A stretch of 64,000 nucleotides of DNA from IMG/VR virus record IMGVR_UViG_3300031576_000032, positions 1-64,000 of that record; one strand, given 5' to 3'. Shown in pieces: positions 1-64,000 of the stretch (position 1 is the stretch's first letter; the number at the start of each line of letters is the position of its first letter). The notes under the pieces are model-generated. The model saw only the letters and a list, made by a program, of their open reading frames with translations. It was not told where the DNA came from and ran no database searches. This DNA is from a virus. Position numbers and translations under genes: made by a program.

Positions 1-174
1 AACATCATGGACCAGGTCGCAGTCGTGCGGACCGCGCAGGAGAGTGTGCAGCAGGTGAAGATCGACCTGGCGAAGATTCAGGCCGCCCAAGATGGGATCA
101 AGGAAGACCTGGCGGACACGCGGGCCGACATCCGCGAGATCAACGGCAAGCTGGACGGACTGAGGGGACAATGA
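1..174 (+). CDS. Short coiled-coil protein (5' end possibly outside the window)
   Basis: The frame is open from the window edge; an ATG at 7 would give a 55-residue protein, but the gene may begin upstream. The visible part is charged and heptad-like (VQQVKIDLAKIQ, IKEDLADTRADIREINGKL), typical of a coiled coil. Its TGA overlaps the ATG of the next gene (ATGA at 171). Small coiled-coil proteins are often encoded just before phage lysis genes (XhlA-like), but no membrane segment is visible here, so the function is unknown. Confidence 0.6.
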   Translation, partial: NIMDQVAVVRTAQESVQQVKIDLAKIQAAQDGIKEDLADTRADIREINGKLDGLRGQ

Positions 175-407
175 AACGATACGCTGGGCTTTTGGTACTC
201 GGGCTTGCGTTCAGAGGGCTCTTCATTCAGAGCGTGGTTGCAGACGGATGGGAGGCCCGCGAGCGTGCGGTGTGGACGGTCGGACTCGGTGGCATGGTGA
301 CGCGCGGGCCGATCGCTTTGTCGGTCGTCCCGGTCGAGCGCGTGCGCGTCGCCGAGTCGGAGCATTGGGGCTGCTCTGCGACGCTTCGTGTAAGCTGGAA
401 TCCGTAA
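171..407 (+). CDS. Small exported protein of the lysis module
   Basis: A 78-residue frame starts inside the stop of the previous gene (ATGA). It has an N-terminal signal-like stretch (KRYAGLLVLGLAFRGLF), followed by a polar body with one Cys near the C-terminus. The position directly before the endolysin suggests an envelope or lysis accessory role. No family is recognised; the function is inferred only from position. Confidence 0.55.
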   Translation: MKRYAGLLVLGLAFRGLFIQSVVADGWEARERAVWTVGLGGMVTRGPIALSVVPVERVRVAESEHWGCSATLRVSWNP

Positions 408-421
408 AGGAGGGTTGGACC

Positions 422-487
422 ATGCCGCTCATCCGTTGGGTACTGCAAATCTTCGGTCTCATGCCGAGCCTGCCGTTGGTCCACTGA
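422..487 (+). CDS. 21-residue leader peptide coupled to the endolysin
   Basis: A strong ribosome binding site (aaaggagg) lies 7-8 bases upstream of this ATG. The peptide (MPLIRWVLQIFGLMPSLPLVH) is hydrophobic, and its TGA overlaps the endolysin ATG as TGATG. The endolysin has no good site of its own, so ribosomes probably load here and reinitiate. The peptide may be a short membrane peptide or only a translation leader. Confidence 0.55.
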   Translation: MPLIRWVLQIFGLMPSLPLVH

Positions 488-1020
488 TGGCCGACTTCGA
501 GCCAGCCTTTCAGAAGACGATGAAGAACGAGAGTTGGGCGCTCACGAAAACGCCCGGTGATCGCGGCCTTCAAACCTTCGCCGGGATCTCGCGGCGCTTC
601 TGGCCGAATTGGCCAGGCTGGGCGCAGTTCATCGATCACGGAATCACCGCAGATCCGGCGTTGACGCAGCTCGTCCGCGAGTTCTACCGCGCGGAGTTCT
701 GGAACAAGATCAAGGGCGACGAGATCAACTCGCAGGCGATCGCCGAGCAGGTCTATGACTTCGCGGTCAACGCCGGCCCGGTAGTTGCTATGAAGCTCGC
801 GCAGCTTATTGTTGGCGCGACGCCGGACGGCGCTGTCGGGCCGAAGACGATCGCGGAACTCGACGACCTCAAGAACGTCATCGTGACCGCAGAGGGATAC
901 TTCGCGCTCCGGTACTTCGTGGCGAAGGTCGCTCGGTATGCGGCGATCGCGAACCGGGACAAGACGCAGCGAGCGTTCATCCTCGGATGGGTAAACCGCG
1001 CGCTGAAGGTGGTGGCGTGA
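487..1020 (+). CDS. Endolysin, GH108 muramidase with PG-binding domain
   Basis: A 177-residue glycoside hydrolase of family 108 (N-acetylmuramidase, ZliS-like). The N-terminal signature KNES...DRGLQTFAGIS matches the family ENEGG...GGxTxxGIS region, with Glu15 as the likely catalytic acid. The C-terminal half holds a PG_binding_3-type domain (NAGPVVAMKLAQ...GAVGPKTIAEL). It cuts the glycan strands of peptidoglycan at the end of infection. No signal peptide is seen, so release should depend on the holin encoded next. The ATG at 487 was chosen because it overlaps the upstream stop (TGATG) and begins the conserved domain; an in-frame ATG at 415 adds unrelated residues. Confidence 0.9.
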   Translation: MADFEPAFQKTMKNESWALTKTPGDRGLQTFAGISRRFWPNWPGWAQFIDHGITADPALTQLVREFYRAEFWNKIKGDEINSQAIAEQVYDFAVNAGPVVAMKLAQLIVGATPDGAVGPKTIAELDDLKNVIVTAEGYFALRYFVAKVARYAAIANRDKTQRAFILGWVNRALKVVA

Positions 1021-1490
1021 TGGGCCTACCCATCATCGGCGGACTCATCGAGACGATCATCGGCAAGGGCGCGGACATCCTCGACGACCGGCAGTTCTCC
1101 GGCGAGGAACGCGCGAAAGCCGAGCTTGAGGTCCAGAAGCTCGGGCTCGAAGCGGCGAAGCTCGACCTGGAGATGGCGATGGGCCAGGTCGACGTGAACA
1201 AGATCGAAGCGGCGAGCGAGGACAACTTTACGCGCCGTTGGCGTCCGTTCATCGGATGGGTATGCGGCTTTGGGTTCGCCTACGCCGTCATCGGATTCAG
1301 CCTCCTTAGTTGGGCGTGGCAGTGGATGAAGGCGGTCGGATGGCTGAAGCTCGACGTGCCCGCGCCACCGAACGTCGACAAGGATCTGCTCATCCCGGTC
1401 CTGATCGGCATCCTCGGGCTCGGGGCGATGCGGACCGTGGAGAAGACGATGGGCACGAAACCGCCCGGACAGAACAAGGGGGTCGCATGA
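1020..1490 (+). CDS. Holin of the GTA 3-TM type
   Basis: A 156-residue protein resembling the 3TM holin family found in gene transfer agents and prophages (PF11351-like). An amphipathic N-terminus and charged helix precede two clear hydrophobic stretches (FIGWVCGFGFAYAVIGFSLL and LLIPVLIGILGLGAM). Its ATG overlaps the endolysin stop (TGATG), and its own TGA overlaps the next ATG. It is expected to open the inner membrane for the endolysin. Confidence 0.85.
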   Translation: MGLPIIGGLIETIIGKGADILDDRQFSGEERAKAELEVQKLGLEAAKLDLEMAMGQVDVNKIEAASEDNFTRRWRPFIGWVCGFGFAYAVIGFSLLSWAWQWMKAVGWLKLDVPAPPNVDKDLLIPVLIGILGLGAMRTVEKTMGTKPPGQNKGVA

Positions 1491-2317
1491 GTCTCGCATC
1501 GATCGTCCGTCAGCTCCTCCCTGAGAAGCGCGCGTACTTCGTCGTGCAGGAGTCGGACTTCAAGCCGCCGATCTTACCGTTGAGGTTTGCCAAGTACTCG
1601 ACGTTGATCGTCAACCCGGCGATCGGGGAGACGCGGTTCCGCCAACTCCATGCCGCGCTCCCTGGCCATCGGCTCCTCGCGTACATCAACGCGATGGACG
1701 TTCCGTTCTGGCGAAACGGCCAGCCGGCCGCGTCGCAGTATGTCCGCGACATGGAGGCGCTATGGCCGGACTGGTGGAACCTCCATGCGCCAGACGGGTC
1801 GCACATCAAAATCTTCACGACGCCAGCGCCACTGAATCACTACATCGCGACCTTCAGCACCGACCGATTCTGGGCGACGTGGGCGGCCCTGCACTTCAAG
1901 CCGCTCCTCTACGACGGCGTCTACATCGACAACCACTTCCAGGCGACGCCGGTCTGGATCATTCGGAAGTACGCCGAGGCAGGCTTCTCGACCTCAGACG
2001 CGCTCCAGCGGGCCTACGAGTATGAGCGCGCGAATGGCGGAATCTCGGCGGCGATCCGCGCTGAGTGGCCGGACGCGATCGTCGTCTCGAATTGCGGAAC
2101 GGGACGCGTCGACGAGGCGGTCAACGGAATCTCGCTCGAGGACGGGTACTCACCGCTAGCGTACCAGGTCGCGCACCTAATCGGGAATCGGTCCCCGCTG
2201 TCGATCGCGTGGTGCGACACGCAGGAGAAGCTCGACGCGGTCCGCGCGCTCCGGGCGAGCGGGAAGCTTGATCGAGTTCAAATCGGGTTCATTGGCGGAA
2301 GCGGCGTCACGCCGTAA
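1487..2317 (+). CDS. Putative TIM-barrel glycosidase (GHL15-like)
   Basis: This 276-residue protein follows the holin with an ATGA overlap. The strings LLYDGVYIDNH and IVVSNCGTGRVDEA, plus EDGYSPLAY later, resemble the strand-end Asp/Glu positions of putative glycoside hydrolases of the GHL15/alpha-galactosidase-like clan. It lacks a signal peptide. Position suggests action on a cell-surface or wall glycan during lysis, or a virion-linked depolymerase. The family call is by motif memory only. Confidence 0.5.
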   Translation: MSLASIVRQLLPEKRAYFVVQESDFKPPILPLRFAKYSTLIVNPAIGETRFRQLHAALPGHRLLAYINAMDVPFWRNGQPAASQYVRDMEALWPDWWNLHAPDGSHIKIFTTPAPLNHYIATFSTDRFWATWAALHFKPLLYDGVYIDNHFQATPVWIIRKYAEAGFSTSDALQRAYEYERANGGISAAIRAEWPDAIVVSNCGTGRVDEAVNGISLEDGYSPLAYQVAHLIGNRSPLSIAWCDTQEKLDAVRALRASGKLDRVQIGFIGGSGVTP

Positions 2318-2327
2318 AGGAGGCAAG

Positions 2328-2771
2328 ATGGACCGAACGCTCCGAAACATCATCTTGTTCGTGTCGGCTGTCCTCGTCGTCGTTCTGGTGTCGTTCGCGG
2401 TCTCCTGTCCACGGAAGGTGCACGCAGCCAACCCGGACACGCTCATCATCGTGATGCCGACGCAGGACAACCGTGGAACGTGCGCCGCGCCGTCGCTGCT
2501 AACGACGACAGAGACAACGATTCTGGCCGTCATCATGGCGTCTCCGTCGAGCGCAACCCCGCTGGCTACGCTCGCCGGCGCACCTGGCGCAACCGTGCTC
2601 TTCGCTCCGCCCGCTACTTGGCCCGAGGCTGGCGCTCCCGTGTGGACATATTGGCGCGACACGGAAGGAAACTTCCTAAAAGACGCGCTTGGCTTCCCAT
2701 GCACGGTCGTGGATACCCTGCGGGGAAAAGACTCCACCCCACCGGCGCGGGGCACCATCTCTCGCCGATAG
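2328..2771 (+). CDS. Membrane-anchored protein of the lysis module
   Basis: A 147-residue protein with an excellent ribosome binding site (aaaggagg) before its ATG. Residues 8-26 form one hydrophobic helix (ILFVSAVLVVVLVSFAV) followed by Cys, which could be a signal anchor or a poor lipobox. The rest is Thr/Ala/Pro-rich and likely periplasmic. In position it could be a spanin-like or envelope protein, but no coiled coil is visible. Function unknown. Confidence 0.55.
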   Translation: MDRTLRNIILFVSAVLVVVLVSFAVSCPRKVHAANPDTLIIVMPTQDNRGTCAAPSLLTTTETTILAVIMASPSSATPLATLAGAPGATVLFAPPATWPEAGAPVWTYWRDTEGNFLKDALGFPCTVVDTLRGKDSTPPARGTISRR

Positions 2772-2810
2772 AGCGGTTCCTGCGATGGTGGGAGCAGAGG
2801 TTCTGGCGGC

Positions 2811-3029
2811 ATGAGTAAACTGATAATCGTACATTGCAATCGGCCGCGAGAACTCGTTCAATTCATCGGGTGCATGATGGTCGTGCTATCCGCCATTGCC
2901 GTTGTGCGTGTCATCAGTGACATCGCATCCATAAAAACACTCTTCGGCGATCCTTTCGGATCGTGGCGCGTGCTAGCAACCGCTGGATTTCTTTATGGGT
3001 TTGGACTGGTTGCGAGGCCCCGTGTCTGA
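2811..3029 (+). CDS. Small two-helix membrane protein
   Basis: The 72-residue product has two hydrophobic stretches (FIGCMMVVLSAIAVVRVI and VLATAGFLYGFGLVA). Its 3' end overlaps the start of the sigma-like gene. A third lysis-module membrane protein, possibly a second holin or antiholin; this is inferred from topology and position alone. Confidence 0.5.
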   Translation: MSKLIIVHCNRPRELVQFIGCMMVVLSAIAVVRVISDIASIKTLFGDPFGSWRVLATAGFLYGFGLVARPRV

Positions 3030-3522
3030 CGCGGACGCATGGGCGGCGGTCCTCCGTGTAGCGTCGCGAATCCGACGCACGGCCACGTGGCGGGCTAGGA
3101 TCGGTCTACCGCCAGCGCTCGACGCAGCTGATCTAGAGCAAGACGGGTTGATCGCGGCCCACTCGGCTGCGCTCTCGTGGTGCGCTGCACGTGGCGCGAA
3201 ACTCGACTACCACCTCGTCGCGCGGGCGCGGCTCGCGATCTCCTGCGCGGTGCGGCACGAGCGGGCGTGTTTGCGCGGTGGAAGCCTGAAACGCCTCCCG
3301 GTGGACGTTCTGGCTTATGTCTCAGTCGATTCGAGCGAGGAGACTGCCGCGCTCGCGCTTGTCAACCGGCGCGCGTCGCGCCTCACGGTAAAGCAACGAT
3401 CCGCGCTCGCTCAAGTCGTCGCCGGATACCTGGAGCGCGAGGTCGCGGTCAAGGCCGGCGTCTCGCAAGTCGCAATCAGCGCGCACGTCCGAAAAGCGCG
3501 GGCGGCGCTTAGCCATGCATAG
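3022..3522 (+). CDS. Sigma-70-like RNA polymerase sigma factor
   Basis: A compact protein with the two-domain plan of ECF-type sigma factors. An N-terminal region-2-like helix bundle (DLEQDGLIAAHSAALSWC...HLVARARLAISCAV) precedes a C-terminal region-4 helix-turn-helix (LTVKQRSALAQVV...VAVKAGVSQVAISAHVRKA). It should direct host RNA polymerase to phage promoters, plausibly late ones, since recognisable sigma-70 promoters occur only on the leftward early arm. The GTG at 3022 overlaps the upstream stop; an ATG at 2995 would add nine residues. It ends just before a strong terminator. Confidence 0.7.
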   Translation: MSDADAWAAVLRVASRIRRTATWRARIGLPPALDAADLEQDGLIAAHSAALSWCAARGAKLDYHLVARARLAISCAVRHERACLRGGSLKRLPVDVLAYVSVDSSEETAALALVNRRASRLTVKQRSALAQVVAGYLEREVAVKAGVSQVAISAHVRKARAALSHA

Positions 3523-3525
3523 ATC

Positions 3526-3563
3526 AACGGCCGGGGCTTCCGATTCGCCCCGGCCGTTTTTTA
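3526..3563 (+). terminator. Rho-independent terminator of the lysis operon
   Basis: A perfect 12-bp inverted repeat (aacggccggggc / gccccggccgtt) with a 9-base loop is followed by a run of T. It sits between the converging rightward lysis operon and the leftward early operon. Confidence 0.92.
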
Positions 3564-3872
3564 TACCTTCGGTTTATCAATCGGTCGGCCTTTTCCTTCG
3601 AGATGCTCCATTCCGGAGTATGTCTTCCTTTTCTCCGCGAGTTCCTTCGGATCATCTCTCCCCTGGACTGGCCGATCGTCCGTCGGCGGACGGGGCTTCC
3701 GTTCCTGGCACGTATCGAAATGGCATGTCATCGTTTGCCGGTCGTAAATCACCCCGTCGGGCCGGTCCCCGTCCTCATTTGGGTCAACAAGGATCGACTT
3801 CCCCGCGAACGTCTTAAACCAATACGCCGGTTCTCCACAGTCGCGGCATTCGCTCGGTCCGTCACTTGCCAC
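3561..3872 (-). CDS. Small zinc-ribbon-like protein
   Basis: The last gene of the leftward arm, 103 residues from a GTG that overlaps the upstream TGA region and has a ribosome site (aaggaga). It shows CRDC near the N-terminus and TCHFDTC about 40 residues later, a likely four-ligand zinc site, then a basic disordered tail. Longer in-frame extensions upstream are only Arg-rich shadow of the neighbouring gene. Function unknown; nucleic-acid binding is plausible. Confidence 0.6.
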   Translation of the reverse strand: MASDGPSECRDCGEPAYWFKTFAGKSILVDPNEDGDRPDGVIYDRQTMTCHFDTCQERKPRPPTDDRPVQGRDDPKELAEKRKTYSGMEHLEGKGRPIDKPKV

Positions 3873-4164
3873 TAGGTCTCTCCTTCTTGATTTCCGTCGC
3901 GACGATCGCCGCAAGGACACGGGCCGTAATCGATGCTTCGATTTGTTCGACAAACGCGTCAACGATCCGGGATTGAGTTTCCTCTCGGTTGGCAAGCCGG
4001 TCCCAAAACCATTTCGGGACGTCCTTCACCGTCGATGAAATCGCCGACATCTCGAGGATTGCGACATCGTACCGATCCCACTCCTCGACTTCAGTTATTT
4101 CGGCCCGATCGATCCTTTCAAGGGCAATTCTCAAATCGGTTTTTGGGTCTTGATCTTTCGGCAT
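3862..4164 (-). CDS. Hypothetical protein, helical
   Basis: 100 residues starting at an ATG with a good ribosome site (ggagg) 5 bases upstream. It is acidic and helical, with WDRYDVAILEMSA and VPKWFWDRLANREE segments. The 3' end overlaps the next gene by 11 bases. No family recognised. Confidence 0.6.
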   Translation of the reverse strand: MPKDQDPKTDLRIALERIDRAEITEVEEWDRYDVAILEMSAISSTVKDVPKWFWDRLANREETQSRIVDAFVEQIEASITARVLAAIVATEIKKERPSGK

Positions 4165-4251
4165 CAAACCTCCGATCTACAAATTCCCAACCCCTGGAAC
4201 GGGGGAGTCAGGGTAAATCCATTGGGTACTTTCCCGTTCCTCCAAGTTCGT

Positions 4252-5310
4252 TTAGTTCACCGCAACAAGGTTCTGCCACTCGTTCGCGGGCATCGTCGCG
4301 AGCCATCCCCCGGCCCGCTCGAGTTCGATCACCCGATCGTAGTCTTCGGTGTCGTTCGCGATTGCCGTAACCGCGTTTGCGAGGCCGTATTGCGTCGGGT
4401 CCGACGACTTCAGGAGGTTCTTCAACACTTGCCCCCGTTCATCTTCGGACAATCCAGACCGCGCCGCGACGATCTCGGTCACGGCGACGACGTCCCCGGG
4501 GATCTCCCGGCCCGCCGCCGTCCGAAGCCGGTCGACGACGACCTTGAAACCTGCCTCGCCGATCGCCCCGCGAACGACGTCCTGAACCTTCATTAAGAAT
4601 GCCTTGTCCTCCGCGGCGCGGGTTTCGTCGCGGAGCCATTCGACCGGTGCTCCGTCGTCGCCGCTGGTCCCCCGGCCGACGTGGTACTTCTTCGCGCCCA
4701 AGTCCCGAACGATCGCCCCGTTCGAACAGATCAATCGGAACACGAGCGGTTCGACGCGAAGCGCCCCGTGCCCGACTTCAGAGTTCGAAACGACGACGCC
4801 CGCGGATACGATATCCCCCGGACGAATCTCGGCGGACAAGTTCCGCCGGACGGCTTGAAGGTAAAGCCGCGTTTCGGTCGCTTCGCACGATTCGACCGTG
4901 TAGTCGACGTGTTCGCGAAGAACCGGAACGACCCCATCGAGAAGGTCGAGATTATCGAGCGGCCGGTAACGGTCCGAAAGAAACGCCCGAACGTCCCCGT
5001 CGAGCGTTCTCACCAAACGCTTCGCCGTCGACCGACCGAGCCAAGCGTTGACGTTCGTCGCGAGGAGCGTCGGATCGTTGTGAAACATCCGGTCGTAGTA
5101 CCCTTTCGGAATATCGGCGAACGCCGCGATTTGATCGTGCGCGATCTTCCGGATTCGGAGCGGCCCATTCCCGACTGACGCCATAACTCCCGCAACGTCG
5201 CCCGTCGACTCGACCCGGAACTTCGACGCCGGGGCGACGTAGTCCTTCTTCGACGCCGCGACCGATGCCGCGAAATCGATCAACTCCTCGATTAACCTCC
5301 CGTGCTTCAT
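4252..5310 (-). CDS. DUF932/DUF945-family protein
   Basis: A 352-residue member of the DUF932 (DUF945) family found in phages and plasmids. Family-like strings are VRAFLSDRYRPLDNLDLL in the N-terminal third and SNSEVGHGALRVEPLVFRLICSNG in the middle. Its biochemical role is not established; members often lie near replication and recombination genes, as here. It begins 70 bases downstream of a clear promoter and heads a three-gene transcription unit with the two small genes that follow. Confidence 0.8.
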   Translation of the reverse strand: MKHGRLIEELIDFAASVAASKKDYVAPASKFRVESTGDVAGVMASVGNGPLRIRKIAHDQIAAFADIPKGYYDRMFHNDPTLLATNVNAWLGRSTAKRLVRTLDGDVRAFLSDRYRPLDNLDLLDGVVPVLREHVDYTVESCEATETRLYLQAVRRNLSAEIRPGDIVSAGVVVSNSEVGHGALRVEPLVFRLICSNGAIVRDLGAKKYHVGRGTSGDDGAPVEWLRDETRAAEDKAFLMKVQDVVRGAIGEAGFKVVVDRLRTAAGREIPGDVVAVTEIVAARSGLSEDERGQVLKNLLKSSDPTQYGLANAVTAIANDTEDYDRVIELERAGGWLATMPANEWQNLVAVN

Positions 5311-5379
5311 GATTTATCCTCCACGCGACCCGGCCCACGTTCGAGAGAATTCCCGCGTCGCGGCCGATCGACCCCCCGG

Positions 5380-5408
5380 ATTATAACCGACGAGACCCCT
5401 TTTGTAAA
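5380..5408 (-). promoter_or_regulatory. Leftward sigma-70-type promoter P1
   Basis: On the minus strand the -35 is TTTACA (5403-5408) and the -10 is TATAAT (5380-5385), a perfect match, with a 17-bp spacer. It lies between the nuclease gene and the DUF932 gene, which it should drive. Confidence 0.85.
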
Positions 5409-5414
5409 CCTCAG

Positions 5415-5852
5415 TTATCGTCTCGGGGCCAGGGGAGAAACCCCGTTAGCAAGAACGTCGGCGAACTCTCCAAAGTTAATCCTTTTATGCCAGATAATGG
5501 CGTTCGACATTAACGTCTCCGCGTCAACCCTTCCTACGAGATCGACCGCCCCCCGCCAATCGAACAACAGGTAGTAGTCCCCCGCTTGTAGAAGAAGCCA
5601 GACATTCCCGCACGTCCGGCCCCGGTCTTGTATCCATCGGCGCTGGTGCGGAACGTACTTCGTGATCTGAACGACGCCTTTCTCAGGGAGTTTCACTAGG
5701 ATCTTCAGCTCGATCCATCCGGTTCCCCTGGAACCAGGGAGTCCAAACGAGATATCGGGGACGCCGAGCGTTACCGCGTCCTCATGCCGGCACGCGGACC
5801 ACTTCGTTCCCATTCCGGTTTTCAAGTAAAGCCAAAGAGTAGACTCTTTCAT
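5415..5852 (-). CDS. PD-(D/E)XK nuclease, VRR-NUC/resolvase-like
   Basis: A 145-residue nuclease. The core reads GVPDISFGL then GTGWIELKI, matching the PD...ExK catalytic pattern, preceded by an N-terminal helix with Glu (MKESTLWLYLK) and followed by QRRWI and VWLLLQ, as in VRR-NUC and phage Holliday-junction resolvase-like proteins. It probably resolves branched DNA during replication and packaging. The ATG at 5852 overlaps the polymerase stop (ATGA). Confidence 0.8.
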   Translation of the reverse strand: MKESTLWLYLKTGMGTKWSACRHEDAVTLGVPDISFGLPGSRGTGWIELKILVKLPEKGVVQITKYVPHQRRWIQDRGRTCGNVWLLLQAGDYYLLFDWRGAVDLVGRVDAETLMSNAIIWHKRINFGEFADVLANGVSPLAPRR

Positions 5853-7774
5853 TCTTCCCCCCAGTTCTTCTGGAGTTTCGCATCGACGAGAATCGGCACC
5901 GAGAACGGGATCGACGTCTCCATAATCCGAACGGACTCGGCCCATGCTTCTTTCCCGGCCCTTGTCCGCGGGACGGACGACCCTAAATCGTCATGGACCG
6001 TGATATGTGGAATGATGACATCGAACACCCCGGCCTCGAAAATGTCGACCATCGACTTCTTCATCAAGTCCGCCGCGGTCCCCTGGATCACAAAGTTAAG
6101 AGCTTTATGGGTTCCGGTCCGGCGAACGCCGGACCGGGGGGGCCGTTCCCCGTCCGCGCGGGCGCGTTCCTGGGCCGTTCTGACGGCCGATAACGCCCCG
6201 TCGCGGGTCGGAAACGGTCCCCCGAACGCCCGGGACAGGTCCCAATCGGAAGGCTCCCATTCTTCGAACCTCCGACGCCGTCCTAGGATCGTCTTTACCC
6301 ATCCGCGCTCGTTAGCTCGGTCCGACGCGACCCGTAGCGTGTTCCGGGCGAATGGGAACGCGGCGTAGTATTTGTCGAGGAACCCTTGGGCCTCATCGAC
6401 CGGGAGCTTCAGTTGCGCTGCGGTTTTCTTCGTTCCCATCCCGTAGATCACCCCGAAGTTAATCGTCTTCGCTTTCTGCCGGCCTGCTTTTCCGACAAGT
6501 CCCGCACGGTCCGCGCACTGCTGATGAAAGTCGATCTTCGGGTTCTTCTGATACTCCGACCGGAACTCGGCCGCGCCTTCTCCCAAAGCATAATGAGAAA
6601 AAATCCTAAATTCTGCCTGGTTGTAATCGGCCTTCCCCCAGTCGCATCCCTCTTCTGGGATAAAGATCGATCGGCACAAAGGGCCAAGGACCGCATCGCG
6701 TGCCGGGATGAACTGAAGGTTTGGATGGGACGACGAGAACCGTCCCGTAACGGTCCCATACTCGTCGGACTTCATCGGGTTAAACGACCCGTGGATTCTT
6801 CCGTCGACGAGTTGCTCCTGCATCTGCCCGACAAGAAACGTCGAGATGAACTTATCGGTTCCGCGACACTCAAGGATCATCTTCGCAACGGAATGATTTA
6901 CCGTCTCGAGCCACGGCTTCGTGAACGACGGGGCATCGGTTTTCGGGGTGCGTGGGTACGGTATACCCAAAGAATCGAACATCCCCCCGAGCTCCCGCGC
7001 GTTCCATACGGAGATGTTTTTCCCCGCGATTGCGTCGAGCCCGGCCTTCGTCTCGACGAGTTTCTTCCGAAACGCGACGATCGAGTCGTCAAGTTTCTTC
7101 GTATCGATCCGCACCCCGTTCTGCCTCATCCGAAGAACGAGAGGAAGTAGACGCGACTCAAGGTCGAATAGTTCGGTCATCCCCTCCGCCGCGAGCAACT
7201 TCTCCTGAAGAGGAAGAATCTTTAACGGAAGAAGAACGTCCTGGATCGCGTACTTCGCGACGACGGACCCAGGGAGTCGCCAGAGGTGTTTCTTCGGATC
7301 GCCCTTGTATCCCCGCCGCGCGCATTCTTGCGTTATCTCATCCTCGGCCTTCGACTCGCCCTCGAGGTACCGAACCGAGATATCCCCGAGGTTGTAGAAC
7401 CCCTGAAGATTTTCGTTCACCAAAGGTTCAGCGATCTGTACATCCGCCCACGGGCCAACGATTTTCACTCCGGCCTTCTCGAGGTAGTCAAAATCGTAGA
7501 GAAGGTTCGCGCCGACTTTCCGCTGCGACTTCCGACCGAGTTCACGGCCGAGCCACTTGAGGACTTTTTTCGGGTCGAGGTTCTCGCCGTCCTCGTGTCG
7601 GATCGGGTAGTAGTTTGAGAACCCGTCGTCGGTCGCTACCGCGACGCCTGCGATATACCCATCGCGATACGTCCCCGGACCTTTCGCTACGAGGTCGTCG
7701 TCTCGCGTCTCGATGTCCACCGCGATTAATTTTGCAGACGATAAATCGGGAAACAGGTTATCGACCTTCTTCAA
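5849..7774 (-). CDS. Family A DNA polymerase with 3'-5' exonuclease domain
   Basis: The replicative polymerase, 641 residues. An N-terminal DEDDy exonuclease domain shows Asp20/Glu22 (DIE), NLLYDFD near 90-96 and YAIQD with Asp179. The polymerase domain has motif A DYNQAEFR (Asp383), motif B RQKAKTINFGVIYG (Arg432, Lys436, Phe440, Tyr444) and motif C VHDDLG. Phe440 corresponds to the nucleotide-discriminating Phe of E. coli Pol I. No 5'-3' exonuclease domain is present, as in T7-like polymerases. It starts with TTG overlapping the dCMP deaminase stop (TTGA), with no ATG nearby. Confidence 0.95.
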   Translation of the reverse strand: MKKVDNLFPDLSSAKLIAVDIETRDDDLVAKGPGTYRDGYIAGVAVATDDGFSNYYPIRHEDGENLDPKKVLKWLGRELGRKSQRKVGANLLYDFDYLEKAGVKIVGPWADVQIAEPLVNENLQGFYNLGDISVRYLEGESKAEDEITQECARRGYKGDPKKHLWRLPGSVVAKYAIQDVLLPLKILPLQEKLLAAEGMTELFDLESRLLPLVLRMRQNGVRIDTKKLDDSIVAFRKKLVETKAGLDAIAGKNISVWNARELGGMFDSLGIPYPRTPKTDAPSFTKPWLETVNHSVAKMILECRGTDKFISTFLVGQMQEQLVDGRIHGSFNPMKSDEYGTVTGRFSSSHPNLQFIPARDAVLGPLCRSIFIPEEGCDWGKADYNQAEFRIFSHYALGEGAAEFRSEYQKNPKIDFHQQCADRAGLVGKAGRQKAKTINFGVIYGMGTKKTAAQLKLPVDEAQGFLDKYYAAFPFARNTLRVASDRANERGWVKTILGRRRRFEEWEPSDWDLSRAFGGPFPTRDGALSAVRTAQERARADGERPPRSGVRRTGTHKALNFVIQGTAADLMKKSMVDIFEAGVFDVIIPHITVHDDLGSSVPRTRAGKEAWAESVRIMETSIPFSVPILVDAKLQKNWGEE

Positions 7775-8256
7775 CGATCATCGCCTTCTTTTGATTCATC
7801 CTCGATCGTCCAGGGGATACCAAGCGATGTGAACAACTCCTTCGACCTCTTCGACTTTTGATAGTCGATCTCCGCGTGGACGGCGACGATCCCAACGTTA
7901 ACGAGAAGCTTCGCGCAGTCGTAGCACGGGAACGCGGTGCAGTACACTTCGGCCCCGTCGATTGGCGGACCGTGCCGCGCGGATTGCGCGACCGCGTTCG
8001 CTTCGGCGTGGACGGTCCGGACACAGTGAGCAGTTTCTTTATACACGATCTGATCGGAGATAGTTGCTCGTTGTTCTATTTCGTGTCCGACGTCGTCGCA
8101 ATGAGGCGCCTTCGACGGGGACCCCGAGAATCCAGTCGCAAGGACTCGTCCGTCGCGGACGAGTATCGCACCTTTTTTCCCTCGGTTACACGTCGACCGA
8201 TCCATCACCGCCCGGACGATCGAAAAGTAATATTCCTTCCGCGTCGACCGATTCAA
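7771..8256 (-). CDS. dCMP deaminase
   Basis: A 161-residue zinc-dependent deoxycytidylate deaminase converting dCMP to dUMP. It has HAEANA (His83, Glu85) and PCYDC (Cys111, Cys114), the catalytic zinc site, and the SGSPSKAPHC insert typical of dCMP rather than cytidine deaminases. The chosen TTG start overlaps the upstream TGA and has a GGAGG eight bases before it. It sits directly between the ThyA-fold enzyme and the polymerase, so it feeds the pyrimidine branch of this operon. Confidence 0.9.
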   Translation of the reverse strand: MNRSTRKEYYFSIVRAVMDRSTCNRGKKGAILVRDGRVLATGFSGSPSKAPHCDDVGHEIEQRATISDQIVYKETAHCVRTVHAEANAVAQSARHGPPIDGAEVYCTAFPCYDCAKLLVNVGIVAVHAEIDYQKSKRSKELFTSLGIPWTIEDESKEGDDR

Positions 8257-8981
8257 AATATGTTCCTCCCTTCGAGGTCCTTCGCGAACGCGTGAAGCGA
8301 TCCGATGAAATGGACGAACCGCGACGGCGTCGCATTGATTTCCGATGCGACGTGTTGAAGAAGCCGAGTCGTCAGGTAAACATCCGATGCGAAGAACTTC
8401 ATGAAATCGCACGACCTTTGGTTGTAGATCAATGTCAGGTTCCCGTTCCGGAGGACGAATTGGTACGATATCGAGCACGGCACCCGGTCGCGCCCGCCCC
8501 AGTTCATCATGTCTTGGTGGACGTCGTACATCGTCATAATCGCTTGCCGGGTCGTCGGACGACGTTTCAACTCGTCGATGACGTACGGAAGTTGCGCTTG
8601 CCATCTCTCTCCGTACGAGTAAGAGAACTTCCCGTCCCGAATAAACTTTCCCCATTTCCCTGAGTCGAGTTTCCAGGATTCCCCAGGATTCAATGGTCCC
8701 CGGGGACCAGCGTTTTCCCGAGTTCCAAGGAGCCGTTCGACCTCTTCCCGTTTTGCCCATTCAACGTTCCCGTTCAGATACTTCATCATCTGCTCAAGCC
8801 GGACGTTATCAAACGAGGCCGTCAAGGAGTAAGCGTAACCTGTCAGTTCGATCGCTCGGTACCCGGGATCGTCCCCAACGAATTTGTCTTGCACGGTCTC
8901 GGTGTGGTACCGGACACCCATTTCAAACAGGTCCCGCTCGACCTCCTTCACCATCTCGACGGGGTTCTGGTAGATCCTCAT
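8253..8981 (-). CDS. ThyA-fold pyrimidine hydroxymethylase/methylase, dCMP type suspected
   Basis: This 242-residue protein has the thymidylate synthase core: GGRDRVPCS with nucleophile Cys169, YNQRSCD with phosphate-binding Arg189, and SLHAF with His230. At the position that aligns with the dUMP-reading Asn of ThyA (E. coli Asn177) it has Asp200 (FFASDVYL). T4 dCMP hydroxymethylase carries Asp there, and that change is known to favour dCMP. The likely reaction is therefore C5 hydroxymethylation or methylation of dCMP with a folate cofactor. The Glu58 equivalent is unclear (Gln or a shifted Glu). Ordinary thymidylate synthase remains possible. Confidence 0.75.
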   Translation of the reverse strand: MRIYQNPVEMVKEVERDLFEMGVRYHTETVQDKFVGDDPGYRAIELTGYAYSLTASFDNVRLEQMMKYLNGNVEWAKREEVERLLGTRENAGPRGPLNPGESWKLDSGKWGKFIRDGKFSYSYGERWQAQLPYVIDELKRRPTTRQAIMTMYDVHQDMMNWGGRDRVPCSISYQFVLRNGNLTLIYNQRSCDFMKFFASDVYLTTRLLQHVASEINATPSRFVHFIGSLHAFAKDLEGRNIF

Positions 8982-9865
8982 CGCGTCGCCTTGTCCTTCC
9001 GGAACACGAGGATCGTCTGGTACAGCGGCGGCTTCTTCCCCGTCTTCTTCTCGTACGTGTTGAGGAACATCGTCGTTGGGTAATGTCTCAAGATCGCCGT
9101 TCCCTCGTGCGTAAGCCCGAGTTCGGTTAGGAGATCCCCGATCTTCACGTGAAGAAGAAACGGCTCGCCCTTACGCATCATATCCTTGACAGAGACGACG
9201 AACCGGCCGTTCTTCTTCATCCGGGCGATGCACTTCTGGTAAATGTCTCGGATCGCGGCCCAGTACGCGTCGTTCTCCCGAAGGAGGCCGAGGTTCGCAT
9301 ACCGTTTGTCGTACCTCATCTCCTTCGGTTGTTTCTTCATATCTTTTTCGGCATATCCGAAGAAGCTCTCTCGGACGTCCCCTGAGTACGGCGGGTTGTT
9401 GACGACGAGCGAGAACCGAGGAAGATCCGCGATCACCGACTCGATCTCTCGGGCGTCTCGGTGAACGACCCGGAACTTCGCGCCATTCGAGACCGCGGCG
9501 GCGCGGGCGAGGTTCGCTTCGACGACGTCGAAGAACTCGATCTCACACCCCGCCGCGTTCCGGCCCATCCGGAGCGCCTCGACGGGAGTCGTTCCCGCCC
9601 CGACCATCGGATCGAGGACCCAGTCGTTCTTTTTCGTAAACGTCTGGATCGCCCACCGAGCGACATGGAGCGGCGTCTTCGCCGGATGCTTCTTTTCGAT
9701 CGGATCGTAAAACGATTTCCTCTCGAGCCGGGAGTAGTTCCGTCCGTCAGGACGAATCAGCTCCCCGAGAAACGGCTTCGAGTATTTGCTAACGCCGACG
9801 TAGTCCGTCGGCATATTCGGTCCGGCGTTCAATAACTGGACCGGTTCGATCTCGTTCTTGTCCAT
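8978..9865 (-). CDS. DNA amino-methyltransferase (N6-adenine or N4-cytosine)
   Basis: A 295-residue SAM-dependent methyltransferase. Motif I is VLDPMVGAGTT (near residue 82), followed by an acidic residue in GCEIEFFD, and the catalytic motif is NNPPYSG (near 156), in the order seen in the gamma/zeta classes. NPPY favours N6-adenine, while the DPMVGAGTT element resembles the N4/N6 family (PF01555). No partner nuclease is adjacent, so it probably protects phage DNA from restriction. ATGA overlap with the next gene. Confidence 0.85.
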   Translation of the reverse strand: MDKNEIEPVQLLNAGPNMPTDYVGVSKYSKPFLGELIRPDGRNYSRLERKSFYDPIEKKHPAKTPLHVARWAIQTFTKKNDWVLDPMVGAGTTPVEALRMGRNAAGCEIEFFDVVEANLARAAAVSNGAKFRVVHRDAREIESVIADLPRFSLVVNNPPYSGDVRESFFGYAEKDMKKQPKEMRYDKRYANLGLLRENDAYWAAIRDIYQKCIARMKKNGRFVVSVKDMMRKGEPFLLHVKIGDLLTELGLTHEGTAILRHYPTTMFLNTYEKKTGKKPPLYQTILVFRKDKATR

Positions 9866-9877
9866 CCGCTCCCTCCC

Positions 9878-11398
9878 TTAAAAGTTCGACAACACCTTTC
9901 CCGACGGGACCGACGGGACCGACGGGACCGACGGAACGATCGGCGCGGGTTTCACATCTCTCGGCTTCGGTTGTGGTTTCTTCGGTTCAGCCGGAACTGG
10001 CGGAGTCTCCAGGGGGACCTTTCTCGGTCGTCCCCGGCCGCGCTTAGGAATCGACTGGAACTCCGCGACGGACACCGCGGCGCGTTCGACCTTCGGCCTC
10101 CGTTCTTTCTTCGGCTTAGGCGGTTTGTACGTCGGATCGATCGCGTTATCCCAACGCGTCAAGTCCTCGGGTTCGACTCTCATCGGCAGGTGGCACCGAA
10201 ATAGCATCGTGCACTCTTCGCACGCTTTCGGTTGATTCGAGTACCCGACGTTTTCGCAGTACCACTGTTTCGCGTCGTCGACATATCGGTCGGGCGGCAA
10301 AAATCGATGTCCCGACGACTCGAACTTCACACCGTTGATATGAGCGGCGATCTGTTTTGCGATGTACGCGTTGAACTGGACGGGCATCGCTTTCCCCGTC
10401 TGCTTTACGATCGTCGCATCTTTCGTGTGGTTCCATTCGCCTTTCTCGTTCAGGATCGTCCCGTAGAAGATGAAGTCGTCGGGGAACCCCTGGATTCTCG
10501 CGCGCTCGCGGATCGTATACGGAAGGCACCGCTCCCCGTGGATCGCCGGAGCGCCCCCGGTTAGGACCGCCGCGTGCCCGTCCCAGTGATTCCGGTATGT
10601 CCCGATCCGTTTCTTGTAGGACCCGTCTGCCGTCTGGTACGGAAGGACCGTCCCGGGACGGCCGTCCTTAAAGAACTTCTGGACCTCGCGCCACGTCGCC
10701 TTCTCCCCGCGTTTCGAAAAATGCATCGCTCGGTCACATCGTCCATCGAGGACGTGAGGGTCATGATTCGGAATCGAATGGCTCCCCTTCTTTTGGGGAT
10801 CGGGGAGATCCCCGATAAGAGTCTGGACCGTTTCCTTGTTGTCATACTCCCCGGGCCGAAACGCGAACTTCTCCTTCTTCAGCGCCCCGATCAGGAAGAA
10901 CCGCTTTCGAAACCGTTGGACGTTTCCGTAATGAAAGTTCGACACCCACTCAGGGAACAGATCGTACTCCGGAAGAAGCGACGCATACTTCTCCATCGAG
11001 AACGCGATGAACGATTTCGGAAGATCGTCCATCACGAAAAACCTCGGCTTCACCCGCGCGACGAGATCGACGAACAAAGGAATGTCCCCGGGGTCGTCGC
11101 CACGGTTCGAATTCATTCCATCGAGTTGCGAAAAGTTCCCGCACTCTGGGTGTCCGAAAGCAACGTCGATCGTCGGTAACGCCGGGGCCTCCTCGATCGA
11201 ATGGACAAAGAACGCCCCCGGGAAGTTCTCAAGAAACGTATTCTTCCCGTCCTTGTCTTTCTTGTGGTAGTACTTCCGCCACTCGATATTTCCGAGGACC
11301 TCGAAACCCCCCATCCGCGCTCCGACTAACATTGAACCGATCCCGCACGTTAACCCAACCGCCTTCAACTTCTCAATACTCGGCGGTTTCCTCGGCAT
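9878..11398 (-). CDS. C5-cytosine DNA methyltransferase-like protein with AT-hook tail
   Basis: 506 residues. The N-terminal 350 contain C5-methyltransferase motifs: I (GLTCGIGSM), IV (GHPECGNFS, Cys86), VIII (VQRFRKRFFLIG), IX/X (ERARIQGFPDDF, GKAMPVQFNAYIA). The motif VI ENV is replaced by DDL (124-126), which is unusual because that Glu stabilises the flipped cytosine. The tail holds four cysteines (YC...ACEEC...RC), an AT-hook (RGRGRPRK) and a C-terminal VPS repeat encoded by near-identical gaccgacgg units. It may methylate or otherwise modify cytosine; the DDL change makes the exact activity uncertain. Confidence 0.85.
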   Translation of the reverse strand: MPRKPPSIEKLKAVGLTCGIGSMLVGARMGGFEVLGNIEWRKYYHKKDKDGKNTFLENFPGAFFVHSIEEAPALPTIDVAFGHPECGNFSQLDGMNSNRGDDPGDIPLFVDLVARVKPRFFVMDDLPKSFIAFSMEKYASLLPEYDLFPEWVSNFHYGNVQRFRKRFFLIGALKKEKFAFRPGEYDNKETVQTLIGDLPDPQKKGSHSIPNHDPHVLDGRCDRAMHFSKRGEKATWREVQKFFKDGRPGTVLPYQTADGSYKKRIGTYRNHWDGHAAVLTGGAPAIHGERCLPYTIRERARIQGFPDDFIFYGTILNEKGEWNHTKDATIVKQTGKAMPVQFNAYIAKQIAAHINGVKFESSGHRFLPPDRYVDDAKQWYCENVGYSNQPKACEECTMLFRCHLPMRVEPEDLTRWDNAIDPTYKPPKPKKERRPKVERAAVSVAEFQSIPKRGRGRPRKVPLETPPVPAEPKKPQPKPRDVKPAPIVPSVPSVPSVPSGKVLSNF

Positions 11399-12042
11399 TA
11401 GTACTCGCTCCGTTGCCGGAACCTATTGACTTCGGACTTCTTGAAGTACAACTCGAACACGGCATCCGCAGACATCCCGACGGTCCAAGACAGAAGACCA
11501 AGTCGCCCGACTGACTGGACGACGAGATCCTCAAACTTGTCTACGTCGGTTGAAACGTGCGACTGTTTCCACGGTTTATTCTTCAAGCAGTTCATCGCGA
11601 GGCCGAGGGTTTCGACGACCTTCCACGCAGAAAACATCACGACCGTTTCGCTATCCAACCCGGTATTTTTCCCCGGAATAATGATATCGAGACGATCTTT
11701 TCCGAGGTTATCGTCGACAACGTCGGCCGGGCCGAGTCCGATCTCGATCACGAGTTCGACGAGAAAATGCCAGGCGTCGGCGACTTCCTCCTTACAGTGG
11801 ACGGGATCAGCCATCGACTCAATCGCTTCGGCGAGTTCCTCAGTTACTCGCCAGGCCAGATCTTTCAGGAAGTATTGGCATTTCGGGTCGTCGATATGAA
11901 ACGTCGCGGGTAGAATCCCCCGACCGATCCCGGCTTTTCCCTCGATCTCGCTGTACTTCTTCGACAATTCCCGCTGCCGGTCGAAAATCATCTCGAGCCG
12001 GTCGCCTGTCGGCTCGGGGGCGGTCGCGTCGTTCACGTTCAT
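11398..12042 (-). CDS. All-alpha dCTPase/dUTPase (MazG-like NTP pyrophosphohydrolase)
   Basis: 214 residues with the helical NTP-pyrophosphatase signature of dimeric dUTPase/dCTPase proteins: FDRQRELSKKY, then EELAEAIE and KEEVADAWHFLVEL (EExxE...ExxD metal site). It hydrolyses dUTP and possibly dCTP to monophosphates, supplying dUMP/dCMP to the deaminase and the ThyA-fold enzyme and keeping unwanted bases out of phage DNA. The ATG at 12042 overlaps the asparagine synthetase stop (ATGA); its TAA overlaps the methyltransferase ATG (TAATG). Confidence 0.8.
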   Translation of the reverse strand: MNVNDATAPEPTGDRLEMIFDRQRELSKKYSEIEGKAGIGRGILPATFHIDDPKCQYFLKDLAWRVTEELAEAIESMADPVHCKEEVADAWHFLVELVIEIGLGPADVVDDNLGKDRLDIIIPGKNTGLDSETVVMFSAWKVVETLGLAMNCLKNKPWKQSHVSTDVDKFEDLVVQSVGRLGLLSWTVGMSADAVFELYFKKSEVNRFRQRSEY

Positions 12043-13406
12043 GTCGCGTAGGCCTTTCTGAAGGCGTCGATACACGCCATTCGCCACTCGATCTTCTTCT
12101 CCCCCCTGGACCCTTCGATCTTCAGGGGAACCTTCTCACGATGTAGAATAGAAAGTGGAACGATGTCCGCGAACGCTTCCTTCAATACTTCTTTGTGTTT
12201 CCTGCGTTCCCACGGGAGCGCGAGCGCGTAGTTCACGATCGGAAGGGCGAGGAACGGGCACCGGAGTTCGACCATCGAGAACATCATCGTCCGGTCAAGC
12301 CGGGGGAGGTGGTAGTGGATCAACTCGTGAAACACGTCGGACTTTTGCGAGTCATACTCGGCCGTGCGACGGTATCCTCCGAACAACTCGTCGGCCCCGT
12401 CCCCGGAAAGGACGACGTCAACCCCGGATTCTCGAACGGCCTTTCCTAGGTCGATTTGGGCCATCACCGAGCCGAGATCGACGGGGCACTGGTGGATTTG
12501 AACCGCGACTTCTTTTTCGATCTCGACTGGTCGGTTGATCGCGATCATCTCGATTTCGCTTCCGGGGAACCGAAAGTCCAGATGTTTTAGGAAGTCGGCT
12601 TCGTCGTTCTCAACATGAAAGACTTTGAAGTCGGTCCGGACCTTCTTCATCATCTCGAAAACGATCGTTGAGTCGAGTCCGCCGGAAAGAAGAACCCCGA
12701 CCGGAACATCCGACACCATTCGATTTCGGACAGACTCCTCGACGGCCGCACGAAGGTCCGTTCCAGTTGGGTATAACCCAAGTCCATACTGGTACGATTC
12801 CTTAAGCCGTCCGAACTCATCGTAGACTAGGATCGATCCAGGCGCAATCGAATGGATCTCGTTCCAGGGAGTCGACCGATCGTAACAATATCCGAACCGC
12901 GCGACCCCGCCGAGGTACGTTTCGTTCAACGTCGACGGCCCGGCCTCGAGCAAAGGATCGATCTCGGACGATATCGCAAGCGCCGGAAGCGTTCGGTAGT
13001 AAAGCGGCTTCTTCGCGAGCGGATCGGTCACGACCGTAACGGTCTTCTTCGACGTGTCAATGAATACAAACGACCAGAACCCGTCGAACCCGGCAAGACA
13101 TTTCGGTCCAAACTTCTCCCACATCGCGAGGACGACGGCGAGGTCGTTCTTCGCCGCCGGGTCATACTTTCGGAAGTTGAACACTTCCCCGACCATCAAC
13201 CCATACAGGTTCTTCGTACCGTGACGCATCGGCTGGTCGAACGTCTCGCTCAGCCCTTGAATCGGGAGCCGGGCGTGCGAGACGTATACGAGACCCGGTT
13301 GGAAGAACCTCGCGGTCGTCGTCCGTTTCCCCCGGTGCTCCAACTTTGCGGCCATCCTTTCGATGACGGATTTGTCTTTCCCAAAATAGACGTTAATCCC
13401 GCACAT
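12039..13406 (-). CDS. asnB: Asparagine synthetase-like glutamine amidotransferase
   Basis: 455 residues with the class II amidotransferase/synthetase plan of AsnB. Cys2 is exposed after Met removal (MCGIN); RLPIQGLS and GEVFNFRKY match glutaminase-site regions; the synthetase domain has LLSGGLDST (ATP pyrophosphatase loop) and LSGDGADELFGGY. It is shorter than bacterial AsnB (about 550). It could make asparagine, or transfer ammonia to an activated carboxylate on a base or other small molecule. Its place inside the nucleotide/base-modification operon (14-bp overlap with the kinase, ATGA with the dCTPase) makes a specialised role plausible. Confidence 0.85.
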   Translation of the reverse strand: MCGINVYFGKDKSVIERMAAKLEHRGKRTTTARFFQPGLVYVSHARLPIQGLSETFDQPMRHGTKNLYGLMVGEVFNFRKYDPAAKNDLAVVLAMWEKFGPKCLAGFDGFWSFVFIDTSKKTVTVVTDPLAKKPLYYRTLPALAISSEIDPLLEAGPSTLNETYLGGVARFGYCYDRSTPWNEIHSIAPGSILVYDEFGRLKESYQYGLGLYPTGTDLRAAVEESVRNRMVSDVPVGVLLSGGLDSTIVFEMMKKVRTDFKVFHVENDEADFLKHLDFRFPGSEIEMIAINRPVEIEKEVAVQIHQCPVDLGSVMAQIDLGKAVRESGVDVVLSGDGADELFGGYRRTAEYDSQKSDVFHELIHYHLPRLDRTMMFSMVELRCPFLALPIVNYALALPWERRKHKEVLKEAFADIVPLSILHREKVPLKIEGSRGEKKIEWRMACIDAFRKAYAT

Positions 13407-13881
13407 AACCCAGAACCGTCATCCCTCTCCTCTTCAGGTTCTCGATCACGACGTCATATCTCATCGCGATTCGGACGATCTTATCCGACACGACTTGAAC
13501 GTGATTGTCTGGTTTGTAGCCTTTTTCGGACGACAGCCGCGCAAGCTTCTCACGAGCGTGAGCAATTAACGTATCGACCGACGGCCGGCAGTACACGACG
13601 AAGAACCCTTTCTCAACGAACCGCCGGGCCGTGTCGTCGATCTCTGATTGCTCGACAAGAAGTCCGTTCCGGACGACCGATCCGTACACTTGTTCGGAGA
13701 TGAACGACGCCCGGTCAAGGACTTTCCCGTACCCCCGGAACTGCGTCGCGAACCGACCACGAAGGTCCTCCGCGTCCTTAGGCGGACCTCCGGCGTGGAT
13801 AATCTCGAGCCCGTGCTTACCGGCGAGGATCTTCGCGATAGTTGATTTCCCGGCCCCGTCGGGGCCTTCGATTATGATCAA
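13393..13881 (-). CDS. Deoxynucleoside monophosphate kinase (thymidylate kinase-like)
   Basis: A P-loop kinase of 162 residues with GPDGAGKST at 6-14, LDRASFISEQVY as the DR-containing nucleobase/phosphate segment, and an Arg-containing lid region. It resembles thymidylate kinases and phage dNMP kinases, which return (modified) dNMP to dNDP. It starts at TTG with a good ribosome site (aaggag). Genomic pairing with the dCMP-type ThyA enzyme suggests it may phosphorylate the modified monophosphate. Confidence 0.75.
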   Translation of the reverse strand: MIIIEGPDGAGKSTIAKILAGKHGLEIIHAGGPPKDAEDLRGRFATQFRGYGKVLDRASFISEQVYGSVVRNGLLVEQSEIDDTARRFVEKGFFVVYCRPSVDTLIAHAREKLARLSSEKGYKPDNHVQVVSDKIVRIAMRYDVVIENLKRRGMTVLGYVRD

Positions 13882-13951
13882 TAGTTTCTCCTTCCTTCAG
13901 TATCCGGGGGGCCGGCCCTTCGCAACTCGACCGGCCCCCGATCCGGACGCG

Positions 13952-14776
13952 TTAGTCGACGCGGGTGTACTTCCCGGACTCCTTGTCCCACGTCGTGTTG
14001 AGGTACTTGTCGCCCTTCGAACGCTTCTTCGTCCGAAGAATCGACATCGCCGTGTGGACGTTCGCCTCGTCCCAACCCGTCAACTTGCAAAGTTCCTCCC
14101 GCGTCCCGGTCTTCCGCGTCTTGAAGAAGTCACGGATCATCTGATACCGCGACGGCCCGCCCTCTTTCACCGCGGTTTTCTTCGCGGCCGGAACCGACTT
14201 CGTCGCAGCTTCCTTAGACTTCTTTCTGTTCGCCTTCTTCTCGTCTCCCATTTCATCTCCTTCGCCGGATTTCTCCAACGTGTGTGGGCCGCGGGTCCCT
14301 GCAACCGCGATCCGTGCGCCAAGGCTATCCGACTTTCCAGGGAAAATCTTTTTGCAATCAAAGCAGTAACACTGAATCAACGGAAACGTCGATGTCGGAA
14401 CCCGAGCGGCGGTGTTTTTCCCATCGCAGTCGGGACACGGAACCTTTCCCTTGTGATGAACGAACTTCTCGACTCGATTCGACGTCACCTTTTCCGACGG
14501 GGGAGCCGCGACGCGCGACTCGTTTCCTTTCTCGGTCAACGAGTACATGAACCGTTTCCCGTCGACGTTCTTCTCCTCCGCCTTAAGAAACCCGAGCGCG
14601 ACGAGAATCCGGACCTCGTCCCAGACCTTGTCCGAGTTCGTCGAGATTTCTTCCATCACGGTCGCGACGACTTCGTCAATCCGGACCTCGCCTTTTCTTG
14701 GGAGCACCCTAAGGATCGCGTCGCGAAGCGTCCGACGTTCGGGGCCGATGTCTACTGGCTTAACGGGTTCATCCAT
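13952..14776 (-). CDS. Three-domain DNA-binding protein (winged helices and zinc finger)
   Basis: 274 residues. Residues 15-75 look like a winged helix (LRDAILRVLPRKGEVRIDEV...), residues 113-143 contain CPDC...CYCFDC, a four-Cys zinc site, a Lys/Ala-rich linker follows, and the last 65 residues form another winged-helix-like domain (SRYQMIRDFFKTRKT...GWDEANVHTAMSILRTKKRSKG). That last domain is related to the proteins at 35122-35508 and 38088-38450. A transcription regulator or DNA-architecture protein is likely. It is the first gene behind promoter P2. Confidence 0.7.
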   Translation of the reverse strand: MDEPVKPVDIGPERRTLRDAILRVLPRKGEVRIDEVVATVMEEISTNSDKVWDEVRILVALGFLKAEEKNVDGKRFMYSLTEKGNESRVAAPPSEKVTSNRVEKFVHHKGKVPCPDCDGKNTAARVPTSTFPLIQCYCFDCKKIFPGKSDSLGARIAVAGTRGPHTLEKSGEGDEMGDEKKANRKKSKEAATKSVPAAKKTAVKEGGPSRYQMIRDFFKTRKTGTREELCKLTGWDEANVHTAMSILRTKKRSKGDKYLNTTWDKESGKYTRVD

Positions 14777-14841
14777 CGCATCCTCCTCGATTCCGGAATC
14801 CGCCGAAGAAATCCCCGGCCGGTTCCCGATCGCGCCGACGT

Positions 14842-14871
14842 ATCGTAACGGCTATAGTCGCCAAGTGTAAA
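14842..14871 (-). promoter_or_regulatory. Leftward promoter P2
   Basis: Minus-strand -35 TTTACA (14866-14871) and -10 TACGAT (14842-14847) with an 18-bp spacer. It lies in the gap below the UvrD-like helicase gene and should drive 13952-14776 and the nucleotide/polymerase genes beyond. Confidence 0.75.
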
Positions 14872-14897
14872 CATCTTTTTCGGATCTCGACGAATCT

Positions 14898-16358
14898 TTA
14901 TATTCCATAGTATCTATCCGATTGCGCAGACATCAGGAAAAGGTTTTCCCGCGCCCGCGTCGCCCCGACGTAGAATACACGGGCCTCGGCGTCGGGGTTT
15001 CGGATACATCCCTCTTCCGTCCTAGCCGTTTGATCGACCGTTAAAAGTACGTTATCTGCTTCTCCTCCCTTAACGCCATGGATCGTATCGACATGAATCC
15101 TCGGCCTCGTCGTGATCCGCTCCCCGCGCCTAAGGATCGCGACGTAGTACGCGCGCTTTCGCGCCGACATCCCATCGAACGCCTCGTGCCAGATCCTCGG
15201 AGCACGCTCCTGAGTAAAGTCTTCGATCCGGTACATCTTCGCATCGTCGACAGACTTGATCGGCCGTCCGAGGGCCTTCGCGACCTTGTCCGCGTCCGCG
15301 CCCCCGACGTGCTCGCCTTTACGGAGTCCTTCGTAAGACCGGATCGTTCGGATATCCTCGACCGACACCGAAGACCCGTCCCGTGTAGAGTATGGTACCC
15401 CCTGGTATTCGCATTCTTCTTCCAGGGGGGATAAGAAGCACCGGTTCCGCGCGAGAAGGTACCACGATCCAGTTGTTAGGTCGACTTGGCTCGGCGACGC
15501 GACGCGCTCAACTCGGCCGTCGGCGTCGCGTTCTTTCCACTTCTTGTCGTACCGTTTCCCGATCCGAGATGCGATTTCGTTCGCTATTTTCGCGACGGAT
15601 CGAGGGACGCGGCGGGACTCAGGAAGAACTTGTAGATCGTCGACGCCGATTGAAAGAAACTGTGCGACGTCCGCGCCCGACCATTCATAGATCGCCTGGT
15701 CGTCGTCGCCTGCGAAGTAAATCCGTTTCGCGTTTCGGAACGCAACGAATACGACTTTCCATTGCGCGGCGGTAAGGTCCTGCGCTTCGTCGACGATCGC
15801 GACGTCGACGTCTAAGGGATCGTCCTTCCCCGAGAATATCGAAAGCATATCAGCGAAGTCGACGAGCGAATGTGCCTCTTTGTATTTGTCTAGTGTTTCT
15901 TTGAACTGGAGAAGTTCGTACCACGGGACGGGGTCGACGGTCGCCTCCCACGTCTCACGGAGCGATCGGCCCGTCGATCGGGCAAGGTTCTCGAGAAACA
16001 ACATCCGGTCCCCGGCGAGCGCAATATCCCCAGCTTCGGACTCAAGATTCCCCGAAATCCGAATCCCGAGAAGCCGACCGATCGCCCAGATATGGGGCCT
16101 ACCTAGTACTCTATTTCGAGACAGACCGAGCGCCTGGAAACATGTCGAATGAATCGTCCGGAAGTACGGGAGATCGTTATCGACAAGGGACAAGTCCTTC
16201 TTCGCCCGGTCCCGGGCCTCGGTTACTGCTTTCTTCGTGAACGAAACGAACGCAATCCGGTCCGGGTCCGTCCCGTCTCGGATCTCGCGCCGGGCGACGT
16301 CGATCAATGCGTGCGTCTTTCCCGCGCCGGGACCTCCGAGAATCAACGTCCGCTTCAT
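14898..16358 (-). CDS. UvrD/PcrA-like superfamily 1 DNA helicase
   Basis: 486 residues from the ATG at 16358, which overlaps the upstream stop (ATGA). Helicase motifs in order: I GGPGAGKT (8-15), Ia AFVSFTKKAV, II VDEAQDLT, III AGDDDQAIYEWSGA, V DTIHGVKGGEADNVLL, VI VGATRARENLFL. A 3'-5' helicase of the UvrD type, probably part of the phage replication or recombination machinery. Shorter than cellular UvrD (about 720), mainly by reduced 1B/2B insertions. Confidence 0.9.
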   Translation of the reverse strand: MKRTLILGGPGAGKTHALIDVARREIRDGTDPDRIAFVSFTKKAVTEARDRAKKDLSLVDNDLPYFRTIHSTCFQALGLSRNRVLGRPHIWAIGRLLGIRISGNLESEAGDIALAGDRMLFLENLARSTGRSLRETWEATVDPVPWYELLQFKETLDKYKEAHSLVDFADMLSIFSGKDDPLDVDVAIVDEAQDLTAAQWKVVFVAFRNAKRIYFAGDDDQAIYEWSGADVAQFLSIGVDDLQVLPESRRVPRSVAKIANEIASRIGKRYDKKWKERDADGRVERVASPSQVDLTTGSWYLLARNRCFLSPLEEECEYQGVPYSTRDGSSVSVEDIRTIRSYEGLRKGEHVGGADADKVAKALGRPIKSVDDAKMYRIEDFTQERAPRIWHEAFDGMSARKRAYYVAILRRGERITTRPRIHVDTIHGVKGGEADNVLLTVDQTARTEEGCIRNPDAEARVFYVGATRARENLFLMSAQSDRYYGI

Positions 16359-16717
16359 TTTCTCGACTGCCTCGCCCCACAACCACACGATCGACGAACA
16401 AGTATTTGTGGCCGGGTGTAACGCTTCGACTTTCCGCAGTCGCACGACACGATCCAGAGGGGAGGATATTTGTCCCCGTCCCGGCCGACGACGACAAGTT
16501 TCCCGAACCGTTTCCCTACGATATCCTTCATTTTCCTTCGGCCCTTATGCGTTTCGGAGTCGCGCCGATCGACCCCCATAATCGACAGGATCTTGTTGAC
16601 CGTCGAGTGGGAGATCTTGAATTCGATCGCGATCTTTCGGAGGCTAAGGCCGTTCTCGTACATCTTTCGCATCCTCGGCCCGACCTTCGAGTAATCGAGA
16701 ATCCGGTTCCTCCCCAT
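16355..16717 (-). CDS. HTH protein with C-terminal zinc domain, homing-endonuclease-associated type
   Basis: 120 residues from an ATG just after the primase stop, with aaggagg about ten bases upstream. An N-terminal helix-turn-helix (LSLRKIAIEFKISHSTVNKIL) is followed by the pattern VGKRFGKLVVVGRDG...WIVSCDCGKSKR...SCGC, known from the N-terminal part of phage HNH/AP2 homing endonucleases. No HNH nuclease is present, so it is either a regulator or a remnant of a homing element. Confidence 0.65.
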   Translation of the reverse strand: MGRNRILDYSKVGPRMRKMYENGLSLRKIAIEFKISHSTVNKILSIMGVDRRDSETHKGRRKMKDIVGKRFGKLVVVGRDGDKYPPLWIVSCDCGKSKRYTRPQILVRRSCGCGARQSRK

Positions 16718-16718
16718 T

Positions 16719-18230
16719 TTAGAAGTCCTCCTTCTTTTCGATCGGGGGCACCCCGAACGGTTCATCTTGCTTCGCCGGGGCCGGTATCCCCCAACACCGG
16801 ACAAATCGACCGTTCACTTTGAACGCCGACGTTTTCGCTTTCGCTTTAACGAGATAGTTCCACGCGTCTCGTGGATGCACCCGAAGTTTTCGTTTTTCCA
16901 TGAATGATAATAGGTCGCTCGACCGGAAGTACACGAATCCGTCTTCCTGGAACGGCATCCCCCTGAGAAGATCGGACTTTTCCTTCGCCGGGGCGCGGTC
17001 GACGCAGAACTGTTCCATCATAAATAGAAACTGCCCCGCCGTACTCGCGTCGTCTGGGGCGTGGACTTCCTCGACTTTTTCGAGAAGCCCCCCGATGATA
17101 TCGTCCCACGATTCTCGCTTTATTCGTCGTTGCATCTGGTTCGTCTGTTCGACAACGACGTTCACGAACTTGGTCTGGCTCATAAGGATTTCGACCTCCC
17201 CGAGCCGGACCCGTTTCCCATTGACGTTGATGATCCAAGTCGGCGGGTCTGTAAGGATCTTCGTTAGCCCGTCGAGCGACACGCCGGGGTCGGTCGACGA
17301 TCCTGAAATCCCGAACTTCCGCCGGACACACATCGCCCGGTTGCACACCTCAACGATCGGTGAGTCCTTGCACGTGTAAAGGTATTCCTTCCGACTTAGC
17401 GATTTTATCGTCGCTTCAACTTCGGTCCCGGGGAGCGGGGGCTTCATATACTTCCGGTTCAATTCTCCGAGTTTCTCTTGCCATGCGTCCCCATACCTCT
17501 TTTTGCAATATACGCCGAGGTTGAATAACGCTTTGTTTCTTGACCCCTCCGGAAACCCGACTTTTGCGAGATGCTGTAAGCATGGGGGGCCGCTTTCAAG
17601 GTCCGGGTCTTCCGGAACCTTTATCCTCGCGAATGCCTCGACTGTCGTCGCCTTCTCGTCGGCGTAGTCGAGGAACGCGTCCGGCGGTAGCGGTTCCCCG
17701 CCCCGAATCGCATACCGAGTCGTCTCAGCCCCGCCGAAGTACGGCATATTGATCCACGATCCGCAATCATCGTCGCCCGCGAGTTCGGCCTGTTTCGGGA
17801 ATATCTCGCTCGACATATACCCGAGGACGACGGCGAACTCCGCAAGCCGGTCCCGGACAAACCCCGCCGGGGCCGGTTCGGAGAAGAATAGGTAAAGGTG
17901 CGCCCCCTTTGATTTCGTTTGGCAAGGTACCAGGGGGAACCTGGCTTCGACGATTTTCTTCTCTAAGGCCGAAAGGTCTAAGTCGTACACGTCAATGTCG
18001 ATCGCGCCGAATATGCACGTTCCGTCGTCTCGAATAGGAACGATCCCGATTCCTTTCTTTCCCTCAAGATGCGATTCCCAGTGTTTCGCCGTTGCCTTCT
18101 CTTTAATCGTTTGCGCTCGTCCCCCGAGCTTTCCCCGTTTTCCTTCTTTTTTCGTCCCGACGAGATAAGTCCCGTGAGCCCTTTCGAGCCCACGGAACCT
18201 CTCGTAGAAACGATCCGCGATCCCCGCCAC
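16719..18230 (-). CDS. AEP-superfamily DNA primase (TOTE/PrimPol-like)
   Basis: 503 residues starting at GTG. The N-terminal half has archaeo-eukaryotic primase features: AIDIDVYD (metal-binding DxD), SKGAHLYLFF (motif II with His) and WINMPYFGG, as in primases of the TOTE/PrimPol group. A Cys-containing segment follows (YTCKDSPIVEVC...MC), then a C-terminal domain rich in charged helices that may resemble a winged helix. It should make primers for the family A polymerase; no DnaG-type primase is visible. Confidence 0.8.
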   Translation of the reverse strand: MAGIADRFYERFRGLERAHGTYLVGTKKEGKRGKLGGRAQTIKEKATAKHWESHLEGKKGIGIVPIRDDGTCIFGAIDIDVYDLDLSALEKKIVEARFPLVPCQTKSKGAHLYLFFSEPAPAGFVRDRLAEFAVVLGYMSSEIFPKQAELAGDDDCGSWINMPYFGGAETTRYAIRGGEPLPPDAFLDYADEKATTVEAFARIKVPEDPDLESGPPCLQHLAKVGFPEGSRNKALFNLGVYCKKRYGDAWQEKLGELNRKYMKPPLPGTEVEATIKSLSRKEYLYTCKDSPIVEVCNRAMCVRRKFGISGSSTDPGVSLDGLTKILTDPPTWIINVNGKRVRLGEVEILMSQTKFVNVVVEQTNQMQRRIKRESWDDIIGGLLEKVEEVHAPDDASTAGQFLFMMEQFCVDRAPAKEKSDLLRGMPFQEDGFVYFRSSDLLSFMEKRKLRVHPRDAWNYLVKAKAKTSAFKVNGRFVRCWGIPAPAKQDEPFGVPPIEKKEDF

Positions 18231-18242
18231 GGGCCGCAGAAC

Positions 18243-19061
18243 CTAGAACTTATCGGCGTGAACCACTTCTTGCGTATCCGTGGCCTCGTCGACCCGAATC
18301 CGCCCGCCCCGCGCAAGAGCCTGAAGCGCCCGGGCTTCCGCCACGACCGCCTCGTCGCCCTTCCCGAGGACCCGTTCCTTTTCGATCTTGACGCCGTGCC
18401 AGGACCCCTTATCGTTCGACTCGGCGACCGTCGTGATCCGCCACGCGTGCGCGAACGTCGGCGGGCAGAACGGCTTCCCATTCTTCCCTTCGAACCGAAT
18501 CATTGACATCGCCGTCACCCAGTTCCGGGACTTCTTGATCTGGGTCGATGTAAGCGAAAGAACGATATTCCGCCGCCCGTCAGGGGTCAACTGAATGCAG
18601 TAGTGGTACCTCGTATCCGCGAGGTAGTTGTCCCCCTTCTGAAACCGCCCCGAATCGTCCCGCTCCAAATCGGCGAGGTTGATCTCATCGGGCCGGTACG
18701 ATCCCTTGAATCCCCCGCCGTCGTCGCGCTGACCCCATTCGACGTATTTCCTCTCGAAGTGTACCGGAACGAGAACGACGCCTTTCTTTCCGTCGTACAC
18801 TTCCCCCGTCGCCCCGTTCAGGAAGTCCCCGGCCGACGCGCCCTTGATGTACTTGTCCGAGTCGCGGTCGACCTGGGGCGACATCTTCTGGAGAAGCGTC
18901 AAAAACGGCTGGGCGTAACAATCCTGATCCGCCCCTTCGAGCCCCGCGCCCGCGTCGCGCTCGAACGACAACACGTCCGTCGACGGGACGCCCTTATCTG
19001 CTGCCTTCGAAACCGCCCTCGAGTCGTTTTTCGGAGACGGCTTCTTCGCTGCCTGGGCCAT
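18243..19061 (-). CDS. Conserved phage protein, candidate ssDNA-binding protein
   Basis: 272 residues with a disordered Lys/Ala-rich N-terminus and an acidic C-terminal part. The middle (GVVLVPVHFERKYVEW, ADTRYHYCIQL, NIVLSLTSTQIKKSRNW) is beta-rich and recalls proteins common in phage replication modules. No SSB is otherwise found in the window, and the position next to the primase makes an ssDNA-binding role attractive, but no OB-fold motif can be proved by eye. Confidence 0.6.
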   Translation of the reverse strand: MAQAAKKPSPKNDSRAVSKAADKGVPSTDVLSFERDAGAGLEGADQDCYAQPFLTLLQKMSPQVDRDSDKYIKGASAGDFLNGATGEVYDGKKGVVLVPVHFERKYVEWGQRDDGGGFKGSYRPDEINLADLERDDSGRFQKGDNYLADTRYHYCIQLTPDGRRNIVLSLTSTQIKKSRNWVTAMSMIRFEGKNGKPFCPPTFAHAWRITTVAESNDKGSWHGVKIEKERVLGKGDEAVVAEARALQALARGGRIRVDEATDTQEVVHADKF

Positions 19062-19084
19062 GTTTCTTTCTCCTTTTGTTTGGG

Positions 19085-19648
19085 TTACTTCTTCGGCTGC
19101 GTGATGATCGATTCGTCGTACTGAAACACCCCGAGGAGTTCCATCGGGAGGACCGTCCCGTCCGCAAGTTGCTCACGAACGAACGCCGATAGCGTCTGCC
19201 CGTGGACGGACTCTTTCCGGTCGTGAACGATCCCTTTCTTCTCGAGTTCCTTGTCAAGGATCTTCGCGGCGGACTCTTCCCCGCGACCGAACTTCGCGAC
19301 GACCTCCATCTTGATTAGCGACCCGTGGCCGTTCTTCCGGAGCCAGGCGAACGCTTTTTCCTTCCGGTCCTCGGAAATTGACGCCTTAACCGTTTTCTTG
19401 ATGTCGATCTTCGCCCCGTTCTTCAGGGTAAACGAGTCGACCCCGGCCTCGAACATCAACGACGGAAGGACCTCCGTCCGGATAATCCGGAGCACCGCGT
19501 TTGCCTCGTCGAGCTTCTCCGACAGCGTCGAGACTTCGTCCTCGGCCGCGAGCTGCGCAACGGCGATCGTCGCAAGTCGCCCGAGGAGTTCTTCTGTCAC
19601 CCCGACCGACCGATCTTCTTCGAAGTCGAGTGCGGACTTCTTCGCCAT
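19085..19648 (-). CDS. Conserved phage replication-module protein
   Basis: 187 residues from the ATG at 19648. A leading helix/coiled coil (LAAEDEVSTLSEKLDEANAVLRII) is followed by a conserved-looking domain (DSFTLKNGAKIDIKKTVKASI...AFAWLRKNGHGSLIKMEVVAKFGRG...VHGQTLSAFVREQL). Similar proteins occur beside exonucleases and primases in other phages, without an assigned role. Confidence 0.6.
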   Translation of the reverse strand: MAKKSALDFEEDRSVGVTEELLGRLATIAVAQLAAEDEVSTLSEKLDEANAVLRIIRTEVLPSLMFEAGVDSFTLKNGAKIDIKKTVKASISEDRKEKAFAWLRKNGHGSLIKMEVVAKFGRGEESAAKILDKELEKKGIVHDRKESVHGQTLSAFVREQLADGTVLPMELLGVFQYDESIITQPKK

Positions 19649-19650
19649 AG

Positions 19651-20463
19651 TTATTTCCCCTTTCCAATCGCTTCTCGAGCGATCCGTTTCGTGTCCGGCG
19701 CGAAGTCGGTCTTCGGCCCGGCGACCCATTCAAGCCACCCCTGGTCCTCCTTAACGACGACCGAAAGAAGTTTCCCGTTGTGTTTTCCGAACCCAACGAC
19801 GGTTTCCCCTGCGCCGTTTTTCTTAAACTTCCCGTCGACGTCAACCCGGTCCGACGGAAACATCTCGGCAATCGACCGAGGGATCAGGGGGATATCGGGG
19901 TAAGCTTTCAGTTGTCCCCGAAGAACCTCAAGTGTCGCCCGCGCGTCATCAATCGCCGAGTGGGTCTTCCCTGGATATTCGGGGCCGACGTACCGCGCGT
20001 GAGCGGCTTCGAGAGTCCTCGGCTCGCGCGTCCGGAAAATCGTGAATGCGTCGATAAACCGAGTCGCCGCAGCCCAGTCGTGGAACCACTCGGAGTGCCC
20101 GATCCGCCGGTATTCGGCCGATAGCACCGGGATATCGAATGAAATCAGGTTGTACCCGACGACGTCGGCTCCAGACACGAGGTCGGTTAAGTCCGCGGCG
20201 ACGTCGACGAACCTCGGAAGGTCCCGAATATCGTCGTCGGAAATCCCATGAGCTTTCGTCGCGCCCGGTTCAATCGGCACCATTGGATCGATGCGTTGGC
20301 AGAATTCGATCGGGTCGCCGTTAGGAAAGATCCCATAGATTCCAATTTCGACGATCCGCGCGTCCCAAGGCCGCGCCGACGTCGTCTCGAGATCAAGCGA
20401 TAAAAGCGGCCGATCGAGGACGAACGGCCACGGATTCTCGGGTTTCGGTTTCCGGGGGGTCAC
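19651..20463 (-). CDS. DnaQ-like DEDDh exonuclease with ExoX-type C-terminal domain
   Basis: 270 residues from a GTG. Exonuclease motifs: LLSLDLETT (ExoI), VVGYNLISFDIPVL (ExoII), HSAIDDARATLEVL (ExoIII, DEDDh His). The C-terminal domain VGFGKHNGKLLSVVVKEDQGWLEWV matches the small domain seen after DnaQ/ExoX exonucleases. It could proofread, process recombination ends or degrade host DNA. The GTG overlaps the stop of the 36-residue gene upstream; in-frame codons further up are shadow. Confidence 0.85.
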   Translation of the reverse strand: MTPRKPKPENPWPFVLDRPLLSLDLETTSARPWDARIVEIGIYGIFPNGDPIEFCQRIDPMVPIEPGATKAHGISDDDIRDLPRFVDVAADLTDLVSGADVVGYNLISFDIPVLSAEYRRIGHSEWFHDWAAATRFIDAFTIFRTREPRTLEAAHARYVGPEYPGKTHSAIDDARATLEVLRGQLKAYPDIPLIPRSIAEMFPSDRVDVDGKFKKNGAGETVVGFGKHNGKLLSVVVKEDQGWLEWVAGPKTDFAPDTKRIAREAIGKGK

Positions 20464-20570
20464 ATGTTCCTCGCGGCGAGCGCGACGACGATCGCGGCGG
20501 CAACGGTGAACACGACCCACCACTTATCTTCATCGACGCGACGAACGAGAAGCCGGAACTTCTTTTTCAC
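20460..20570 (-). CDS. 36-residue single-pass membrane protein
   Basis: A GTG start overlaps the upstream stop (GTGA), and its own TGA overlaps the exonuclease GTG. The product begins MKKKFRLLVRRVDEDKWW and continues with the helix VVFTVAAAIVVALAA. Basic N-terminus plus one membrane helix is typical of small phage inner-membrane effectors. Overlap coupling on both sides argues that it is real despite its size. Confidence 0.65.
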   Translation of the reverse strand: MKKKFRLLVRRVDEDKWWVVFTVAAAIVVALAARNM

Positions 20571-20725
20571 TGGTGGCTCCCACTCGAGACGATAAGAACG
20601 AGGTTCTCTCTTCCCGAGAAATTCTGGATTACGACGTCGATGACCTTTCCGTTTGACGTAGTTACTTCCAGGTCGTCGTTGAGTTCTTCCTTCTCGAGAA
20701 GCTTCTTGAAATCTCGGAGCCTCAT
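20567..20725 (-). CDS. Small hypothetical protein
   Basis: 52 residues from an ATG with a strong ribosome site (aaggagg). Begins MRLRDFKKLLEKEELND, then a beta-rich half. Similar short proteins of the form MxxxDLIxxLxxxPxDxxV are common in phages without known function. It is the first gene behind promoter P3. Confidence 0.65.
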   Translation of the reverse strand: MRLRDFKKLLEKEELNDDLEVTTSNGKVIDVVIQNFSGRENLVLIVSSGSHQ

Positions 20726-20759
20726 CGTTTTCCTCCTTATCCCGTTATCTCCGAATCGG

Positions 20760-20789
20760 ATCGTACGATCTTTCGACCGCACCTGTAAA
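20760..20789 (-). promoter_or_regulatory. Leftward promoter P3
   Basis: Minus-strand -35 TTTACA (20784-20789), 18-bp spacer, -10 TACGAT (20760-20765). Placed 35 bases upstream of the 52-residue gene; it should supply the exonuclease, primase and helicase operon. Confidence 0.75.
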
Positions 20790-20827
20790 CATCTATTTTA
20801 CATAACGGCTTTTCCTACTATAATTGG

Positions 20828-21118
20828 TCACTTCTCTCCCGCCCTGATCTTGTCGGCTATGGCGCGGATTTCCGCAGCTAACCCTGGAACCGTCTCCCAC
20901 CAATAGGTAGGCACTGCATCAATGTCAGTCGGATCGTATTGGTCTACCACCTTCGCCGCCATTTCCAGCCCTTCGATCCGCGCGGCATCGATGGCGGCGA
21001 TTGCAACAGCGACGCAGATGTCGCACTCGGCTGCGACTGGTCGATTGTGTTCGTGCGCAGCGATAGAGGCGATTATCAAGCGCGCTTTCTCCTTCGCCCA
21101 CTTGCTCGGCTCGCTCAT
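20828..21118 (-). CDS. Hypothetical protein, MSEPSK family N-terminus
   Basis: 96 residues, alanine-rich and helical (KARLIIASIAAHEHN, AIAAIDAARIEGLEMAAKVV). It resembles small phage proteins listing AIRxxAxxIRAGE at the C-terminus. The N-terminus MSEPSK is shared in form with the next two genes. ATGA overlap with its upstream neighbour. Function unknown. Confidence 0.65.
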   Translation of the reverse strand: MSEPSKWAKEKARLIIASIAAHEHNRPVAAECDICVAVAIAAIDAARIEGLEMAAKVVDQYDPTDIDAVPTYWWETVPGLAAEIRAIADKIRAGEK

Positions 21119-21393
21119 CTCTCGACCTCGATTCCGTGGCGGGAGAGGATTTTAAGCATCGATTCGAGCGTGTTCTTGTAGATCGCCTCACGCAATTCGA
21201 CGGCGGCGCTCGCTGGTAGCGCGCGAGGCGCGCGGATGTTCCAGATATAGACAGGCCAGCGTGCGTTTTTTGCAAGGCCAAGGCAGCCGCACCACGGGCG
21301 CACGAAACCGTTGTTCAGGTACGGCATCCCGCCGCAAAACGGACAGCCCAAAACTTGCGGCGCATCCGCCTTCAGATCGCTCGGCTCGGTCAT
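21115..21393 (-). CDS. Lar-like zinc-ribbon protein, putative restriction alleviation
   Basis: 92 residues. LGCPFCGGMPYLNN, then WCGC and VYIWNIRAP, follow the restriction alleviation protein Lar pattern (CPFCG...C..C...WN.R). Lar modulates type I restriction in Rac prophage; many phage relatives are untested. Start MTEPSD chosen at 21393 with the upstream stop overlapping. Confidence 0.65.
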   Translation of the reverse strand: MTEPSDLKADAPQVLGCPFCGGMPYLNNGFVRPWCGCLGLAKNARWPVYIWNIRAPRALPASAAVELREAIYKNTLESMLKILSRHGIEVER

Positions 21394-21638
21394 GTTTGGA
21401 GGCTCTTGAGTATGTCCATGCGCTCCTTCTCGACCTTTTTTAGATCGATACCGAAGAATCGCGCTAGTATCGATTCGCGCGAATCTAAGATCGGATCGGG
21501 CCAGGTCCGATTCTTCCCGTACGCGGCGAGTACGATACCCTGCTCGTCTAGCCATTCCAAAAACTCGCCGATTAGTTGTGAGCGCGGCGCCGCCTCACTA
21601 AGCCGCTCACACTCTGGGTACTTGCTCGGCTTGGTCAT
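21390..21638 (-). CDS. Conserved small phage protein
   Basis: 82 residues beginning MTKPSKYPECERL, followed by SQLIGEFLEWLDEQGIVLA. This YPECE...IGEFLEWL layout is widespread in phages and prophages with no assigned role. ATGA overlaps on both sides. Confidence 0.7.
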   Translation of the reverse strand: MTKPSKYPECERLSEAAPRSQLIGEFLEWLDEQGIVLAAYGKNRTWPDPILDSRESILARFFGIDLKKVEKERMDILKSLQT

Positions 21639-21907
21639 GTTGTCTCCTTTCTGGCGGCCAACCAGTCGCGCGCCTCGTTGATGTAGCATCCTGGTCCATG
21701 CTCAGCGTGCGATTCCTCGGCTGTCTCGACGACGCCAGAGAGAATACGGATCGCTTCGTTCAAGTCCTCCATCGCCTCCCGGTCCACGGTGAGGATGGTG
21801 TCGGCGATAATGGAGCGCCTCCTGTCTGCGGCCGTCTCCTCCGGCCACTCAAACTTGCTGACAACGCTCGCGGCAATCTCCATCGCCCGCTCTCTACTCA
21901 GCGGCAT
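21635..21907 (-). CDS. Hypothetical protein
   Basis: 90 residues from the ATG at 21907 (MPLSRERAMEIAA). Helical and acidic; ends in EARDWLAARKETT. It overlaps the upstream gene by 14 bases. No recognised family. Confidence 0.6.
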   Translation of the reverse strand: MPLSRERAMEIAASVVSKFEWPEETAADRRRSIIADTILTVDREAMEDLNEAIRILSGVVETAEESHAEHGPGCYINEARDWLAARKETT

Positions 21908-22118
21908 TTCTGGCCTTTCGCACAAACTCTAGCAGGCCTTCCTCGTTGTTCCGCCATGAGTCCCACCATTCGATCACACACATCGCCCCGGCCTCAGTCT
22001 TGGCGCGGCACACGGCCTTCATTTCGGCGATGATCGCCGCACGGCGCGGGTCGAGCCGGTCGCTCGCGACCGGATCGTCTGGACACAAACGCGAGTAGAG
22101 TTTCAGGTACTTGCTCAC
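21894..22118 (-). CDS. Hypothetical protein
   Basis: 74 residues from a GTG that overlaps the upstream stop (GTGA). Contains EAGAMCVIEWWDSWRNNEEGLLEFV. Function unknown; member of the coupled run of tiny genes. Confidence 0.6.
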   Translation of the reverse strand: MSKYLKLYSRLCPDDPVASDRLDPRRAAIIAEMKAVCRAKTEAGAMCVIEWWDSWRNNEEGLLEFVRKARNAAE

Positions 22119-22210
22119 TTACCTCTTTCCTTATTCTTACAGATGGACACCACTTCGACCGTCTCCATGCGCATCGTGCGTCGTCGAATCTTCCGGCGAG
22201 GGCGGCTCAC
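22115..22210 (-). CDS. 31-residue basic peptide
   Basis: A GTG overlaps the upstream TGA and the stop overlaps the next GTG, as in the neighbours. The product starts MSRPRRKIRRRTMRMETVE and is strongly basic. Coupling on both sides supports it, but the short length leaves doubt. Confidence 0.4.
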   Translation of the reverse strand: MSRPRRKIRRRTMRMETVEVVSICKNKERGK

Positions 22211-22431
22211 TTGGGTTTGGCCTCGGCTGCGACGCGCTCTTGCTCCCGCGCCGCCGCGACGAATCCGAAACCGCCAGCCCGTAGAGCCTTCTTCTGCTTG
22301 AACGGAACCCATCGCTCCCACTCGACGACGCCGTTGACAAGAACGCGGTACTGAACGCCAGCTTCGCGAACGTCCGTTGTCATCGTGACGCCATGATCCG
22401 TGCGTTCTACGATCCGCCTCGCCCGGCTCAC
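22207..22431 (-). CDS. Hypothetical protein
   Basis: 74 residues from a GTG overlapping the upstream stop (GTGA). Central segment VQYRVLVNGVVEWERWVPF is beta-rich; the C-terminus is a charged helix. No family recognised. Confidence 0.6.
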   Translation of the reverse strand: MSRARRIVERTDHGVTMTTDVREAGVQYRVLVNGVVEWERWVPFKQKKALRAGGFGFVAAAREQERVAAEAKPK

Positions 22432-22805
22432 TTGTGGTCGCTCGGCGGTTGGGGGCCAAGTAACACGCGCATCCGTTCCAGCAACTCGACAATGCGCTCG
22501 CACTTGTCCTCCGACAGGCGTCCCGACTTCACGAGCGCCGATAGCCACTGACCGCACTCGTCTAGCATCTTCTCGGCCTCCATCCCTCTCTCCGCCGACT
22601 CGATCAGCGCAGCGGCGGAGTTGTGGAGCGAGACGGCGCAATCAGCGTCCTCGATCCGATCGAACATGTCGATAAGCCTTTCATTCGAGTAGATCGTGCG
22701 CCCAACCTTACGACCAATGCGACGCTCGCCGTCAGTCCCAGCCTTCAGCTTCGCCTTGAGATCGGCGAGGAGGGTTAGGAAGGATTGGTTTGTGGTGCTA
22801 GTCAT
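22428..22805 (-). CDS. Hypothetical helical protein
   Basis: 125 residues from the ATG at 22805. Long helices (LADLKAKLKAG, EDKCERIVELLERMRVLLG). Overlaps its neighbours by ATGA upstream and GTGA downstream. Codons here use CGC/GGC/GCC more than the replication genes do, by eye. Confidence 0.6.
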   Translation of the reverse strand: MTSTTNQSFLTLLADLKAKLKAGTDGERRIGRKVGRTIYSNERLIDMFDRIEDADCAVSLHNSAAALIESAERGMEAEKMLDECGQWLSALVKSGRLSEDKCERIVELLERMRVLLGPQPPSDHK

Positions 22806-23047
22806 CGTGTCACATCCTTCCCATCTCGCCCAGTTATCTCGACCCATCCTCTTCTCCCTTCCAGGAAGTCTTTGTCGTTCGCGTTAACAACAAGAACACT
22901 CCCGATCTCAAGACTAGTCTCAATGTGGAAATGGTCTTTCCCGTGTAATTCCGAAGGACTCCACACTTCGACGTTCTCAGAGATATGCCCAACCGATTCA
23001 TCACCGACAAACTGAAAGGATCGAAATACCAGGGAAACCGCTTTCAT
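22802..23047 (-). CDS. Hypothetical protein, beta-rich
   Basis: 81 residues from the ATG at 23047 (MKAVSLVFRSFQFVGDE). Contains DHFHIETSLEIGSVLVVNA. Function unknown. Overlaps both neighbours by four bases. Confidence 0.6.
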   Translation of the reverse strand: MKAVSLVFRSFQFVGDESVGHISENVEVWSPSELHGKDHFHIETSLEIGSVLVVNANDKDFLEGRRGWVEITGRDGKDVTR

Positions 23048-23208
23048 CTTCCGCTTCCAACTTCCATCGCAATATAGGAGAGAAAGAATAGAACTGAAGC
23101 TTTCCAAGCACGGTCTTCCTGAAAAATTAACCAAACACCAAAACAAAAGGAACCTGCTAACCCATGAATGACGAACGATAAATCGAGAATAAATCGGGGA
23201 GAAATCAT
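23044..23208 (-). CDS. 54-residue two-helix membrane protein
   Basis: Two hydrophobic segments (FVIHGLAGSFCFGVWLIF and ASVLFFLSYIAMEVG). The ATG at 23208 overlaps the SNF2-like helicase stop (ATGA). A small early membrane protein; role unknown. Confidence 0.6.
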   Translation of the reverse strand: MISPRFILDLSFVIHGLAGSFCFGVWLIFQEDRAWKASVLFFLSYIAMEVGSGR

Positions 23209-24695
23209 GGCTTCATCACCGCGTCCGCTAGCGACTTCGCCCCGAGAAGAACGTCTCGGATTCTTTCGTCGACCGTCCCGGCGCACTCGAGATCGACGTA
23301 CGTCACGGAATGCTTCGTCCCGATCCGGTGCGCGCGGTCCTCGGACTGATACCGCTGCTCGTAGCTGAACGTGTTCGAGTAATAGAACACCGTCTCCGCC
23401 GCGGTTAGGGTGACGCCGATTCCGGATTGTTGTTGCCCGACGAGGAACCGGACGCGGACGTCTTCCTGGAACGCCTGAACGTTGAAGTCTCGTTTATCCC
23501 CTACAATCCCTCCATGAAGTTCGACAACGGCCTCGCTTCCAAACTTCTCTTTAAGCCCGACCGTTATCGCTTCAATCTCCGTCCGGAACCGAGCCCAGAT
23601 AATCGCTTTCCCGGGATAGTCCTCAGATACAAGATCGATCAGCGCGTCAAGTTTCGGGTTTCCCCCTGGAACGGGCTTAACTTCGATCTTTCCAGGGGTA
23701 TACGCGACTTCGATCGCGTCGAGATCGACTTCGCCTTCTTGGATCGTGACGGTCGCCGGGACGAACCCTCCGAGAATTTGCTGGCACCGAAGGAGCCGGA
23801 CGATTTGAAGGTTAGCAAGAACTTCGAACGAGTCGAAGACGATTTCCCCGTCCTTCATAAGGTCGGCGTACATCTTCTTCTGTTCCGGCGTCATCTCAAC
23901 GGCGACCCGTTGGTAGATCTTGTCGGGGATATCGAGACATTCGGCTTTCGTTTTCCGGTAAGAGTGATTCTGAATCTTCGACTTCAGTTCGTCGAGGCGG
24001 ACGTACTTAACGAGTTCCTCGTAGGCTCTCGAAGCGCCCGCGGCCCGCGTGTACTGTTTCTCGAACACTCCGTACTGGTGTTTGAACCCGTAGAACGACG
24101 TAAAACCGAGCACCGACGGGTCTAGGAATCGAAACTGAGCGAACAAGTCAAACGGCGTCTGCGTAACCGGGGTCCCGGTCATCGCGCGCCGGAACTTCGC
24201 GCGCTTCCCTAATAGGATCACCCGGCGCGTACGCTGCGACGTCGGGTTTTTGATTCGGCTCGACTCGTCGACGACCATCAGCGACTTTCGCTCGAGGAGG
24301 AACTTCTCGGCGGCGTCGAACGCTTGGCCCCGGTTTGAAAACGCTTCGACATTAATACAGAATATCGCGAGGTCCTTCGACTTTAGGAGTTCTTTCCAAG
24401 CCTTCCGCCAACGGTCCGTTTTCGCTTTCCCGGGGTCCCACTCGAGAACTTTGTAATCGCACCCAAGATGAATAGGGATCTCGACCCGGGGCCAGTTCCG
24501 ATACACGACTTTCGGCGCGACGACGAGGACCCCATCGATACGGCCGGCAGCGAATAGAAGCCCGGCGGTGTCTAGAGCGATCTTCGTTTTACCGAGACCT
24601 TGTTCGAGAAAAATCCCGAACGCCTTTCGATCCCACGAAAGGTTTAAGCACTCGGTTTGATGGTCGTAGGATTTCGTTTTCTGTTTGTATTTCAC
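23205..24695 (-). CDS. SNF2/SF2-type DNA helicase/translocase
   Basis: 496 residues from a GTG. RecA-like domain 1 carries FLEQGLGKTK (motif I), VVDESSRIK (motif II, DESS rather than DEAH) and AMTGTPVTQ (III). Domain 2 carries KAIIWARFRTEIEAI (IV), VGQQQSGIGVTLT (V) and SEDRAHRIG (VI), typical of SWI2/SNF2 proteins. Phage members may remodel protein-DNA complexes during replication or recombination. It starts 26 bases downstream of promoter P4 and overlaps the HerA-like gene by GTGA. Confidence 0.88.
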   Translation of the reverse strand: MKYKQKTKSYDHQTECLNLSWDRKAFGIFLEQGLGKTKIALDTAGLLFAAGRIDGVLVVAPKVVYRNWPRVEIPIHLGCDYKVLEWDPGKAKTDRWRKAWKELLKSKDLAIFCINVEAFSNRGQAFDAAEKFLLERKSLMVVDESSRIKNPTSQRTRRVILLGKRAKFRRAMTGTPVTQTPFDLFAQFRFLDPSVLGFTSFYGFKHQYGVFEKQYTRAAGASRAYEELVKYVRLDELKSKIQNHSYRKTKAECLDIPDKIYQRVAVEMTPEQKKMYADLMKDGEIVFDSFEVLANLQIVRLLRCQQILGGFVPATVTIQEGEVDLDAIEVAYTPGKIEVKPVPGGNPKLDALIDLVSEDYPGKAIIWARFRTEIEAITVGLKEKFGSEAVVELHGGIVGDKRDFNVQAFQEDVRVRFLVGQQQSGIGVTLTAAETVFYYSNTFSYEQRYQSEDRAHRIGTKHSVTYVDLECAGTVDERIRDVLLGAKSLADAVMKP

Positions 24696-26053
24696 GTCGC
24701 CCCTTTCGCGGACGAACGGAAGTTTACACCACCGCCGCGTCTTTGTAAACTCTTTTTTACGAATCGGAGGACGGAAGCGACCGCGCGCCCGGCGTTCCGA
24801 CCGAACCGCGCCGCGGCTTCGTCCGCGCCCCGCGTTTCTGCGGGCCTCGTGCGGCCGAAGCCGGGGGGTCGCGGGTCCGAACGCGGCCGGAACCGGGAGG
24901 CCAGGGGGGAATTACGGACTACCCCCTGGCGACTCCGGTCGTCGACCGCGCCGACTCGAAACTCGGGGGGATCGACTCTTACCTTTATCGTCGGCGTCGG
25001 GCTTCCCTGTTCATCAAGAAACGAAACAAGCGCGTGGCCGATTCGAAGGACGGAGATTTCGGTCGCTGGGTCTAGGCTCTTCCCGCGCGGCATCGTATCG
25101 GCCGCAGCCTTAATCGCGCGCCAATCTTTAGGCGTCGCGGCCCGCATCGCATGTTGTACCCGCGAACCAAGCTGCCCGAGAACGACGGACGGTAAGTCGC
25201 TTGGCGACTGAGTACAGAACCAGACGCCGACAGACTTCGACCGGATGATTCTTACGATTCGTCCTATCCGATCGACGAGCGGTCTCGGCGCGTCTTCAAA
25301 TAGGAGATATGCTTCATCAATAAACATCGCGAGTTTAGGAATCGCGAGGTCCCCGACTTCAGGGAGATTCTCGTACAAGTCCGAAAGAATCCACGTCATC
25401 ACCGTCGCGTATACCCGAGCGTTCTTTACGAGGTTGTCCGCGACGAGGACCGTAACGAACCCTTGCTCGTCATCGGTCTGTAGAAATAGGTCGTCCCGCG
25501 CGATCGACTTCGGTCCGAAAATCAATCCGCCGCCATCGGCTTCAAACGTAGCGATTGACCTTCGGATCGCAGCAACCGTCGCGCTCGATACGAGACCGTG
25601 ATCGATCGAGACAGACTTCCGTTCCTCGTCGACAGACCGAAGGACTTCTTGTACGTCCTTCAACGTATCGAAAGGGAGGTTTTCGTCGGCGGCGTACCGA
25701 AACGCGACGCCGAGAACGTCGGCTTGAACGCCCGTGACGCCGATCGTGCGGGCGAACAACCCCGCCCCGAACCGGCGGACCGGCACCCGGAACGGATGGC
25801 CGCGCTTACCTTCGGGGTCCCAAAACACAGTCGGTAACGGTCGCGCACCGGAGCAAACTCCGGCAACGTCGCCCTTTACATCGGGAACAAACGTCGGGAC
25901 TCCGGCCCGCGACAATCCTTCGACGAGACGCATCATCGAAACGGTCTTCCCCGCGCCCGTAGCGCCAGCGATTAACCCGTGCCGGTTCGCGCGGGCCAGG
26001 GGGAGCGACGCTTCGGTTCCCTTATCGTCGCGGCCGAGGACGATATACGTCAT
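24692..26053 (-). CDS. HerA-like DNA-translocase ATPase (DUF853-like)
   Basis: 453 residues. Walker A GATGAGKT near 31-38, Walker B AMFIDEAYLLF near 250, VGVWFCTQSPSDLP as the sensor/Q segment and VLGQLGSRVQHAMRAATPKD further on match the HerA-like DUF853 family. HerA/FtsK ATPases pump DNA through hexamers; cellular HerA works with NurA nuclease in end resection. Partner here is unknown; the adjacent SNF2-like helicase or the DnaQ exonuclease are candidates. The C-terminal 60 residues are Arg/Gly/Pro-rich and disordered. Confidence 0.85.
   Translation of the reverse strand: MTYIVLGRDDKGTEASLPLARANRHGLIAGATGAGKTVSMMRLVEGLSRAGVPTFVPDVKGDVAGVCSGARPLPTVFWDPEGKRGHPFRVPVRRFGAGLFARTIGVTGVQADVLGVAFRYAADENLPFDTLKDVQEVLRSVDEERKSVSIDHGLVSSATVAAIRRSIATFEADGGGLIFGPKSIARDDLFLQTDDEQGFVTVLVADNLVKNARVYATVMTWILSDLYENLPEVGDLAIPKLAMFIDEAYLLFEDAPRPLVDRIGRIVRIIRSKSVGVWFCTQSPSDLPSVVLGQLGSRVQHAMRAATPKDWRAIKAAADTMPRGKSLDPATEISVLRIGHALVSFLDEQGSPTPTIKVRVDPPEFRVGAVDDRSRQGVVRNSPLASRFRPRSDPRPPGFGRTRPAETRGADEAAARFGRNAGRAVASVLRFVKKSLQRRGGGVNFRSSAKGAT
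24721..24749 (-). promoter_or_regulatory. Leftward promoter P4, inside the 3' end of the HerA-like gene
   Basis: Minus-strand -35 TTTACA (24744-24749), 17-bp spacer, -10 TAAACT (24721-24726). The -10 is the weakest of the set. It lies within the coding end of 24692-26053 and should give extra transcription of the SNF2-like gene. Confidence 0.6.
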
Positions 26054-26202
26054 TCTCCGTCCTTGAGGGAAGTCCCAATTATCCCCATTCCGGTGAAGAT
26101 CGCGATGACCCCGACCGCGCCCCGACGGCCCGGAGCGGCAAGAAAAACGCCCGATAACAGGAACCCGACTCCGATTATAAACAAGACGGTCGACTTTCTC
26201 AT
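26050..26202 (-). CDS. 50-residue two-helix membrane protein
   Basis: Start ATG has a strong ribosome site (gaggtgat) lying in the end of the upstream gene. Two hydrophobic segments (VLFIIGVGFLLSGVFLA and GVIAIFTGMGIIGT). Its stop overlaps the HerA-like ATG. Function unknown. Confidence 0.65.
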   Translation of the reverse strand: MRKSTVLFIIGVGFLLSGVFLAAPGRRGAVGVIAIFTGMGIIGTSLKDGE

Positions 26203-26206
26203 CGGA

Positions 26207-26413
26207 TCACCTCGCGTACGGAATCGGGTTGAACTCCGGAAACATAATTCGAGCGATCGGTTCGGAGAGTTTTTCCCCTTCTTGAAGGACCGGAAGAAAT
26301 TCAGCATCATGATTGTATCCTGGAACCGCATCGATGTACGCGGACCATTTTCCTTCGATTCGAGTCGTCGCGACGGCGAGGACGCGCATCGCAAACGCCC
26401 GCTTCAGGATCAT
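26207..26413 (-). CDS. Conserved small phage protein
   Basis: 68 residues (or 60 from an internal ATG at 26389). Pattern VAxTRIEGKWSAYIDAVPGxNHxxE...FPxFNPIPYAR recurs in many phages with unknown function. Confidence 0.7.
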   Translation of the reverse strand: MILKRAFAMRVLAVATTRIEGKWSAYIDAVPGYNHDAEFLPVLQEGEKLSEPIARIMFPEFNPIPYAR

Positions 26414-26419
26414 CGGGGA

Positions 26420-26500
26420 CTAAGGAACGTCGAACGGCTTTCCGTGTTCCGGAAAATGTTCCGTCGCCCAATCCGGCCACTCGTTTCTCGGAAGAGTCAT
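26420..26500 (-). CDS. 26-residue tiny protein
   Basis: ATG overlaps the upstream TGA (ATGA) and the TAG is six bases before the next ATG. Product begins MTLPRNEWPDWATEHFPEHG. Coupling supports it; length limits certainty. Confidence 0.5.
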   Translation of the reverse strand: MTLPRNEWPDWATEHFPEHGKPFDVP

Positions 26501-26769
26501 TCGGGGTCCGGTCCTGGATCGCCTACGGCATCGATCGCTTTGTCTCGGCATTGGTCGACGAACCGCGTGACCCATTTCTCCCACTCGGAGGACGTTGTCG
26601 GATCGACGTCGGTCTTTCCGAACAAGCCCTCCTGGAACGTGTTGATCGCTTCGACTGCGGCTTCTTCGGCTTCGTCCGCGGCTTCTTCTTGACGCTTCGA
26701 CAGTTCCGGGGGAGGTTGATTGTCGTAGGCCTTCTGAGCTCGGGCGAAACTCGAGTCATAGTCGCTCAT
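26497..26769 (-). CDS. Hypothetical acidic protein
   Basis: 90 residues from the ATG at 26769 with a strong ribosome site (aaaggagga). Contains RAQKAYDNQPPPE, a phrase frequent in small phage proteins, then Glu/Ala-rich helix and WEKWVTRFVDQC. Function unknown. Confidence 0.7.
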   Translation of the reverse strand: MSDYDSSFARAQKAYDNQPPPELSKRQEEAADEAEEAAVEAINTFQEGLFGKTDVDPTTSSEWEKWVTRFVDQCRDKAIDAVGDPGPDPE

Positions 26770-26812
26770 CTCTCCTCCTTTGTTAACTTCGCCGCATCGA
26801 ATCCGAGCTCGC

Positions 26813-27535
26813 TCACGCTCGACTCGGACTCGATGCCTCAATCCCCCGACGGATTGGAATCTGCCGGCCTTCGACGACGCCCGCTTCGAACGCGGGAGAA
26901 TGTCGGGGGGTTCCGGCTGACCTTCCGGTTCTCGTTGCGCCGAACAACTCTCTTACAGCGACGTCGAGCTCTTTCCCGGTCGTAACGACTAACGCTCGAG
27001 AGTTTGCGGTCGCGGTCGGCTCCGTCTTGGCATCGAACTCGTCAGTGAGGCGCTTCGCGACAGCGAACATCGCGCCCATTAGGAACGCCGACGACTCTTT
27101 CCCCGACGCCCCGAATCCTTTGTCTTTACAGTATTCCCTCATCAACCTCTCGATTTCCCTCGAGAGATACGCATACAGATACTTAACGGCCTCGACGTTC
27201 GATGGCTTCCCGATCAGGTAGACGTCGGCGGTCGATTCGACGTACACGCACCTCGCGAAGTTCGTCCGCACGACGACGTTCATCAACTTCCGCCGCCACG
27301 AGATGTTTCCCTGATACTTCCCGAGGGAGAACTTATCTTTCTCGTATGCCTCAGGGTCCAGGGAAGAAACCTGAGACATTTCGAGGTTATGGGCGAAGAG
27401 GAGTTCTTGAGCCTTCGCGGCGGCAGACGCAGCTTCCTCGGCGGTCGCGCCGTTTCCCTCGGCTGCTAAGTTCAACAGCTTACGGATTTTGTTGATCACC
27501 TTCTCAGAATCAGAATGCACGCGGGGAGGAGTCAT
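26813..27535 (-). CDS. DUF2786/DUF7168-like protein
   Basis: 240 residues. The N-terminus SEKVINKIRKLLNLAAEGNGATAEEAASAAAKAQELL is the DUF2786 signature; the following domain with WRRKLMNVVVRTNFARCVY and SAFLMGAMFAVAKRL matches the domain usually fused to it. Common in phages of Gram-negative hosts; role unknown. Confidence 0.85.
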   Translation of the reverse strand: MTPPRVHSDSEKVINKIRKLLNLAAEGNGATAEEAASAAAKAQELLFAHNLEMSQVSSLDPEAYEKDKFSLGKYQGNISWRRKLMNVVVRTNFARCVYVESTADVYLIGKPSNVEAVKYLYAYLSREIERLMREYCKDKGFGASGKESSAFLMGAMFAVAKRLTDEFDAKTEPTATANSRALVVTTGKELDVAVRELFGATRTGRSAGTPRHSPAFEAGVVEGRQIPIRRGIEASSPSRA

Positions 27536-27729
27536 TTCTTCTTAGCCTTAGCTTCCTTCCGGTTGAGCCGATCGACGGCGCGATCGACACGCTCGACGAG
27601 ATCGTCAAGCCCCCGCGCGGGGAACGACGTCCTCTCCTGGACCGTCGCGAGGACCTCCCGGAGGTACCGGAGTTCCGACGGCTTAAGGACGAGGAAACCC
27701 TGGAATTCTTCGGCGGGTTCCCTAGACAT
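27532..27729 (-). CDS. Small basic helical protein
   Basis: 65 residues; ends in a Lys/Ala-rich tail. ATGA overlap with the DUF2786-like gene and an 8-base overlap upstream. No family recognised. Confidence 0.65.
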   Translation of the reverse strand: MSREPAEEFQGFLVLKPSELRYLREVLATVQERTSFPARGLDDLVERVDRAVDRLNRKEAKAKKK

Positions 27730-28285
27730 GGTAGTCGACCGTAACGAGCCAGCCGTCCGTGATCCCCCGGTCGGAGAGGAACTTCTTCACCGGGACCGAC
27801 TTTAACTTCCCCGTTTCCTCATGCTCAGCGAACCCGGGACCTATAATTGTATAGCATTCGAGGTCGTCGGGTACGGTTTCCAGGGGGGCGACGTCCCCCT
27901 CGAACCTACGCCACTGGCTCGGCCACTTCGTCCTTCGGCCGGGGCCTAAAGGGCCATGGACCCAGGACTTCTTCTCTTGATCGTACGTCCCGCATCCGTT
28001 GCACGTGTATGTTGGAGTCGACTTCAGACTATTGATTCCGACATCGTCTCGACGGAAACCGGTCCCGGCGCACAAATCACACGTCTCGATATTCTCGGGA
28101 TCGGTTTGTGGATTATAGGACGGGTCGTGCTTTCCTGTCCAGCGTCCGCCGATCTGCCACCAGTCGAAGAACCCTCGGGGATTTTCCTCTTCCTCCCCCT
28201 CCTTGTACGGAGCCATCGCCTCGGAGACAGCCTTGTCGAGATGGGCCGGTTTTTCGTGAAACCACACCTCCGCGTGGAAATGCAC
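27722..28285 (-). CDS. Conserved phage protein with zinc-binding cysteines
   Basis: 187 residues from a GTG. FFDWWQIGGRWTG is a hallmark of a widespread phage protein family; CDLCAGTG and CNGCGT form a possible DnaJ-like zinc site. Biological role unknown. Confidence 0.7.
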   Translation of the reverse strand: MHFHAEVWFHEKPAHLDKAVSEAMAPYKEGEEEENPRGFFDWWQIGGRWTGKHDPSYNPQTDPENIETCDLCAGTGFRRDDVGINSLKSTPTYTCNGCGTYDQEKKSWVHGPLGPGRRTKWPSQWRRFEGDVAPLETVPDDLECYTIIGPGFAEHEETGKLKSVPVKKFLSDRGITDGWLVTVDYHV

Positions 28286-28288
28286 GGC

Positions 28289-28468
28289 CTAGGCTTTCCG
28301 ATAGACGTTCATTCCGAGGACCGATCCGGCCGGGTCTTCGAGCCGGACGTTTCCTTCAGTCGATGCGACGATAATCGACTTCCCGCTCGACGACGCGCCG
28401 AACGTCTTCGAAAGGTCGACCGTGATCGTGAGGATATTTCCGGAGACTTTCGTTTCGATGTTCTTCAT
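28289..28468 (-). CDS. 59-residue conserved protein
   Basis: ATG preceded by GGAGG. Layout VSGNILTITVDLSKTFG...SGKSIIVASTEGNVRLED...GMNVYRK matches a small beta-rich protein seen across phages, plasmids and bacteria with no known function. First gene behind promoter P5 after a 185-base leader. Confidence 0.75.
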   Translation of the reverse strand: MKNIETKVSGNILTITVDLSKTFGASSSGKSIIVASTEGNVRLEDPAGSVLGMNVYRKA

Positions 28469-28653
28469 GGAGAATCCTCCCTTTTCGATGGACGGAAAAA
28501 TAGAAGCCGCTTCACTTTATCCTTTCCCGAAGGTTTTATCCGACCCCAAGGAAAACTCTGGACCTAATCTCCTACCAGTACCGGAGTTAGGCGCGGCCTC
28601 GTTATTTTGCGGTTCCACCAGCGTTTCCGGCACCGCGCTTGACCGACCCGTTT

Positions 28654-28683
28654 ATCGTACGATCTCCTGTTCCGCATTGTAAA
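28654..28683 (-). promoter_or_regulatory. Leftward promoter P5
   Basis: Minus-strand -35 TTTACA (28678-28683), 18-bp spacer, -10 TACGAT (28654-28659). Drives 28289-28468 and the genes beyond. The leader 28469-28653 has no convincing gene. Confidence 0.78.
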
Positions 28684-28706
28684 TATCTTTATTCGGCTCG
28701 CGGCGA

Positions 28707-29132
28707 CTAATTATCGCCGTCGTCTTCTTCGTCTTCTTCGTCTTCTTCCCCCGGATCGGGGCTAGGGTTCTCGATTAGCCAGTCGATCGCCGCGCACGCG
28801 GCTTCGGCCCGTTCTTCAGGGGAATCGGCGTTCTTGTACGCTTGTTCGATGTGCATCGGCCAAGAAGCCGTGAAGAACAACCGATTGGACTGTCCCTCGG
28901 TCAGGTCGAGGATATCACGAGCAAGGCTCGGGGTTTCCCCTCCGAAGTCCCTCGTGAATTCCCCTTCGTCAAGGATACACGCGAGACCCGCGATACAAGC
29001 GGCTGTTCCGCATGGAGGGCGATCGGTGAGGACGGAGATTTTGCTGGCGTCGATGAACCATTCCTCCATCTGAAGTTTTCTTGGCTCTTCCCGGATTGCT
29101 TTTTGGATCGCGCGGAGCTTCGTGACGTTCAT
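28707..29132 (-). CDS. Conserved phage protein with CGTAACIAG motif
   Basis: 141 residues. The motif CGTAACIAGLACI is typical of a family of small phage proteins; the C-terminus is a poly-Glu/Asp tail. Unknown function; acidic tails suggest protein or polymerase binding. Confidence 0.7.
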   Translation of the reverse strand: MNVTKLRAIQKAIREEPRKLQMEEWFIDASKISVLTDRPPCGTAACIAGLACILDEGEFTRDFGGETPSLARDILDLTEGQSNRLFFTASWPMHIEQAYKNADSPEERAEAACAAIDWLIENPSPDPGEEDEEDEEDDGDN

Positions 29133-29338
29133 TGATTCCCCCCTTCTGGGCGGCGGACCCGAGACCAGTGAACGAGAAACTCAAAACCGAGGGCCTTGTC
29201 GAGGACCTCGATTGAGTTCGATTCTTTCGGTTGGAGCAAGACAACCGTCCCGGCGAGCCAAGACCGGCCGTCAAACGCTTCGACTTCATCGCCGACGTTG
29301 AACTTCGGCGTCGGATGTTTGATGACCTTTGTTCTCAT
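29129..29338 (-). CDS. Small SH3-like hypothetical protein
   Basis: 69 residues, KFNVGDEVEAFDGRSWLAGTVVLL and FEFLVHWSRVRRPEGG read as a Tudor/SH3-like beta barrel. ATGA overlaps on both sides. Function unknown. Confidence 0.65.
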   Translation of the reverse strand: MRTKVIKHPTPKFNVGDEVEAFDGRSWLAGTVVLLQPKESNSIEVLDKALGFEFLVHWSRVRRPEGGNQ

Positions 29339-29520
29339 CCTTCGTTTCCTCCTCGTTTATGAAGTTTTCGGTTTAGCTTCTTGGATAGCGCGCGAGCGGT
29401 CGACGCGTAGGGAAAGACATTTTCGACTTCTTTCTTGTCGCTAGTGAGTTCGGAGTAACAAGCGACTTCCCAACACCGGGGGCCGAGCCGAGTAACGCGG
29501 TATACGAACCACGGCTTCAC
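29335..29520 (-). CDS. Hypothetical protein
   Basis: 61 residues from a GTG overlapping the upstream stop. YRVTRLGPRCWEVACYSE then a basic tail. Unknown. Confidence 0.6.
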   Translation of the reverse strand: MKPWFVYRVTRLGPRCWEVACYSELTSDKKEVENVFPYASTARALSKKLNRKLHKRGGNEG

Positions 29521-29780
29521 CCGGTCCTCCTTCCTAGGTCGCTTCGGCCGGTCGATTCAGCTATCGTGACGTCGAATTGTTGATCGTCGATTCGGACGCG
29601 GAACCAAGCGACTTCGTCTCGCGTTCCGAAAATGATTGCTATTTCTGAAGCATCGATCTCGATACCTAACGATATCGTGCTCGATGCCGATTCGGGAACT
29701 CCGCTTCGGCAAAGTTCGGCGACAACGAAAGATGACACTGGACCTTTCGGAGGGGGACCGGCGAAGTCCATTTTCTTCAT
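29517..29780 (-). CDS. Hypothetical protein, beta-rich
   Basis: 87 residues from the ATG at 29780. A TTG at 29846 would overlap the upstream stop (TTGA) and add 22 basic residues, so the start is not settled. Contains VAWFRVRIDDQQFDVTI. No family recognised. Confidence 0.55.
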   Translation of the reverse strand: MKKMDFAGPPPKGPVSSFVVAELCRSGVPESASSTISLGIEIDASEIAIIFGTRDEVAWFRVRIDDQQFDVTIAESTGRSDLGRRTG

Positions 29781-29842
29781 TGTTTTGCCCCTTTGCTTCC
29801 TTCCTCGCTTCGCGAGGACGGGCGAGGACGATTTCGCATCGC

Positions 29843-30073
29843 TCAATCGTCCTCGCCCGAGTCCGGAGCGCCGAGGTCACGCGGTTCGGTGTGGTCGAGA
29901 AGAGTTGAAAGGAGGTGATCGTAGTCGGAGGACCGACAGGCTTCCATCACCACGTCGATTTCTTCCTCCGTCCAGCCTTCTCGACGGGCCTGCTTCGTGA
30001 ACGCGCCCATAAGAAAGAACGCGTTCCCGTCGAGGCCGACTAGGTCGAGGTTTACCTTCTTGTTGACGATCAT
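29843..30073 (-). CDS. Conserved small phage protein
   Basis: 76 residues. LDGNAFFLMGAF...REGWTEEEIDVVMEACRSSDYDHLLSTL is a layout common in phages and some plasmids; function unknown. Confidence 0.7.
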   Translation of the reverse strand: MIVNKKVNLDLVGLDGNAFFLMGAFTKQARREGWTEEEIDVVMEACRSSDYDHLLSTLLDHTEPRDLGAPDSGEDD

Positions 30074-30264
30074 TGATCCTCCTGTCCGTGCCCCTCGTTC
30101 ACAATCGCGTCGGCGTCTGCCGGCTCGATCTCTTCTTCATCATCACCAACGACCCTCCAACCTTCGTCGCCGAAGAAGGATCTCGCGGCGTACTCAGCTA
30201 GGAGCGGCGTCGAGAACGTCCCCGCTATGATTGGTGCTCCGTTCTCGTCGATGACGTAGTACAT
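30070..30264 (-). CDS. Hypothetical acidic protein
   Basis: 64 residues, N-terminal beta hairpin (MYYVIDENGAPIIAG) then a highly acidic tail. ATGA coupling with the next gene. Unknown. Confidence 0.6.
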   Translation of the reverse strand: MYYVIDENGAPIIAGTFSTPLLAEYAARSFFGDEGWRVVGDDEEEIEPADADAIVNEGHGQEDQ

Positions 30265-30527
30265 CAGTCTCTCCTTTCTCGGTCAACAACGAAGAGAAAA
30301 TCTTCCTCTTCGTTGTCGACCGAGTCGCGGGGGCCGTCGCCCGCGTTCCTAGCGCGTTCCGACGGGGCCACACGCCGATTCTCGGCCGGGTCAATGGGTC
30401 GCGCGGGGCGACGGACGCCCGCCGACGATAGCGCGTGCGATGGGCATTCGAGTAACAACTCCGCGTGCGGGTACCAGCGGCAACCACAACGATGGATCTT
30501 GAACAACGACGAATCCAGGGGTTTCAT
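30264..30527 (-). CDS. Hypothetical protein with N-terminal cysteines
   Basis: 87 residues from the ATG at 30527 (TAATG overlap with the upstream gene). Begins MKPLDSSLFKIHRCGCRWYP, with a Cys/His cluster that could bind metal, then a disordered Arg-rich tail. Confidence 0.55.
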   Translation of the reverse strand: MKPLDSSLFKIHRCGCRWYPHAELLLECPSHALSSAGVRRPARPIDPAENRRVAPSERARNAGDGPRDSVDNEEEDFLFVVDRERRD

Positions 30528-30742
30528 TAGTTCACGACCCTTTCGATTAGGTACCTTTTTCCTCCTCGGACGAGCCACCGAGACCCGCGCCAGAGGTTGA
30601 TCGCCTCGGCCCAATCGTATCTTGCGAACGAGATCTTCTTGAACCTTCGGCCGTTTCGGAGAACCCCTGTCACTTCATACTTGTCTCCTTTTTCTTGGGT
30701 CCAGGCGGTTCTGGATCTTGAGCGAGAGATAGGAGACGTCAC
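30527..30742 (-). CDS. Hypothetical basic protein
   Basis: 71 residues from a GTG that overlaps the stop of the repeat gene (TAGTG). KYEVTGVLRNGRRFKKISF...WRGSRWLVRGGKRYLIERVV is beta-rich and basic; it may bind nucleic acid. Upstream Val/Gly-rich codons in this frame are shadow of the repeat array. Confidence 0.6.
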   Translation of the reverse strand: MTSPISRSRSRTAWTQEKGDKYEVTGVLRNGRRFKKISFARYDWAEAINLWRGSRWLVRGGKRYLIERVVN

Positions 30743-30939
30743 TACTTCGACCTCGACCCCGACCCCGACCCCGACTTCGACCCCGACCCCGACCACGACT
30801 TCGACCCCGACCACGACTTCGACCCCGACCACGACTTCGACCCCGACCACGACTCCGACCACGACTTCGACTCCGACTTCGACTCCGACCACGACTTCGA
30901 CTCCGACTTCGACCCTATCAGAGCGACCGCGGGGGTCAT
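30742..30939 (-). CDS. Ser/Lys/Gly repeat protein
   Basis: 65 residues from the ATG at 30939, which overlaps the upstream stop (ATGA). After MTPAVALIG it consists almost only of SKSW, SESK and SGSK units. Overlapping start and stop signals with both neighbours favour translation; a short low-complexity tail or linker protein. Unknown role; the array may vary in length. Confidence 0.5.
   Translation of the reverse strand: MTPAVALIGSKSESKSWSESKSESKSWSESWSGSKSWSGSKSWSGSKSWSGSGSKSGSGSGSRSK
30747..30914. repeat. Hexanucleotide-based minisatellite
   Basis: About 168 bases made of cgacnn units arranged in larger repeats of 15 bases (cgaccccgaccacgacttcg-like). Encodes the Ser-rich repeats on the minus strand. 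Prone to slippage, so assembled length may not be exact. Confidence 0.85.
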
Positions 30940-31265
30940 TTCTGGGCTTTCGGAAGCGTTCCCTTCCACTCGAACGAGTCCGTGGCGCACGAGACGTTCA
31001 GGAACGCGCGACCGATCGGCTCGACTTCGGACACGGTACCATTCTCGACGGTTTGCGCATACCGGCCGCTATCGGCGATCCATGCGGCATCGTCGAGGGT
31101 CAACCAGTCCCCATCGATCGCTACAACTCGGCCGGTCAGGTGATATGTGACCGTCCGCCAGAAGTAAGCCTTCCCGATCTCGAACGGATGGCGCCTGGAT
31201 CCAGGAATCGGAACCGAGGAACCTTCGAGGATTTCGAGAAGGGCGCGGAGTTGTTTTGTATCCAT
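30936..31265 (-). CDS. Conserved phage protein
   Basis: 109 residues; FEIGKAYFWRTVTYHLTGRVVAI...LDDAAWIADSGRYAQ resembles a phage family of unknown function with a small beta barrel. ATGA overlap with the repeat gene. Confidence 0.65.
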   Translation of the reverse strand: MDTKQLRALLEILEGSSVPIPGSRRHPFEIGKAYFWRTVTYHLTGRVVAIDGDWLTLDDAAWIADSGRYAQTVENGTVSEVEPIGRAFLNVSCATDSFEWKGTLPKAQK

Positions 31266-31288
31266 TTAGCTTTTCCTTTCGTTAAGGT

Positions 31289-31615
31289 TTAGTAGTCCTC
31301 GCCCGGGAAAGAATCTGACATGCAATCGTTATATGCGAGCTCGATGAGTTCGATGATCCAGGGGAAATCGAGGGTATTCTCGCCGTCCTCAATCGAGGCG
31401 GCGAACCCTAGGATCGAGGAGAAATCGCCGGAGTTCACCGACACCCAGTCCTCGACGTCTTCTCTTGTGATCTTGCTGTCTCCGCGGCCTTCGCGGTCGC
31501 GGATGTTCTCGATATCGCATTTGTCGAGGACCTTTTCCATTGCGGCCCTCGCGCCGTACGGCATCCAGATACCGCCGACGATCCAAACGCACGATTTTCC
31601 GACAACGTATTTCAC
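31289..31615 (-). CDS. Hypothetical protein
   Basis: 108 residues from a GTG. Contains MEKVLDKCDIENIRDREGRG and an acidic C-terminal half. Unknown. Confidence 0.6.
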   Translation of the reverse strand: MKYVVGKSCVWIVGGIWMPYGARAAMEKVLDKCDIENIRDREGRGDSKITREDVEDWVSVNSGDFSSILGFAASIEDGENTLDFPWIIELIELAYNDCMSDSFPGEDY

Positions 31616-31947
31616 GTTTGTCCTCTTTCCTGTGTCGCTTCGAGCCGAGCGACGACGGAGTCATCGGACTCGGTCGAGTTTTCGGCCCCTCCCCCCAACG
31701 GACGATTCCGGGTTCCTTTCAAGAACGCGGACTCGTCCGGCACCCAGACCCAGGCGCGGACGTATGCGCCGCCGTCGGAACGGGAGACGACCTCTGTGTC
31801 ATCGAACGCGTAGTCTTCAACTTCGACTTCTCCGTTGCGATGGTACTCGTCGGCGGCGGCGGAAATGTATTGTTCGTTGGTTGGATTCGGAAAGACCGAT
31901 TTTGCTACGGACATTGGGTCTTCGCTTGGGTCAATTGTCGTTGTCAT
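31612..31947 (-). CDS. Hypothetical protein
   Basis: 111 residues from the ATG at 31947. Middle segment DGGAYVRAWVWVPDESAF is beta-rich, a pattern seen in small phage proteins. ATGA overlaps on both sides. Confidence 0.62.
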   Translation of the reverse strand: MTTTIDPSEDPMSVAKSVFPNPTNEQYISAAADEYHRNGEVEVEDYAFDDTEVVSRSDGGAYVRAWVWVPDESAFLKGTRNRPLGGGAENSTESDDSVVARLEATQERGQT

Positions 31948-32309
31948 CGTTCTCCCTTCCAAAGATTAAGAGCGTTTTTTGCTAAGCCTACCGCTTCTCG
32001 TTCTTTATTATTACAAGGAAGAGATATTACACGGAGGAGTTTTTCCAATACTTTTGCCATAACTCCGGCCGCGTTGACTGAACGGAGGATTAAGTCAGCG
32101 TTTTTCTCCCCTCTGCCCCTGTCGATCGGAAGAACGGCGACACGCCCAGAATTTACCGACTCCCCATGCGCTACGTCGGCAGGAGTTAAGACGTTCTTTG
32201 CCCCGCAATTCGGGCACGGGGGGTTTCTTGGGTTACGCTTCGTCGCCGCGCGGAGGGCCGAACGGCCTCCGGGGTCGGCGAAGTCAGATCGGTCGTCGTC
32301 ATCGAACAT
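31944..32309 (-). CDS. Small zinc-ribbon hypothetical protein
   Basis: 121 residues from the ATG at 32309 (TGATG overlap with the tiny gene upstream, aaggaga site). CPNCGAK gives half of a zinc ribbon; a lone CNN later may be unrelated. Unknown. Confidence 0.6.
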   Translation of the reverse strand: MFDDDDRSDFADPGGRSALRAATKRNPRNPPCPNCGAKNVLTPADVAHGESVNSGRVAVLPIDRGRGEKNADLILRSVNAAGVMAKVLEKLLRVISLPCNNKEREAVGLAKNALNLWKGER

Positions 32310-32371
32310 CAAATATCTCCTTCTAGATCCGGGGGCCAGGGAGAATCGGGTTCGCAAGGAGGGTCAATCAT
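32309..32371 (-). CDS. 20-residue acidic peptide
   Basis: ATG overlaps the upstream TGA and the stop overlaps the next ATG (TGATG). Product MIDPPCEPDSPWPPDLEGDI. Possibly only a coupling device; kept because both overlaps are exact. Confidence 0.4.
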   Translation of the reverse strand: MIDPPCEPDSPWPPDLEGDI

Positions 32372-32544
32372 CGAAGTTCCTCGGGTTTAGAAATAGATTT
32401 TGTTTTGACCAGGATATCGTCATACTCGGAGTTTGTCTGGCCCTCGGCGACGTATTGATTCGCCAGGCGCCCGGCCTCTTTAGCGGACGCCGCCTCGACG
32501 ATAATCGTGATATCGACCGCCCAGGTTTTCTTTTTCTCGGTCAT
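32368..32544 (-). CDS. 58-residue hypothetical protein
   Basis: ATG overlaps the upstream stop (ATGA). TWAVDITIIVEAASAKEAGRLA looks like a small alpha/beta domain of the kind found in phages (VEAxSxxEAxxxA). Unknown function. Confidence 0.65.
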   Translation of the reverse strand: MTEKKKTWAVDITIIVEAASAKEAGRLANQYVAEGQTNSEYDDILVKTKSISKPEELR

Positions 32545-32768
32545 TGTGGCTCGATCTCGACGGAGGTGTCAGGACCGAACGCTTCGATCCAGCCATCTGG
32601 GGTAGGAATCATATAACCCCCTTCCTCTTGCCTGCAGATGATTTCGATCGCGTCGGCGTTCAAGACAACTTTTCTTCCTATGGCGTCGCGGACTTTCGCG
32701 ATTCGACGAAGGATTTCTTCGAGCCCATATTTTTCGATCAAGAGATCGATTTTTTGGGCGGAGGTCAT
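32541..32768 (-). CDS. Hypothetical protein
   Basis: 75 residues, MTSAQKIDLLIEKYGLEEIL at the N-terminus. Its ATG and the next ATG both sit in the context cattgtggctcgat (plus strand), a short duplication also encoding the shared C-terminal IEPQ of this and the upstream protein. Confidence 0.65.
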   Translation of the reverse strand: MTSAQKIDLLIEKYGLEEILRRIAKVRDAIGRKVVLNADAIEIICRQEEGGYMIPTPDGWIEAFGPDTSVEIEPQ

Positions 32769-33157
32769 TGTGGCTCGATCCTGACGGAACGGTAGTCGGC
32801 GAAGACGGCGGGGCCGTCGAGGACCTCGGTCCGGAGCCGATCGACTAGCAAATGGATGTCGTCATCGTCGTCTGGTTCCAGGGGAGCATACTCGGGATCG
32901 TCCGAGACGCAGTCCCCCCGGTCGCATTCGATGATTTCGGCGTAGGGGTTCTCGTCGCAGCCGAGGTTCAAATCAAGGTACCCGGCGCGGGCGAGCTTCG
33001 CTTTCCTCGTGTGGCCGAGTTCGTGGAGGTTTGCGAGGTCGTCGACAGCCTCGCGGTACGAACCCAATTTCTCGGAGTAGTTCGGTATGCATCCTCGAAG
33101 CCCGGCGATTGCATGATAGTGCCGGGTCCGCGGAGCGGCCGTGATCGAAGCGTGCAT
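32765..33157 (-). CDS. Hypothetical protein, first gene of the leftward arm
   Basis: 130 residues from the second of two adjacent ATG codons (33157), which is better spaced from the ggagg site. RTRHYHAIAGLRGCIPNYSE... is a phrase shared by many phage proteins; NENPYAEIIECDRGDC follows as NPYAE with two Cys. Function unknown. Transcribed from promoter P6. Confidence 0.68.
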   Translation of the reverse strand: MHASITAAPRTRHYHAIAGLRGCIPNYSEKLGSYREAVDDLANLHELGHTRKAKLARAGYLDLNLGCDENPYAEIIECDRGDCVSDDPEYAPLEPDDDDDIHLLVDRLRTEVLDGPAVFADYRSVRIEPQ

Positions 33158-33227
33158 CATATCCTCCGTTGGTTTCGATCCGGGGGACGCGCGAGGTTTT
33201 CTCGAGCCGTTCCCGATCGACCCCCGG

Positions 33228-33257
33228 ATCGTAACACCTATATATCGCTCTTGTAAA
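33228..33257 (-). promoter_or_regulatory. Leftward promoter P6, start of the early arm
   Basis: Minus-strand -35 TTTACA (33252-33257), 18-bp spacer, -10 TACGAT (33228-33233). First promoter of the long leftward arm, facing away from the terminase gene. Confidence 0.78.
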
Positions 33258-33915
33258 TCCTTATTATCGGCCGATTCGATGAGTTTCGAAAATAAGTTTT
33301 GATGTTTTTGGGAGGGCAAAAGGGGCTAGTGGTAAGGAAGTTACCAGGGAAGCAAGCGAAAACGGCTGTGAAGAATGAGATTCTGGGGGAAGAGTTGGCA
33401 CGGGAACGGATTTGGGTTAAGGAAGAAGGTGTCCTTATAAAGGGACGCAGATTCGGGAGGTTTTTGGGTTATCTACAAAGTCGGCATCACATGCATCGGA
33501 CGTTCTCATTAAAGTCGTTCTTCCGATGCCGCGGTAAGGTATTGCCAGGGTGGACGTTACGGATTTTGGCATCACATGGCATCGGGTCGGTTGGTTCGTC
33601 CGATGCTTACCAAAGCCGTAAAAACAAACGACTTAGAGGTCGAAAACTTACCACTGCCCCTTATATACAGTTTTTTTCAAGATTGATTTTGAAACCAATT
33701 TCTGCACCTCTAGGACCGATGCATGTGATGCTTTCGTTTACCTGTAACGACTTAGATGGCATCACATCGGCTTCATATGGTACGTCTCATGTGATGCATG
33801 TGATGCCTTACCCCTCCTGCGATATAGACCAAAAGAAAGAATGAAACGAAGTTGGCTCCAGCCTCCTTATAAGGAAGTGGTAAGAAATTGGGCGGTTCTC
33901 CCTGTAGAGGAGTAT
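33258..33915. other. Non-coding junction region
   Basis: 658 bases with no convincing gene between the divergent early arm and the small terminase gene. It is less GC-rich than its surroundings and contains the 10-bp repeats described separately. It is a candidate replication origin, packaging site or regulator-binding region. A rightward frame at 33299-33844 has no ribosome site and unlikely composition. Confidence 0.6.
33484..33806. repeat. Iteron-like repeats GCATCACATG in both orientations
   Basis: Exact copies of gcatcacatg at 33484 and 33569 and of its complement catgtgatgc at 33722, 33788 and 33797 (last two overlap by one base), plus a 9/10 match at 33759. Six copies in 323 bases of non-coding DNA. 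Confidence 0.85.
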
Positions 33916-33972
33916 ATGGCTAGAAGGGCGTTCTTTCCCCTGGTTTATGGGAGGGCTATCATTTGGTTGTAA
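33916..33972 (+). CDS. 18-residue leader before the small terminase gene
   Basis: ATG with a gaggag site six bases upstream encodes MARRAFFPLVYGRAIIWL; the stop is four bases before the terminase ATG at 33977, which has no site of its own. Translational coupling is plausible. Confidence 0.4.
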   Translation: MARRAFFPLVYGRAIIWL

Positions 33973-33976
33973 GAGC

Positions 33977-34642
33977 ATGGATCGAGAAGCCAGAACCTGT
34001 ATAATGAATTTTGATATGCGAAAGCCTACTGGAAAGCCGGTTGGGGGGGCCAACAATGTAGCTACGTTGGATAGGCCTGATGTGAGAACCAGGAAGCCAG
34101 GAGCGGTGCGCGATCGCGTGAACGCGGGGTTCAAGTTCCCTGGAGGTTGGCGTCCCGGCATCGACGAACCTGCCGTGACATTGAAGAAAGCGATTTCCTT
34201 CCTGTCCTCCCTTCATGATAACGGGGGAATCGTTGATCGGGCTTGTAGAGAAGCTGGAATAACGAGGACCGCGGCTTATAGGTATCGAGACGAGGACCCA
34301 GAGTTCACTGCTGCTTGGGACAAGTGCGTTGATCGAGGGATCGACGTCCTCGAGGATGAATGCAAGAACCGTGCGCTGAACGGTGTCGCGGAGCCCGTGT
34401 TTTATCAGGGAGTTATCTGCGGTCACGTCCAGAGATACTCGGATGGGATGTTGATGAAGCTCCTGGCTGCTCATCGCGCAAAATATCGTGACCGCTCCGA
34501 GATCTCCGGCCCAAACGGTGGCCCGATTGCGATGGCTATCCAGATGTATATTCCCGAGAACAAGCGCGACCCGCTTCTCGAGGTTGAAATCGAGGAACAA
34601 AATCGCGTAATCTCGGACCGCGAACAAAATTCGCAAGAATAA
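33977..34642 (+). CDS. terS: Terminase small subunit
   Basis: 221 residues. HTH segment GGIVDRACREAGITRTAAYRY and WDKCVDRGIDVLEDECKNRALNG with MLMKLLAAHRAKYRDRSEISG match terminase small subunits that recognise the packaging site. The start is uncertain: ATG at 33947, 33977, 34004 or 34016. The large subunit is not adjacent but 4.2 kb away behind a leftward gene island. Confidence 0.85.
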   Translation: MDREARTCIMNFDMRKPTGKPVGGANNVATLDRPDVRTRKPGAVRDRVNAGFKFPGGWRPGIDEPAVTLKKAISFLSSLHDNGGIVDRACREAGITRTAAYRYRDEDPEFTAAWDKCVDRGIDVLEDECKNRALNGVAEPVFYQGVICGHVQRYSDGMLMKLLAAHRAKYRDRSEISGPNGGPIAMAIQMYIPENKRDPLLEVEIEEQNRVISDREQNSQE

Positions 34643-34761
34643 TCCCCTAGAAATCCTGCGCATATCTCCGCTGGCAGATGGCTTTTCTCTAGGTTCTAGG
34701 CTAGATCTCTGGGGTCCTACGAGGTTTTCGAGTACTGTTAGCGCTCGGTCCAAGGCCTAAG

Positions 34762-34795
34762 AAAAAGCCCGTTGGGTATATATACCCAACGGGCT
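34762..34795 (-). terminator. Intrinsic terminator with a 30-base palindrome
   Basis: A perfect palindrome (agcccgttgggtata / tatacccaacgggct, 34766-34795) is followed on the minus strand by a run of five T. It ends the leftward 35122/34802 unit and faces the terS gene end. Confidence 0.88.
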
Positions 34796-34801
34796 TCGTG
34801 G

Positions 34802-35056
34802 TTATCGGCCGTTCCTACCGTGGTCGTAGGCCGCGTGGTCGATGAATCGGGCGAGGTTGTTAAGCGCGACGATCGCGGCTTCGACGTCCCACTCCGCGGT
34901 GTTCCGAGCGAGGATGTTGTAGATGAACTCGAGGTTGTCCCGAGCGATCTTGGGGTTAGAGAGGTTCTTGATCTCAACATTTTCGGCGTTTTGGATCATC
35001 GTGTCGATCTCGGCGATCGTTTCGTAGTATTCGGTTTCGGTTTTCCTGGACTTCAT
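34802..35056 (-). CDS. Small hypothetical protein of the leftward island
   Basis: 84 residues, ATG preceded by aaggaga. Contains LEFIYNILARNTAEWDVEAAIVALNNLARFIDHA, a helical protein. Read from promoter P7 through 35122-35508. A hairpin (cgcggaccgagaatcctcggcccgcg) lies between the two genes. Function unknown. Confidence 0.65.
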   Translation of the reverse strand: MKSRKTETEYYETIAEIDTMIQNAENVEIKNLSNPKIARDNLEFIYNILARNTAEWDVEAAIVALNNLARFIDHAAYDHGRNGR

Positions 35057-35121
35057 CTTTTCTCCTTAGGAAAGAAGGAACGCGGACCGAGAATCCTCGG
35101 CCCGCGTTTTGGTTTGCTTTG

Positions 35122-35508
35122 CTACGCGTTTACCGTCGCGAGATCCTTGACGTCGGCGACGACGACTCCGTCTTCGACGAGTGTCCACGTCTTCGTCGAC
35201 CGGTCGTAGGTCGTCGCGACGAACGCTTCGCCCTTCGACCTCATCTTGTTGCGCATGATTCCAAATGCGACCCGGACGTTTGCTTCGTCGAACCCTGAAG
35301 CCTTGACCGCGTCGGCGAGGGTGAGGGACTTCCGCTCCCGGATCGCGGCGCGGAGGCGTCCGTACTTCGTGACGCGGGGCGGCTTTGGAACCTTTGGGGC
35401 CTTCGCCTTAGACTCCGTCGTCGGCGCGTTGGCCGTGATGTTGGCGCTCGCGTCGCGTCCGGAGACGCCGCGGGCGATCTTCCTTACTTTGGCCTTGTGC
35501 TTCGACAT
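35122..35508 (-). CDS. Winged-helix-like DNA-binding protein, copy 2
   Basis: 128 residues from the ATG at 35508. A basic, disordered N-terminus (KHKAKVRKIARG) leads to a C-terminal domain: TKYGRLRAAIRERKSLTLAD, ASGFDEANVRVAFGIMRNK and FVATTYDRSTKTWTLVED. The same domain occurs at 38088-38450 and, more distantly, at the end of 13952-14776. Probably a phage DNA-binding regulator or silencer. Confidence 0.7.
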   Translation of the reverse strand: MSKHKAKVRKIARGVSGRDASANITANAPTTESKAKAPKVPKPPRVTKYGRLRAAIRERKSLTLADAVKASGFDEANVRVAFGIMRNKMRSKGEAFVATTYDRSTKTWTLVEDGVVVADVKDLATVNA

Positions 35509-35581
35509 TTTTGAATCCTTCGTTCTCGGCCTCGGTCCGCGTCGGGGAGTTTCCTCGACCGCGTCCGATCCGAACAAAAGA

Positions 35582-35611
35582 ATAATACCATCTCCGATAC
35601 CGCTTTGTAAA
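35582..35611 (-). promoter_or_regulatory. Leftward promoter P7 with AT-rich upstream element
   Basis: Minus-strand -35 TTTACA (35606-35611), 18-bp spacer, -10 TATTAT (35582-35587). Directly upstream lies the conserved AT-rich 19-mer at 35626-35644, which may act as an UP element. Confidence 0.85.
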
Positions 35612-35625
35612 TACCTATTTTACGA

Positions 35626-35644
35626 CTAATGAAAATAAGAATTG
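35626..35644. repeat. 19-bp element ctaatgaaaataagaattg, copy 1
   Basis: Identical to 36642-36660 and one base different from 37257-37275. Each copy is 14-15 bases beyond a promoter -35 on the island, so it reads as an UP element or operator. Confidence 0.85.
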
Positions 35645-35804
35645 CGGGGCAGCGCTCCGAGGAGGCCTAGGGAAAGGCTTAGGAATCCTGCGCATGTTGC
35701 GCTAGGCCGGAGGCGCTCGGACCGAGTACTGTTAGCGCTCAGACCGAGCGACGTGGGAGATGCAACAAAGAACTCCCGGCCGGTTAGGGCTGAGGGTTCG
35801 TTGG
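35645..35804. other. Intergenic repeat block of the island
   Basis: No gene seen. It holds a tgcgcat element at 35689, a gcgctaggccgg/ccgaggaggcct-rich segment, and the 15-mer agtactgttagcgct at 35725-35739 that also occurs at 34731-34745 (partial copy ctgttagcgct at 36749-36759). The last 25 bases repeat the right arm of the hairpin at 36142-36183. Confidence 0.6.
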
Positions 35805-36125
35805 TTAAAGGTATTTTTCGAAGTCGACGGGTTCGTTGATCGTTGTGAAGATTGATTGGATCAACCAATTTGTTCGCGATTCGACTTCGATGATGTGGAC
35901 CGTGCTGTTGTGGTCGTCGTTAGGGAACGGTGCGTCGAGGTTCTCGTGAGTGTTGATGAACTCCGCGATTTTTTCGAGCGCCGCGTTAGAGTACTCGAGG
36001 AGCCCGGTGATGACTTCGTTGCCTTTGTCGATTCGGTCGTCGTAGATATCGACGATTCCTTCGGCGGTGCCGAATGCGTAGTTCATGATTTTGTTTTGGA
36101 GTTCCCGACGTTGTTCGTTAGTCAT
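35805..36125 (-). CDS. Small acidic protein of the leftward island
   Basis: 106 residues; ribosome context cggaggaaacaacgATG is identical to that of the next gene upstream. Helical and acidic (MNYAFGTAEGIVDIYDD, NAALEKIAEFINTHENLD). No family recognised; a small early effector is plausible. Confidence 0.65.
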   Translation of the reverse strand: MTNEQRRELQNKIMNYAFGTAEGIVDIYDDRIDKGNEVITGLLEYSNAALEKIAEFINTHENLDAPFPNDDHNSTVHIIEVESRTNWLIQSIFTTINEPVDFEKYL

Positions 36126-36141
36126 CGTTGTTTCCTCCGTT

Positions 36142-36183
36142 CGGCCCTAACCGGCCGATTCATTACTCGGCCGGTTAGGGCCG
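36142..36183 (-). other. Perfect 17-bp hairpin between two island genes
   Basis: Arms cggccctaaccggccga and tcggccggttagggccg with an 8-base loop. No T-run follows on the minus strand; the ribosome site of 35805-36125 comes right after. Possible RNA-processing or insulating hairpin; part recurs at 35778. Confidence 0.75.
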
Positions 36184-36194
36184 AGGGTTTTGGG

Positions 36195-36530
36195 TTAAGC
36201 TGAAAGCGCGAGCGCGACGATTGTCGTTAGGATCGCGCGGTATCGGATTTTCCAAATCTCCATTCTAAGCCCGTCGTGCGCGTGGTCGAAGTCGATATCG
36301 GCCGCGCCGACGAACTCGTAGAAAGTTCTCCCGTTGATTGAGTGTTCGACGATCCGAGGAAATTGATCCAAGAACGAAGCGACCCGTTCGAGATCCGGAA
36401 TCGAAAGATGTTTTGTAACTTCGTTGATCGGGTGATCGTCGTCGGCTTCGCAAAACTCAGGATTTAGCGACGATCCGATTTTCCAAATTGCGTTCCACCG
36501 AAGCCGTTTGGTTTCGTCGTTAGGTTCCAT
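36195..36530 (-). CDS. Hypothetical protein of the leftward island
   Basis: 111 residues. LRWNAIWKIGSSLNPEFCEAD, FLDQFPRIVEHSINGRTFYEF, and a hydrophobic C-terminus (RAILTTIVALALSA) that might touch membrane. Same ribosome context as 35805-36125. First gene behind promoter P8. Confidence 0.65.
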   Translation of the reverse strand: MEPNDETKRLRWNAIWKIGSSLNPEFCEADDDHPINEVTKHLSIPDLERVASFLDQFPRIVEHSINGRTFYEFVGAADIDFDHAHDGLRMEIWKIRYRAILTTIVALALSA

Positions 36531-36598
36531 CGTTGTTTCCTCCGTTGACCCGTTCCCGTCGTCCGGTATATCCCGGAGCGGACGGACCGATCGGTAAA

Positions 36599-36627
36599 AT
36601 CGTACGATCTTTTGCGATCTTTGTAAA
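36599..36627 (-). promoter_or_regulatory. Leftward promoter P8
   Basis: Minus-strand -35 TTTACA (36622-36627), 17-bp spacer, -10 TACGAT (36599-36604). The 19-mer at 36642-36660 lies upstream. Confidence 0.82.
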
Positions 36628-36641
36628 TACTAAAGACGGCA

Positions 36642-36660
36642 CTAATGAAAATAAGAATTG
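36642..36660. repeat. 19-bp element ctaatgaaaataagaattg, copy 2
   Basis: Exact copy of 35626-35644, located upstream of promoter P8. The 36661-36784 stretch beyond it has no gene; it carries one tgcgcaa (36711) and ctgttagcgct (36749). Confidence 0.85.
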
Positions 36661-36784
36661 CGAGGCTATTTTCCGAGGTAGATGAGGCCTCAAAAAAGGT
36701 CTGGGAAAACTGCGCAATGGAGGTAGAAGAGATCGCTTGTGGCGTAGCCTGTTAGCGCTAATCGGCGTGGGGCGGGAGAGACCA

Positions 36785-36816
36785 CAAAAAGACCCCGTCC
36801 GTTTTCGGGCGGGGTC
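36785..36816 (-). terminator. Intrinsic terminator after 36861-37145
   Basis: Hairpin gaccccgtcc / ggcggggtc with a short loop, followed on the minus strand by five T. Separates the P9 unit from the P8 unit. Confidence 0.85.
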
Positions 36817-36860
36817 CGTAGTTTCTATCGGGGCGGCGCGTTCGTTTCGAAGTCCCAAAT

Positions 36861-37145
36861 CTACCGTTCCGGTTCGAGACCAAACGCGGTTCGGATTAGG
36901 TCGCTTCGCCGTTGGAGTTCTTCGAGCGCCTCGGAATCGTTATCGTCGGCGCGTTCCGCAAGAAGATCGTTCGTCGTTTCCGGAACCGAGGCGGCTACGG
37001 AGATTACCCGGTCCCGTTCGAGGGTCTCGGGGAAATCGTCGTGACCTAATCCGAGATTCCCGAACCCGATCCGAGCACCGCAAATAAAATCGGCGATCCG
37101 ATCGAGGGCCCTATTGAGTTCTTCGTCGTTTTCGTCGTAGATCAT
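36861..37145 (-). CDS. Hypothetical acidic protein of the leftward island
   Basis: 94 residues (MIYDENDEELNRALDRIADF). Monocistronic: own promoter P9 upstream and terminator at 36785-36816 downstream. Acidic and helical, C-terminus RSDLIRTAFGLEPER. Unknown. Confidence 0.68.
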   Translation of the reverse strand: MIYDENDEELNRALDRIADFICGARIGFGNLGLGHDDFPETLERDRVISVAASVPETTNDLLAERADDNDSEALEELQRRSDLIRTAFGLEPER

Positions 37146-37213
37146 CGTTGCCCCCTTCGTAGATCCGGTTTCGGTTCGTCGGTCGTTCCGAAGACACCGT
37201 ACCGATCGGAATA

Positions 37214-37242
37214 ACGATACGACGTTTAGTCATCTTTGTAAA
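37214..37242 (-). promoter_or_regulatory. Leftward promoter P9
   Basis: Minus-strand -35 TTTACA (37237-37242), 17-bp spacer, -10 TATCGT (37214-37219). 19-mer variant at 37257-37275 upstream. Confidence 0.8.
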
Positions 37243-37256
37243 TACTAAAGATCGCG

Positions 37257-37275
37257 CTAATGAAAATAAGTATTG
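37257..37275. repeat. 19-bp element ctaatgaaaataagtattg, copy 3
   Basis: One mismatch to copies 1 and 2. Lies between promoter P9 and the TGCGCAA array. Confidence 0.85.
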
Positions 37276-37281
37276 GGGGGC

Positions 37282-37502
37282 TGCGCAAGGTCTTCTAGGA
37301 ATGAACGGAGGAATCTCCGTAGGTAGGAAAGCGTACTAAATTGCGCTGAATGAACTGCGCAATCTCCGTAGGTAGGGAGCGGAGAGAACTGCGCAATTAG
37401 GCCTAAAATAGATCGCAAAAAACTGCGCAAAAGATTGCGCAAATAGGTAGCGAAGGGAGAAGAGAAAGTTGCGCAGGAAGGAGAGCGAAAGAAATTGCGC
37501 AA
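37282..37502. repeat. TGCGCAA repeat array
   Basis: Exact tgcgcaa at 37282, 37356, 37390, 37424, 37436 and 37496, plus tgcgcag at 37470 and tgcgct at 37342. Spacing of 34 bases occurs twice. A phrase atctccgtaggtagg is also duplicated (37313, 37363). No gene seen across 37146-37736 on either strand. Confidence 0.85.
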
Positions 37503-37588
37503 TGAGCGCTAGAATGAGCGAAGGCGAGCCGGGGGGAGCGGAGCGCGCGCCGAGGCCGACGGAGCGAAGCGTTGCGGGAGGACGTGCC

Positions 37589-37611
37589 GAGGCGAGGCGA
37601 GGCGAGGCGAG
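37589..37611. repeat. Short GAGGC tandem repeat
   Basis: Four to five head-to-tail gaggc units in a non-coding stretch. A likely slippage spot without evident function. Confidence 0.7.
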
Positions 37612-37664
37612 CGGATGCGTGGAATGGGCGATGGAGCGCGGTAGGCCGAGGTTTAGGGGGTGCG

Positions 37665-37726
37665 GATCGGCCCCCGATATTCCGGGGGCCGATACCGCCC
37701 GACGGGGGCCGATCGGCCCCCGTCGT
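37665..37726. other. Two GC-rich palindromes after 37737-37955
   Basis: cggcccccgatattccgggggccg and, next to it, the perfect palindrome cgggggcc/ggcccccg with gat/cgt flanks. On the minus strand they follow a gene stop, without a T-run. They may terminate or stabilise the transcript. Confidence 0.6.
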
Positions 37727-37736
37727 TCCGTCCCGT

Positions 37737-37955
37737 TTACCGGTCGCCGGGCGTTCGGATCGTCCGGGCGAACCGATCGTATTCCCGCCCCGTCCGAACG
37801 TCGAAAAACCGTCCGTCGCGGATCGCGATCGTCGCGTCCGAATCGTCGTCGTCGTTCGCGTCCACCGTCGGAATCGCGAACGTCGTTCCGGCGAATAAAT
37901 CGCCGAACGCGATTCCGTCGTCGTCGTACCGCGCACCCCCGTTATTTCGTTCCAC
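37737..37955 (-). CDS. Small hypothetical protein of the leftward island
   Basis: 72 residues from a GTG. DLFAGTTFAIPTVD...GRFFDVRTGREYDR reads as a small beta-rich phage protein (threshold-like xPTxxxxxxxxxRxxxGxFxDxxTG). Second gene of the P10/P11 unit. Very GC-rich, and surrounding Arg-rich frames are not credible. Confidence 0.55.
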   Translation of the reverse strand: MERNNGGARYDDDGIAFGDLFAGTTFAIPTVDANDDDDSDATIAIRDGRFFDVRTGREYDRFARTIRTPGDR

Positions 37956-38087
37956 CGTATAACCCCCGGATCGGCGGATCGGCGCGGGGGGAATCCCCGC
38001 CGTCGTCCCCGGTCCCCCGATCGTCCGACGCGCGGGCGATCGGGGGACCGTCCCGCCCCGTACGGGGCGGGATCGGTCGCGTTCGGG

Positions 38088-38450
38088 TTATCGGACGATC
38101 GCGTCCGCCGGTTCGGTCGAATCGACCGATTCGATACCGTCCGCGTCGCGGACGATCGTATACGTTTTCGTCGCGCGGTCGTACGTCGTCGCGACGTAAT
38201 TCGCGCCGCGCGACCGAACCGGATTCCGTAAAATCGCGAACGCGACGCGGACGTTATTCGCGTCGAACCCGGACGCGACGATCGCGTCCGCGATCGTAAT
38301 CGAACCCCGTTCCCGGATCGCCGCGCGTAACCGTCCGTATTTCGTCGCCCGGATCGGTCGTTCCGCCGCGTTCGCGTTTTCGTTCGCGACGACCGAATCC
38401 GCCGCGTTTCCCGTCGTCCCCGCCCCGTCGTTCCGTTTCGTTTTCGACAC
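38088..38450 (-). CDS. Winged-helix-like DNA-binding protein, copy 3
   Basis: 120 residues. Polar N-terminus, then TKYGRLRAAIRERGSITIAD, ASGFDANNVRVAFAILRNP and YVATTYDRATKTYTIVRD, clearly paralogous to 35122-35508. GTC/TCG/GCG codons are used even more uniformly than in neighbours. Behind two tandem promoters, so probably strongly expressed early. Confidence 0.75.
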   Translation of the reverse strand: MSKTKRNDGAGTTGNAADSVVANENANAAERPIRATKYGRLRAAIRERGSITIADAIVASGFDANNVRVAFAILRNPVRSRGANYVATTYDRATKTYTIVRDADGIESVDSTEPADAIVR

Positions 38451-38518
38451 CGGATTATCCCCCGTCCGATCCCGTCGCGTCGGGGTGGATTCCCCGCCCG
38501 CGCGTTCCGAACGACCGA

Positions 38519-38547
38519 ATTATACGATATTCCGCGTCGGGTGTAAA
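38519..38547 (-). promoter_or_regulatory. Leftward promoter P10
   Basis: Minus-strand -35 TTTACA (38542-38547), 17-bp spacer, perfect -10 TATAAT (38519-38524). Drives 38088-38450. Confidence 0.88.
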
Positions 38548-38552
38548 CGTAA

Positions 38553-38581
38553 ATCGTATCGGTTTCGGCCCCCGGTGTAAA
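38553..38581 (-). promoter_or_regulatory. Leftward promoter P11, tandem with P10
   Basis: Minus-strand -35 TTTACA (38576-38581), 17-bp spacer, -10 TACGAT (38553-38558), 34 bases upstream of P10. Confidence 0.7.
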
Positions 38582-38804
38582 ATAATCGGAACGTCCGTAT
38601 ACCGTTTCGATCCGGGGACACCCCCGGCGATCCCGTCGCGTCGTTTCGGCGGGCCGGTGCCCGTCCGACGGTTTCCGACGCGCGCGGAACGGCGGCAAGC
38701 GCCTCGGAAGAATTTCTAGGTTCCTGGATCCAGAGTCTCTATAGCTATTCCCATCTTCCTCGTTTACATTTTTCCCCAATCCGTGGTACACGTTTAATCC
38801 ACAC
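38582..38804. other. Intergenic region before the large terminase gene
   Basis: No gene. It must hold the rightward promoter for the virion genes, but only a weak sigma-70-like candidate is seen (TTTACA at 38763-38768 with a poor -10 near 38787). A promoter of different type, for example one used by the phage sigma factor, is possible. Confidence 0.4.
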
Positions 38805-40238
38805 ATGCCTCTCACAACCGCAACAAAACTCCCCCCACGCCAATCCCAACATCCAACTCAGTTAGAAATCCGCCCCCAACCCGGCCCACAAGAAGCTTTC
38901 CTGGCTACGTCCGCCGACATCGCTATATATGGCGGCGCGGCCGGGGCGGGCAAAACGTGGGCCTTGCTGATGGAACCGTTAAGACATTTCCATCGAAAAG
39001 GCTTCGGCGCAGTCTTCTTCCGCCGCACGTCCCCCCAAATCACGGTCGAGGGCGGAATCTGGGACACCTCGGAAAAATTGTATCCCCTGGTCGGCGGTGT
39101 CCCGAAGTCAACCCTCGAATGGAACTTCCCAAGCGGCGTCACCTTCAGCATGTATCACATGGAACACGAGAAAGACCGTTTCAACTTCGACTCTAGCCAA
39201 ATCCCGTTCATAGGATTCGACCAGCTCGAATCGTTCACGAAGAAACAGTTCTTCTACATGCTGTCTCGAAATCGTAGCACCTGTGGCGTCCGGCCTTACA
39301 TACGCGGAACGTGTAACCCGGACCCCGATTCATTCCTTCGTCCTCTCCTGGAATGGTGGCTCGATAACGACACGGGCCTTCCGATTCTTTCCCGGTCCGG
39401 CATCCTTCGATGGATGGTCGTTCGTGACGACGTCGCTCATTGGGGTTTTTCGAAGGATGAGATGATGTCTCGTTTCGAAAATTCCCGGCCGTTGTCGTTC
39501 ACGTTTATTCCAGGGAAACTTCAAGACAATCCGATCCTTATGGAAGAGGACCCGGATTACCTTGCGAAATTGGAAGCTCTTCTCCCTGTAGAAAAGCAGA
39601 GACTGTTGTATGGAAACTGGAACGCCCGCGAAACGGCCGGGACATTCTTCCGGAGAGAGTGGCTTGACGGAAAGTTCGTCGAGCCGCGCGACGTCCCAAA
39701 ACAGTTCGATGCCGTCGCCCGGTACTGGGACCGCGCCGCGACAGCCGAGGAACGAGGAAAACGGAAGAAGGGTTCGGCGACCGCTAGCGTAAAAATCGGG
39801 CGGACCGGGAAAATAGGTTCGGCGGACGTCAAATTCTATGTCCTCGACGTTACGAACTTCTGGAAAGACCCGCAGGGTGTCCGCGCCGCGATTAAGGTAA
39901 CGGCCGAAACCGACGGGCACGCCGTTACGCAATGGGCGGAGCAGGACCCGGGGCAAGCCGGAAAGTTCGAAGCGGAGGATCTCGTCCGAATCCTTATCGG
40001 ACTCGGATTCTCTGCGAGAGCAAATAATGTTCGCGAATCGAAGGGGACGAGGTATAAGGTATTCGCCGACGCGGCCCAAGCGGGGATGGTGTACGTAGTC
40101 AAAGCCCCATGGAACGAGCCGTGGATACGGCAACAAGAGAACTTCGACGGGACCGACGCGTGTAAGTCGGACATGGCCGACTCGACGTCCGGGGCGATTT
40201 TCGCAGTCGGAAAAACTAAGCGGTCGGGAACGTGGTAG
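38805..40238 (+). CDS. terL: Terminase large subunit
   Basis: 477 residues. ATPase domain with Walker A GGAAGAGKT (Lys50), Walker B region FIGFDQLESF and a coupling RGTCNPDP segment; nuclease domain with ARYWDRAAT, EQDPGQAGK and DMADSTSGA (acidic residues of an RNase H fold). It powers DNA packaging into the prohead and cuts the concatemer. Separated from terS by the leftward gene island. Confidence 0.93.
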   Translation: MPLTTATKLPPRQSQHPTQLEIRPQPGPQEAFLATSADIAIYGGAAGAGKTWALLMEPLRHFHRKGFGAVFFRRTSPQITVEGGIWDTSEKLYPLVGGVPKSTLEWNFPSGVTFSMYHMEHEKDRFNFDSSQIPFIGFDQLESFTKKQFFYMLSRNRSTCGVRPYIRGTCNPDPDSFLRPLLEWWLDNDTGLPILSRSGILRWMVVRDDVAHWGFSKDEMMSRFENSRPLSFTFIPGKLQDNPILMEEDPDYLAKLEALLPVEKQRLLYGNWNARETAGTFFRREWLDGKFVEPRDVPKQFDAVARYWDRAATAEERGKRKKGSATASVKIGRTGKIGSADVKFYVLDVTNFWKDPQGVRAAIKVTAETDGHAVTQWAEQDPGQAGKFEAEDLVRILIGLGFSARANNVRESKGTRYKVFADAAQAGMVYVVKAPWNEPWIRQQENFDGTDACKSDMADSTSGAIFAVGKTKRSGTW

Positions 40239-40308
40239 CCGAAGGCTACTTCGTTACCGACCGGGCATGACGAGCGAAGCGAGTCAGGCAGGCGGCCGGA
40301 GGTAGGAA

Positions 40309-41823
40309 ATGCCTCGAGGAAAAACGAAGGAAGTCGTAAACGCCGTATCGACGAAGGACGGCGTCCGTGTCGAGTCCGGCGGACGGCTTACGAAACGCGA
40401 AGCGAAAGCGATGATCGTCGCGATGGACGCGTTTGGCCGGATGGAAGTCGCGCGGCGGATCGGGAAGTCGTACGACGGAGCGCGCGACGAGTACGAGGCT
40501 CTTGGTTATCCTCCAGCTCTAGAATTCCGTGACTTTCGCGAGCGGTATAAGCGCGGCGATATCTCAAAAGCAATCATTGATGCGCCCGCGCGAGCGTCGT
40601 GGGAGAAGCCGCCGGGAATCGTTGAACGCGACCTTCCGCCGGGGCACAAGAAGACGATTTTCGAGAAGCAAGTCGAACTCTTGTCCCAACGGTTGAAGCT
40701 CCCGTCGTACTTTTCGCGGGCAGATCGGATGGCGTCACTCGGACGGTTCTCCGGGATCTTCCTTGGTTTCGACAAAAAGGGCGGTCCCCCTGGAATGCCG
40801 GTCGCGACGAAAACGAATCGCGACCTTCTGTATGTGATGCCGTACACCGAAGGCGATCTCAAAATCTCGACTTACGTTGAGAACACCGGAGACGCGCGGT
40901 ACGCGCTCCCTTTAATGTACCGGATCGCGAAACGGAATCCGAACGGCGCACCTTCGCCATTTACAGTTCATTGGTCTCGGATTATCCACATCGTCGAAGA
41001 CCGATTCGAGGACGAGTCCGAAGGGACGCCGAAACTTGAGGCCCCCTGGAATCGGTTGATGGACATTGATAAGGTCCTTGGGGCGTCGGCGGAAGGATTT
41101 TGGCGGGCGGGTTTTCCGGGTTACGCGTTCAAAGCTGACGCCGACAGCGAATTTGGGGCGCAGGATAAGGCGGACCTCGAGGACCAAATCCTACGATACA
41201 TGCACGGTTTCCAGCGGTATCTCAGAACAAAAGGGATCACGGTCGAGGGGATGCAACAGCAGATCGCCGACCCGACGAATATCGTCTCGACAGAGATGAA
41301 TATGGTCGCGGGGTCGGTTCGGATTCCGAAACGAATCATGATGGGGTCCGAGCGGGGCGAGATGTCGTCGAAGCAGGATGATGAACACTGGAACGATATC
41401 ATCGGCGAACGGCAACTCGAGTTTTGTGAACCGGAAATCGTCCGCCAGTTCTGGGATCGGATGATCGACTACCGGGTAGTAAGGAAGCCGTCGACGGGGG
41501 AATACGATGTCGTCTGGCCCGATCGTTCGGTTGTTTCGGAATCCGATGCCGCAAACGTCGGCGTTCGTAGGTCTGTCGCGCTCCGGAACTATATCGAAGG
41601 TGGGATCTCGCGCGTGATGCCGGCGAAGACGTTCATGGCGATCGTGATGGGTCTTGCGAAAGGACAGATCGATTCGGTCGAGATCGAAGCCGAGAAGATT
41701 CTTGCGGACCACAACGCCGCGGCCGACGAACCGAAGGCCCCGGCCGTCGGGGGATCGGTTCCCCCTGGAGGACGTCCGGAGAACCAGGGAAACAAAGAAG
41801 TCAAAAAGCTAGAAGGGAGCTAG
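40309..41823 (+). CDS. Portal protein (DUF1073-like)
   Basis: 504 residues. The order DAFGRMEVARRIGKSYDGARD, YKRGDISKAIIDAPARASWEKPP, WSRIIHIVEDRFEDE, and MVAGSVRIPKRIMMGSERGEMSS matches DUF1073-type portal proteins, which form the dodecameric DNA channel. C-terminus is disordered. Directly after terL as usual; hairpins (tagccgaaggcta and similar) lie in the 70-base gap. Confidence 0.88.
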   Translation: MPRGKTKEVVNAVSTKDGVRVESGGRLTKREAKAMIVAMDAFGRMEVARRIGKSYDGARDEYEALGYPPALEFRDFRERYKRGDISKAIIDAPARASWEKPPGIVERDLPPGHKKTIFEKQVELLSQRLKLPSYFSRADRMASLGRFSGIFLGFDKKGGPPGMPVATKTNRDLLYVMPYTEGDLKISTYVENTGDARYALPLMYRIAKRNPNGAPSPFTVHWSRIIHIVEDRFEDESEGTPKLEAPWNRLMDIDKVLGASAEGFWRAGFPGYAFKADADSEFGAQDKADLEDQILRYMHGFQRYLRTKGITVEGMQQQIADPTNIVSTEMNMVAGSVRIPKRIMMGSERGEMSSKQDDEHWNDIIGERQLEFCEPEIVRQFWDRMIDYRVVRKPSTGEYDVVWPDRSVVSESDAANVGVRRSVALRNYIEGGISRVMPAKTFMAIVMGLAKGQIDSVEIEAEKILADHNAAADEPKAPAVGGSVPPGGRPENQGNKEVKKLEGS

Positions 41824-41826
41824 AAA

Positions 41827-42234
41827 ATGGCAACAGCGCTTTACGGAAAGGGCCGCGAGGGATTCCTCGACGGCTCGATCGACTGGGACACGAACACGAT
41901 CAAGGCGGTCCTGATCGATGCGGCGGATTACACGGTGTCGATCGACGTCCACGACAACCTCGACGACATCCCAGGCGCGGCCCGCGTCGCCACGTCGTCG
42001 GCGCTCTCTGGAAAGACCGTGACGCTCGGCGTCGCGGACGCGGACGACGTCACGTTCTCTGCGGTCTCGGGCGATCAGTGCGAGGCACTCGTGCTCTACA
42101 AGGACACTGGCACGGAGTCGACATCGCGATTGATCGCGTACATCGACAACGCGACGGGGCTCCCCGTTACTCCGAGCGGCGGAGACATCATCGTCGCGTG
42201 GGACAACGGCGCGAACAAGATTTTCAAGCTGTAG
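41827..42234 (+). CDS. Conserved phage structural protein
   Basis: 135 residues, beta-rich. MATALYGKGREGFLDGSIDW...TIKAVLIDAADYT, DDVTFSAVSGDQCEALVLYKDTG and DNATGLPVTPSGGDI are phrases from a family found next to portals or fibres in many siphoviruses. Probable virion appendage or head protein. Confidence 0.7.
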   Translation: MATALYGKGREGFLDGSIDWDTNTIKAVLIDAADYTVSIDVHDNLDDIPGAARVATSSALSGKTVTLGVADADDVTFSAVSGDQCEALVLYKDTGTESTSRLIAYIDNATGLPVTPSGGDIIVAWDNGANKIFKL

Positions 42235-42247
42235 GACCGAGGCGATA

Positions 42248-42406
42248 ATGGCTTCCACACCGTTCATTGCGAACCTCCTGAGAGAAGATTTGCTCTGGGG
42301 TACGGTTGTATCGATCCTCGGTGTCGGATTGTTTTACTTAGTCCTTCGGTACGTTGATCCGTGGATCGATTCAAAATGGCGCAAGAAGAATGGGCTGAGG
42401 CCGTAG
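42248..42406 (+). CDS. 52-residue membrane protein
   Basis: MASTPFIANLLREDLLWGTV is followed by a hydrophobic helix (VVSILGVGLFYLVLRYV) and a basic tail (DSKWRKKNG). The stop abuts the TTG of the next gene. Unknown; similar single-helix proteins occur in this position in other phages. Confidence 0.6.
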   Translation: MASTPFIANLLREDLLWGTVVSILGVGLFYLVLRYVDPWIDSKWRKKNGLRP

Positions 42407-44476
42407 TTGTCTTGGGGTAGCGCCGGATCAATCGGTGTCGGGAATAGCAAGGCGTCGGGGACGACCCTTGTCCTGACGACGACCGCGACGGCCGAGGCCG
42501 GGAACGTCGTGTTCCTGGTCATCGCTTCGGACAACGTCGCGACGGCCGACGGGAATACATCCGAAGTTTCCTCGATCGCCGATTCCGCAGGCGGGAACAC
42601 GTGGACGAAGGCGCGCGAGTTCTGTAACGCGCAGGGTGCCGCGAACGCCGGGACGACTCTCTCGTTCTGGTACTCGAAACTTGTCAACCAGATCGCCAGC
42701 GGCGGGACGATCACTGTCACGTTCGCGAACACGATCACGGCGAAGGCGATTTCGGCTCAAGAGTTCACCATGGCCTCGGGGTCGCTGATCAGTATTGTTG
42801 ACGCGGCGGATCTACCGAACGACGTTCTAGACGTTGGGTCGATGACGACTGCGACGCTCCCGTCAAACGAGTATCTGTTCTTCCGGGCGATTGCTGGCGA
42901 GACGACGACGGCGATCGCATTCACGCCGACGACGAACTTCACGGAAGTCACGCGTGGCCAGATGACGGGCGGGCTCCCGGCATCGAATCAGTCAGCGTTC
43001 GGCGAGTTCCGGATCGTCACCTCGACGGCGCAGACGAGCAATCCGACGACGATCATTGGGGACTACGCGTCGTCGTTTGTTGTGTTCAAGGAACTCGTCG
43101 TCCAGAATCTTTCCGGCGCGAGTGGGATCGCGACTGGCGAGGCAGTCGGCGCGGAGAAGGTCAACCATTCGCTCCCGTCTGGCGGCGGGATCGCATCGGC
43201 GTTTGCGGTTGGCATTGCTACAATTTCGCTTGGGGTCTCGTTGGTTGGTGGTCTCGCGAGCGCGGAGGCATTCGGATCGGCGTCGGTCAAACGCTTGCTT
43301 TCTGTGGCTGGCGGAATCGTTTCGGCTGAATTGTTCGGGGCCGGGTCGCTCGGCGGATTCCTTGTTAGCGCTGGCGGGATCGCGTCGGGCGAGGCGTTCA
43401 GTGTCGTGGCCGTTGGAAAGGTGCCGACGTTCGTTGCGGCTGGGTCGGTCGCCTCGTCGAGCAGCGGCGGGAACGTCTTCCCGAGCCTTCCGGCTGGGTT
43501 TGCGGCTGGGCACTATCACGTTTGCGTCGTCGGGAAAAACGCAACGACGAACGCGCCGACTATGTTTTCGCCGGATTGGGATGTTCTCCTACCCCATACG
43601 ATCGTATCAGGAGCCGGAGGCACGATCGCGCTCTCGATCTTCGGGCGCAGGGCGCAGGCCGGGGACGTCGTGCCGACGGTGTTCTACGCTGGGACAAATG
43701 CAATCATCGCGAGGATCGCCGGGTACCATGGCGTTGCCCTCGCGGCTACGATCGCAGCCGAGGTCGTCGGCACTCCGCAGGGGAACGCGAGTGTTGATAC
43801 GACTCTGACGTGTCCGCCGATCGTGACTTTGACGGACTTCGATCGCGTCCTGCTTGTCGGAGCGGCAGCGAACGGCGGGAACTTCACTGGATACTCCGGA
43901 GTACCGCCGCCGGTAGAGAGAATTGATTCTGGGATCGGTGCCCAGGCGGCAATCGTAGTCGCCGATTTTTTTAAGACGCCTGCTGGTAGCACGAGCGCGC
44001 AAGACTCCACGATAACGATTCCGCCCCTCGGGAACGCGCGGATCGGCGTACAGATCGCGCTTCGTCCGCCGACGAACGTGGCGACTTCGGGCGCTGGTGG
44101 AATTGGGTCATCGGAGGCGTTCGGCGTCGCGTCGATCGGTATCAGGGCGCCCGGTGCCGGTGCAATCGCGACCGGAGAGGCGCTCGGAGTTGCATCGGTC
44201 AAGACGAGACTCAACGACGCCGGTGGAATCGTATCGGCCGAAGCGTTCGGGTCGGCTAGCGTGAATGGGACGCTCGGCCCATCATCGATTCTATCCGCCG
44301 AGGTGTTTGGTGTTGCAAGTATTTCGCAACGGGGGTTTAATGTTGGTGGAATTGAATCGGCTGAAGTGTTCGGAAAACCACTAATCTATGTTGGACCACT
44401 AGTTGCACCGGTTGAGCGAAGTGAAATTGTTCGTGGGGAAAATCGGTTTATCCCAGTTATTGACGGGTCTATCTAA
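42407..44476 (+). CDS. Virion appendage protein with GGIxSAEAFG repeats
   Basis: 689 residues from a TTG directly after the upstream stop. The N-terminal 230 residues form a beta domain (TLVLTTTATAEAGNVVFLV, a concanavalin/Ig-like layout), then about five repeats of the form GGIxSAEAFGxASV at roughly 22-residue spacing. A second beta domain follows (ATNAPTMFSPDW...), then about five more repeats. Such repeats are known from phage tail or head-fibre proteins. Likely surface-exposed receptor or carbohydrate-binding fibre. Confidence 0.7.
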   Translation: MSWGSAGSIGVGNSKASGTTLVLTTTATAEAGNVVFLVIASDNVATADGNTSEVSSIADSAGGNTWTKAREFCNAQGAANAGTTLSFWYSKLVNQIASGGTITVTFANTITAKAISAQEFTMASGSLISIVDAADLPNDVLDVGSMTTATLPSNEYLFFRAIAGETTTAIAFTPTTNFTEVTRGQMTGGLPASNQSAFGEFRIVTSTAQTSNPTTIIGDYASSFVVFKELVVQNLSGASGIATGEAVGAEKVNHSLPSGGGIASAFAVGIATISLGVSLVGGLASAEAFGSASVKRLLSVAGGIVSAELFGAGSLGGFLVSAGGIASGEAFSVVAVGKVPTFVAAGSVASSSSGGNVFPSLPAGFAAGHYHVCVVGKNATTNAPTMFSPDWDVLLPHTIVSGAGGTIALSIFGRRAQAGDVVPTVFYAGTNAIIARIAGYHGVALAATIAAEVVGTPQGNASVDTTLTCPPIVTLTDFDRVLLVGAAANGGNFTGYSGVPPPVERIDSGIGAQAAIVVADFFKTPAGSTSAQDSTITIPPLGNARIGVQIALRPPTNVATSGAGGIGSSEAFGVASIGIRAPGAGAIATGEALGVASVKTRLNDAGGIVSAEAFGSASVNGTLGPSSILSAEVFGVASISQRGFNVGGIESAEVFGKPLIYVGPLVAPVERSEIVRGENRFIPVIDGSI

Positions 44477-45534
44477 TGGCGATCACGACGGTTGTCTTTG
44501 GACCGAACGATCTGGATGGGGCCAACACGATCGTCTCAGGCGCAGCACCGCGAGTCGCGAGGACCGGCGGCGTCGGGAAGTTCTTCCCGACAGAGACAAA
44601 AGAGTACCGCTCGAACATCGCGGTCCCGGAGGACATTCTTGAGGCGTACCCGGCGTGGCATAATGAGGGTCCATCGATCGCGTACGTTGGCGTCGCATAC
44701 AAAGTGGGCGCAGTCGAGAAGCGTTGGCGGACAATGCTCCGGTTTATCCTTCGAGCCGTCACGATTGACCGATCGTCTATTGTTTCTGGCGTCGCGCCGG
44801 CGGTTTCGTCTTGGCAGTGGGTCGTTGGCGCGAGGTTAATATGGTACGCGGGCGATCCGGCGGCGAACGATCTCGATGCGGTCCCGATCACGATCAACGA
44901 GTCTGACCTAGAGATTCGTGTCGGGCGCGGACTGTACGATCTGGCTACGGTTCCGACGAAGGAGGGTCCGTTCGGATACCCAGCGCCAACCGGGACTGAA
45001 CACAAGGACGATCAACTTGCGGAGACATACGATGGTGCGCCAGTATTCGGCTCGGTTGAGGGAACTCTTGGATGGGGCTTGTGGGCGCTTCCAACGCGGA
45101 CCGAGAAAACGCTTGTCTTGTCCCAGTCCGCGATCGACGCGCTCCTTAAAACGATTTCGGGGGACGCCGATTCGTATATTGATTTCGGGTTCATCGCGCT
45201 TTCCGGAGAGGAAGCGGCCGTTGGGTCGACGAACGTTGTCAACTTTAAGCGGGAGATCGCTGCATGGGATCCACATCCACCGCGATTTGAAATCGACTTC
45301 AACCTTCCGGTAACGTTAAGTAGCGCTGGGACGATCGCGTCTACTGAAAGTATTGGGTCGGCAGTTGTAAATCATGGACTATCAGAATCGGGGGCGATCG
45401 GGTCCTTTGAGAATTTTGGTTCGGGGGTTGTCTTATCGGATAATTCGCACGTCGACCCCCGTCCGTCGAGAAAAGCTCGAGTAGCAAAAGACCTTAGGAT
45501 TACTCGGGTCAGAAGGAGGCGGACAATTGGCTGA
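44476..45534 (+). CDS. Second appendage protein with repeat remnant
   Basis: 352 residues, TAATG overlap. The N-terminal 270 residues resemble a beta-sandwich virion domain (WRTMLRFILRAVTIDRSSIV, LIWYAGDPAANDLD). Residues 285-325 hold two degenerate copies of the repeat of the previous gene (GTIASTESIGSAVV, GAIGSFENFGSGVV). The C-terminus is very basic (RKARVAKDLRITRVRRRR). Confidence 0.65.
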   Translation: MAITTVVFGPNDLDGANTIVSGAAPRVARTGGVGKFFPTETKEYRSNIAVPEDILEAYPAWHNEGPSIAYVGVAYKVGAVEKRWRTMLRFILRAVTIDRSSIVSGVAPAVSSWQWVVGARLIWYAGDPAANDLDAVPITINESDLEIRVGRGLYDLATVPTKEGPFGYPAPTGTEHKDDQLAETYDGAPVFGSVEGTLGWGLWALPTRTEKTLVLSQSAIDALLKTISGDADSYIDFGFIALSGEEAAVGSTNVVNFKREIAAWDPHPPRFEIDFNLPVTLSSAGTIASTESIGSAVVNHGLSESGAIGSFENFGSGVVLSDNSHVDPRPSRKARVAKDLRITRVRRRRTIG

Positions 45535-45838
45535 CGTAAATCGGACTTTCGATAAGGACCCGGATGCGGTCCTCGACTACGGGTTTGACTGGAACCCGAG
45601 CGATCTTCCTGATGATGACCTTCCGTACCTTGTTGCCGGGGAGATAATCATTTCGAGTTCGTGGGAAGCAAACGACGCCGGAGTCGTGATCGATATTGAT
45701 ACGTTCTCGGACACGGTTACGACTGTGTGGCTTAGTGGTGGAACTGTCGGGGAAACGTACACACTGACGAATCACATTGAAACGTCCGCCGGACGGGAAG
45801 ACGACCGGTCATTTGACGTTATCGTAAAAGAGAGATAA
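45527..45838 (+). CDS. Fibre-tail adaptor-like phage protein
   Basis: 103 residues from a TTG with a strong site (aaggagg); the start overlaps the upstream stop. DKDPDAVLDYGFDWN...TVWLSGGTVGETYTLTNHIETSAGREDDRSFDV matches the conserved small protein described as phage fibre-tail adaptor (gp77-like). Confidence 0.78.
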   Translation: MADVNRTFDKDPDAVLDYGFDWNPSDLPDDDLPYLVAGEIIISSSWEANDAGVVIDIDTFSDTVTTVWLSGGTVGETYTLTNHIETSAGREDDRSFDVIVKER

Positions 45839-45895
45839 AAAGTGGTATCTCCCCTATCATCGGAAGGGGTAAGGTCTTCGAAAGAAGGAGAATAG

Positions 45896-47683
45896 ATGCC
45901 TTTCGGTAACGAGCACTCGTGCCAGTTGAACGATCCGAAAAAGTATGCAAAGATCCGCCGGAAGAAGGGTATCGGCGGCGGGCCGGACGTGTTGATTGGG
46001 ATTACGAACGACGGAAAGCCCGAAGCGCAGTCACTCCGATTTCCGAAGTCTCGGTTTACGGAAGCCGAGGCCCGGAAGAAGTCCCTCGGGGCCGGGGTGT
46101 TCGAAGCTGCGACCGCGAACGCGGTCGTCACGATGGAGTCTGCCGGGGCGGTCCGGAGGGAGAAGAAGGCCGGGAAGGATTATATTGTCGCGCCCGTCGT
46201 GATGATCGTCGAAGGCGTCCACAAGGGAAACGGCGGGGCGCTTTTCTACTCAGCGGCGGAGTTGAAGAAGTCCGTCTCGAACGCCGATGGGATTCCCTTG
46301 TTCGTTCAACATCCTCGGGACCAATGGGGAAACTACACGTCGGCGAAAGACTCGACTGTAAATGGTGAGAAGCTCGTCGGATTTGTCTCGGCTCCGTCGT
46401 TCAATGATGATGGAGCGAAGATGCCGGCTGAGATCTGGGCGGAGGAAGAGAAACTCAAGGCTGTGTCCCCCGAGTCATTCGAGGCGATCCTCGAGGGGAT
46501 GCCGCTGAATGTGTCGACGGGGGTATACCCGTATGACGCCGATATGGTCCCGGGTGTCTGGCAAGGAGAGCAGTACCTTTCCTCCCTCTCCAATATCCAG
46601 TGGGACCATCTTGCTCTTCTCCCGGGAAAACAGGGTGCTTGTTCGTGGGACGATGGGTGTGGGGTCCGGGCGAACGAAGAACTCCTCGGGAACGATGAGC
46701 CGAGAGCGTGGGCCAAGATCGAGTCGGTCCTGAAGGAGAACAGGGTCGGGATTCTTCGAATCGGGGAGGTTCTTACCCCCCTGGAGAACGAGGACTCGAT
46801 CGAGGATAAGCTCGACGGGGTCCGGACGGCGGTGTATGCGCTTGATTCCGTGTCGTGGATTCATTATGTTCGGGAGACATACAAGGGATTTGTCGTGTAC
46901 GGGGCGTGTCCAAAACCCGAGGCGTATGGTTCGAAGGGGCAGAAATCAAAGACGTTCAAACGGAGGTACTCGATCGACGCCGATGGGAACGTGACGCTTG
47001 CGGCTGAGGTCGTAGAAGTTGAGATGAAGGTCACGTACGTCCCGGTCGGGACGGCCAACGAAGAAAAACAGGAGGAAAAGAAAATGGACAAGGACAAGCT
47101 GGTCCAGGCCCTGATCGATTGCGCGAAGACGCCGTTCGTCGAAACGCATCGTGCGGGGTTGATGGCAATGGATGTTCCGGCGCTTCAAGCACTTGAGGTG
47201 AAGGAACCTTGCGAAGCGGACAAGAAGGCTGAGGCCGACAAGATCGCGAACGAGAAGATCGAGGCCGACAAGAAGGCCGCGCTCGTGAACGAGAAGAAGG
47301 ATGATGAAGGAAAGCCTCGGAAGCCGAAGCGTCGGTCGATCGAGGAGTATCTCGAAGATGCGCCGCCTGAAGTCGTACGGATCGTGAACGAATCGTTGTC
47401 TCGTGAGAAGGCCGAAAAGGAGTCCCTCGTTGAAAAGATCCTTGCGAACCAGGGAGACCTTGACGAGGACGATCTTGGCGACAACGATTTCTTGGAGAAA
47501 GAACTCGTCGCGATGGACGTTCGGACACTTCGGAAGATCGCGAACGTCCGATCGACCGACGATGATTTTGGTGGGCGATCGGGTCCGGTCGGAAACGCTC
47601 GAGAGAAATTGAAGGCTCCGAACGCCCCGATTCCGTTTCCAAGAAAGAAGGCCGCGTCGTCTGGTGGGGACGACGAGGACTAG
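45896..47683 (+). CDS. Prohead protease/scaffold fusion (DUF2213-like)
   Basis: 595 residues. The N-terminal half carries DUF2213-type features (GIPLFVQHPRDQWGNY, LNVSTGVYPYDADMVPG, WDHLALLPGKQGACSWDDGCG), a capsid maturation protease family with a His/Ser-type site. The C-terminal 200 residues are a charged Lys/Glu/Ala helix (EADKKAEADKIANEK), typical of a fused scaffold. An extra middle segment (330-395: WIHYVRETYKGFVVYG) adds a small domain. Confidence 0.82.
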   Translation: MPFGNEHSCQLNDPKKYAKIRRKKGIGGGPDVLIGITNDGKPEAQSLRFPKSRFTEAEARKKSLGAGVFEAATANAVVTMESAGAVRREKKAGKDYIVAPVVMIVEGVHKGNGGALFYSAAELKKSVSNADGIPLFVQHPRDQWGNYTSAKDSTVNGEKLVGFVSAPSFNDDGAKMPAEIWAEEEKLKAVSPESFEAILEGMPLNVSTGVYPYDADMVPGVWQGEQYLSSLSNIQWDHLALLPGKQGACSWDDGCGVRANEELLGNDEPRAWAKIESVLKENRVGILRIGEVLTPLENEDSIEDKLDGVRTAVYALDSVSWIHYVRETYKGFVVYGACPKPEAYGSKGQKSKTFKRRYSIDADGNVTLAAEVVEVEMKVTYVPVGTANEEKQEEKKMDKDKLVQALIDCAKTPFVETHRAGLMAMDVPALQALEVKEPCEADKKAEADKIANEKIEADKKAALVNEKKDDEGKPRKPKRRSIEEYLEDAPPEVVRIVNESLSREKAEKESLVEKILANQGDLDEDDLGDNDFLEKELVAMDVRTLRKIANVRSTDDDFGGRSGPVGNAREKLKAPNAPIPFPRKKAASSGGDDED

Positions 47684-47758
47684 GACCGGGATCTATCCCG
47701 GAACGATTCAAACCGAGAACTATAACGGTCCTTACGGGCCTTTGAAGGAGGATAGGAA

Positions 47759-48211
47759 ATGACGTCCATTGCATCGGTTCGCCCGCATAAGGTGGCTCTC
47801 CAAGTGTATGGGGAGCACATCATCGGGACAACGAAGTCGACGGCGGTTGCGATTACCCCTGGGCATCTTCTGGAATTGACTTCGTCGGGGACGGTCCAGA
47901 AGCATTCGTCGAATGGCGCGGCGGCAATCGTTCGGCTTGCGATCCAGAAGCCGGGTGAGGGCGCGCTCGAAACGGCGTATTCGGCGAGCGATATGGTCGA
48001 TCACCAGGTGTTTCGGTCGGGGGACGAGGTGTATGTCCTCCTGAAGGACGGAGCAAACGCAGTGATCGGGGATAAGCTCGTGTCGAACGCTGATGGGACG
48101 TTTGATGTTCTCGCGTCGACTGAAGTTGGACTTCTCGAAGCGATCGAAGCGAAGAACCTGACGGCTTCGGCGAATACGACGGCAGACCGGATCATGGCGA
48201 GGGTTCTCTAA
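47759..48211 (+). CDS. Head decoration/stabilisation protein
   Basis: 150 residues, beta-rich, between protease and major capsid genes, as for DUF2190-type decoration proteins. GHLLELTSSGTVQKHSSNGAAAIV and GDEVYVLLKDGANAVIGDKLVSNADGTF support this. Good ribosome site (aaggagg). Confidence 0.75.
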   Translation: MTSIASVRPHKVALQVYGEHIIGTTKSTAVAITPGHLLELTSSGTVQKHSSNGAAAIVRLAIQKPGEGALETAYSASDMVDHQVFRSGDEVYVLLKDGANAVIGDKLVSNADGTFDVLASTEVGLLEAIEAKNLTASANTTADRIMARVL

Positions 48212-48281
48212 GACCCCCGAAGGGCAGATGGCGTAGATACGGCCCTTCGGCGGCACGCCGGGGCGAAAAAGGAGATTTAAG

Positions 48282-49292
48282 ATGGCTCGAAAGGGTGGTG
48301 GCGGTAAGGCGGTTCTCGCAGACGCGAAGGGACTGTTTAACGGTCCTGGCGGCGGGACGATGGTCAAGCAACTTCTTGCGAATGACATGGATTTCGACAA
48401 GATCCGTGTTAACACATCGACTCTCCGGTATGACGAGCAAAAGGAGCTTGACGAAAAGCTTCTTGAGATCTCTAGGTTTGAACTCGGCGCGGTCCCGGCG
48501 ATTCTTGCGGCGGGGCTTCGGTACGATTTCGATGGGATGTCGGCGACGATCCTTCAGTATGAGGATATGTCCGACATCACGGACGCCGAACTCGGGATGT
48601 CTCCGCTTGGTCGGGGGAAGACGGACAACCCCGAATTCACGCAGAAGATCCTGCCCCTCCCGTTCATGTTCAAGAACTTCTTCATCGATGCCCGGAAGCT
48701 TCGGATGTCGAGGAAGCTCGGCCAGCCTCTTGACACGACGGGCGTGGCGCTTGCGACTCGGAAGGTGATGGAACTCGCTGAAGACATCCTCGTCAACGGG
48801 TCGAGTGGATATCCGTTTGGTGGGGGGAATATCTACGGAATCATCGATCACCCGAACGTCAACGCGGTGTCGCTTGGGACGTCGTGGGCGACGGATACCG
48901 GAGAAAACGTCATTGCGGATGTTCTGTCGGCGATTCAGGCGTCGGTTAACGTGAAGCACGGGGGTCCGTTCGAGCTTTGGATTCCCAGGAACTTCCGATC
49001 GGCGATGTCGAAGGACTATTCGACTGCGAAGGGCGACAACACGATCCGGCAGAGGATCCTTGATATCGACGAGATCAAGGCGGTTCGTACAATCAACGCG
49101 ATGCCGTCGAGCAAGGTCGCGCTCGTCGAGATGCGCGAAGAGACGATCCGGATGGTGATGGGTCTTCAGCCGCGAGTCGTCGAATGGGACACCGAGGGCG
49201 GGCTCGGCCTTAACTTCAAGGTTCTCGGGATTATGGTTCCGCAAATTCGCGCGGACCAGGATGGGAACTGCGGGATCACGATCATCTCGTAA
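48282..49292 (+). CDS. Major capsid protein (HK97 fold)
   Basis: 336 residues. VMELAEDILVNGSS...NIYGIIDHPNVN, then ALVEMREETIRMVMGLQPRVVEW match capsid proteins of the encapsulin-like/DUF6260 type with the HK97 fold. Follows the decoration protein with its own ribosome site. Downstream hairpin (ggacccgg/ccgggtcc at about 49317-49341) could modulate expression of the distal genes. Confidence 0.88.
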   Translation: MARKGGGGKAVLADAKGLFNGPGGGTMVKQLLANDMDFDKIRVNTSTLRYDEQKELDEKLLEISRFELGAVPAILAAGLRYDFDGMSATILQYEDMSDITDAELGMSPLGRGKTDNPEFTQKILPLPFMFKNFFIDARKLRMSRKLGQPLDTTGVALATRKVMELAEDILVNGSSGYPFGGGNIYGIIDHPNVNAVSLGTSWATDTGENVIADVLSAIQASVNVKHGGPFELWIPRNFRSAMSKDYSTAKGDNTIRQRILDIDEIKAVRTINAMPSSKVALVEMREETIRMVMGLQPRVVEWDTEGGLGLNFKVLGIMVPQIRADQDGNCGITIIS

Positions 49293-49394
49293 CGATCAAC
49301 GAACGGCGGGAATCGGGACCCGGGGGAGTTTCCTCCGGGTCCTATCTTAGGTTCCGTTAACGGAAGGCAAAAAACCTTCGACTGGAGGCGAGAG

Positions 49395-49721
49395 ATGAGG
49401 CGAAAGGTCGATCCGATCCGGACGTGGAGGAAGAAGCCGGGGTTCGGTCCATACTTGTACAAGAAGGACGGCGAGCTCGTCGAGGTTAAGACTGGAGAGA
49501 CTCTTGAGTGTTCGAAGATGGCCCTCGGGACGTACGTTGAACGATTCGACCTCGCTGACGAGGACGAAACGGTCGAGGAGCCGTCGCGGTACGTGTCCGT
49601 TCCCCGGAAGGACGAGTCCGGGTTCGATGTCGTCGATCGCGAGACGGGTCGGCCAGTGAATGAAGCTCCGATGACCGAGGACGAAGCGAAGGAGTTTCTG
49701 GAGAAGTACGAGGAAGATTAG
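49395..49721 (+). CDS. Small acidic head-region protein
   Basis: 108 residues, MRRKVDPIRTWRKKPGFGPYL at the N-terminus, then acidic. May be a head-completion or regulatory protein; no family recognised. Two bases before the GTG of the next gene. Confidence 0.6.
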   Translation: MRRKVDPIRTWRKKPGFGPYLYKKDGELVEVKTGETLECSKMALGTYVERFDLADEDETVEEPSRYVSVPRKDESGFDVVDRETGRPVNEAPMTEDEAKEFLEKYEED

Positions 49722-49723
49722 TT

Positions 49724-50404
49724 GTGCCAGCGACGCGTCTCGAGAGAGTCCTTGGTCCGGGAGGGAAGCGAGCGACCCTCGTTTCGTCTCACAAGGCGTG
49801 GATCGTTCCGCGAATCTGGCCCGAGTCGACTGTCGCGATCCTCGGCGGGGGGCCGTCGCTTCCGTCGGCTGAGGATCTCAAGAAGATTCCGCTTTCATGG
49901 AAGACGATCGCGGTCAACATGGCGTTTCGGTCCGCGCCATTCTCTGACGTTTTGTTCTACGGAGATCCCCATTTCCCGTCGATCACTCGTGCGACGGACG
50001 GCCCGACGATCGACGATTTCGCGGGGCTCGTTGTCACGCGCGTCGCTCCGGGAGATGGGAGCGCGATGTTCGTCGCGTGGGAGTCGGGGATCGATGGGAT
50101 ATCGAAAGATCCGACGCGACTTCGATGGAACCGATCGAGCGGCGCGTGCGCGATCGGACTCGCGCGGCATTTCGGCGCGAAGAGGATTGTCCTTTTTGGG
50201 TTCGACATGCGAATCGTCGACGGGAGGAAGAACTTCCATTCGTGGTATGGACGCGATTTGAAGAATCCATTCGAACAAATGCTCGAACCGTTCGGCGCGA
50301 TTGAACGAGACCTTCACGAGGAACAGATCGAGTGCATTAACGCGACGCCGGGTTCTGCGATTCGATCACTCCCGATTGTTGACCCGGTGAGCCTCTTCGT
50401 ATGA
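49724..50404 (+). CDS. DUF115/MptE-like Rossmann protein of the glycosylation cassette
   Basis: 226 residues from a GTG. VAILGGGPSLPSAEDLKKI, TIAVNMAFRSAPFSDVLFYGDPHF and GACAIGLARHFGAKRIVLFGFDM match the DUF115 fold of motility-accessory-factor (flagellin nonulosonate transfer) proteins and MptE. In phages such proteins are annotated as putative sugar transferases. ATGA overlap with the next gene. Confidence 0.72.
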   Translation: MPATRLERVLGPGGKRATLVSSHKAWIVPRIWPESTVAILGGGPSLPSAEDLKKIPLSWKTIAVNMAFRSAPFSDVLFYGDPHFPSITRATDGPTIDDFAGLVVTRVAPGDGSAMFVAWESGIDGISKDPTRLRWNRSSGACAIGLARHFGAKRIVLFGFDMRIVDGRKNFHSWYGRDLKNPFEQMLEPFGAIERDLHEEQIECINATPGSAIRSLPIVDPVSLFV

Positions 50405-51057
50405 ACGTCGTCTGCGTCCTGAAATCGGGCGGGGACTATGACGTCGGCGACGTCGAGAACTTGTCCCGGCAGATCCGGAAGAACTTGGACGTCGGCGCGA
50501 TCTTCTGTTTGACCGACGTCCCGTTCGACATCTCAAGGTTCGAGAAGACGGGGATCGTTGTCGTGCGACTCAAATCAACGTGGCCCGGATGGTGGGCGAA
50601 GATGGAACTGTTTTCGATCCCCGGGCCGGTCCTTTACTTCGACCTCGACACGGTGATCGTTAGCGACCTTGCCCCCCTGGTGACGGCGATCGATGCGATT
50701 GGTCGCGACCGGATTTTAATGCTCCGGAACTTCTACGACCCGTCTCCGGGTTCCGGAATCATGGGATGGAACGGAGATTTCTCGTCGATGTTCCGGCAAT
50801 TTCAGGCTGCGGTCGAGACCGGGGACTTTTTGAAGCGGGGCGATCGGTGGACGTTTACTCACGACGGGAAAACGTACCCGGGGGATCAAAACTGGATCGC
50901 GGCGCGGCTTTCCGAGTCGAAGAGGGTCCCAGTGTTTGCCCAAGACGTAGTCGACGGGATCGTTAGCTACAAAGTCGGGTCTGTCGAAAAGAACGGGCTT
51001 CCTCCTGGAGCGCGGATCGTTGTGTTTCATGGGAAACCCCCCGGCCGTGGGAATTGA
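50401..51057 (+). CDS. Glycosyltransferase-like protein (GT-A fold, DLD)
   Basis: 218 residues. VVRLKSTWPGWWAKMELFSIPG then LYFDLDTVIV gives the DxD motif for nucleotide-sugar/metal binding; GSGIMGWNGD and DQNWIAARLSE are typical of GT8/GT32-like acceptor regions. Probably transfers a hexose. Part of the co-oriented cassette. Confidence 0.78.
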   Translation: MNVVCVLKSGGDYDVGDVENLSRQIRKNLDVGAIFCLTDVPFDISRFEKTGIVVVRLKSTWPGWWAKMELFSIPGPVLYFDLDTVIVSDLAPLVTAIDAIGRDRILMLRNFYDPSPGSGIMGWNGDFSSMFRQFQAAVETGDFLKRGDRWTFTHDGKTYPGDQNWIAARLSESKRVPVFAQDVVDGIVSYKVGSVEKNGLPPGARIVVFHGKPPGRGN

Positions 51058-51079
51058 ATCCGGTTCCAGTGTGGATAAC

Positions 51080-51874
51080 ATGACGCCGCTTTGGTTTTTC
51101 TGGGGTCAGAAGCGAATGTCGTTCTTGCGGTACATGACGCTCCGTAGCGCGTGCGATGTTCACGCCGATGTGCGGATTATTGTTCGCGATGAGGAGCTTC
51201 GGCCAGCCGTGAAGTGGGTAGAGTCTCAGGACTTCATGAACAATGACGATGGTGCCGACTGGATGGCGGAGGCGATGAAACTGCCAATCAGGGTCCACGA
51301 TCTCCGTGAGATCGCGCCCGTGCTATCCGACCTTCGGGCGCCAGACGTCCAGACGAGCGACCTGCTCGCTTGGTGGATCCTCGCGACGATCGGCGGAACG
51401 GTCTGCGATATGGACATCGTGTTCCTGAAGCCGCTCCCGGAGATTATCGAGAACGTTGAGGTCGCGCGTTGGGAGCGCGATGTCCACCGATATGATTACC
51501 TTCCGATCGGATACATTCAGGGTCGACCACACGACAAGTGGCGTGACGCGTATGCGAAGGCGCTTGCGGCATATGATCCGAACGTGTACCAGTCGTGCGG
51601 TGGCGAAAACCTCAAGCCGTGGCCGGAGGCCCGACTAAGCCCGTTCGTCGTGTACCCTTGGGCCGGGGCGGTCTACCGGCAGATCCTGGACTATTGCTTC
51701 AAGACGACTCACTGGCCGCCACTACCCGTCGCGTGCGTTGGGGTCCACTGGTACGGCGGTGCGTGGCAATCTGAGAACGCGCGGATCAACGGGCCGGACG
51801 ACCTTGAAGCGGGTGCCGTCTCGTGGGCGATCAAGACCGTCCTCGCCGGTTCAGAAGTGGTGGTGCCGCGATGA
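51080..51874 (+). CDS. GT32-like glycosyltransferase
   Basis: 264 residues from the ATG at 51080 (an in-frame GTG at 51071 or TTG at 51020 is possible). SDLLAWWILATIGGTVCDMDIVFLKPL is the DxD-containing core of GT32/Och1-like transferases. GC-style codons (GCG, CGC) differ from its left neighbour by eye. ATGA overlap downstream. Confidence 0.82.
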   Translation: MTPLWFFWGQKRMSFLRYMTLRSACDVHADVRIIVRDEELRPAVKWVESQDFMNNDDGADWMAEAMKLPIRVHDLREIAPVLSDLRAPDVQTSDLLAWWILATIGGTVCDMDIVFLKPLPEIIENVEVARWERDVHRYDYLPIGYIQGRPHDKWRDAYAKALAAYDPNVYQSCGGENLKPWPEARLSPFVVYPWAGAVYRQILDYCFKTTHWPPLPVACVGVHWYGGAWQSENARINGPDDLEAGAVSWAIKTVLAGSEVVVPR

Positions 51875-52653
51875 GAGTCTCCGTCGTTAACTTCTGCTCG
51901 ACGGCACTTGAGATGCTCAAGTTTTCCACCGAGTCGCTTCTTGAGAACGCGGGGACTGGCGATTTTGATTATCTCGTCGTGACGTGGAATCCCAGCCCAG
52001 AGGTCGAGGCTTGGCTCGATGCGCAGCCATCGATTTATCGCGCTCGGTACCAGACGGACAACTCGTTTGACTATGTTCCGAATCTCCGGAAGATGATGAG
52101 CTATGGGTTCAGCGAGGGCTATCAACTCAACGACTACGTCGTCATCGTGAACACGGACATGGCATTCGGCGAGTGTTGGCTTGAGAATCTCGCCCGCCGC
52201 GCCGATGAGGACGTGATTCCCAATTCGGTCCACGTTACTCCAGTCGAGTCACCGTTCGTCGTCGTCGCAAATTTCGGCATCCCGACGCGCGAGACGTTCG
52301 ATATGGCGCGCTGGGAAAAACTTCACGACAAGCTCCTCACTTCGGCAAAGAATGATGCCATCGCGCGTGGTTTGGACATGGTCCAGACACCCGAGGATCG
52401 TGGCGGCGACTGGCGGTCGTGTGCGACGATGCCGTATGTCCTTCATAGGAAATGGTGGGAGCGGTTCGGCCCCTGGGAACCGAACCTCGATGGGCAGAAG
52501 GAAGCACCAGATCGGAGGTTCTTTGGTCGATGCCACGACGGTGGGGCGAAGTTCGTTCTCTGCTTGGATTCGATCTGTTATCATCATGAAGCAGTAGAGC
52601 GACGCGGGTCGTGTCGGCCGATCGGGGTCGAGTCGATGAAAGCGGGGTTGTAG
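51871..52653 (+). CDS. Family 2-like glycosyltransferase
   Basis: 260 residues. RVSVVNFCSTALEMLKFSTES at the N-terminus and DYVVIVNTDMAFGECWLENLARRAD (the NTD acting as DxD) suggest GT2; PYVLHRKWWERFGPWE is the usual acceptor-side motif. Overlaps its neighbours by ATGA and TAGTG. Confidence 0.78.
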   Translation: MRVSVVNFCSTALEMLKFSTESLLENAGTGDFDYLVVTWNPSPEVEAWLDAQPSIYRARYQTDNSFDYVPNLRKMMSYGFSEGYQLNDYVVIVNTDMAFGECWLENLARRADEDVIPNSVHVTPVESPFVVVANFGIPTRETFDMARWEKLHDKLLTSAKNDAIARGLDMVQTPEDRGGDWRSCATMPYVLHRKWWERFGPWEPNLDGQKEAPDRRFFGRCHDGGAKFVLCLDSICYHHEAVERRGSCRPIGVESMKAGL

Positions 52654-53315
52654 TGGACTGGGGAACGGCGGAGATGGAATCGTTTTGGTCGAAGATGCAT
52701 TCTCGGAACGACGGACCCGCGCTTACGGGATCTTCACTCGTGAGCGTTCGTGATACCCCCGGGCTTGGTACTGTTCCAATTCCGGGAATCCATATGTTGG
52801 AGATCGGGGTCGGGCTCGGTCGGGCCACGAAGGAGATTCATGACCTTGGAGTCGTCGTCGATACGCTTGATATCTGCAATGAAGCGCTCGACCGAGTCGT
52901 CGACTTTACGCGGGCTCGATATCTTCATCGGGACATCGAGAATCTTTCCGTCGATGAATATGATCTCGCGGTGTCGCTCCTCGTCACGCAGCATATGAGC
53001 GATCGTGATATCCTTTGGCAGTTCCCCCGCGTGTTCCGGTCCTTGAACCAAAAGGGCCGATTCGTCGTTCAGTGGGCGGGGTCGCGAATTGACGGGGAAA
53101 ACGACAATCACGGGACGGTCCTCGGGGAATACGGTCCGGTTGATGGGATCACTCCGGTCGGGATGATCTCGGGCCGTATGGTTAGGAGCGAATCGCATGC
53201 GACTTCCCTGATCGAGCGGTCAGGGGGAAAGGTGCTCGAGATCCGGGGCCGCCGCGAGTTTCCAGAGTTTAAGTCGTGCTGGTTCGTAACCGAATGTAGG
53301 AAAGTTGATGGCTAG
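52653..53315 (+). CDS. SAM-dependent methyltransferase
   Basis: 220 residues from a GTG in TAGTG. MLEIGVGLGRATKEIH is motif I of class I methyltransferases; VVDTLDICNEAL and VSLLVTQHMSD are the next motifs. Within a sugar cassette it probably O- or N-methylates a sugar, as in nucleotide-linked glycan pathways. Confidence 0.75.
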   Translation: MDWGTAEMESFWSKMHSRNDGPALTGSSLVSVRDTPGLGTVPIPGIHMLEIGVGLGRATKEIHDLGVVVDTLDICNEALDRVVDFTRARYLHRDIENLSVDEYDLAVSLLVTQHMSDRDILWQFPRVFRSLNQKGRFVVQWAGSRIDGENDNHGTVLGEYGPVDGITPVGMISGRMVRSESHATSLIERSGGKVLEIRGRREFPEFKSCWFVTECRKVDG

Positions 53316-54033
53316 GGCGACTCTCTTGATCGTGGCGCGGAATCGCGCCCAGCAGTTCGCAGTCGCTATGTTGACGATCTGGAATCGGAAGTATAAGGAC
53401 ATCGACATCCTCGTCGTTGATGATGGATCTTTTGACGACACGCCGAGGATCACTAGGGATTTTAGCGACGTGATCACCAGGTACCATCGGATCGATCGAC
53501 CAGGGGGGTATCGTCGGAATCCAGCGGAGGTCCTTAATATCGGGCACGCGCTTTCTGAGACGGACGTTGTGATCGAGCAGGGAGCCGAAGTCTGTCATCT
53601 TACGGACTGCGTTACTCCTTTACTTGAGGGGTGTTCGTCTGGGACCGTCGTCCTAGCAAGAGTCTACAATGGACGAACGGAAGACCTCGACCGAGTGGAG
53701 TCGGCGCTACGGGCCGGAAAACTTCTTCCGTCGGTCCGGGATCATGTTCCTTCAAGTGTTCGAACGGATGGCGACCGGTGGCCCGTTCCTCGAGTCGACG
53801 TGCACGCGACCAGCGGGATCGGGGTCGATCTTTATTGTGGGGAGGAAAGAGCCGTTCCGTTCCTGTTTCTTGGGGCGAGCCATGGGGACGATTTCTCCGC
53901 GGTCGGCGGGTATGACGAGAAGCTTTCTGGCCGGAACGATGAGGACCTTGCGAACCGGCTTCTCGGCCGTGGCGTCCGGTTCGTCTTCTCGAACCAAGCG
54001 ATCGCGTTTCATCTTCTTCATGGAAAGTCTTAG
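53308..54033 (+). CDS. Family 2 glycosyltransferase
   Basis: 241 residues from the ATG at 53308. ATLLIVARNRAQQFAVAML, DIDILVVDDGSFDDTPRI is a textbook GT2 N-terminus, and LFLGASHGDDFSAVGGYDEKLSGRNDEDL is the acceptor-side ED motif (NDED). Likely inverting transferase using a nucleotide sugar. Confidence 0.85.
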   Translation: MARATLLIVARNRAQQFAVAMLTIWNRKYKDIDILVVDDGSFDDTPRITRDFSDVITRYHRIDRPGGYRRNPAEVLNIGHALSETDVVIEQGAEVCHLTDCVTPLLEGCSSGTVVLARVYNGRTEDLDRVESALRAGKLLPSVRDHVPSSVRTDGDRWPVPRVDVHATSGIGVDLYCGEERAVPFLFLGASHGDDFSAVGGYDEKLSGRNDEDLANRLLGRGVRFVFSNQAIAFHLLHGKS

Positions 54034-54035
54034 CG

Positions 54036-54320
54036 ATGGTTGAACCGGTATACGACTTCATTTGCTCGATCGGGGAGCTGATCGACAAGCTTTCGATTGA
54101 GAACATCAAGTGTTATGATGCGAACACAAGAGCGATTGCTGAAAGGAAGAAGACTGACCCGAGTGCGACGGTGATCGCCGATTGTGAAGGACAGGCCCGA
54201 TCGTCGGGGGAACAGCGGGTCCGGCTTAAGAACGAAATAAATAGGCGACTCGCCGAAGCTATTGAGCGTGGTAAGATAAGGCACGCGGCGGAGACGCGGA
54301 CATATCGGAGGGAATCGTAA
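54036..54320 (+). CDS. Small DUF4254-like protein of the cassette
   Basis: 94 residues. DFICSIGELIDKLSIENIKCYDAN is the helical phrase of DUF4254/glycan-operon proteins, and RLKNEINRRLAEAIERG ends it. DUF4254 proteins often sit beside glycosyltransferases. Function unknown. Confidence 0.65.
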   Translation: MVEPVYDFICSIGELIDKLSIENIKCYDANTRAIAERKKTDPSATVIADCEGQARSSGEQRVRLKNEINRRLAEAIERGKIRHAAETRTYRRES

Positions 54321-54328
54321 GGAGACCG

Positions 54329-55309
54329 ATGGTTGAGATTGTTAAAGATGCGGTTCATCGAATCGAGTCTTACTCGGTCGCTGGCTTGTTCCCCGCGAAA
54401 CTCCTTCAGGGGGAGACTCTCCGTAAAGGCCGGATCGTCCCTCGGCACGTCCAGATTTATCTTACGAACGCGTGCAATCTCGATTGCTCGTTCTGCTCGT
54501 GTGCGGACCGGAAACTTACGGAGCGGATTCCCCCCGACGAGATCGAGAAAATCCTTCCGATGCTCGCGAGCTTGGGGACGGAGGCGATTACGCTGTCGGG
54601 CGGCGGAGAACCGTCGCTTCATCCGGCGTTCAATCGCGTAATCGACCTCGCGCATGCGCACGGGATACGGGTTGGACTCGTCAGCCACGGGGGGCTTCTT
54701 TGGAAGCGGCTCGAGTCAAAGAACTTGACGTGGGCACGAATCTCACGATCCGATGTGATGGACCAGTCTGGGGATTACTTCTCGAACCTGTCCGGCGTTG
54801 TTCGGAAGTTCTCGAATACGGACTGGGCGTTTAGCTATGTTCTGATGTCCGAACCGATCTGGGATAAGATGCGTGAAGCCGTTCGGTTCGCTGGGGAGCA
54901 TGGATTCAAACACGTTCGGATCGTGTCGGATCTCCTCGACCTTCCTAACGTTCCGTCTATGGACGAGGTGAAGTTCCAACTCGCGGGCGTCCCCGGAGAA
55001 GAGATCGTCATCTACCAGGGAAGGAAAGGATACACGGTCGGGCGGGAGAAGTGTCTGATCAGTCTCTTGAAGCCGGTGATCGCGGCAGACGGTCGGTTGT
55101 TCCCTTGCTGCGGGGCGCAGTACGCGCTCCCTGAGTCGAAACGAGACACCGTCGATGAAATGTGTATGGGCCGATGGGAAGACATGCCGCGGATTTGGGG
55201 AGATCAGGCAAACTTCAACGGATCGGCGTGCGTCCGTTGTTACTATGATGGCTACAATCAGGCGCTTGACTATATGACGATGCCTCTTGCGCATAAGGAG
55301 TTCGTCTAG
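54329..55309 (+). CDS. Radical SAM/SPASM enzyme
   Basis: 326 residues. CNLDCSFC (Cys49, 53, 56) binds the [4Fe-4S] cluster; LSGGGEPSLHP is the SAM-binding GGE-type motif. The C-terminus has FPCCGAQYA and CVRCYYDGYN, a twitch/SPASM-like auxiliary cluster site. Such enzymes modify peptides, sugars or bases through radical chemistry. Substrate unknown; it ends the cassette and overlaps the first connector gene by one base. Confidence 0.85.
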   Translation: MVEIVKDAVHRIESYSVAGLFPAKLLQGETLRKGRIVPRHVQIYLTNACNLDCSFCSCADRKLTERIPPDEIEKILPMLASLGTEAITLSGGGEPSLHPAFNRVIDLAHAHGIRVGLVSHGGLLWKRLESKNLTWARISRSDVMDQSGDYFSNLSGVVRKFSNTDWAFSYVLMSEPIWDKMREAVRFAGEHGFKHVRIVSDLLDLPNVPSMDEVKFQLAGVPGEEIVIYQGRKGYTVGREKCLISLLKPVIAADGRLFPCCGAQYALPESKRDTVDEMCMGRWEDMPRIWGDQANFNGSACVRCYYDGYNQALDYMTMPLAHKEFV

Positions 55310-55680
55310 TGGCTCGTGTTAGTAACGATTTCGTCAAATCCTTGATCGATACGGGACTTACAGAAGATCAAGTAACTCCTTTTCTTCTGACAGCAAGTAT
55401 CGTCGTGACCGAGAATATGATTACGCTTCCGGATGGGACTTCGACAGGGTACTCGGAAGACCGACTTGCGATGATTGAAGCGTGGCTCGCGGCGCATTAC
55501 ATCTCCGTTCGTGATTCTCGGGTAAGGGAAGAAACGACGGGGGCGATTGGGGGCGGCGCAACAAGCGCGACGTATGACGTCCTTCGGTACTTCGACCAGG
55601 CGAAGATGCTCGATCCCCTTGGTATCCTTTCGGCGATCGCGAAAACGAAAGGGTCGGCCGAGGTGTGGACGATCGCGTGA
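55309..55680 (+). CDS. Head-tail connector (adaptor) protein
   Basis: 123 residues from a GTG. Helical, SEDRLAMIEAWLAAHYI and TYDVLRYFDQAKMLDPLG as in gp6-like/DUF4054 adaptors at the portal exit. Followed by the stopper gene (GTGA overlap). Confidence 0.75.
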   Translation: MARVSNDFVKSLIDTGLTEDQVTPFLLTASIVVTENMITLPDGTSTGYSEDRLAMIEAWLAAHYISVRDSRVREETTGAIGGGATSATYDVLRYFDQAKMLDPLGILSAIAKTKGSAEVWTIA

Positions 55681-56057
55681 GTCACGGCCGGTCAACGCGA
55701 TTCATAGCGACACTCCGGGAGAAAGCGGTATACTGGGGGTCGCCGGTCATGACGGGGTCGGGCGGGACGACATACGCGGACCCGGTCGAGGTGAAGTGTC
55801 TTTGGGAGGACGCGATGCAACTCGTCGACGATATGAAGGGTCGGGAGGTCCAGTCGTCTTCGACCGTGTACGTCGACCGGGCGCTTGTCCCTGAGGGGCA
55901 GATCGTCAAGGGCCGTCTTCGCGACTTCACGGACGAGCAAAAGGCCGATCCTCTTGGGGCTGCCTGGCCGGTTGCGCTTAGGCCGAAGAAGGTCATCAAG
56001 GCGGGGTCGTACCCCTGGCTTCATGGGCCGGGGACGGTGAACCAAGTATGGCTCTAA
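55677..56057 (+). CDS. Head-tail stopper-like protein
   Basis: 126 residues from a GTG overlapping the upstream stop. Beta-rich (VYWGSPVMTGSGGTTYADPVEVKCLWED...) like phage head closure proteins. Position between adaptor and gp10-like gene fits. Confidence 0.7.
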   Translation: MSHGRSTRFIATLREKAVYWGSPVMTGSGGTTYADPVEVKCLWEDAMQLVDDMKGREVQSSSTVYVDRALVPEGQIVKGRLRDFTDEQKADPLGAAWPVALRPKKVIKAGSYPWLHGPGTVNQVWL

Positions 56058-56479
56058 AGGGCGGGTCACGCGGGCCGGTCAATCCGGTCAGCATTGAGGA
56101 GATGCTTCAGAACCTTCGTCGGGAAGTTCATTGGATCAAGGAGGCGTCCGAAAATGCCCTTGACGTTGTTGTTCATAAGATCGGGGTCCGAAGCCAGGAA
56201 CTCGTTCCTGTTGCGACGGGACATCTTAAGTCGACGTTCGGGACTCGGACGTTCCGAAACCGGCAGAATGAAGTCACGGTTATTTTGTATTACACCGCTG
56301 ACTACGCTTTGTGGGTCCATGAGATCAACGCCCATCACGCTTCGCCGACGCAGTGGAAGTATCTTCAGACTGCGATCGACGAGTACCGTGGGGAGATAAT
56401 GCAAGACCTTGCCGCGTCGGTCAGGGCGAACCGTTCGGGGGCGGGGATCGCAGGGGCGGTCGTCGGAGCCGGAGTTTGA
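56048..56479 (+). CDS. HK97 gp10-like tail/neck protein
   Basis: 143 residues. VRSQELVPVATGHLKSTFGTR and YYTADYALWVHEINAHH match the HK97 gp10 family (tail completion). Co-oriented, 10-base overlap with the previous gene. Confidence 0.8.
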   Translation: MALKGGSRGPVNPVSIEEMLQNLRREVHWIKEASENALDVVVHKIGVRSQELVPVATGHLKSTFGTRTFRNRQNEVTVILYYTADYALWVHEINAHHASPTQWKYLQTAIDEYRGEIMQDLAASVRANRSGAGIAGAVVGAGV

Positions 56480-56862
56480 ACGCGGTCAGCGAGGACGTTA
56501 CGACGATCCTCGATGCCGTGTCGCCGCTCGTGTTCGGCGAGGACCTTTTCTTCGGCCGGCAGCCGACGTCTCCGGACAAATGCCTTTTCGTTAGTTCGTC
56601 GGGGGGCGTTTCTCCAGAGACGCAGTTCAATTGGCAGCGACCGACGTTTCAGATTCTTGCTCGTGGGGACCGGGGGGACTACAAATCGGCTGTCGACATT
56701 TTGAACGTTGCCCGGGCCGCGCTTCATGCGATCACTAACATGGCCGTCGGGTCGACGCGGTATATTGGGATCTATGTTCGCGGGGACATGATCGATCTCG
56801 CCCACGACGAGGAAGATCGCCCGCTCGTTGCTTTGAATTTTCAGGCCCACAGGACAGGATAG
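56476..56862 (+). CDS. Tail terminator/completion protein
   Basis: 128 residues from a TTG overlapping the upstream TGA (TTGA). VTTILDAVSPLVFGEDLFFGRQP...GDYKSAVDILNVARAALHAI resembles minor tail or terminator proteins before the tail tube. Start codon chosen by the coupling. Confidence 0.7.
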   Translation: MNAVSEDVTTILDAVSPLVFGEDLFFGRQPTSPDKCLFVSSSGGVSPETQFNWQRPTFQILARGDRGDYKSAVDILNVARAALHAITNMAVGSTRYIGIYVRGDMIDLAHDEEDRPLVALNFQAHRTG

Positions 56863-56880
56863 GGAAAGGGGGAACAATCG

Positions 56881-57303
56881 ATGGCTGAATCCATTGGGAT
56901 TGTTGGGATTGGATTTCTTCTCCAGATGGAGACCGGAACGCCGGGGACTTATGCGAATATCGGCGAGGTCCGATCGGTCAAGGGTCCCGACGAGACGTTC
57001 GACCTCGTCGACTTTACTCATTCGCTTTCTCCGAACGGGAGGAAGGAATGGAAGCCCGGTCTTCTTGACGGGGGCTCGCTCGTCGCGGACTTCAACTACA
57101 CGCTCGATGCATACAACACGCTTCGGGACGTCGCGCGGAACCGGACGAAGAAGAACTTCCAGCTCGTCCTTCCGGACACGGGCCTGACGACGCTTACGAT
57201 GCCCGGATACATCACGGGGCTTCCCCTAAACACGCCGACGCCAGATCGTGTCAGCATGGAACTGACAATCAAAATCGTTGGGGACATTACGCTCACGTCG
57301 TAA
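56881..57303 (+). CDS. Major tail tube protein
   Basis: 140 residues. MAESIGIVGIGFLLQMETG...ANIGEVRSVKGPDETFDLVDFTH and later SMELTIKIVG follow phage tail tube proteins (gpV-like). Directly before the frameshifted chaperone pair, as expected. Confidence 0.85.
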   Translation: MAESIGIVGIGFLLQMETGTPGTYANIGEVRSVKGPDETFDLVDFTHSLSPNGRKEWKPGLLDGGSLVADFNYTLDAYNTLRDVARNRTKKNFQLVLPDTGLTTLTMPGYITGLPLNTPTPDRVSMELTIKIVGDITLTS

Positions 57304-57323
57304 ACGCGCGGCGAAAGCCGTAG

Positions 57324-57758
57324 ATGGAGGGGCCGTTGGAGATTCTTTCTGGGGAAAGGTTGAAACTGTCGGGTCGTGGAGAACCGTTTGAGTCGAATAC
57401 TCTTGGTGGAACGGTTCTCCTTCGAGCAGTCTCTGGAAGAGCACGGCAGTCGATCGAGGATGTGTTCGTTGGGGTTTCGAAGGAGAAGTTCAAGGCGACC
57501 GAGTTCTACGCGATGGGGACGTTCTACGGTCTCGTCGACGAGGCCGGGAGCCGGGTGTTTTCGTCGATCGACGAAGTTCTTGACACGGTCGACGGGCACG
57601 TGATTCATGAACTCGGGGCCGAGGTGATGAAGCGGAGTAAAATGTCCGTCGAAGAATCGGAGAAGACGGAAAAAAACTCCGACAGCGCCCCGACCGGCGA
57701 TTCTACTTCCGGCTCTGCCTTGCTCTCGGGGGAAGGTTCGCACATCCCGACGAGTTAG
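57324..57758 (+). CDS. Tail assembly chaperone, short form (gpG-like)
   Basis: 144 residues in frame 0. Ends in a Ser/Glu/Lys-rich tail (KRSKMSVEESEKTEKNSD). It is the usual, non-frameshifted product that binds tape measure protein during tail assembly. Carries the slippery site at 57671. Confidence 0.82.
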   Translation: MEGPLEILSGERLKLSGRGEPFESNTLGGTVLLRAVSGRARQSIEDVFVGVSKEKFKATEFYAMGTFYGLVDEAGSRVFSSIDEVLDTVDGHVIHELGAEVMKRSKMSVEESEKTEKNSDSAPTGDSTSGSALLSGEGSHIPTS

Positions 57759-58108
57759 TCGAGGCGCTTGACGCAGGACAGATTGAAGACTGGTTCCGGT
57801 TCGATGCGGTCGAGGGGCCGATTGGGATAACCGGGGACAGTTGGCGGACGGCCCAGGTTCTCGCGATGTTGTTCAATGCAAACCGGGGCGAGAATCAGGA
57901 CCCGATGAAGGCTGTTGACTTTATGCCCGAAGTCTACCGGAATGTGGGTCGGGGTCAACAGCAGACGCCCGAAGAAGCGAAGACGATGGTCCTCGCGATA
58001 GCGGCGGCGGGCGGGTTTAATGTAATCGAGAAGAAGCGTACCGAGGAGGAGACACGATGCCTGGTGCAAGCGTTAGCCTCGGCACCCTCGTCGCAGACCT
58101 CACCCTAA
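57324..58108 (+). CDS. Tail assembly chaperone, -1 frameshift product (gpGT-like)
   Basis: Join of 57324-57677 and 57677-58108 after a -1 slip, 261 residues. The added frame encodes RRFYFRLCLALGGRFAHPDE, then LVEALDAGQIEDWFRF, the hallmark of gpT/DUF4035 domains, and continues to overlap the tape measure start. Without the slip this frame lacks a start before 57866. Confidence 0.85.
57671..57677 (+). promoter_or_regulatory. Programmed -1 frameshift site A_AAA_AAC
   Basis: Slippery heptamer in correct register (codons GAA AAA AAC in frame 0). It precedes the open -1 frame encoding the T-like domain. Confidence 0.9.
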
Positions 58109-60735
58109 ACACAGAGCGCCTCGAGTCGGGCGTCGCGAAAGCGACCCAACTCCTCGGTGGGCTGAACGCAACCCTCGAGAGAGTCGTCCAGCAACTGGCC
58201 GGACTCCAAGCAAGTCTAAATCAGGTAACTGCTCAACTCGGGACTCTCAATACAAACCTTGCGGGTGCGGGCCGTCAGCTCGTGAACCTTGGGACCGGGG
58301 CGCAACAAGCATCCGCGCAGATGAACGTCCTGAACCAGGGGAACATTGTCGCGTCGAGTGGCGTCGTAAACCTCGGAAATGTCACGAATAACGCGACGAC
58401 AGTCGTCCGGAACTTCGGGACCGCGGCACAGCAAGCGGCGCACGGAATGAATTTGTTCGGGATCCAACTCGGACAAATGGCGACTCGTCTTGTTCGATCA
58501 CTCGTCGTTGCCGGGACGATCTTCGCCGTGTTTAAGTTGATCACGACTTTGACCAATGCGATAAAAAGTTCCATCCAGGCCGGGGCTGAGTTCGAGAAAA
58601 TGATGGCTTCGGCTTCTGTAATCCTTCGGGCGACGGCCGACGAATCTCGGCAGATGGCCGACGCTGCGAAGAAGATGGGCGAGACTACAGTGTTTTCGGC
58701 TATTAAGGCCGCCGAGGGTTTCCGGATTCTTGCTCAGGCCGGACTCACCGCTCGGGAGTCGATTATCGCCTTACCCCAGGTCGTTGATTTTGCGGTCGCA
58801 GCGAACTATGACCTTGCCGAGGCGACCCAAATCGCGATCACCGCGCTCCGAGCGATGGAACTTCCTGTCGAGCAGGTGTCTCGGGTGACGGATGCGCTAA
58901 CTGCTGCGGCAACTCTCTCAACAATTTCGATCAAAGATATCTCCGAGGCGTTTACTCACTCGGTTGCGATCGCTCATGCATTCGGTTACTCGGTCGAGGA
59001 GCTTTCAGCGTTGATCGCGATCCTCGGCGAGTCGGGAATCCGCGGGTCGCTCGCGGGGACCCAGCTCGCGCGAGCGATCCAAAAGGCGAATGAGGCCGCG
59101 GTCCAGTTTAAGCTTCCGAGCGCGGATCTTATTGACGTCCTTATCGAGCTCCAGGCTCGTGGGGCGACGTCGGCCGATATTATGAAGTTGTTCGGGGAAC
59201 GTGGTGGTAAAGCCGCGATCGAGATTGCTAAGGCGACTACTGCGACCCGGGAACTTCAGGAAAAAGTTGGATCGATGTCCGGGGAGACAAAACGTCAAGC
59301 GGATGTGATCAACAACACTCTTTCGGCAGCGTGGGTTCGGTTGGGGAACATTATCCAGGTTGCAGGGATCGAGGCGTTCGAGAAATACAAAGACAAGGTT
59401 CGGTCAACGATTGATGATGCTGCGACCTGGTTCCAAAAGCATCAGAAGGATATCGTTGGTCTGATCGATGTTACGGTTCGGTTCTTGGATACCCTCGTTA
59501 GAGTTCTTGGACTGTTAGGGAGTGTGTTCACTGCCGTTGTTGGTCCGATCGCCCGGGTAATAGAGAAGATCACCGAAGCGACGGATAAGCTTGACAAGTT
59601 CCTGGTTAGCGATAGCAAGTGGGATAAGATCTTTGGGCCAATCGTCGGAACCCCTGGTGAGTTCGGCCGGAACACAAAGGTGACGGTTCCGGGGTCGACC
59701 GTCCATCAGCCGAAACCAGTTATCCCTCGATTCTTGACCAGCGACGAGGACGACGGCGTTAAGAAAGCGATCGACACTGCAAAGCGGCTTCTCGACGCCC
59801 AAGTCCGCGCAAACGAGGAGGTTTTGAAATCGGATGTCGCGACGGCTCGCGAGCGCGAAGCTGCGTGGGAGGGATACGCGAAGTTCCGGGCGCAGCAGAT
59901 CGAAGCGATCCGGAAGGCCGACGTCGATGCGGGCGTCGATATGGAAACCGCGTCGCGCCGAGCGCGAGTCGCGCTCGGTGAAATGGCGCAGATGCATGAC
60001 AAGATCTTTAATGAGGACCCAGCGAAGGCCGCGAAGAAAATCCTCGACGCAAACATAAAAGCGTATGAGGAAATCCTTAAGTCCGGGACTCTTACGATCG
60101 ATCAACTGACGAATGTCTGGGACACGTTCTCGAAGATGCGAGTCGAGCAAATCGAGGCCGAGGCCGAGGCATACATTGAAGCGAACGGAGCAACTTTTGC
60201 GGCGACCGAAGCCGCCGCATTACAACTTCAGATGCGGTTTGACGAACTTCATAAGATGCACCAGAAAGTGTTCGCCGACGCCGATCCCGTGAACCAGTGG
60301 ATCGAACGAACGAACAAGGAGTTCGGGACGATGATCGACGGGATCGAAAAGGGATTCTCGTCGGTGTTCGAACAGATGATGACAGAGGGAATCGCGAAGA
60401 TTCAACCGTTTAAGCAAGCCTGGCTCGCCGTGATTCGTGAGATCGCGAACGAAGTCTCCCGTATGTTTGTCCAGGGCGCGATTCGCCGGATCGCGGGGGC
60501 CGTTCTTCCTGGATCGGACCTTCCGCTTCCCGGCGGCGGTCGCGCTCCGGGGGACGGATTCACAACGGGGTCAGACTTCGGTGTTGGGAAACAGGGGGGA
60601 ACATTGACCGGCGGGGGGATTGGAAAGGTCGAGATGCATATTCACACTCCCGACGTCGTGTCGTTCCGCGCGTCCCAGTCTCAAATCATGGCCGAGGCGG
60701 CAACGCGAATGTCGATGGCTCGGAGGAACATGTAA
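58057..60735 (+). CDS. Tail tape measure protein
   Basis: 892 residues. N-terminal coiled-coil/Asn-Gln-rich region, a hydrophobic stretch near 148-168 (SLVVAGTIFAVFKLITTL), the TP901-type core (MASASVILRATADESRQMAD...TTVFSAIKAAEGFRILAQAGL) and a second hydrophobic segment (VLGLLGSVFTAVVGPI). C-terminus with charged helices. Sets tail length and is injected with the DNA. Length predicts a tail of roughly 130 nm by the usual 0.15 nm per residue rule. Confidence 0.92.
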   Translation: MPGASVSLGTLVADLTLNTERLESGVAKATQLLGGLNATLERVVQQLAGLQASLNQVTAQLGTLNTNLAGAGRQLVNLGTGAQQASAQMNVLNQGNIVASSGVVNLGNVTNNATTVVRNFGTAAQQAAHGMNLFGIQLGQMATRLVRSLVVAGTIFAVFKLITTLTNAIKSSIQAGAEFEKMMASASVILRATADESRQMADAAKKMGETTVFSAIKAAEGFRILAQAGLTARESIIALPQVVDFAVAANYDLAEATQIAITALRAMELPVEQVSRVTDALTAAATLSTISIKDISEAFTHSVAIAHAFGYSVEELSALIAILGESGIRGSLAGTQLARAIQKANEAAVQFKLPSADLIDVLIELQARGATSADIMKLFGERGGKAAIEIAKATTATRELQEKVGSMSGETKRQADVINNTLSAAWVRLGNIIQVAGIEAFEKYKDKVRSTIDDAATWFQKHQKDIVGLIDVTVRFLDTLVRVLGLLGSVFTAVVGPIARVIEKITEATDKLDKFLVSDSKWDKIFGPIVGTPGEFGRNTKVTVPGSTVHQPKPVIPRFLTSDEDDGVKKAIDTAKRLLDAQVRANEEVLKSDVATAREREAAWEGYAKFRAQQIEAIRKADVDAGVDMETASRRARVALGEMAQMHDKIFNEDPAKAAKKILDANIKAYEEILKSGTLTIDQLTNVWDTFSKMRVEQIEAEAEAYIEANGATFAATEAAALQLQMRFDELHKMHQKVFADADPVNQWIERTNKEFGTMIDGIEKGFSSVFEQMMTEGIAKIQPFKQAWLAVIREIANEVSRMFVQGAIRRIAGAVLPGSDLPLPGGGRAPGDGFTTGSDFGVGKQGGTLTGGGIGKVEMHIHTPDVVSFRASQSQIMAEAATRMSMARRNM

Positions 60736-61353
60736 ATGGCAGACGATTTCGACGACGTCCGGTTTCCGGAAGAGATCAGCTTCGGTTCGTCCGGCGGTCC
60801 GATGTTTAGCACCGACGTCGTTAGGATGTCGTCCGGATTCGAGCAGCGGAACGTCAATTGGTCGTACCCCCTGGAGAGGTGGAACGTCGCGTGGGGCGTT
60901 AAGTCCCCCGAAGATCTCGCGCTTCTCGTCGCGTTCTTCTACGCTCGGCAGGGCCGGGCGCGTGGGTTCCGGTTCAAGAACCAGGACGACTACTTCGCGA
61001 CGCTGTCCGAAATCGGAATTGGAGACTCGGTTGAAGTCTTGTTTCAACTCGTCAAGAACTACACGTCCGGACCGCGGACGTTCGCGAGGAAGATTTCGAG
61101 GCCGGTCGCGACGACAGTTGACATATTCGTTGACGCAGTCCTCCAGACGGAGAACGTCGACTACACGGTCGACTATGACACAGGGATTGTCTTGTTCGCG
61201 TCGGCGTCGATCCCTCCGAACAACGATGTAATTACAGCATCCTTCGAGTTCGATATCCCGATGAGGTTCGATACGGACGAACTTCCGGCAAATCTCGTGA
61301 CGTACGAAGCCCGGGCTGCGAACGTCACGTTAGTCGAGATGAGAGTCCCGTAA
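60736..61353 (+). CDS. GTA-like distal tail protein (DUF2460)
   Basis: 205 residues. MADDFDDVRFPEEISFGSSGGP...ERWNVAWGVKSPEDLALLVAFFYARQGRARGFRFKNQ is the DUF2460 signature, as for GTA gene 12. Forms the ring linking tube and hub. Confidence 0.88.
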   Translation: MADDFDDVRFPEEISFGSSGGPMFSTDVVRMSSGFEQRNVNWSYPLERWNVAWGVKSPEDLALLVAFFYARQGRARGFRFKNQDDYFATLSEIGIGDSVEVLFQLVKNYTSGPRTFARKISRPVATTVDIFVDAVLQTENVDYTVDYDTGIVLFASASIPPNNDVITASFEFDIPMRFDTDELPANLVTYEARAANVTLVEMRVP

Positions 61354-62222
61354 TGAAAACCGTTTCCGCCGCACTGTCGACCCATCTCGCCCAGACGTTA
61401 ACGACGATCGCGACGTGCTGGAGGATCCTTCGGCTCGACGGAGAGATCTTCCGGTTCACTGATCACGACGTAAACGTCGTGATCGAGGACGAAACGTATG
61501 AGGCGTCGTCGGGATTTCTCCCTTCGGCGATGTCCCAAAACCGGTCGCTCGCCCCTGCGAATATGGAAGCAGTCGCGTTTCTGTCTTCGACAAAGATAGT
61601 CGAGGCCGACCTCGTCGCTGGGTTGTTCGACTACGCACTCGTAGACGTGTTCCAGGTGAACTACGAAGACGTTTCGATGGGCGTCCTTTGGCTTGCCAGA
61701 GGGTTCCGGCTCGGGGAAGTTGAAATCCGGGATAACTCGGCGAAGGTTGAGATTCGTGGGAAAGCCCAGAATCTCGCTCAGAACTTCATTGAAGTGTATA
61801 CCCCTGGATGCCGGGCGGTGTTCGGTGATGCTCGTTGCACGGTCGACATCGAGGGGTTGAACTACTTTCACGACGGGGCCGTAACGACCGCGACGAGTCG
61901 ACGCGAGTTCATTGATACGTCGATCGCTCAATCGAACGATGTGTTTCGGTTCGGAAAACTGACGTGGCTAACAGGACTGAATACCGGGTTCTCGATGGAA
62001 GTCAAAAAGTATGATCCGGGAACGGACACCGTTTTTCTTTTCCTTTCGATGCCGTACGTGATTCAGGTCGGCGACACGTACCACATGCAGTTCGGGTGTA
62101 CGCACGATTTATCGCCGACGACTGGATGCAAGTTCTACGACAACGTCGTTAACTTTCGCGGAGAACCGTATGTCCCAGGTCCCGATCGGGTCCTCAACGT
62201 CGCAATCCCTCCCGAAGCGTAA
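61353..62222 (+). CDS. GTA-like tail hub protein (DUF2163)
   Basis: 289 residues. TCWRILRLDGEIFRFTDHD, WLARGFRLGEVEIRDNSAKVEIRGKAQNLAQ, VYTPGCRAVFGDARCTVD and FGCTHDLSPTTGCKFYDNVVNFRGEPYVPG match the DUF2163 family (GTA gene 13), including four conserved Cys that may bind an Fe-S cluster. Start overlaps the upstream stop by one base. Confidence 0.88.
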   Translation: MKTVSAALSTHLAQTLTTIATCWRILRLDGEIFRFTDHDVNVVIEDETYEASSGFLPSAMSQNRSLAPANMEAVAFLSSTKIVEADLVAGLFDYALVDVFQVNYEDVSMGVLWLARGFRLGEVEIRDNSAKVEIRGKAQNLAQNFIEVYTPGCRAVFGDARCTVDIEGLNYFHDGAVTTATSRREFIDTSIAQSNDVFRFGKLTWLTGLNTGFSMEVKKYDPGTDTVFLFLSMPYVIQVGDTYHMQFGCTHDLSPTTGCKFYDNVVNFRGEPYVPGPDRVLNVAIPPEA

Positions 62223-62628
62223 CTTAGATCCGATCCGATCTGCGATCGTCGCTGAAGTTCGGTCGTTAATCGGTGTTCCATTTCTCCATAAGGGGCGGAC
62301 CCGTAATGGGATCGACTGCGTCGGGGTAATCAAGGCCGCGATAGAGGCCGGCCTAGGCCCGCAACCGGACTTCGACGATTATCCGCTCGTTCCGGCGTCG
62401 GTGGCCGTATTCGCGGCCTTGTCGGACCGCGCTGACCGGGTCCTTAAGGAGAACGCCCTCCCTGGAGACATCGTCGTCATGACGGTCGACGGGAAGTCGG
62501 CGCACGTCGGGATTCAGACAGACCGGGGCGTTGTTCACGCGACGCGGATTACGAAGCGCGTGACTGAAGATCGGTATGGGTTCCCCGTCGCGTTCTACCG
62601 GTTCCGGGGGGTTCCGGCATGTCCCTAA
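62170..62628 (+). CDS. NlpC/P60 tail peptidase
   Basis: 152 residues. GVPFLHKGRTRNGIDCVGVI holds the catalytic Cys and AHVGIQTD the His, as in GTA gene 14-type cell wall peptidases. It overlaps the DUF2163 gene by 53 bases; the start could be later. It cleaves peptide stems during DNA entry. Confidence 0.87.
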   Translation: MSQVPIGSSTSQSLPKRNLDPIRSAIVAEVRSLIGVPFLHKGRTRNGIDCVGVIKAAIEAGLGPQPDFDDYPLVPASVAVFAALSDRADRVLKENALPGDIVVMTVDGKSAHVGIQTDRGVVHATRITKRVTEDRYGFPVAFYRFRGVPACP

Positions 62629-64000
62629 GTACGACTCTAACGATCGTCGGGGGCGTCGCTGGATACTATCTGTCAGGTGGGCTTTGGTCGTTCGCGATGT
62701 ATGGCGCTTGGATCGGCGGGACGGCCGGGCAGATTATTTCCGGGATGACGACCGACGCAACAAAAACGTACGGCCCTCAACTCGAGAACCTTCATATCCA
62801 GACATCGACGTACGGAACAGCGGTCCCCGAAGTGTTTGGCGTGATGAGGATCGCCGGGAACGTAGTCTGGGCTCCTGACTTAATCGAGACGACGGTTCAG
62901 GAAACAGCGACTACGATCGGATATCGGTACTACGCGCATTTCGCGGTTGGTCTCTGCCGCGGGCCGATGGAGACGATTCTCCGGATCTGGGCCGACACAA
63001 AACTTATCTACAGTGTTCGACAAGCGAACGATGAAATCGTCGCGATTCCCGGCCTTAGTTTCCGGTTCTACTCGGGGACCGAAACTCAGGAACCGGACTC
63101 ATTGATCGAGATGTTCGAGGACGCGGGATCGGTCCCCGCGCACCGCGGAATGGCATACATTGTGTTCGAGTCGTTCCCCTTGGAGGCGTTCGGAAACCGG
63201 ATACCAAACATTAACGTCGAGATCGCACAAGCGTCGACCGATGACAACGCGTTCGTCGAGATTACTGGGGTCGACGCATCGAATACCGTCACCGAGAACG
63301 TCGGGCAGTACCCGAGCGGGGCGTTTCTTGCGATTGTTGGGACGGATCAAATCTGGCAAAAGATCGACATCGCGGCGTCGGCCGTCGTCACGACCCGCGA
63401 TAACTCATATCAGGGAATCCCCGACGCAAGCGACTTCGACATCGGATTGAACGACAGGATTTACACAACGGAAGAGTTCGACGGGACTCAATCAACGCTC
63501 GCGATCTTAAGGTCGGACTTGTTTCAGTTTGAGGAAGCAAGTTGGCAGATCCTTAAGCCAGCGAAGGTCCGCGTCGCCCGGGAGATGTCAGAACCGTTCC
63601 TCGCGACAATCGACACGGCCGGGACGAAGCTTTCGGTTACGAGGTACCGTCCGTCTGAACCGGCCGGGTCGGAGATTTATCTGTACGACGTCGAATACAC
63701 CGACGCAACGCTTCCGTCGGGGACCGAATGGAAGGATGTAACGTGGGTCGATGAGGGAACGACGTTCTCGCTTGCGTTTGCCGTATCGAGCGACGACAGC
63801 GCTCCGGGGACGACGTACCTCAAGGTAATCCAGCCTTCTGTCACGATCTCGGACCTTACCGAGACCGACTACAATATCACGTCGCGGATCAAGCACGGGG
63901 TCCGGGTCCTGTATGACTCGTACACGAACCAGATCGCCGTCGGGTCGGACGACTACGATGGTCTTGGTGGGTCTGCGATCGCGCTATTCGATGGAACGAC
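62619..64000 (+). CDS. Tail tip/host-specificity protein (GTA megatron-like), cut by window edge
   Basis: At least 460 residues, running out of the window. Begins MSLSTTLTIVGGVAGYYL with a glycine-rich hydrophobic N-terminus, then GPQLENLHIQTSTYGTAVPEVFGVMRIAGNVVW, the classic opening of GTA megatron/gpJ-like tail proteins. It contacts the host receptor. Overlaps the peptidase gene by 10 bases. Confidence 0.85.
   Translation, partial: MSLSTTLTIVGGVAGYYLSGGLWSFAMYGAWIGGTAGQIISGMTTDATKTYGPQLENLHIQTSTYGTAVPEVFGVMRIAGNVVWAPDLIETTVQETATTIGYRYYAHFAVGLCRGPMETILRIWADTKLIYSVRQANDEIVAIPGLSFRFYSGTETQEPDSLIEMFEDAGSVPAHRGMAYIVFESFPLEAFGNRIPNINVEIAQASTDDNAFVEITGVDASNTVTENVGQYPSGAFLAIVGTDQIWQKIDIAASAVVTTRDNSYQGIPDASDFDIGLNDRIYTTEEFDGTQSTLAILRSDLFQFEEASWQILKPAKVRVAREMSEPFLATIDTAGTKLSVTRYRPSEPAGSEIYLYDVEYTDATLPSGTEWKDVTWVDEGTTFSLAFAVSSDDSAPGTTYLKVIQPSVTISDLTETDYNITSRIKHGVRVLYDSYTNQIAVGSDDYDGLGGSAIALFDGT

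Follow-up and report, generated by a model that had tools for sequence, protein, structure and literature searches.

Does this virus make an altered cytosine, and if so by what chemistry? The question is raised by eight minus-strand genes running from position 13881 to position 5849 of the window, the 64 kb stretch analysed here out of a 70,187-base IMG/VR record of a virus of bacteria. An earlier note had read positions 7771–13881 as a T4-like pyrimidine set suggesting a modified cytosine. The enzymes that it listed are present, but its list omitted three further genes, encoding an AsnB-like enzyme, a C5-MTase-like protein, and a methyltransferase related to N4/N6 DNA MTases (MT1).

Organization of the gene block

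The record encodes terminase, portal, tape measure and major head proteins. Within the block, neighbouring genes overlap or are separated by 14 bp or less (Table 1), in agreement with the earlier description of the genes as all coupled. Two of the earlier assignments are borne out, dCMP deaminase, whose translation contains the HAE and PCxxC motifs, and all-alpha dCTPase/dUTPase, for which the dUTPase_2 model PF08761 scores 27.5 bits (cutoff 22.9) and an EExxD metal motif is present (KEEVADAWHF). The dNMP kinase of the earlier note stands as a P-loop kinase through its thymidylate kinase match, but the assignment is weakened by the lack of any Pfam or NCBIfam model scoring above cutoff. The deaminase likely starts at the TTG at 8256, which overlaps the stop codon of the thymidylate synthase (TS)-like gene and has a Shine-Dalgarno-like GGGAGG upstream (8265–8270); for the dCTPase, the start may be an ATG at 12042 that overlaps the stop codon of the AsnB gene.

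Table 1. Genes of the block, listed in order from position 13881 to position 5849.
Gene product	Position (strand)	Profile matches (E)	Features
P-loop (d)NMP kinase-like protein	13393..13881 (-)	phrog_761 thymidylate kinase 1e-11; weak CMP kinase models	
AsnB-like glutamine amidotransferase	12039..13406 (-)	PF00733 2e-40; GATase_6/7	Cys2; SGGLDS PP-loop; GDGADELFGGY
All-alpha dCTPase/dUTPase (dUTPase_2)	11398..12087 (-)	PF08761 5e-6; phrog_12184 8e-26	
C5-MTase-like protein	9878..11398 (-)	PF00145 1e-16	Cys86; motif VI MDDLP; Lys336 (codon 10391-10393)
MT1, Rossmann methyltransferase related to N4/N6 DNA MTases	8978..9865 (-)	PF01555 2e-19	
TS-like, putatively dCMP-directed enzyme (E-type)	8253..8981 (-)	PF00303 Thymidylat_synt 6e-15	242 aa
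dCMP deaminase	7771..8256 (-)	PF00383 2e-17; phrog_174 7e-36	
Family A DNA polymerase (PolA)	5849..7774 (-)	PF00476 2e-63	Coupled to deaminase; also in L002

The order of the block is kept at a related locus, L002, at 39–62% identity (with a weaker deaminase match), and because the order is conserved we do not regard the block as a chance assembly. At the same locus, C5-MTase and MT1 are fused into a single 751-aa protein (L002:5749-8004). PADLOC and NCBIfam searches returned nothing beyond generic MTase, TS and asparagine synthase names. Elsewhere in the window, a primase gene at 16719-18230(-) matches the TOTE conflict-system archaeo-eukaryotic primase domain, and an adjacent gene pair at 18243-19729(-) matches the Pam3 phage gp34 and gp33 families.

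Residues of the TS-like enzyme

The AF2 model of the TS-like enzyme has the TS fold (pLDDT 93, pTM 0.92), and the enzyme carries an Asp at the pyrimidine-reading position, as the earlier note had claimed. This residue, Asp200 (codon 8382-8384), is aligned to E. coli Asn177 and T4 Asp179 and does not vary among 84 members of the clade or in the enlarged E-type set (85/85); an Asp is also found in all 67 alignable members of a second clade, the H-type described below. Given the invariance of Asp200, dCMP is the likely substrate. Cys169 (8475-8477), Tyr123, Arg189, Asp192 and His230 are retained, and Trp110 aligns with Trp80/Trp82. The Glu58 equivalent, called unclear in the earlier note, can be assigned to Glu79 (8745-8747), which HHalign pairs with Glu60 of T4 gp42 and Glu58 of E. 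coli ThyA and which is conserved in 84/85 E-type relatives. HHalign was used for this residue; a 153-sequence MAFFT alignment misplaced T4 Glu60. A candidate from a by-eye alignment, Gln64, was rejected since profile alignments and a conserved xExxER helix give Glu79. Judged by these alignments, the window enzyme retains the folate-chemistry set of Glu79, Trp110 and Asp192.

The position of His147 is occupied by Ser170 (Ser or Thr in the clade), and the protein is short at its C-terminus, with 12 residues beyond His230 and without the ThyA folate-closing tail. Arg166 (8484-8486), three residues before the Cys, is invariant (85/85); Tyr121, two residues before the catalytic Tyr, is also found in 85/85, a conservation that is partly due to a search pattern. 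The signature of dCMP-hydroxymethylases (dCH) consists of Asp or Glu at Cys-3, for water activation, and Ser or Thr at Tyr-2 (PMC6400193). With Arg166 and Tyr121 at both signature positions, the TS-like protein is not filed as a dCH member; it may work in a similar way to that group.

Asp200, Arg166 and Glu79 were absent from the patterns that retrieved the E-type loci, and Lys336 of the C5-MTase was in no pattern, but the search patterns partly dictated how conserved motif VI and Tyr/His121 appear. Since the counts are drawn from related, non-independent contigs that were partly pattern-retrieved, we take the residue statistics as support and not as proof.

Partners of the enzyme across viral contigs

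Eighty loci were retrieved starting from the TS gene, and 84 TS loci were compared for partners; dCTPase is present in 71/84 and deaminase in 42/84. In reciprocal scans, a dCMP-type TS accompanies the C5-MTase at 39/40 loci, MT1 at 43/44 and AsnB at 79/86, whereas only two of seven unrelated C5-MTases from the same scan have a TS-like gene. AsnB is present in only 20/82 E-type loci, so that an amide step would not be universal. Six loci (L230, L240, L241, L242, L247 and L264) have close AsnB relatives and no TS-like gene detected in the fetched range. Our literature search found no description of a TS paired with AsnB in phages.

Many of the TS genes found in the reciprocal scans belong to the H-type, whose enzymes have His at the Glu79 and Tyr121 positions, with Asp200, Arg166 and Cys169 unchanged. 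The clade includes L168:6375-7133, with about 520 relatives among viral contigs, and its TS genes are coupled to those for AsnB and dCMP deaminase. A 60-protein tree separates the E- and H-type enzymes together from those of T4, E. coli and Mosigvirus with support of 98/96; as drawn, the H-type is a single clade lying inside the E-type, and the outgroup branches are long. Among 46 dereplicated H-type loci, AsnB is present in 44, mostly 0–30 bp away from the TS, the deaminase, which follows behind, is present in 42, and C5-MTase is present in none. Because AsnB adjoins the H-type TS, it appears to be tied to the TS product, and a housekeeping role in asparagine supply is unlikely.

In most E-type loci without AsnB, C5-MTase or MT1, the slot before the TS is filled by phrog_13667, whose function is unassigned (members include L003:7159-8004; L320:4033-4926, Muddy gp47; and L321:3823-4884, Zuko gp75). 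This family occurs in 49/82 E-type loci and the AsnB/MTase set in 25/82, never both together, and it lies directly upstream of a dCMP-type TS in 45/48 loci. Comparison of its profile with the TS family pairs a Cys with Cys169, an Arg with Arg189 and an Asp with Asp200 (probability 88, controls about 0.1), and these pairings, in which the family's Cys, Arg and Asp are invariant, make it look like a diverged paralogue with the TS fold. Because the core is shared while its partner is exchangeable, a pathway with further modification of the TS product is supported.

The cultured phages Muddy and Zuko (a Streptomyces phage) carry a sister TS clade in a core gene order as in the window. Gp46 of Mycobacterium phage Muddy (L320:4929-5702; NC_022054.2) is an H-type TS with the Asp, and Muddy also carries, ordered as in the core of the window block, genes for thymidylate kinase, dUTPase and dCMP deaminase; this gene content suggests that Muddy DNA may hold modified cytosine. 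MT1 has the motif NNPPY in the window and often NGTPY in relatives. A fold search with its AF2 model (pLDDT 84) returned hundreds of Rossmann MTases, including amide N-methyltransferases (9l4q, AerE), which is no more than a hint.

Proposed routes to an altered cytosine, and known systems

The genome evidence supports well a cytosine-modification operon, and we consider it probable that the block acts as one at the nucleotide level, in the steps below; most likely, the virus builds an altered C and puts it into its own DNA. The dCTPase would convert dCTP to dCMP, whose C6 would be attacked by Cys169 of the TS-like enzyme while Asp200 reads N3/N4, and C5 would receive a substituent. The retention of Glu79, Trp110 and Asp192 makes a one-carbon unit donated by methylene-tetrahydrofolate the most likely one. 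The kinase would re-phosphorylate the product, the deaminase would drain unmodified dCMP towards dUMP/dTTP, and PolA would incorporate the modified dCTP. The AsnB-like enzyme would then amidate either the modified base or the modified nucleotide, and the C5-MTase-like protein and MT1 would provide optional further steps. Modification of dCMP at C5 is very probable, its folate dependence is slightly favoured, and an amide on the final base is put forward tentatively; gene order, homology, residue patterns and co-occurrence were observed, and from them we infer the substrate, the C5 chemistry, the order of the steps and the amide. If all cytosines were 5-substituted, the C5-MTase would have no substrate, unless the substitution is partial or the enzyme acts on the modified base. 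Against this reading are the absence of the dCH signature, a top solved-structure match that is flavin-dependent, and the weak kinase match.

A more specific form of the same reading, possible but speculative, is a widespread phage pathway to an amide-bearing cytosine without CmoA. The TS homologue, in which Arg166 replaces the water-activating Asp, would attach a group bearing a carboxylate to C5, perhaps by capturing the exocyclic methylene with an amino acid in the manner of MnmEG on tRNA; the AsnB-like enzyme would amidate this group, and the Lys-type C5-MTase and MT1 would act on the modified base.

An alternative source of an amide is that C5-MTase and AsnB form a CmoX/CmoY-type pair, in which carboxy-SAM from the host would give 5-carboxymethylcytosine in DNA and AsnB would amidate it with glutamine-derived ammonia, while the TS-like gene would serve a replacement that is separate or partial. 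Lys336 of the C5-MTase lies in motif X at the position of M.HhaI Asn304 and CmoX Arg350, and is Lys in 41, Arg in two and Asn in none of 43 clade members. In our alignment this position is Arg in the CmoX of Synechococcus phage S-B43 and its TurkishDelight counterpart, and Asn in Dcm, phiD12, Hbo4908 and HCTV16. It holds the carboxylate of carboxy-SAM in CmoX, is Lys in engineered M.MpeI N374K, and is Asn in ordinary C5-MTases (PMC12783734); a carboxylate near C5, on either the cofactor or the target base, is therefore likely. AsnB-like ligases are also frequent at CmoX loci, the second largest ligase cluster having a glutaminase domain as in the window; CmoA is typical but not found in every catalogued CmoX contig, and host CmoA is enough in E. 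coli (PMC12783734). However, searches with TIGR00740 and a phage-CmoA HMM, which detected both positive controls (S-B43 and TurkishDelight), found no CmoA in the window record, 14 relatives, the C5-MTase loci or any other scanned locus, some of these records possibly being incomplete. The usual C5-MTase motifs are recognisable, but motif IV is HPECG rather than SPPC and motif VI has Asp rather than Glu; the CmoX catalogue rule is SPPC with Arg350 (PMC12783734), where the window protein has HPECG with Lys. The motif VI Asp, which a search pattern favoured, suggests an unusual target. At the H-type loci, moreover, AsnB accompanies a dCMP-type TS without any C5-MTase. The window thus resembles S-B43, which also has an AsnB-like enzyme close to a C5-MTase whose Asn304 position is basic (PMC12783734), and differs from it in these motifs, in Lys for Arg, in the missing CmoA, and in a glutaminase-domain AsnB linked to a dCMP-type TS. 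We consider the CmoX/CmoY pair unlikely; the linkage of the C5-MTase to the TS gene favours, without proving, a carboxylate on the target base. Streptomyces phage TurkishDelight, whose gp123-125 (L093:6670-10098) are adjacent CmoX-like, glutaminase-type AsnB-like and CmoA-like genes, an arrangement in keeping with such a pair, has them together with ParB-like genes and offers a cultured representative of the candidate CmoY cluster.

It is rather improbable that the TS-like enzyme is a flavin-dependent, AfhB-like dCMP 5-hydroxylase, which would make 5-hydroxy-dCMP without a methylene and leave the hydroxyl to be decorated by later enzymes. Such 5-hydroxy-dCMP synthases belong to the TS family (PMC13390438), and those encoded by Mosigvirus phages (9iqc/9iqu, titled riboflavin-dependent monooxygenase / phage HY126 dCMP hydroxylase) are nearest to the window enzyme by sequence, profile and fold, sharing the dCMP-reading Asp and short C-terminus. 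HHalign gives E=6e-24 for the Mosigvirus hydroxylase against 9e-17 for ThyA and 5e-16 for gp42, and a fold search against solved structures gives Z scores of 23.0 for 9iqc, 22.4 for 9iqu, 22.1 for MilA and about 20 for ThyA. The top match hardly differs from MilA, however, which lies within about 1 Z unit, and the Mosigvirus enzyme is without equivalents of Glu58, Trp80 and Asp169, having Phe, no Trp, and Asn where the window enzyme keeps Glu79, Trp110 and Asp192. No paper on the flavin site of an AfhB-type dCMP hydroxylase was found in our literature search.

A dCMP methylase as in phage XP12, with 5-methylcytosine as its product, is very doubtful. A single Asn-to-Asp change is stated, in work cited in PMC8670742, to convert a TS into a dCMP methylase, and the window enzyme retains the folate residues and not those for hydroxymethylation; but it lacks the C-terminal tail with which TS is sealed for hydride transfer, so plain methylation is less favoured, and a methyl group leaves AsnB nothing to do. 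A divergent thymidylate synthase, the alternative raised in the earlier note, here taken to make dTMP beside MTases that are ordinary anti-restriction enzymes and an AsnB that is an amino-acid supply gene, agrees with the name given by Pfam, PHROGs and NCBIfam but is highly improbable, since canonical ThyA has Asn177, His147 and a C-terminal tail where the window enzyme has Asp200 (as in every relative), Ser170 and no tail, its partners are dCTPase, deaminase and kinase-like proteins, and AsnB and the MTases are near-obligately linked to dCMP-type TS genes.

The preferred reading, nucleotide-level modification of cytosine, is supported by MetaGPA, where contigs with an Asp177 TS, an altered position 147, and dCMP deaminase and pyrophosphohydrolase neighbours, all features common to the window, were linked to modified cytosine (PMC8670742). 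In contrast to the window, the partner characterised there is a carbamoyltransferase, and the searched text of that paper does not mention asparagine synthetase or methyltransferase (PMC8670742).

The block shares with T4 gp42, gp56, gp1 and cd the dCMP-reading Asp, the Cys nucleophile, the Glu60 equivalent and the short C-terminus, together with dCTPase, deaminase and a kinase-like partner. In contrast to T4, the equivalents of gp42 Asp145 and Ser94 are Arg166 and Tyr121, the operon includes AsnB, two MTases and a family A polymerase, and no glucosyltransferase was found among the scanned genes. The earlier proposal of a T4-like modified cytosine therefore holds for a dCMP-directed enzyme and its partners and not for T4-type hydroxymethylation, and the T4 label is too narrow for this operon. 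Its parts resemble those of T4, but the key enzyme is without the T4 hydroxymethylation residues and lies beside an amide-forming enzyme, a combination that we did not find in the literature searched. To our knowledge, the starting handle of a phage cytosine modification is a hydroxymethyl, hydroxyl, methyl or carboxymethyl group; a TS-AsnB module shared by many uncultivated phages would extend this range by a further handle chemistry, probably carried out on nucleotides, and would bear on restriction evasion, on type IV defence and on virome sequencing.

Follow-up and report, generated by a model that had tools for sequence, protein, structure and literature searches.

A variable gene island between the capsid and adaptor genes of tailed phages, predicted to build decorated glycans on virion proteins

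Virion glycosylation by phages is already known. In mycobacteriophages, sugars decorate the subunits of capsid and tail tube (Freeman et al., 2023, Cell Host Microbe, as cited in PMC12619734 and PMC10955285). In bacteria, flagellin is glycosylated in the cytoplasm, in a Maf-dependent manner (PMC4065374), by the products of islands dedicated to a single abundant assembled protein (see also PMC5109656 for Geobacillus). Pelagimyophages, in a hypervariable region described as a host recognition cluster, comprise cassettes with glycosyltransferases and radical SAM enzymes (PMC7029224). The locus analysed here shares with mycobacteriophages the presence of phage-encoded glycosyltransferases, known here from their genes, and with flagellin islands a predicted cytoplasmic location. 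It differs from the former in being a multi-gene island located in a fixed slot, with a GT42/MptE-like first gene, methyltransferase- and sulfotransferase-like genes and a radical SAM enzyme, and from the latter in that it belongs to a viral capsid locus.

The DNA that we analysed (the window) comprises bases 1–64000 of a 70,187-base IMG/VR tailed-phage record. The virion genes of a tailed phage fill its right half. A cassette of eight open frames on the + strand, without internal stops and overlapping or nearly touching, extends there from 49724 to 55309, splitting the capsid block, made of the major capsid protein (MCP) and g108, from the head–tail adaptor genes:

38805, 40309, 45896 and 47759 (starts): terminase, portal, protease and decoration protein, respectively.
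48282–49292, + strand: MCP, left anchor of the slot, named from its identity to annotated MCPs.
49395–49721, + strand: g108, small conserved head-module protein of 108 aa in the gap between MCP and island, recognized by a profile match.
49724–50404, + strand: G1, GT42/MptE-like sugar transferase, candidate initiating transferase (PHROG, AlphaFold, Foldseek).
50401–51057, + strand: G2, GT8-like transferase with an invariant DLD motif (phrog_1962, alignment, glycogenin matches).
51080–51874, + strand: G3, GT32-like (DXD) transferase, frame open from 51020 (weak PF04488 match).
51871–52653, + strand: G4, GT2-like transferase, frame open from 51823 (profile comparison).
52611–53315, + strand: G5, class I SAM-dependent methyltransferase (PF13649 / PF08241, 1e-6).
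53305–54033, + strand: G6, GT2 glycosyltransferase (PF00535, 1.3e-9).
54036–54320, + strand: G7, small DUF4254-like protein encoded just before G8 (PF14063, homologue in locus L020).
54329–55309, + strand: G8, radical SAM enzyme of 326 aa (PF04055, 1.7e-13).
55309–55680, + strand: adp1, head–tail adaptor-like protein, right anchor of the slot (cluster 7).
55309–56862: adaptors and neck; 56881 (start): major tail protein; 58057 (start): tape measure, with tail-tip genes after it.

The tail-tip genes, in our own reading, resemble those of alphaproteobacterial gene transfer agents. The MCP is 34% identical to the annotated MCPs of Brevundimonas phages MaInes and StAshley, and 35–43% identical to those of island-bearing viral contigs. 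A g108 profile built from 48 relatives matches the protein of the window at 3e-23, and that of an empty site (L093) at 7e-25, while an adp1 profile matches at 9e-29 the MaInes gene located two after the MCP. The base composition of the cassette is that of the flanking head genes. Within it, terminator-like sites are not above chance (they fall below the shuffled mean) and promoter-like sites are near the shuffled mean. G3 likely starts at 51080 and G4 at 51871, which gives an ATGA-type overlap at their junction. Chance or misassembly as the origin of the arrangement was rejected, since independent assemblies repeat it. A reading of the sequence alone, made before this work, had noted eight co-oriented genes within the head–tail region, and this is confirmed: the frames are intact and the layout recurs in independent contigs.

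The first gene, G1, matches the PHROG family 'alpha-2,3-sialyltransferase' at 6e-23 and, under the curated cut-off, the PF01973/MptE-like family at 1.3e-5. PF01973 also covers pterin enzymes, and we take the Maf-type transferase to be related to it. With an AlphaFold model of pLDDT 89.6, Foldseek places the GT42 enzyme CstII on top (E 3e-5, with a modest TM of 0.41–0.46), other sialyltransferases coming next; profile comparison with CstII gives an E of about 0.01. CstII, which G1 matches best in both fold and profile, also has in common with it a conserved Asn and the G-x-GPSL motif at the start, and H172 of G1 would be the equivalent of the CstII catalytic His188. Identity is however as low as 14%, and it is because the TM is about 0.45 that we name the protein GT42/MptE-like, not sialyltransferase. 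Genes for nonulosonic acid biosynthesis would be expected if G1 were sialyltransferase-like: the recurrent island genes that were tested proved instead to code for a hexapeptide transferase, a methyltransferase, a zinc dehydrogenase, an SDR and a split transketolase. In the window itself no nonulosonic acid pathway was seen, a further difference from Maf/flagellin islands, and no sugar-nucleotide pathway was recognized, so that donors must come from the host.

The genes that follow belong to families of the same kind. G2 matches a PHROG glycosyltransferase (phrog_1962) at 1.7e-28, its nearest PDB type by profile being a glycogenin-type GT8, with a weak E of about 0.003–0.01. G3, a member of a cluster found in 11 loci, weakly matches the PF04488 DXD region (0.001, under the cut-off). 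G4 has no Pfam match; it is 19–44% identical to six relatives, and its GT2-like label, a weak assignment, comes from profile comparison (hhalign to a GT2 cluster, 88%). Phage-encoded glycosyltransferases are clear for G1, G2 and G6, weak for G3 and G4. G7 matches PF14063 (DUF4254) at 3e-4, weakly and under the cut-off; it is 63% identical to its homologue in L020, and a weak profile link connects it to a DUF4254 protein of ~170 aa that precedes the radical SAM gene in L005–L007 and L016. A search of NCBIfam assigned a specific function to none of the eight genes, and none of the eight proteins has a strongly hydrophobic segment, as a Gtr-type membrane flippase or polyprenyl-linked transfer would involve. 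These enzyme families support the view, already proposed from the sequence alone, that a glycan-building cassette lies inside the head–tail module.

The last gene, G8, codes for a radical SAM enzyme, with a CX3CX2C core made of C49, C53 and C56 in a domain that begins at about residue 40. The seven-cysteine motif of SPASM enzymes is CX9-15GX4C-gap-CX2CX5CX3C-gap-C (PMC6231123). G8 does not have this motif: its C-terminus has C242, C260, C301 and C304 (plus C261) only, and residue 310 is Asn. What is found, besides the core, is the first half of that motif, C242-X12-G-X4-C260 ... C301-X2-C304, and this CX12GX4C ... CX2C pattern is invariant in six sequences. By motif the enzyme is Twitch-type, with predicted binding of one auxiliary cluster. 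The gene families listed in the sequence-only reading stand, with the exception of SPASM, to be replaced by a Twitch half-motif of four cysteines; it was right to remark that pathways of this kind do not usually include a radical SAM enzyme. Function within this group of enzymes is hard to predict (PMC6231123), and among curated NCBIfam radical SAM families the best score of G8 is 43.5 bits for a cut-off of 380. Foldseek with a model built from six sequences (pLDDT 80) finds DesII as the nearest structure, then SkfB, BlsE and SuiB, while SpeY and BtrN match too. G8 has in common with DesII, BlsE, SpeY and BtrN, which act on sugars or cyclitols, the core and a C-terminal auxiliary-cluster domain, but it is 14–18% identical to them and stays below every NCBIfam cut-off. 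The matches thus comprise both sugar-acting enzymes (DesII, BlsE) and peptide maturases (SkfB, SuiB), and it is from context, more than from structure, that we predict action on a sugar.

The presence of SkfB and SuiB in this list suggests another scenario, in which G7 and G8 would form a peptide-modifying, RiPP-like pair, G7 being the substrate, independent of the glycosyltransferases. In the window, L005–L007 and L016, the gene just before the radical SAM gene does code for a small protein. Yet G8, with its 326 residues and its early core, lacks an N-terminal recognition domain, G7 is absent from most radical SAM loci and, unlike a leader plus core, is conserved over its whole length, and the glycosyltransferase neighbours are constant. 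We see this scenario as very improbable.

A profile scan found G8 relatives in 40 viral contigs (32–47% identity) and, in 84,980 species genomes, six long cellular relatives (31–40% identity); these counts are lower bounds, because both scans use short peptide patterns. The family, judged from these sequences, is mainly viral, and has no name. One contig of the cellular scan (L046) looks viral in our own reading of its neighbours. Three of the six cellular relatives (L044, L045 and L047) sit in O-antigen or polysaccharide loci, among Wzm/Wzt-type, Wzy, Wzz, glycosyltransferase and DegT genes. Phages of other lineages carry the family too, among their structural genes (L005–L007, L016; L026, L034, L035).

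Relatives of the locus were retrieved with an MCP profile, independent of the cassette; a scan of viral contigs with the single MCP sequence had given no relative, while the profile did. We sampled 80 of 352 MCP relatives, called open frames in the retrieved loci, labelled them by cluster-derived profiles, and collapsed MCP genes at 90% nucleotide identity, which left 33 loci with both MCP and adaptor. The slot is occupied in 31 of these 33 non-redundant loci, by an island of 1.6–9.6 kb, in a sample that may be island-enriched, the query profile having been built from the window and from radical SAM-bearing loci. G1 is the first recognized island gene, within the first three genes, in 29 of the 31; G2 is present in 22, a sulfotransferase-like gene in 26 and a radical SAM gene in 4. 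With loci found through radical SAM or G1 as query included, an addition that inflates the figures, 53 of 55 slots are occupied, with G1 in 49 and radical SAM in 13. Two relatives have an empty site, with g108 only (L093) or nothing (L098). In the cultured phage MaInes the slot is empty as well (MCP, one 120-aa gene, adaptor), and we take that of StAshley to be so, from its MCP match and the lack of G1 or radical SAM matches. The closest cassette of the window type, L020, keeps G1, G2, G3, G4, G7 and the radical SAM gene in the same slot. A scan of viral contigs for G1 yielded 500 or more candidate stretches; in a sample of 80 of these relatives, MCP or g108 was found at most three genes upstream of G1 in 42 of 69 judgeable loci.

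The inserted cassette of the sequence-only reading is therefore present, but as one state of a widespread variable slot, not as a one-off; the survey of relatives that this reading had called for revealed G1-led islands, not a constant set of eight genes. Broken gene fragments in relatives, which would have spoken against the proposal, were not seen. The same observations bear on the idea that the island is neutral cargo, a hotspot for morons with no role in the virion. Its content varies and a few relatives do without it, as this idea would have it, but frames remain intact at 30–45% identity, with invariant motifs, 31 of 33 slots are occupied and the same gene comes first in 29 of them, which leaves it hardly any credit.

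Contents are swapped even between close relatives. Loci L023, L024 and L029, with MCPs 94–96% identical, differ in the genes that separate the radical SAM gene from the following glycosyltransferase gene; L169 and L202 (MCP 85%) have 11 and 4 island genes, respectively; and at an MCP identity of 50–60% a median of 25% of island genes are common. The genes exchanged code for GT8-, GT2- and GT32-like transferases, methyltransferases, sulfotransferase-like proteins, sugar enzymes and radical SAM enzymes, among others hexapeptide transferase, transketolase halves, SDR and zinc dehydrogenase. This turnover, by analogy, resembles that of bacterial O-antigen loci.

An island of this type might also remodel the host surface, altering O-antigen or capsule so as to exclude superinfecting phages or change receptors. 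Glycosyltransferases of other phages do so, cellular relatives of G8 reside in surface-polysaccharide loci, and surface remodelling was proposed for pelagimyophages on the basis of their cluster (PMC7029224). The latter, however, is a myophage tail-fibre region, not an MCP–adaptor slot, and HTVC008M gives a partial 37.5% match only. Furthermore, no flippase, polymerase or polyprenyl-phosphate transferase was recognized among 404 island genes, membrane proteins are few, and the location is in the head module, where the gene that opens the island is conserved and immediately follows the capsid genes. We regard host-surface remodelling as unlikely.

Our best reading, given that members of the capsid family share both the slot and the gene that opens it, is that a glycan is built on a virion protein. 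What the DNA displays, a slot, a conserved first gene, enzyme families, module swapping and a near lack of membrane proteins, makes it probable, as a prediction, that the eight genes form a modular cytoplasmic pathway that builds a decorated glycan on such a protein. The position after the MCP in almost every relative sampled, the lack of any sign of an internal transcription boundary and the scarcity of membrane proteins favour a cytoplasmic acceptor made together with the enzymes; a strongly hydrophobic segment in just 7 of 404 island proteins is what cytoplasmic protein glycosylation would predict. The scenario that we infer, including its timing, order of steps, product, acceptor and purpose, would be as follows. 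Expressed late alongside virion proteins, the enzymes would be soluble and active in the host cytoplasm. G1, of the CMP-sugar type, would either attach the initial sugar to a virion protein or extend it; G2, G3, G4 and G6 would add more sugars and G5 would methylate the chain, while G8, perhaps with its small partner G7, would oxidise, epimerise or deoxygenate a sugar or sugar nucleotide. The resulting glycan would change the particle surface. Capsid, g108 and decoration protein are candidate acceptors, and their Ser/Thr content gave no pointer to one of them. More tentatively, and with somewhat less than even confidence, we propose that in phages of this capsid family the glycan locus beside the capsid gene varies in a serotype-like manner, conserving its initiating transferase and exchanging its payload, and that in about one phage of eight the glycan contains a sugar made by an undescribed, virus-centred radical SAM family.

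Phage DNA is a conceivable acceptor too, and was the second hypothesis of the sequence-only reading. The enzyme encoded at 8253–8981 would then provide a hydroxymethylated base, to which the island would add sugars as a shield against restriction. This gene matches PF00303 (3e-16) and the PHROG thymidylate synthase (4e-28), is adjoined by a dCMP deaminase and two DNA methyltransferases, and, in our own reading, has an Asp that seemingly replaces the dUMP-binding Asn of thymidylate synthase, a hint at dCMP hydroxymethylase. Virus-encoded glycosyltransferases that hypermodify DNA exist (Pyle, 2024, as cited in PMC12619734). Against this, the island sits in the virion module, 40 kb off the base-metabolism genes, and saccharides or proteins are the acceptors suggested by its GT42-like and sulfotransferase-like members and by the G8 relatives in polysaccharide loci. 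A PF00303 gene occurs in only 3 of 32 sampled records, these being fragments, a few of which carry radical SAM outside the MCP slot. TET/JBP matches were found in 0 of 33 records, in a search whose silent control makes this negative uninformative. DNA decoration keeps its candidate gene in the window but is weakened by the rarity of PF00303; we consider it quite unlikely.

A hypervariable island kept in one fixed slot, with a radical SAM enzyme in its payload, seems to be a form of virion glycosylation that has not been described. In the open-access papers searched, we found no description of a fixed MCP–adaptor glycan island or of the G8 family, and the pelagimyophage report alone for radical SAM enzymes with phage glycans or for MptE-like phage proteins. 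If glycosylation of virion proteins is the correct reading, many uncultured phages wear glycans of elaborate chemistry that can be exchanged, much as bacteria vary their O-antigens, with consequences for binding to hosts and surfaces, persistence, and recognition by predators or immune systems, and the G8 family brings radical chemistry into the making of viral glycans. The conserved first gene is both a marker for such phages and a single knock-out target.

Distant homologues of G1 adjoin virion genes in cultured phages, which makes the question testable now. In a D3-like Pseudomonas phage the homologue comes after the MCP; in Caulobacter phage CcrBL9 it follows a tail protein and precedes methyltransferase and GT9 genes, CcrColossus being another Caulobacter phage with a homologue near virion genes; and in P1 and P7 it is found in the hdm/pmg region, annotated as head morphogenesis. 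In P1, deletions identify pmgN, pmgO and pmgP as non-essential, while knock-down in the same study made pmgN seemingly essential (PMC10695390).

The radical SAM family to which the last enzyme of the glycan island (G8) belongs has a second slot in virion modules. In three of the fetched loci (L026, L034 and L035), from a different phage lineage, its member is flanked by tail-terminator-like and major-tail-like genes, with GT32-like and GT2 genes accompanying it in two of the three. Four others (L005, L006, L007 and L016), of a lineage with neck and tail genes of another kind, have a DUF4254-like gene (~170 aa) immediately upstream of the radical SAM gene, the two being a conserved pair there. 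G1, the GT42/MptE-like sugar transferase of the island, has a distant homologue in the late region of phage P7, where the P1 counterpart is pmgN-pmgP:

L221 (phage P7) 5856-8553, HdmB (the G1 homologue) and HdmC (MptE-like), adjoining a serine/threonine protein phosphatase

The window itself also holds these genes:

8253-8981, minus strand, thymidylate-synthase-family protein (PF00303, 3e-16), adjoining dCMP deaminase
8978-13406, minus strand, two consecutive DNA methyltransferases, an overlapping pyrophosphohydrolase, then an asparagine-synthase-like protein (12039-13406, minus strand, phrog_16728)

The motif RSCDFMKFFASD of the first protein suggests that Asp replaces the dUMP-binding Asn. 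Because of this apparent substitution, the protein is possibly a dCMP hydroxymethylase, and the phage DNA may be modified.

Repeats mark another pair:

42407-45534, plus strand, two neighbouring repeat proteins, portal on one side, protease on the other

One has six copies of GGIxSAExFGxASV, the other two; a pattern scan of the fetched loci found no frame with at least four. Finally, two tail-tip/host-specificity-like proteins are encoded in tandem:

L003:2620-5019 (799 aa) and L003:5046-8984 (1312 aa), together 62619-68983 of the record

The two proteins are alike in their N-terminal and C-terminal parts, as if produced by duplication.

Follow-up and report, generated by a model that had tools for sequence, protein, structure and literature searches.

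The gene at 54329-55309 (+) of the 64-kb stretch of virus DNA analysed here (the window, part of a virus record of 70,187 bases) encodes a radical SAM enzyme, P0001, in a cassette of glycan genes inserted among virion genes. As enzymes of this family lie beside sugar-transferring enzymes among virion genes in many unrelated phages, the likeliest target of P0001 is a sugar in a phage-made glycan. Our preferred reading, to which we give a probability of about 0.55, is that it is an optional Twitch enzyme tailoring the sugar of a virion-linked glycan, probably by two-electron oxidation or epimerisation.

The gene is intact, with an open frame, an ATG start preceded at 5 nt by a Shine-Dalgarno-like AAGGAG, and a stop that shares one base with the start of the next gene (55309). 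Its product of 326 residues matches Pfam Radical_SAM (PF04055) at 1.7e-13, with a score of 51.5 bits (cut-off 29.5), and contains the radical-cluster motif CX3CX2C as CNLDCSFC at residues 49-56 (C49, C53 and C56), as well as a GGE-type motif, GGGEP, at residues 91-95. These matches are far above chance, and the radical SAM identity given in the original prediction is upheld. The cassette, at 49724-55309, lies between the genes of the major capsid protein (MCP) and of a head-tail connector. The relevant features are the following (GT, glycosyltransferase):

48282-49292 (+): MCP (phrog_771, 6e-18; phrog_264, major head protein, 2.7e-14), forming the left border with the gene at 49395-49721.
49724-50404 (+): first gene of the cassette, MptE-like or alpha-2,3-sialyltransferase-like putative GT (phrog_4603, 6e-23; PF01973, 1.3e-5, below cut-off).
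50401-51057 (+): putative GT (phrog_1962, 1.7e-28; one member of its family weakly matches GT8).
51020-51874 (+): GT32-like GT of the DXD type (Gly_transf_sug, 1e-3, below cut-off; its homologues in cassettes match better).
51823-52653 (+): GT2-like by inspection, cluster GTc19 (no Pfam or PHROG match; homologues in 8 loci).
52611-53315 (+): class I SAM-dependent methyltransferase (Methyltransf_25, 9.8e-7; same cluster in 36 of 78 loci).
53305-54033 (+): family 2 GT (Glycos_transf_2, 1.3e-9; family near 58 of 67 radical SAM homologues).
54036-54320 (+): short DUF4254-like protein, 94 aa (PF14063, 3.3e-4, below cut-off).
54329-55309 (+): radical SAM enzyme with a predicted Twitch motif.
55309-55680 (+): small conserved protein, right border (phrog_37884).
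55665-56057 and 56048-56479 (+): head-tail connector and neck protein, right border (phrog_3881 and phrog_5).
47759, 56881 and 58057: decoration protein, tail tube and tape measure genes.

The true starts of the genes at 51020-51874 and 51823-52653 may be further downstream. With decoration, MCP, connector, neck, tail tube and tape measure genes around it, the enzyme gene does sit in a virion operon, as had been predicted. The GT genes are phage-encoded together with virion genes, as in phage virion glycosylation systems, and Pfam and PHROG searches of the window cassette recognised neither a flippase nor a polymerase, nor any other membrane polysaccharide gene. Two other reading frames of the window deserve mention. 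The one at 42407-44476 (+), between the portal and head protease genes, encodes a 689-aa product with many GGIASxEAFGxAS-type repeats and no Pfam match. The other, at 30527-30892 (-), is a predicted ORF of VGVEV/VVVGV-type repeats, of low complexity and doubtful coding status.

The C-terminal half of P0001 reads C242-X12-G255-X4-C260...C301-X2-C304, which corresponds to the sequence definition of Twitch, or half-SPASM, domains (CX9-15GX4C followed by CX2C). A full SPASM motif comprises seven Cys residues, CX9-15GX4C-gap-CX2CX5CX3C-gap-C (PMC6231123). After the core, the conserved Cys residues among 33 homologues are C242, C260, C261, C301 and C304 only, and PF13186 (SPASM) is matched by only 4 of these 33 family members. 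By its sequence, the C-terminus is thus a Twitch-type half-SPASM motif rather than a full SPASM domain. The SPASM label of the original prediction was therefore half right: Cys residues for an auxiliary cluster are present, including the two pairs that it had pointed out (C260-C261 and C301-X2-C304), but C242 had been overlooked and the motif is only the half one. Among the best 25 matches of P0001 in an NCBIfam scan, none reaches its cut-off, the best scoring 43.5 of 380 bits. A profile of the C-terminal half matches no solved structure in the PDB. With a wider profile, the best PDB match is SkfB (1.1e-21), other peptide maturases also rank high, and BtrN is matched at 2e-4 over profile positions 44-114 only, which belong to the core. 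The radical SAM motif begins some 40 residues in, with no RRE-like domain at the N-terminus, and Pfam finds no other confident domain. Literature searches turned up no work on this enzyme, and a single passing mention of DUF4254. The function of such enzymes is hard to predict from sequence clustering within their subfamily (PMC6231123), and we agree with the earlier statement that the chemistry of this one cannot be read from its sequence.

Three scans of virus contigs were performed for relatives, the last of which yielded 75 loci. Homologues are found on about 70 virus contigs, are 29-60% identical to P0001 and are mostly full-length. An alignment of 33 of these phage proteins shows eight invariant Cys residues (C49, C53, C56, C242, C260, C261, C301 and C304), together with GGG91-93, H40, Q42, R137, AFS167-169, H195, R197, D201, Q230, R232, K248, Y306, Y309, N310 and H322. 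Judged on these sequences, P0001 belongs to a phage radical SAM family that bears no curated model's name, within an otherwise ordinary superfamily. Named phages gave partial or weak matches only. Two of them, Pelagibacter phage HTVC008M and Synechococcus phage SynMITS9220M01, have a methyltransferase gene next after the radical SAM gene and sugar-related genes nearby, and their radical SAM proteins share with P0001 a C-terminal H-x2-F motif. The identity of 34-38% is nevertheless restricted to the core, and the genes are not located between MCP and connector.

A few loci of the family have peculiarities of their own. On a 469-kb virus contig (L041:10004-12097), an intein with a LAGLIDADG domain (Pfam Intein_splicing 4e-8, just under the cut-off; LAGLIDADG_3 1.6e-8) splits the radical SAM homologue between the two Cys residues of the conserved CC motif homologous to positions 260/261. 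Another homologue (L042:10001-10931) consists of two overlapping ORFs of 216 and 105 aa in different frames, owing either to a sequencing error or to a real frameshift. Finally, L003 (7346-9430) and L017, in a matching gene, encode a large radical SAM protein of the B12-binding type. It lies upstream of the Twitch enzyme, at a distance of two to four genes, and gives these glycan regions two radical enzymes each.

Plasmid records contain near full-length relatives of P0001, at 22-26% identity, in bacterial sugar gene clusters. The relative on Brachyspira hyodysenteriae pBHWA1 is flanked by rfbF and rfbC, and that of Streptomyces vietnamensis pSVL1 is found with genes for UDP-galactopyranose mutase, a DegT aminotransferase and a nucleotidyltransferase. 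The one on Solidesulfovibrio pDCAR1, for which 71% of the query is matched, is near pseB, pseC, methyltransferase genes and a GT gene. An exact-peptide scan for cellular homologues with one query sequence gave a sole match, to the core, in a Spirochaetia bin. Seven Cys residues (C49, C53, C56, C242, C260, C301 and C304) are invariant across the aligned phage and bacterial sequences. C261 varies, which leaves four Cys residues for one auxiliary cluster. The proteins of these O-antigen or nucleotide-sugar clusters thus have in common with P0001 the seven cluster Cys residues and a near full-length alignment, but their identity to it is low. Unlike them, the phage family adds C261 and the HxQ, FSYV, HVR, YQGRK and CYYxxYN motifs.

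Gene neighbourhoods were compared over 78 loci by means of a codon-usage gene caller and blastp clustering, with family names taken from profile searches. In this set, 53 loci contain GT2 genes and 36 the methyltransferase cluster, most often immediately downstream of the radical SAM gene. The MptE-like/sialyltransferase-like putative GT is present in 26 loci and MCP and the GT32-like gene in 21 each, while 15 loci have a sulfotransferase-like gene and 8 have sugar epimerases. In loci with recognisable virion genes, the cassette is frequently located between MCP and connector. According to profile searches, a GT or methyltransferase gene is present at most four genes away in 63 of 70 non-redundant loci (a GT in 61), and one or the other is the direct neighbour of the radical SAM gene in 55. 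Of the seven exceptional loci, two are truncated at the end of their contig, and another four make up a single group, with genes for DUF4254-type proteins, epimerases or B12-binding radical SAM proteins. Within 6 kb of the radical SAM gene, 58 of 67 loci have GT2, 40 the methyltransferase and 31 the GT32-like gene; sugar-nucleotide synthesis genes are absent from most cassettes. The original prediction would have fallen if the homologues occurred alone and scattered, unconnected with glycan or virion genes, and with 63 of 70 loci harbouring a GT or methyltransferase gene so close, this is not what we see. In other phage groups, the enzyme is accompanied by the same GT and methyltransferase families next to different virion genes, and the enzyme tree, for the MCP group alone, has at least three context changes on well-supported branches. 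The constant company of the enzyme is glycan genes and not a virion protein.

A sugar made by the cassette, a virion protein or a small cassette protein such as the product of 54036-54320 had been proposed as substrates. The sugar fits these neighbourhoods much better than the two others. Relatives of 54036-54320 are present in just 9 of 67 loci and track another gene: as a substrate or partner it was rejected, as it accompanies the GT-like gene of the 51823-52653 type in 7 of the 8 loci of that gene. MCP-related cassettes devoid of the enzyme contain no such relative. This short gene is a member of a sub-cassette, not a general partner. More generally, a search for small ORFs (15-110 aa, up to 3 kb away) yielded no cluster present in more than four loci, and those found look like lysis or structural genes. 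The small peptide partner often seen for SPASM enzymes, which the original prediction evoked, thus has no conserved candidate beside the enzyme.

In phages related to that of the window by their MCP, the interval between MCP and connector is a preferred place for glycan genes. A single-sequence scan found no MCP relatives, and a profile scan with 14 sequences recovered the contigs. In those with a readable interval, GT genes lie between MCP and connector in 51 of 52 cases and the radical SAM gene in 6 of 52, which identifies the slot as a glycan hot spot in which the enzyme is optional. By its MCP, Brevundimonas phage MaInes is the closest named phage (34% identical). It is collinear for the portal, protease, decoration protein, MCP, 55309-type and neck genes, with homologues of the 55309 and 56048 genes shortly downstream of its MCP, and in this collinear comparison it has no such cassette between MCP and the 55309-type gene. 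Of the MaInes head genes compared, none corresponds to 42407-44476.

In the MCP group, GT2 genes are present in 22 of 23 loci with the enzyme versus 8 of 40 without (Fisher 3e-9), and GT32-like genes in 14 of 23 versus 0 of 40 (Fisher 2e-8), in tests that ignore kinship and compare sets found by different queries. Correction for kinship on the MCP tree leaves three independent well-supported pairs, of which a mean of 2.5-2.7 go as expected and none against, with significance unreachable at that number. When the radical SAM gene is missing, the MptE-like GT is still found, in 39 of 40 cassettes. As for loci L122-L200, their MCP-to-connector interval of variable genes (1-9 kb) nearly always includes the MptE-like GT and often a sulfotransferase-like gene; sulfated capsid glycans are possible in these phages. 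Caulobacter phage CcrColossus (98832-103385) has a comparable glycan cassette between its tail and lysis genes. Annotated there are genes for a sialyltransferase-like protein, a nucleotide-sugar transferase, a methyltransferase and a GT9; a radical SAM gene is lacking.

How might such an enzyme operate? Reduced SAM at the CX3CX2C cluster would give rise to a 5'-deoxyadenosyl radical, which would take a hydrogen off a carbon of the substrate. C242, C260, C301 and C304 would hold one auxiliary Fe-S cluster, which could accept a second electron, and the product would be a ketone, or an epimer if re-reduction follows. The Twitch enzyme BtrN of butirosin synthesis, with its four-Cys auxiliary cluster, performs a two-electron oxidation of an aminocyclitol (PMC9012708). 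P0001 and its relatives have the same arrangement of a CX3CX2C core and a single four-Cys half-SPASM auxiliary site, as in BtrN-type sugar dehydrogenases. However, the match to BtrN does not extend beyond the core, and the phage protein has 326 residues versus about 270 in the PDB chain; the parallel concerns a possible way of working. A sugar as the class of substrate is moderately supported. It would most likely be linked to a nucleotide or already placed by the GTs of the cassette, and the same glycan would be the target of the methyltransferase and of both types of transferase, GT2 and GT32-like. Given the position of the cassette next to the capsid gene, in the late virion block, the glycan is probably destined for a virion protein, with a change of the host surface as another possible outcome.

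Twitch and SPASM enzymes often act on peptides. P0001 could accordingly modify an amino acid of a virion protein by epimerisation, oxidation or cross-linking, perhaps to prepare a glycosylation site, and we regard this as rather unlikely. The MCP and connector genes adjoin the cassette, and SkfB and other Twitch or SPASM peptide maturases, with which P0001 would share a Twitch domain, stand high in the PDB list. Nevertheless, the virion neighbours vary from one phage group to the next whereas GT2, GT32-like and methyltransferase genes recur, and 46 of the 52 MCP-related intervals lack the enzyme. Unlike maturases of the SkfB type, or RiPP maturases in general, the phage enzyme has neither an RRE domain nor a conserved precursor peptide gene, and its bacterial relatives belong to sugar clusters.

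A host surface polysaccharide might be altered instead of the virion, for example to exclude other phages. Such a role was proposed for the GTs of the host-recognition clusters of pelagimyophages, in which radical SAM cassettes were noted in 2020 (PMC7029224). The O-antigen-type clusters of the bacterial relatives, and the GT and methyltransferase cassette between tail and lysis genes of the Caulobacter jumbo phage, go in the same direction. On the other hand, the window cassette follows right after the MCP gene, in a row with late virion genes and overlapping them, at a stage when the benefit would presumably be small, and no membrane polysaccharide gene was recognised in it. We therefore see a host target as improbable.

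Participation in a DNA hypermodification pathway is very doubtful. The phage DNA is possibly modified, given that genes at 8253-13881 (-) of the window code for thymidylate synthase-like, dUTPase-like, asparagine synthase-like and kinase-like proteins and two DNA methylases (N6/N4 and C5). That block, however, is 40 kb off on the opposite strand, and a thymidylate synthase match was obtained in only one of 24 enzyme-bearing virus records, that of the window, some of which may be incomplete. Least credible of all is a viperin-like nucleotide modifier or a MoaA-like cofactor enzyme, since the weak matches to these models end within the radical SAM core and are far below the curated cut-offs (42.5 bits versus 325 for MoaA, 40.3 versus 180 for viperin), and since the auxiliary cluster of MoaA, which binds GTP, has three Cys ligands (PMC9012708) while four are conserved here even in distant relatives.

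Tailoring of a virion glycan remains the explanation that we favour. Capsid glycans have been published for mycobacteriophages Che8 and Rita, which like the phage of the window encode GTs (cited in PMC11256854). According to the available part of that source, their GT genes are near the genome end, and it mentions no radical SAM enzyme. For the phage of the window, virion glycans are a prediction. It is tempting to speculate, if only tentatively, that several unrelated tailed-phage lineages have capsid glycans with a radical-made sugar, such as a keto or epimerised one. They would owe it to a mobile cassette in which a dedicated radical SAM enzyme would join a GT2, a GT32-like transferase and a methyltransferase. 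To our knowledge, a virion glycan made with a radical SAM enzyme would be the first of its kind.

Our study defines a phage-borne radical SAM family for which no curated model has a name and which is constantly accompanied by glycan genes located among virion genes. A further result is that the capsid-connector interval of a widespread group of siphophages nearly always contains a variable GT cassette. If the enzyme does act on a sugar, radical chemistry would diversify virion glycans, and adsorption, host range or recognition of the virion could change as a result; the content of the cassettes would then indicate which phages merit mass spectrometry.
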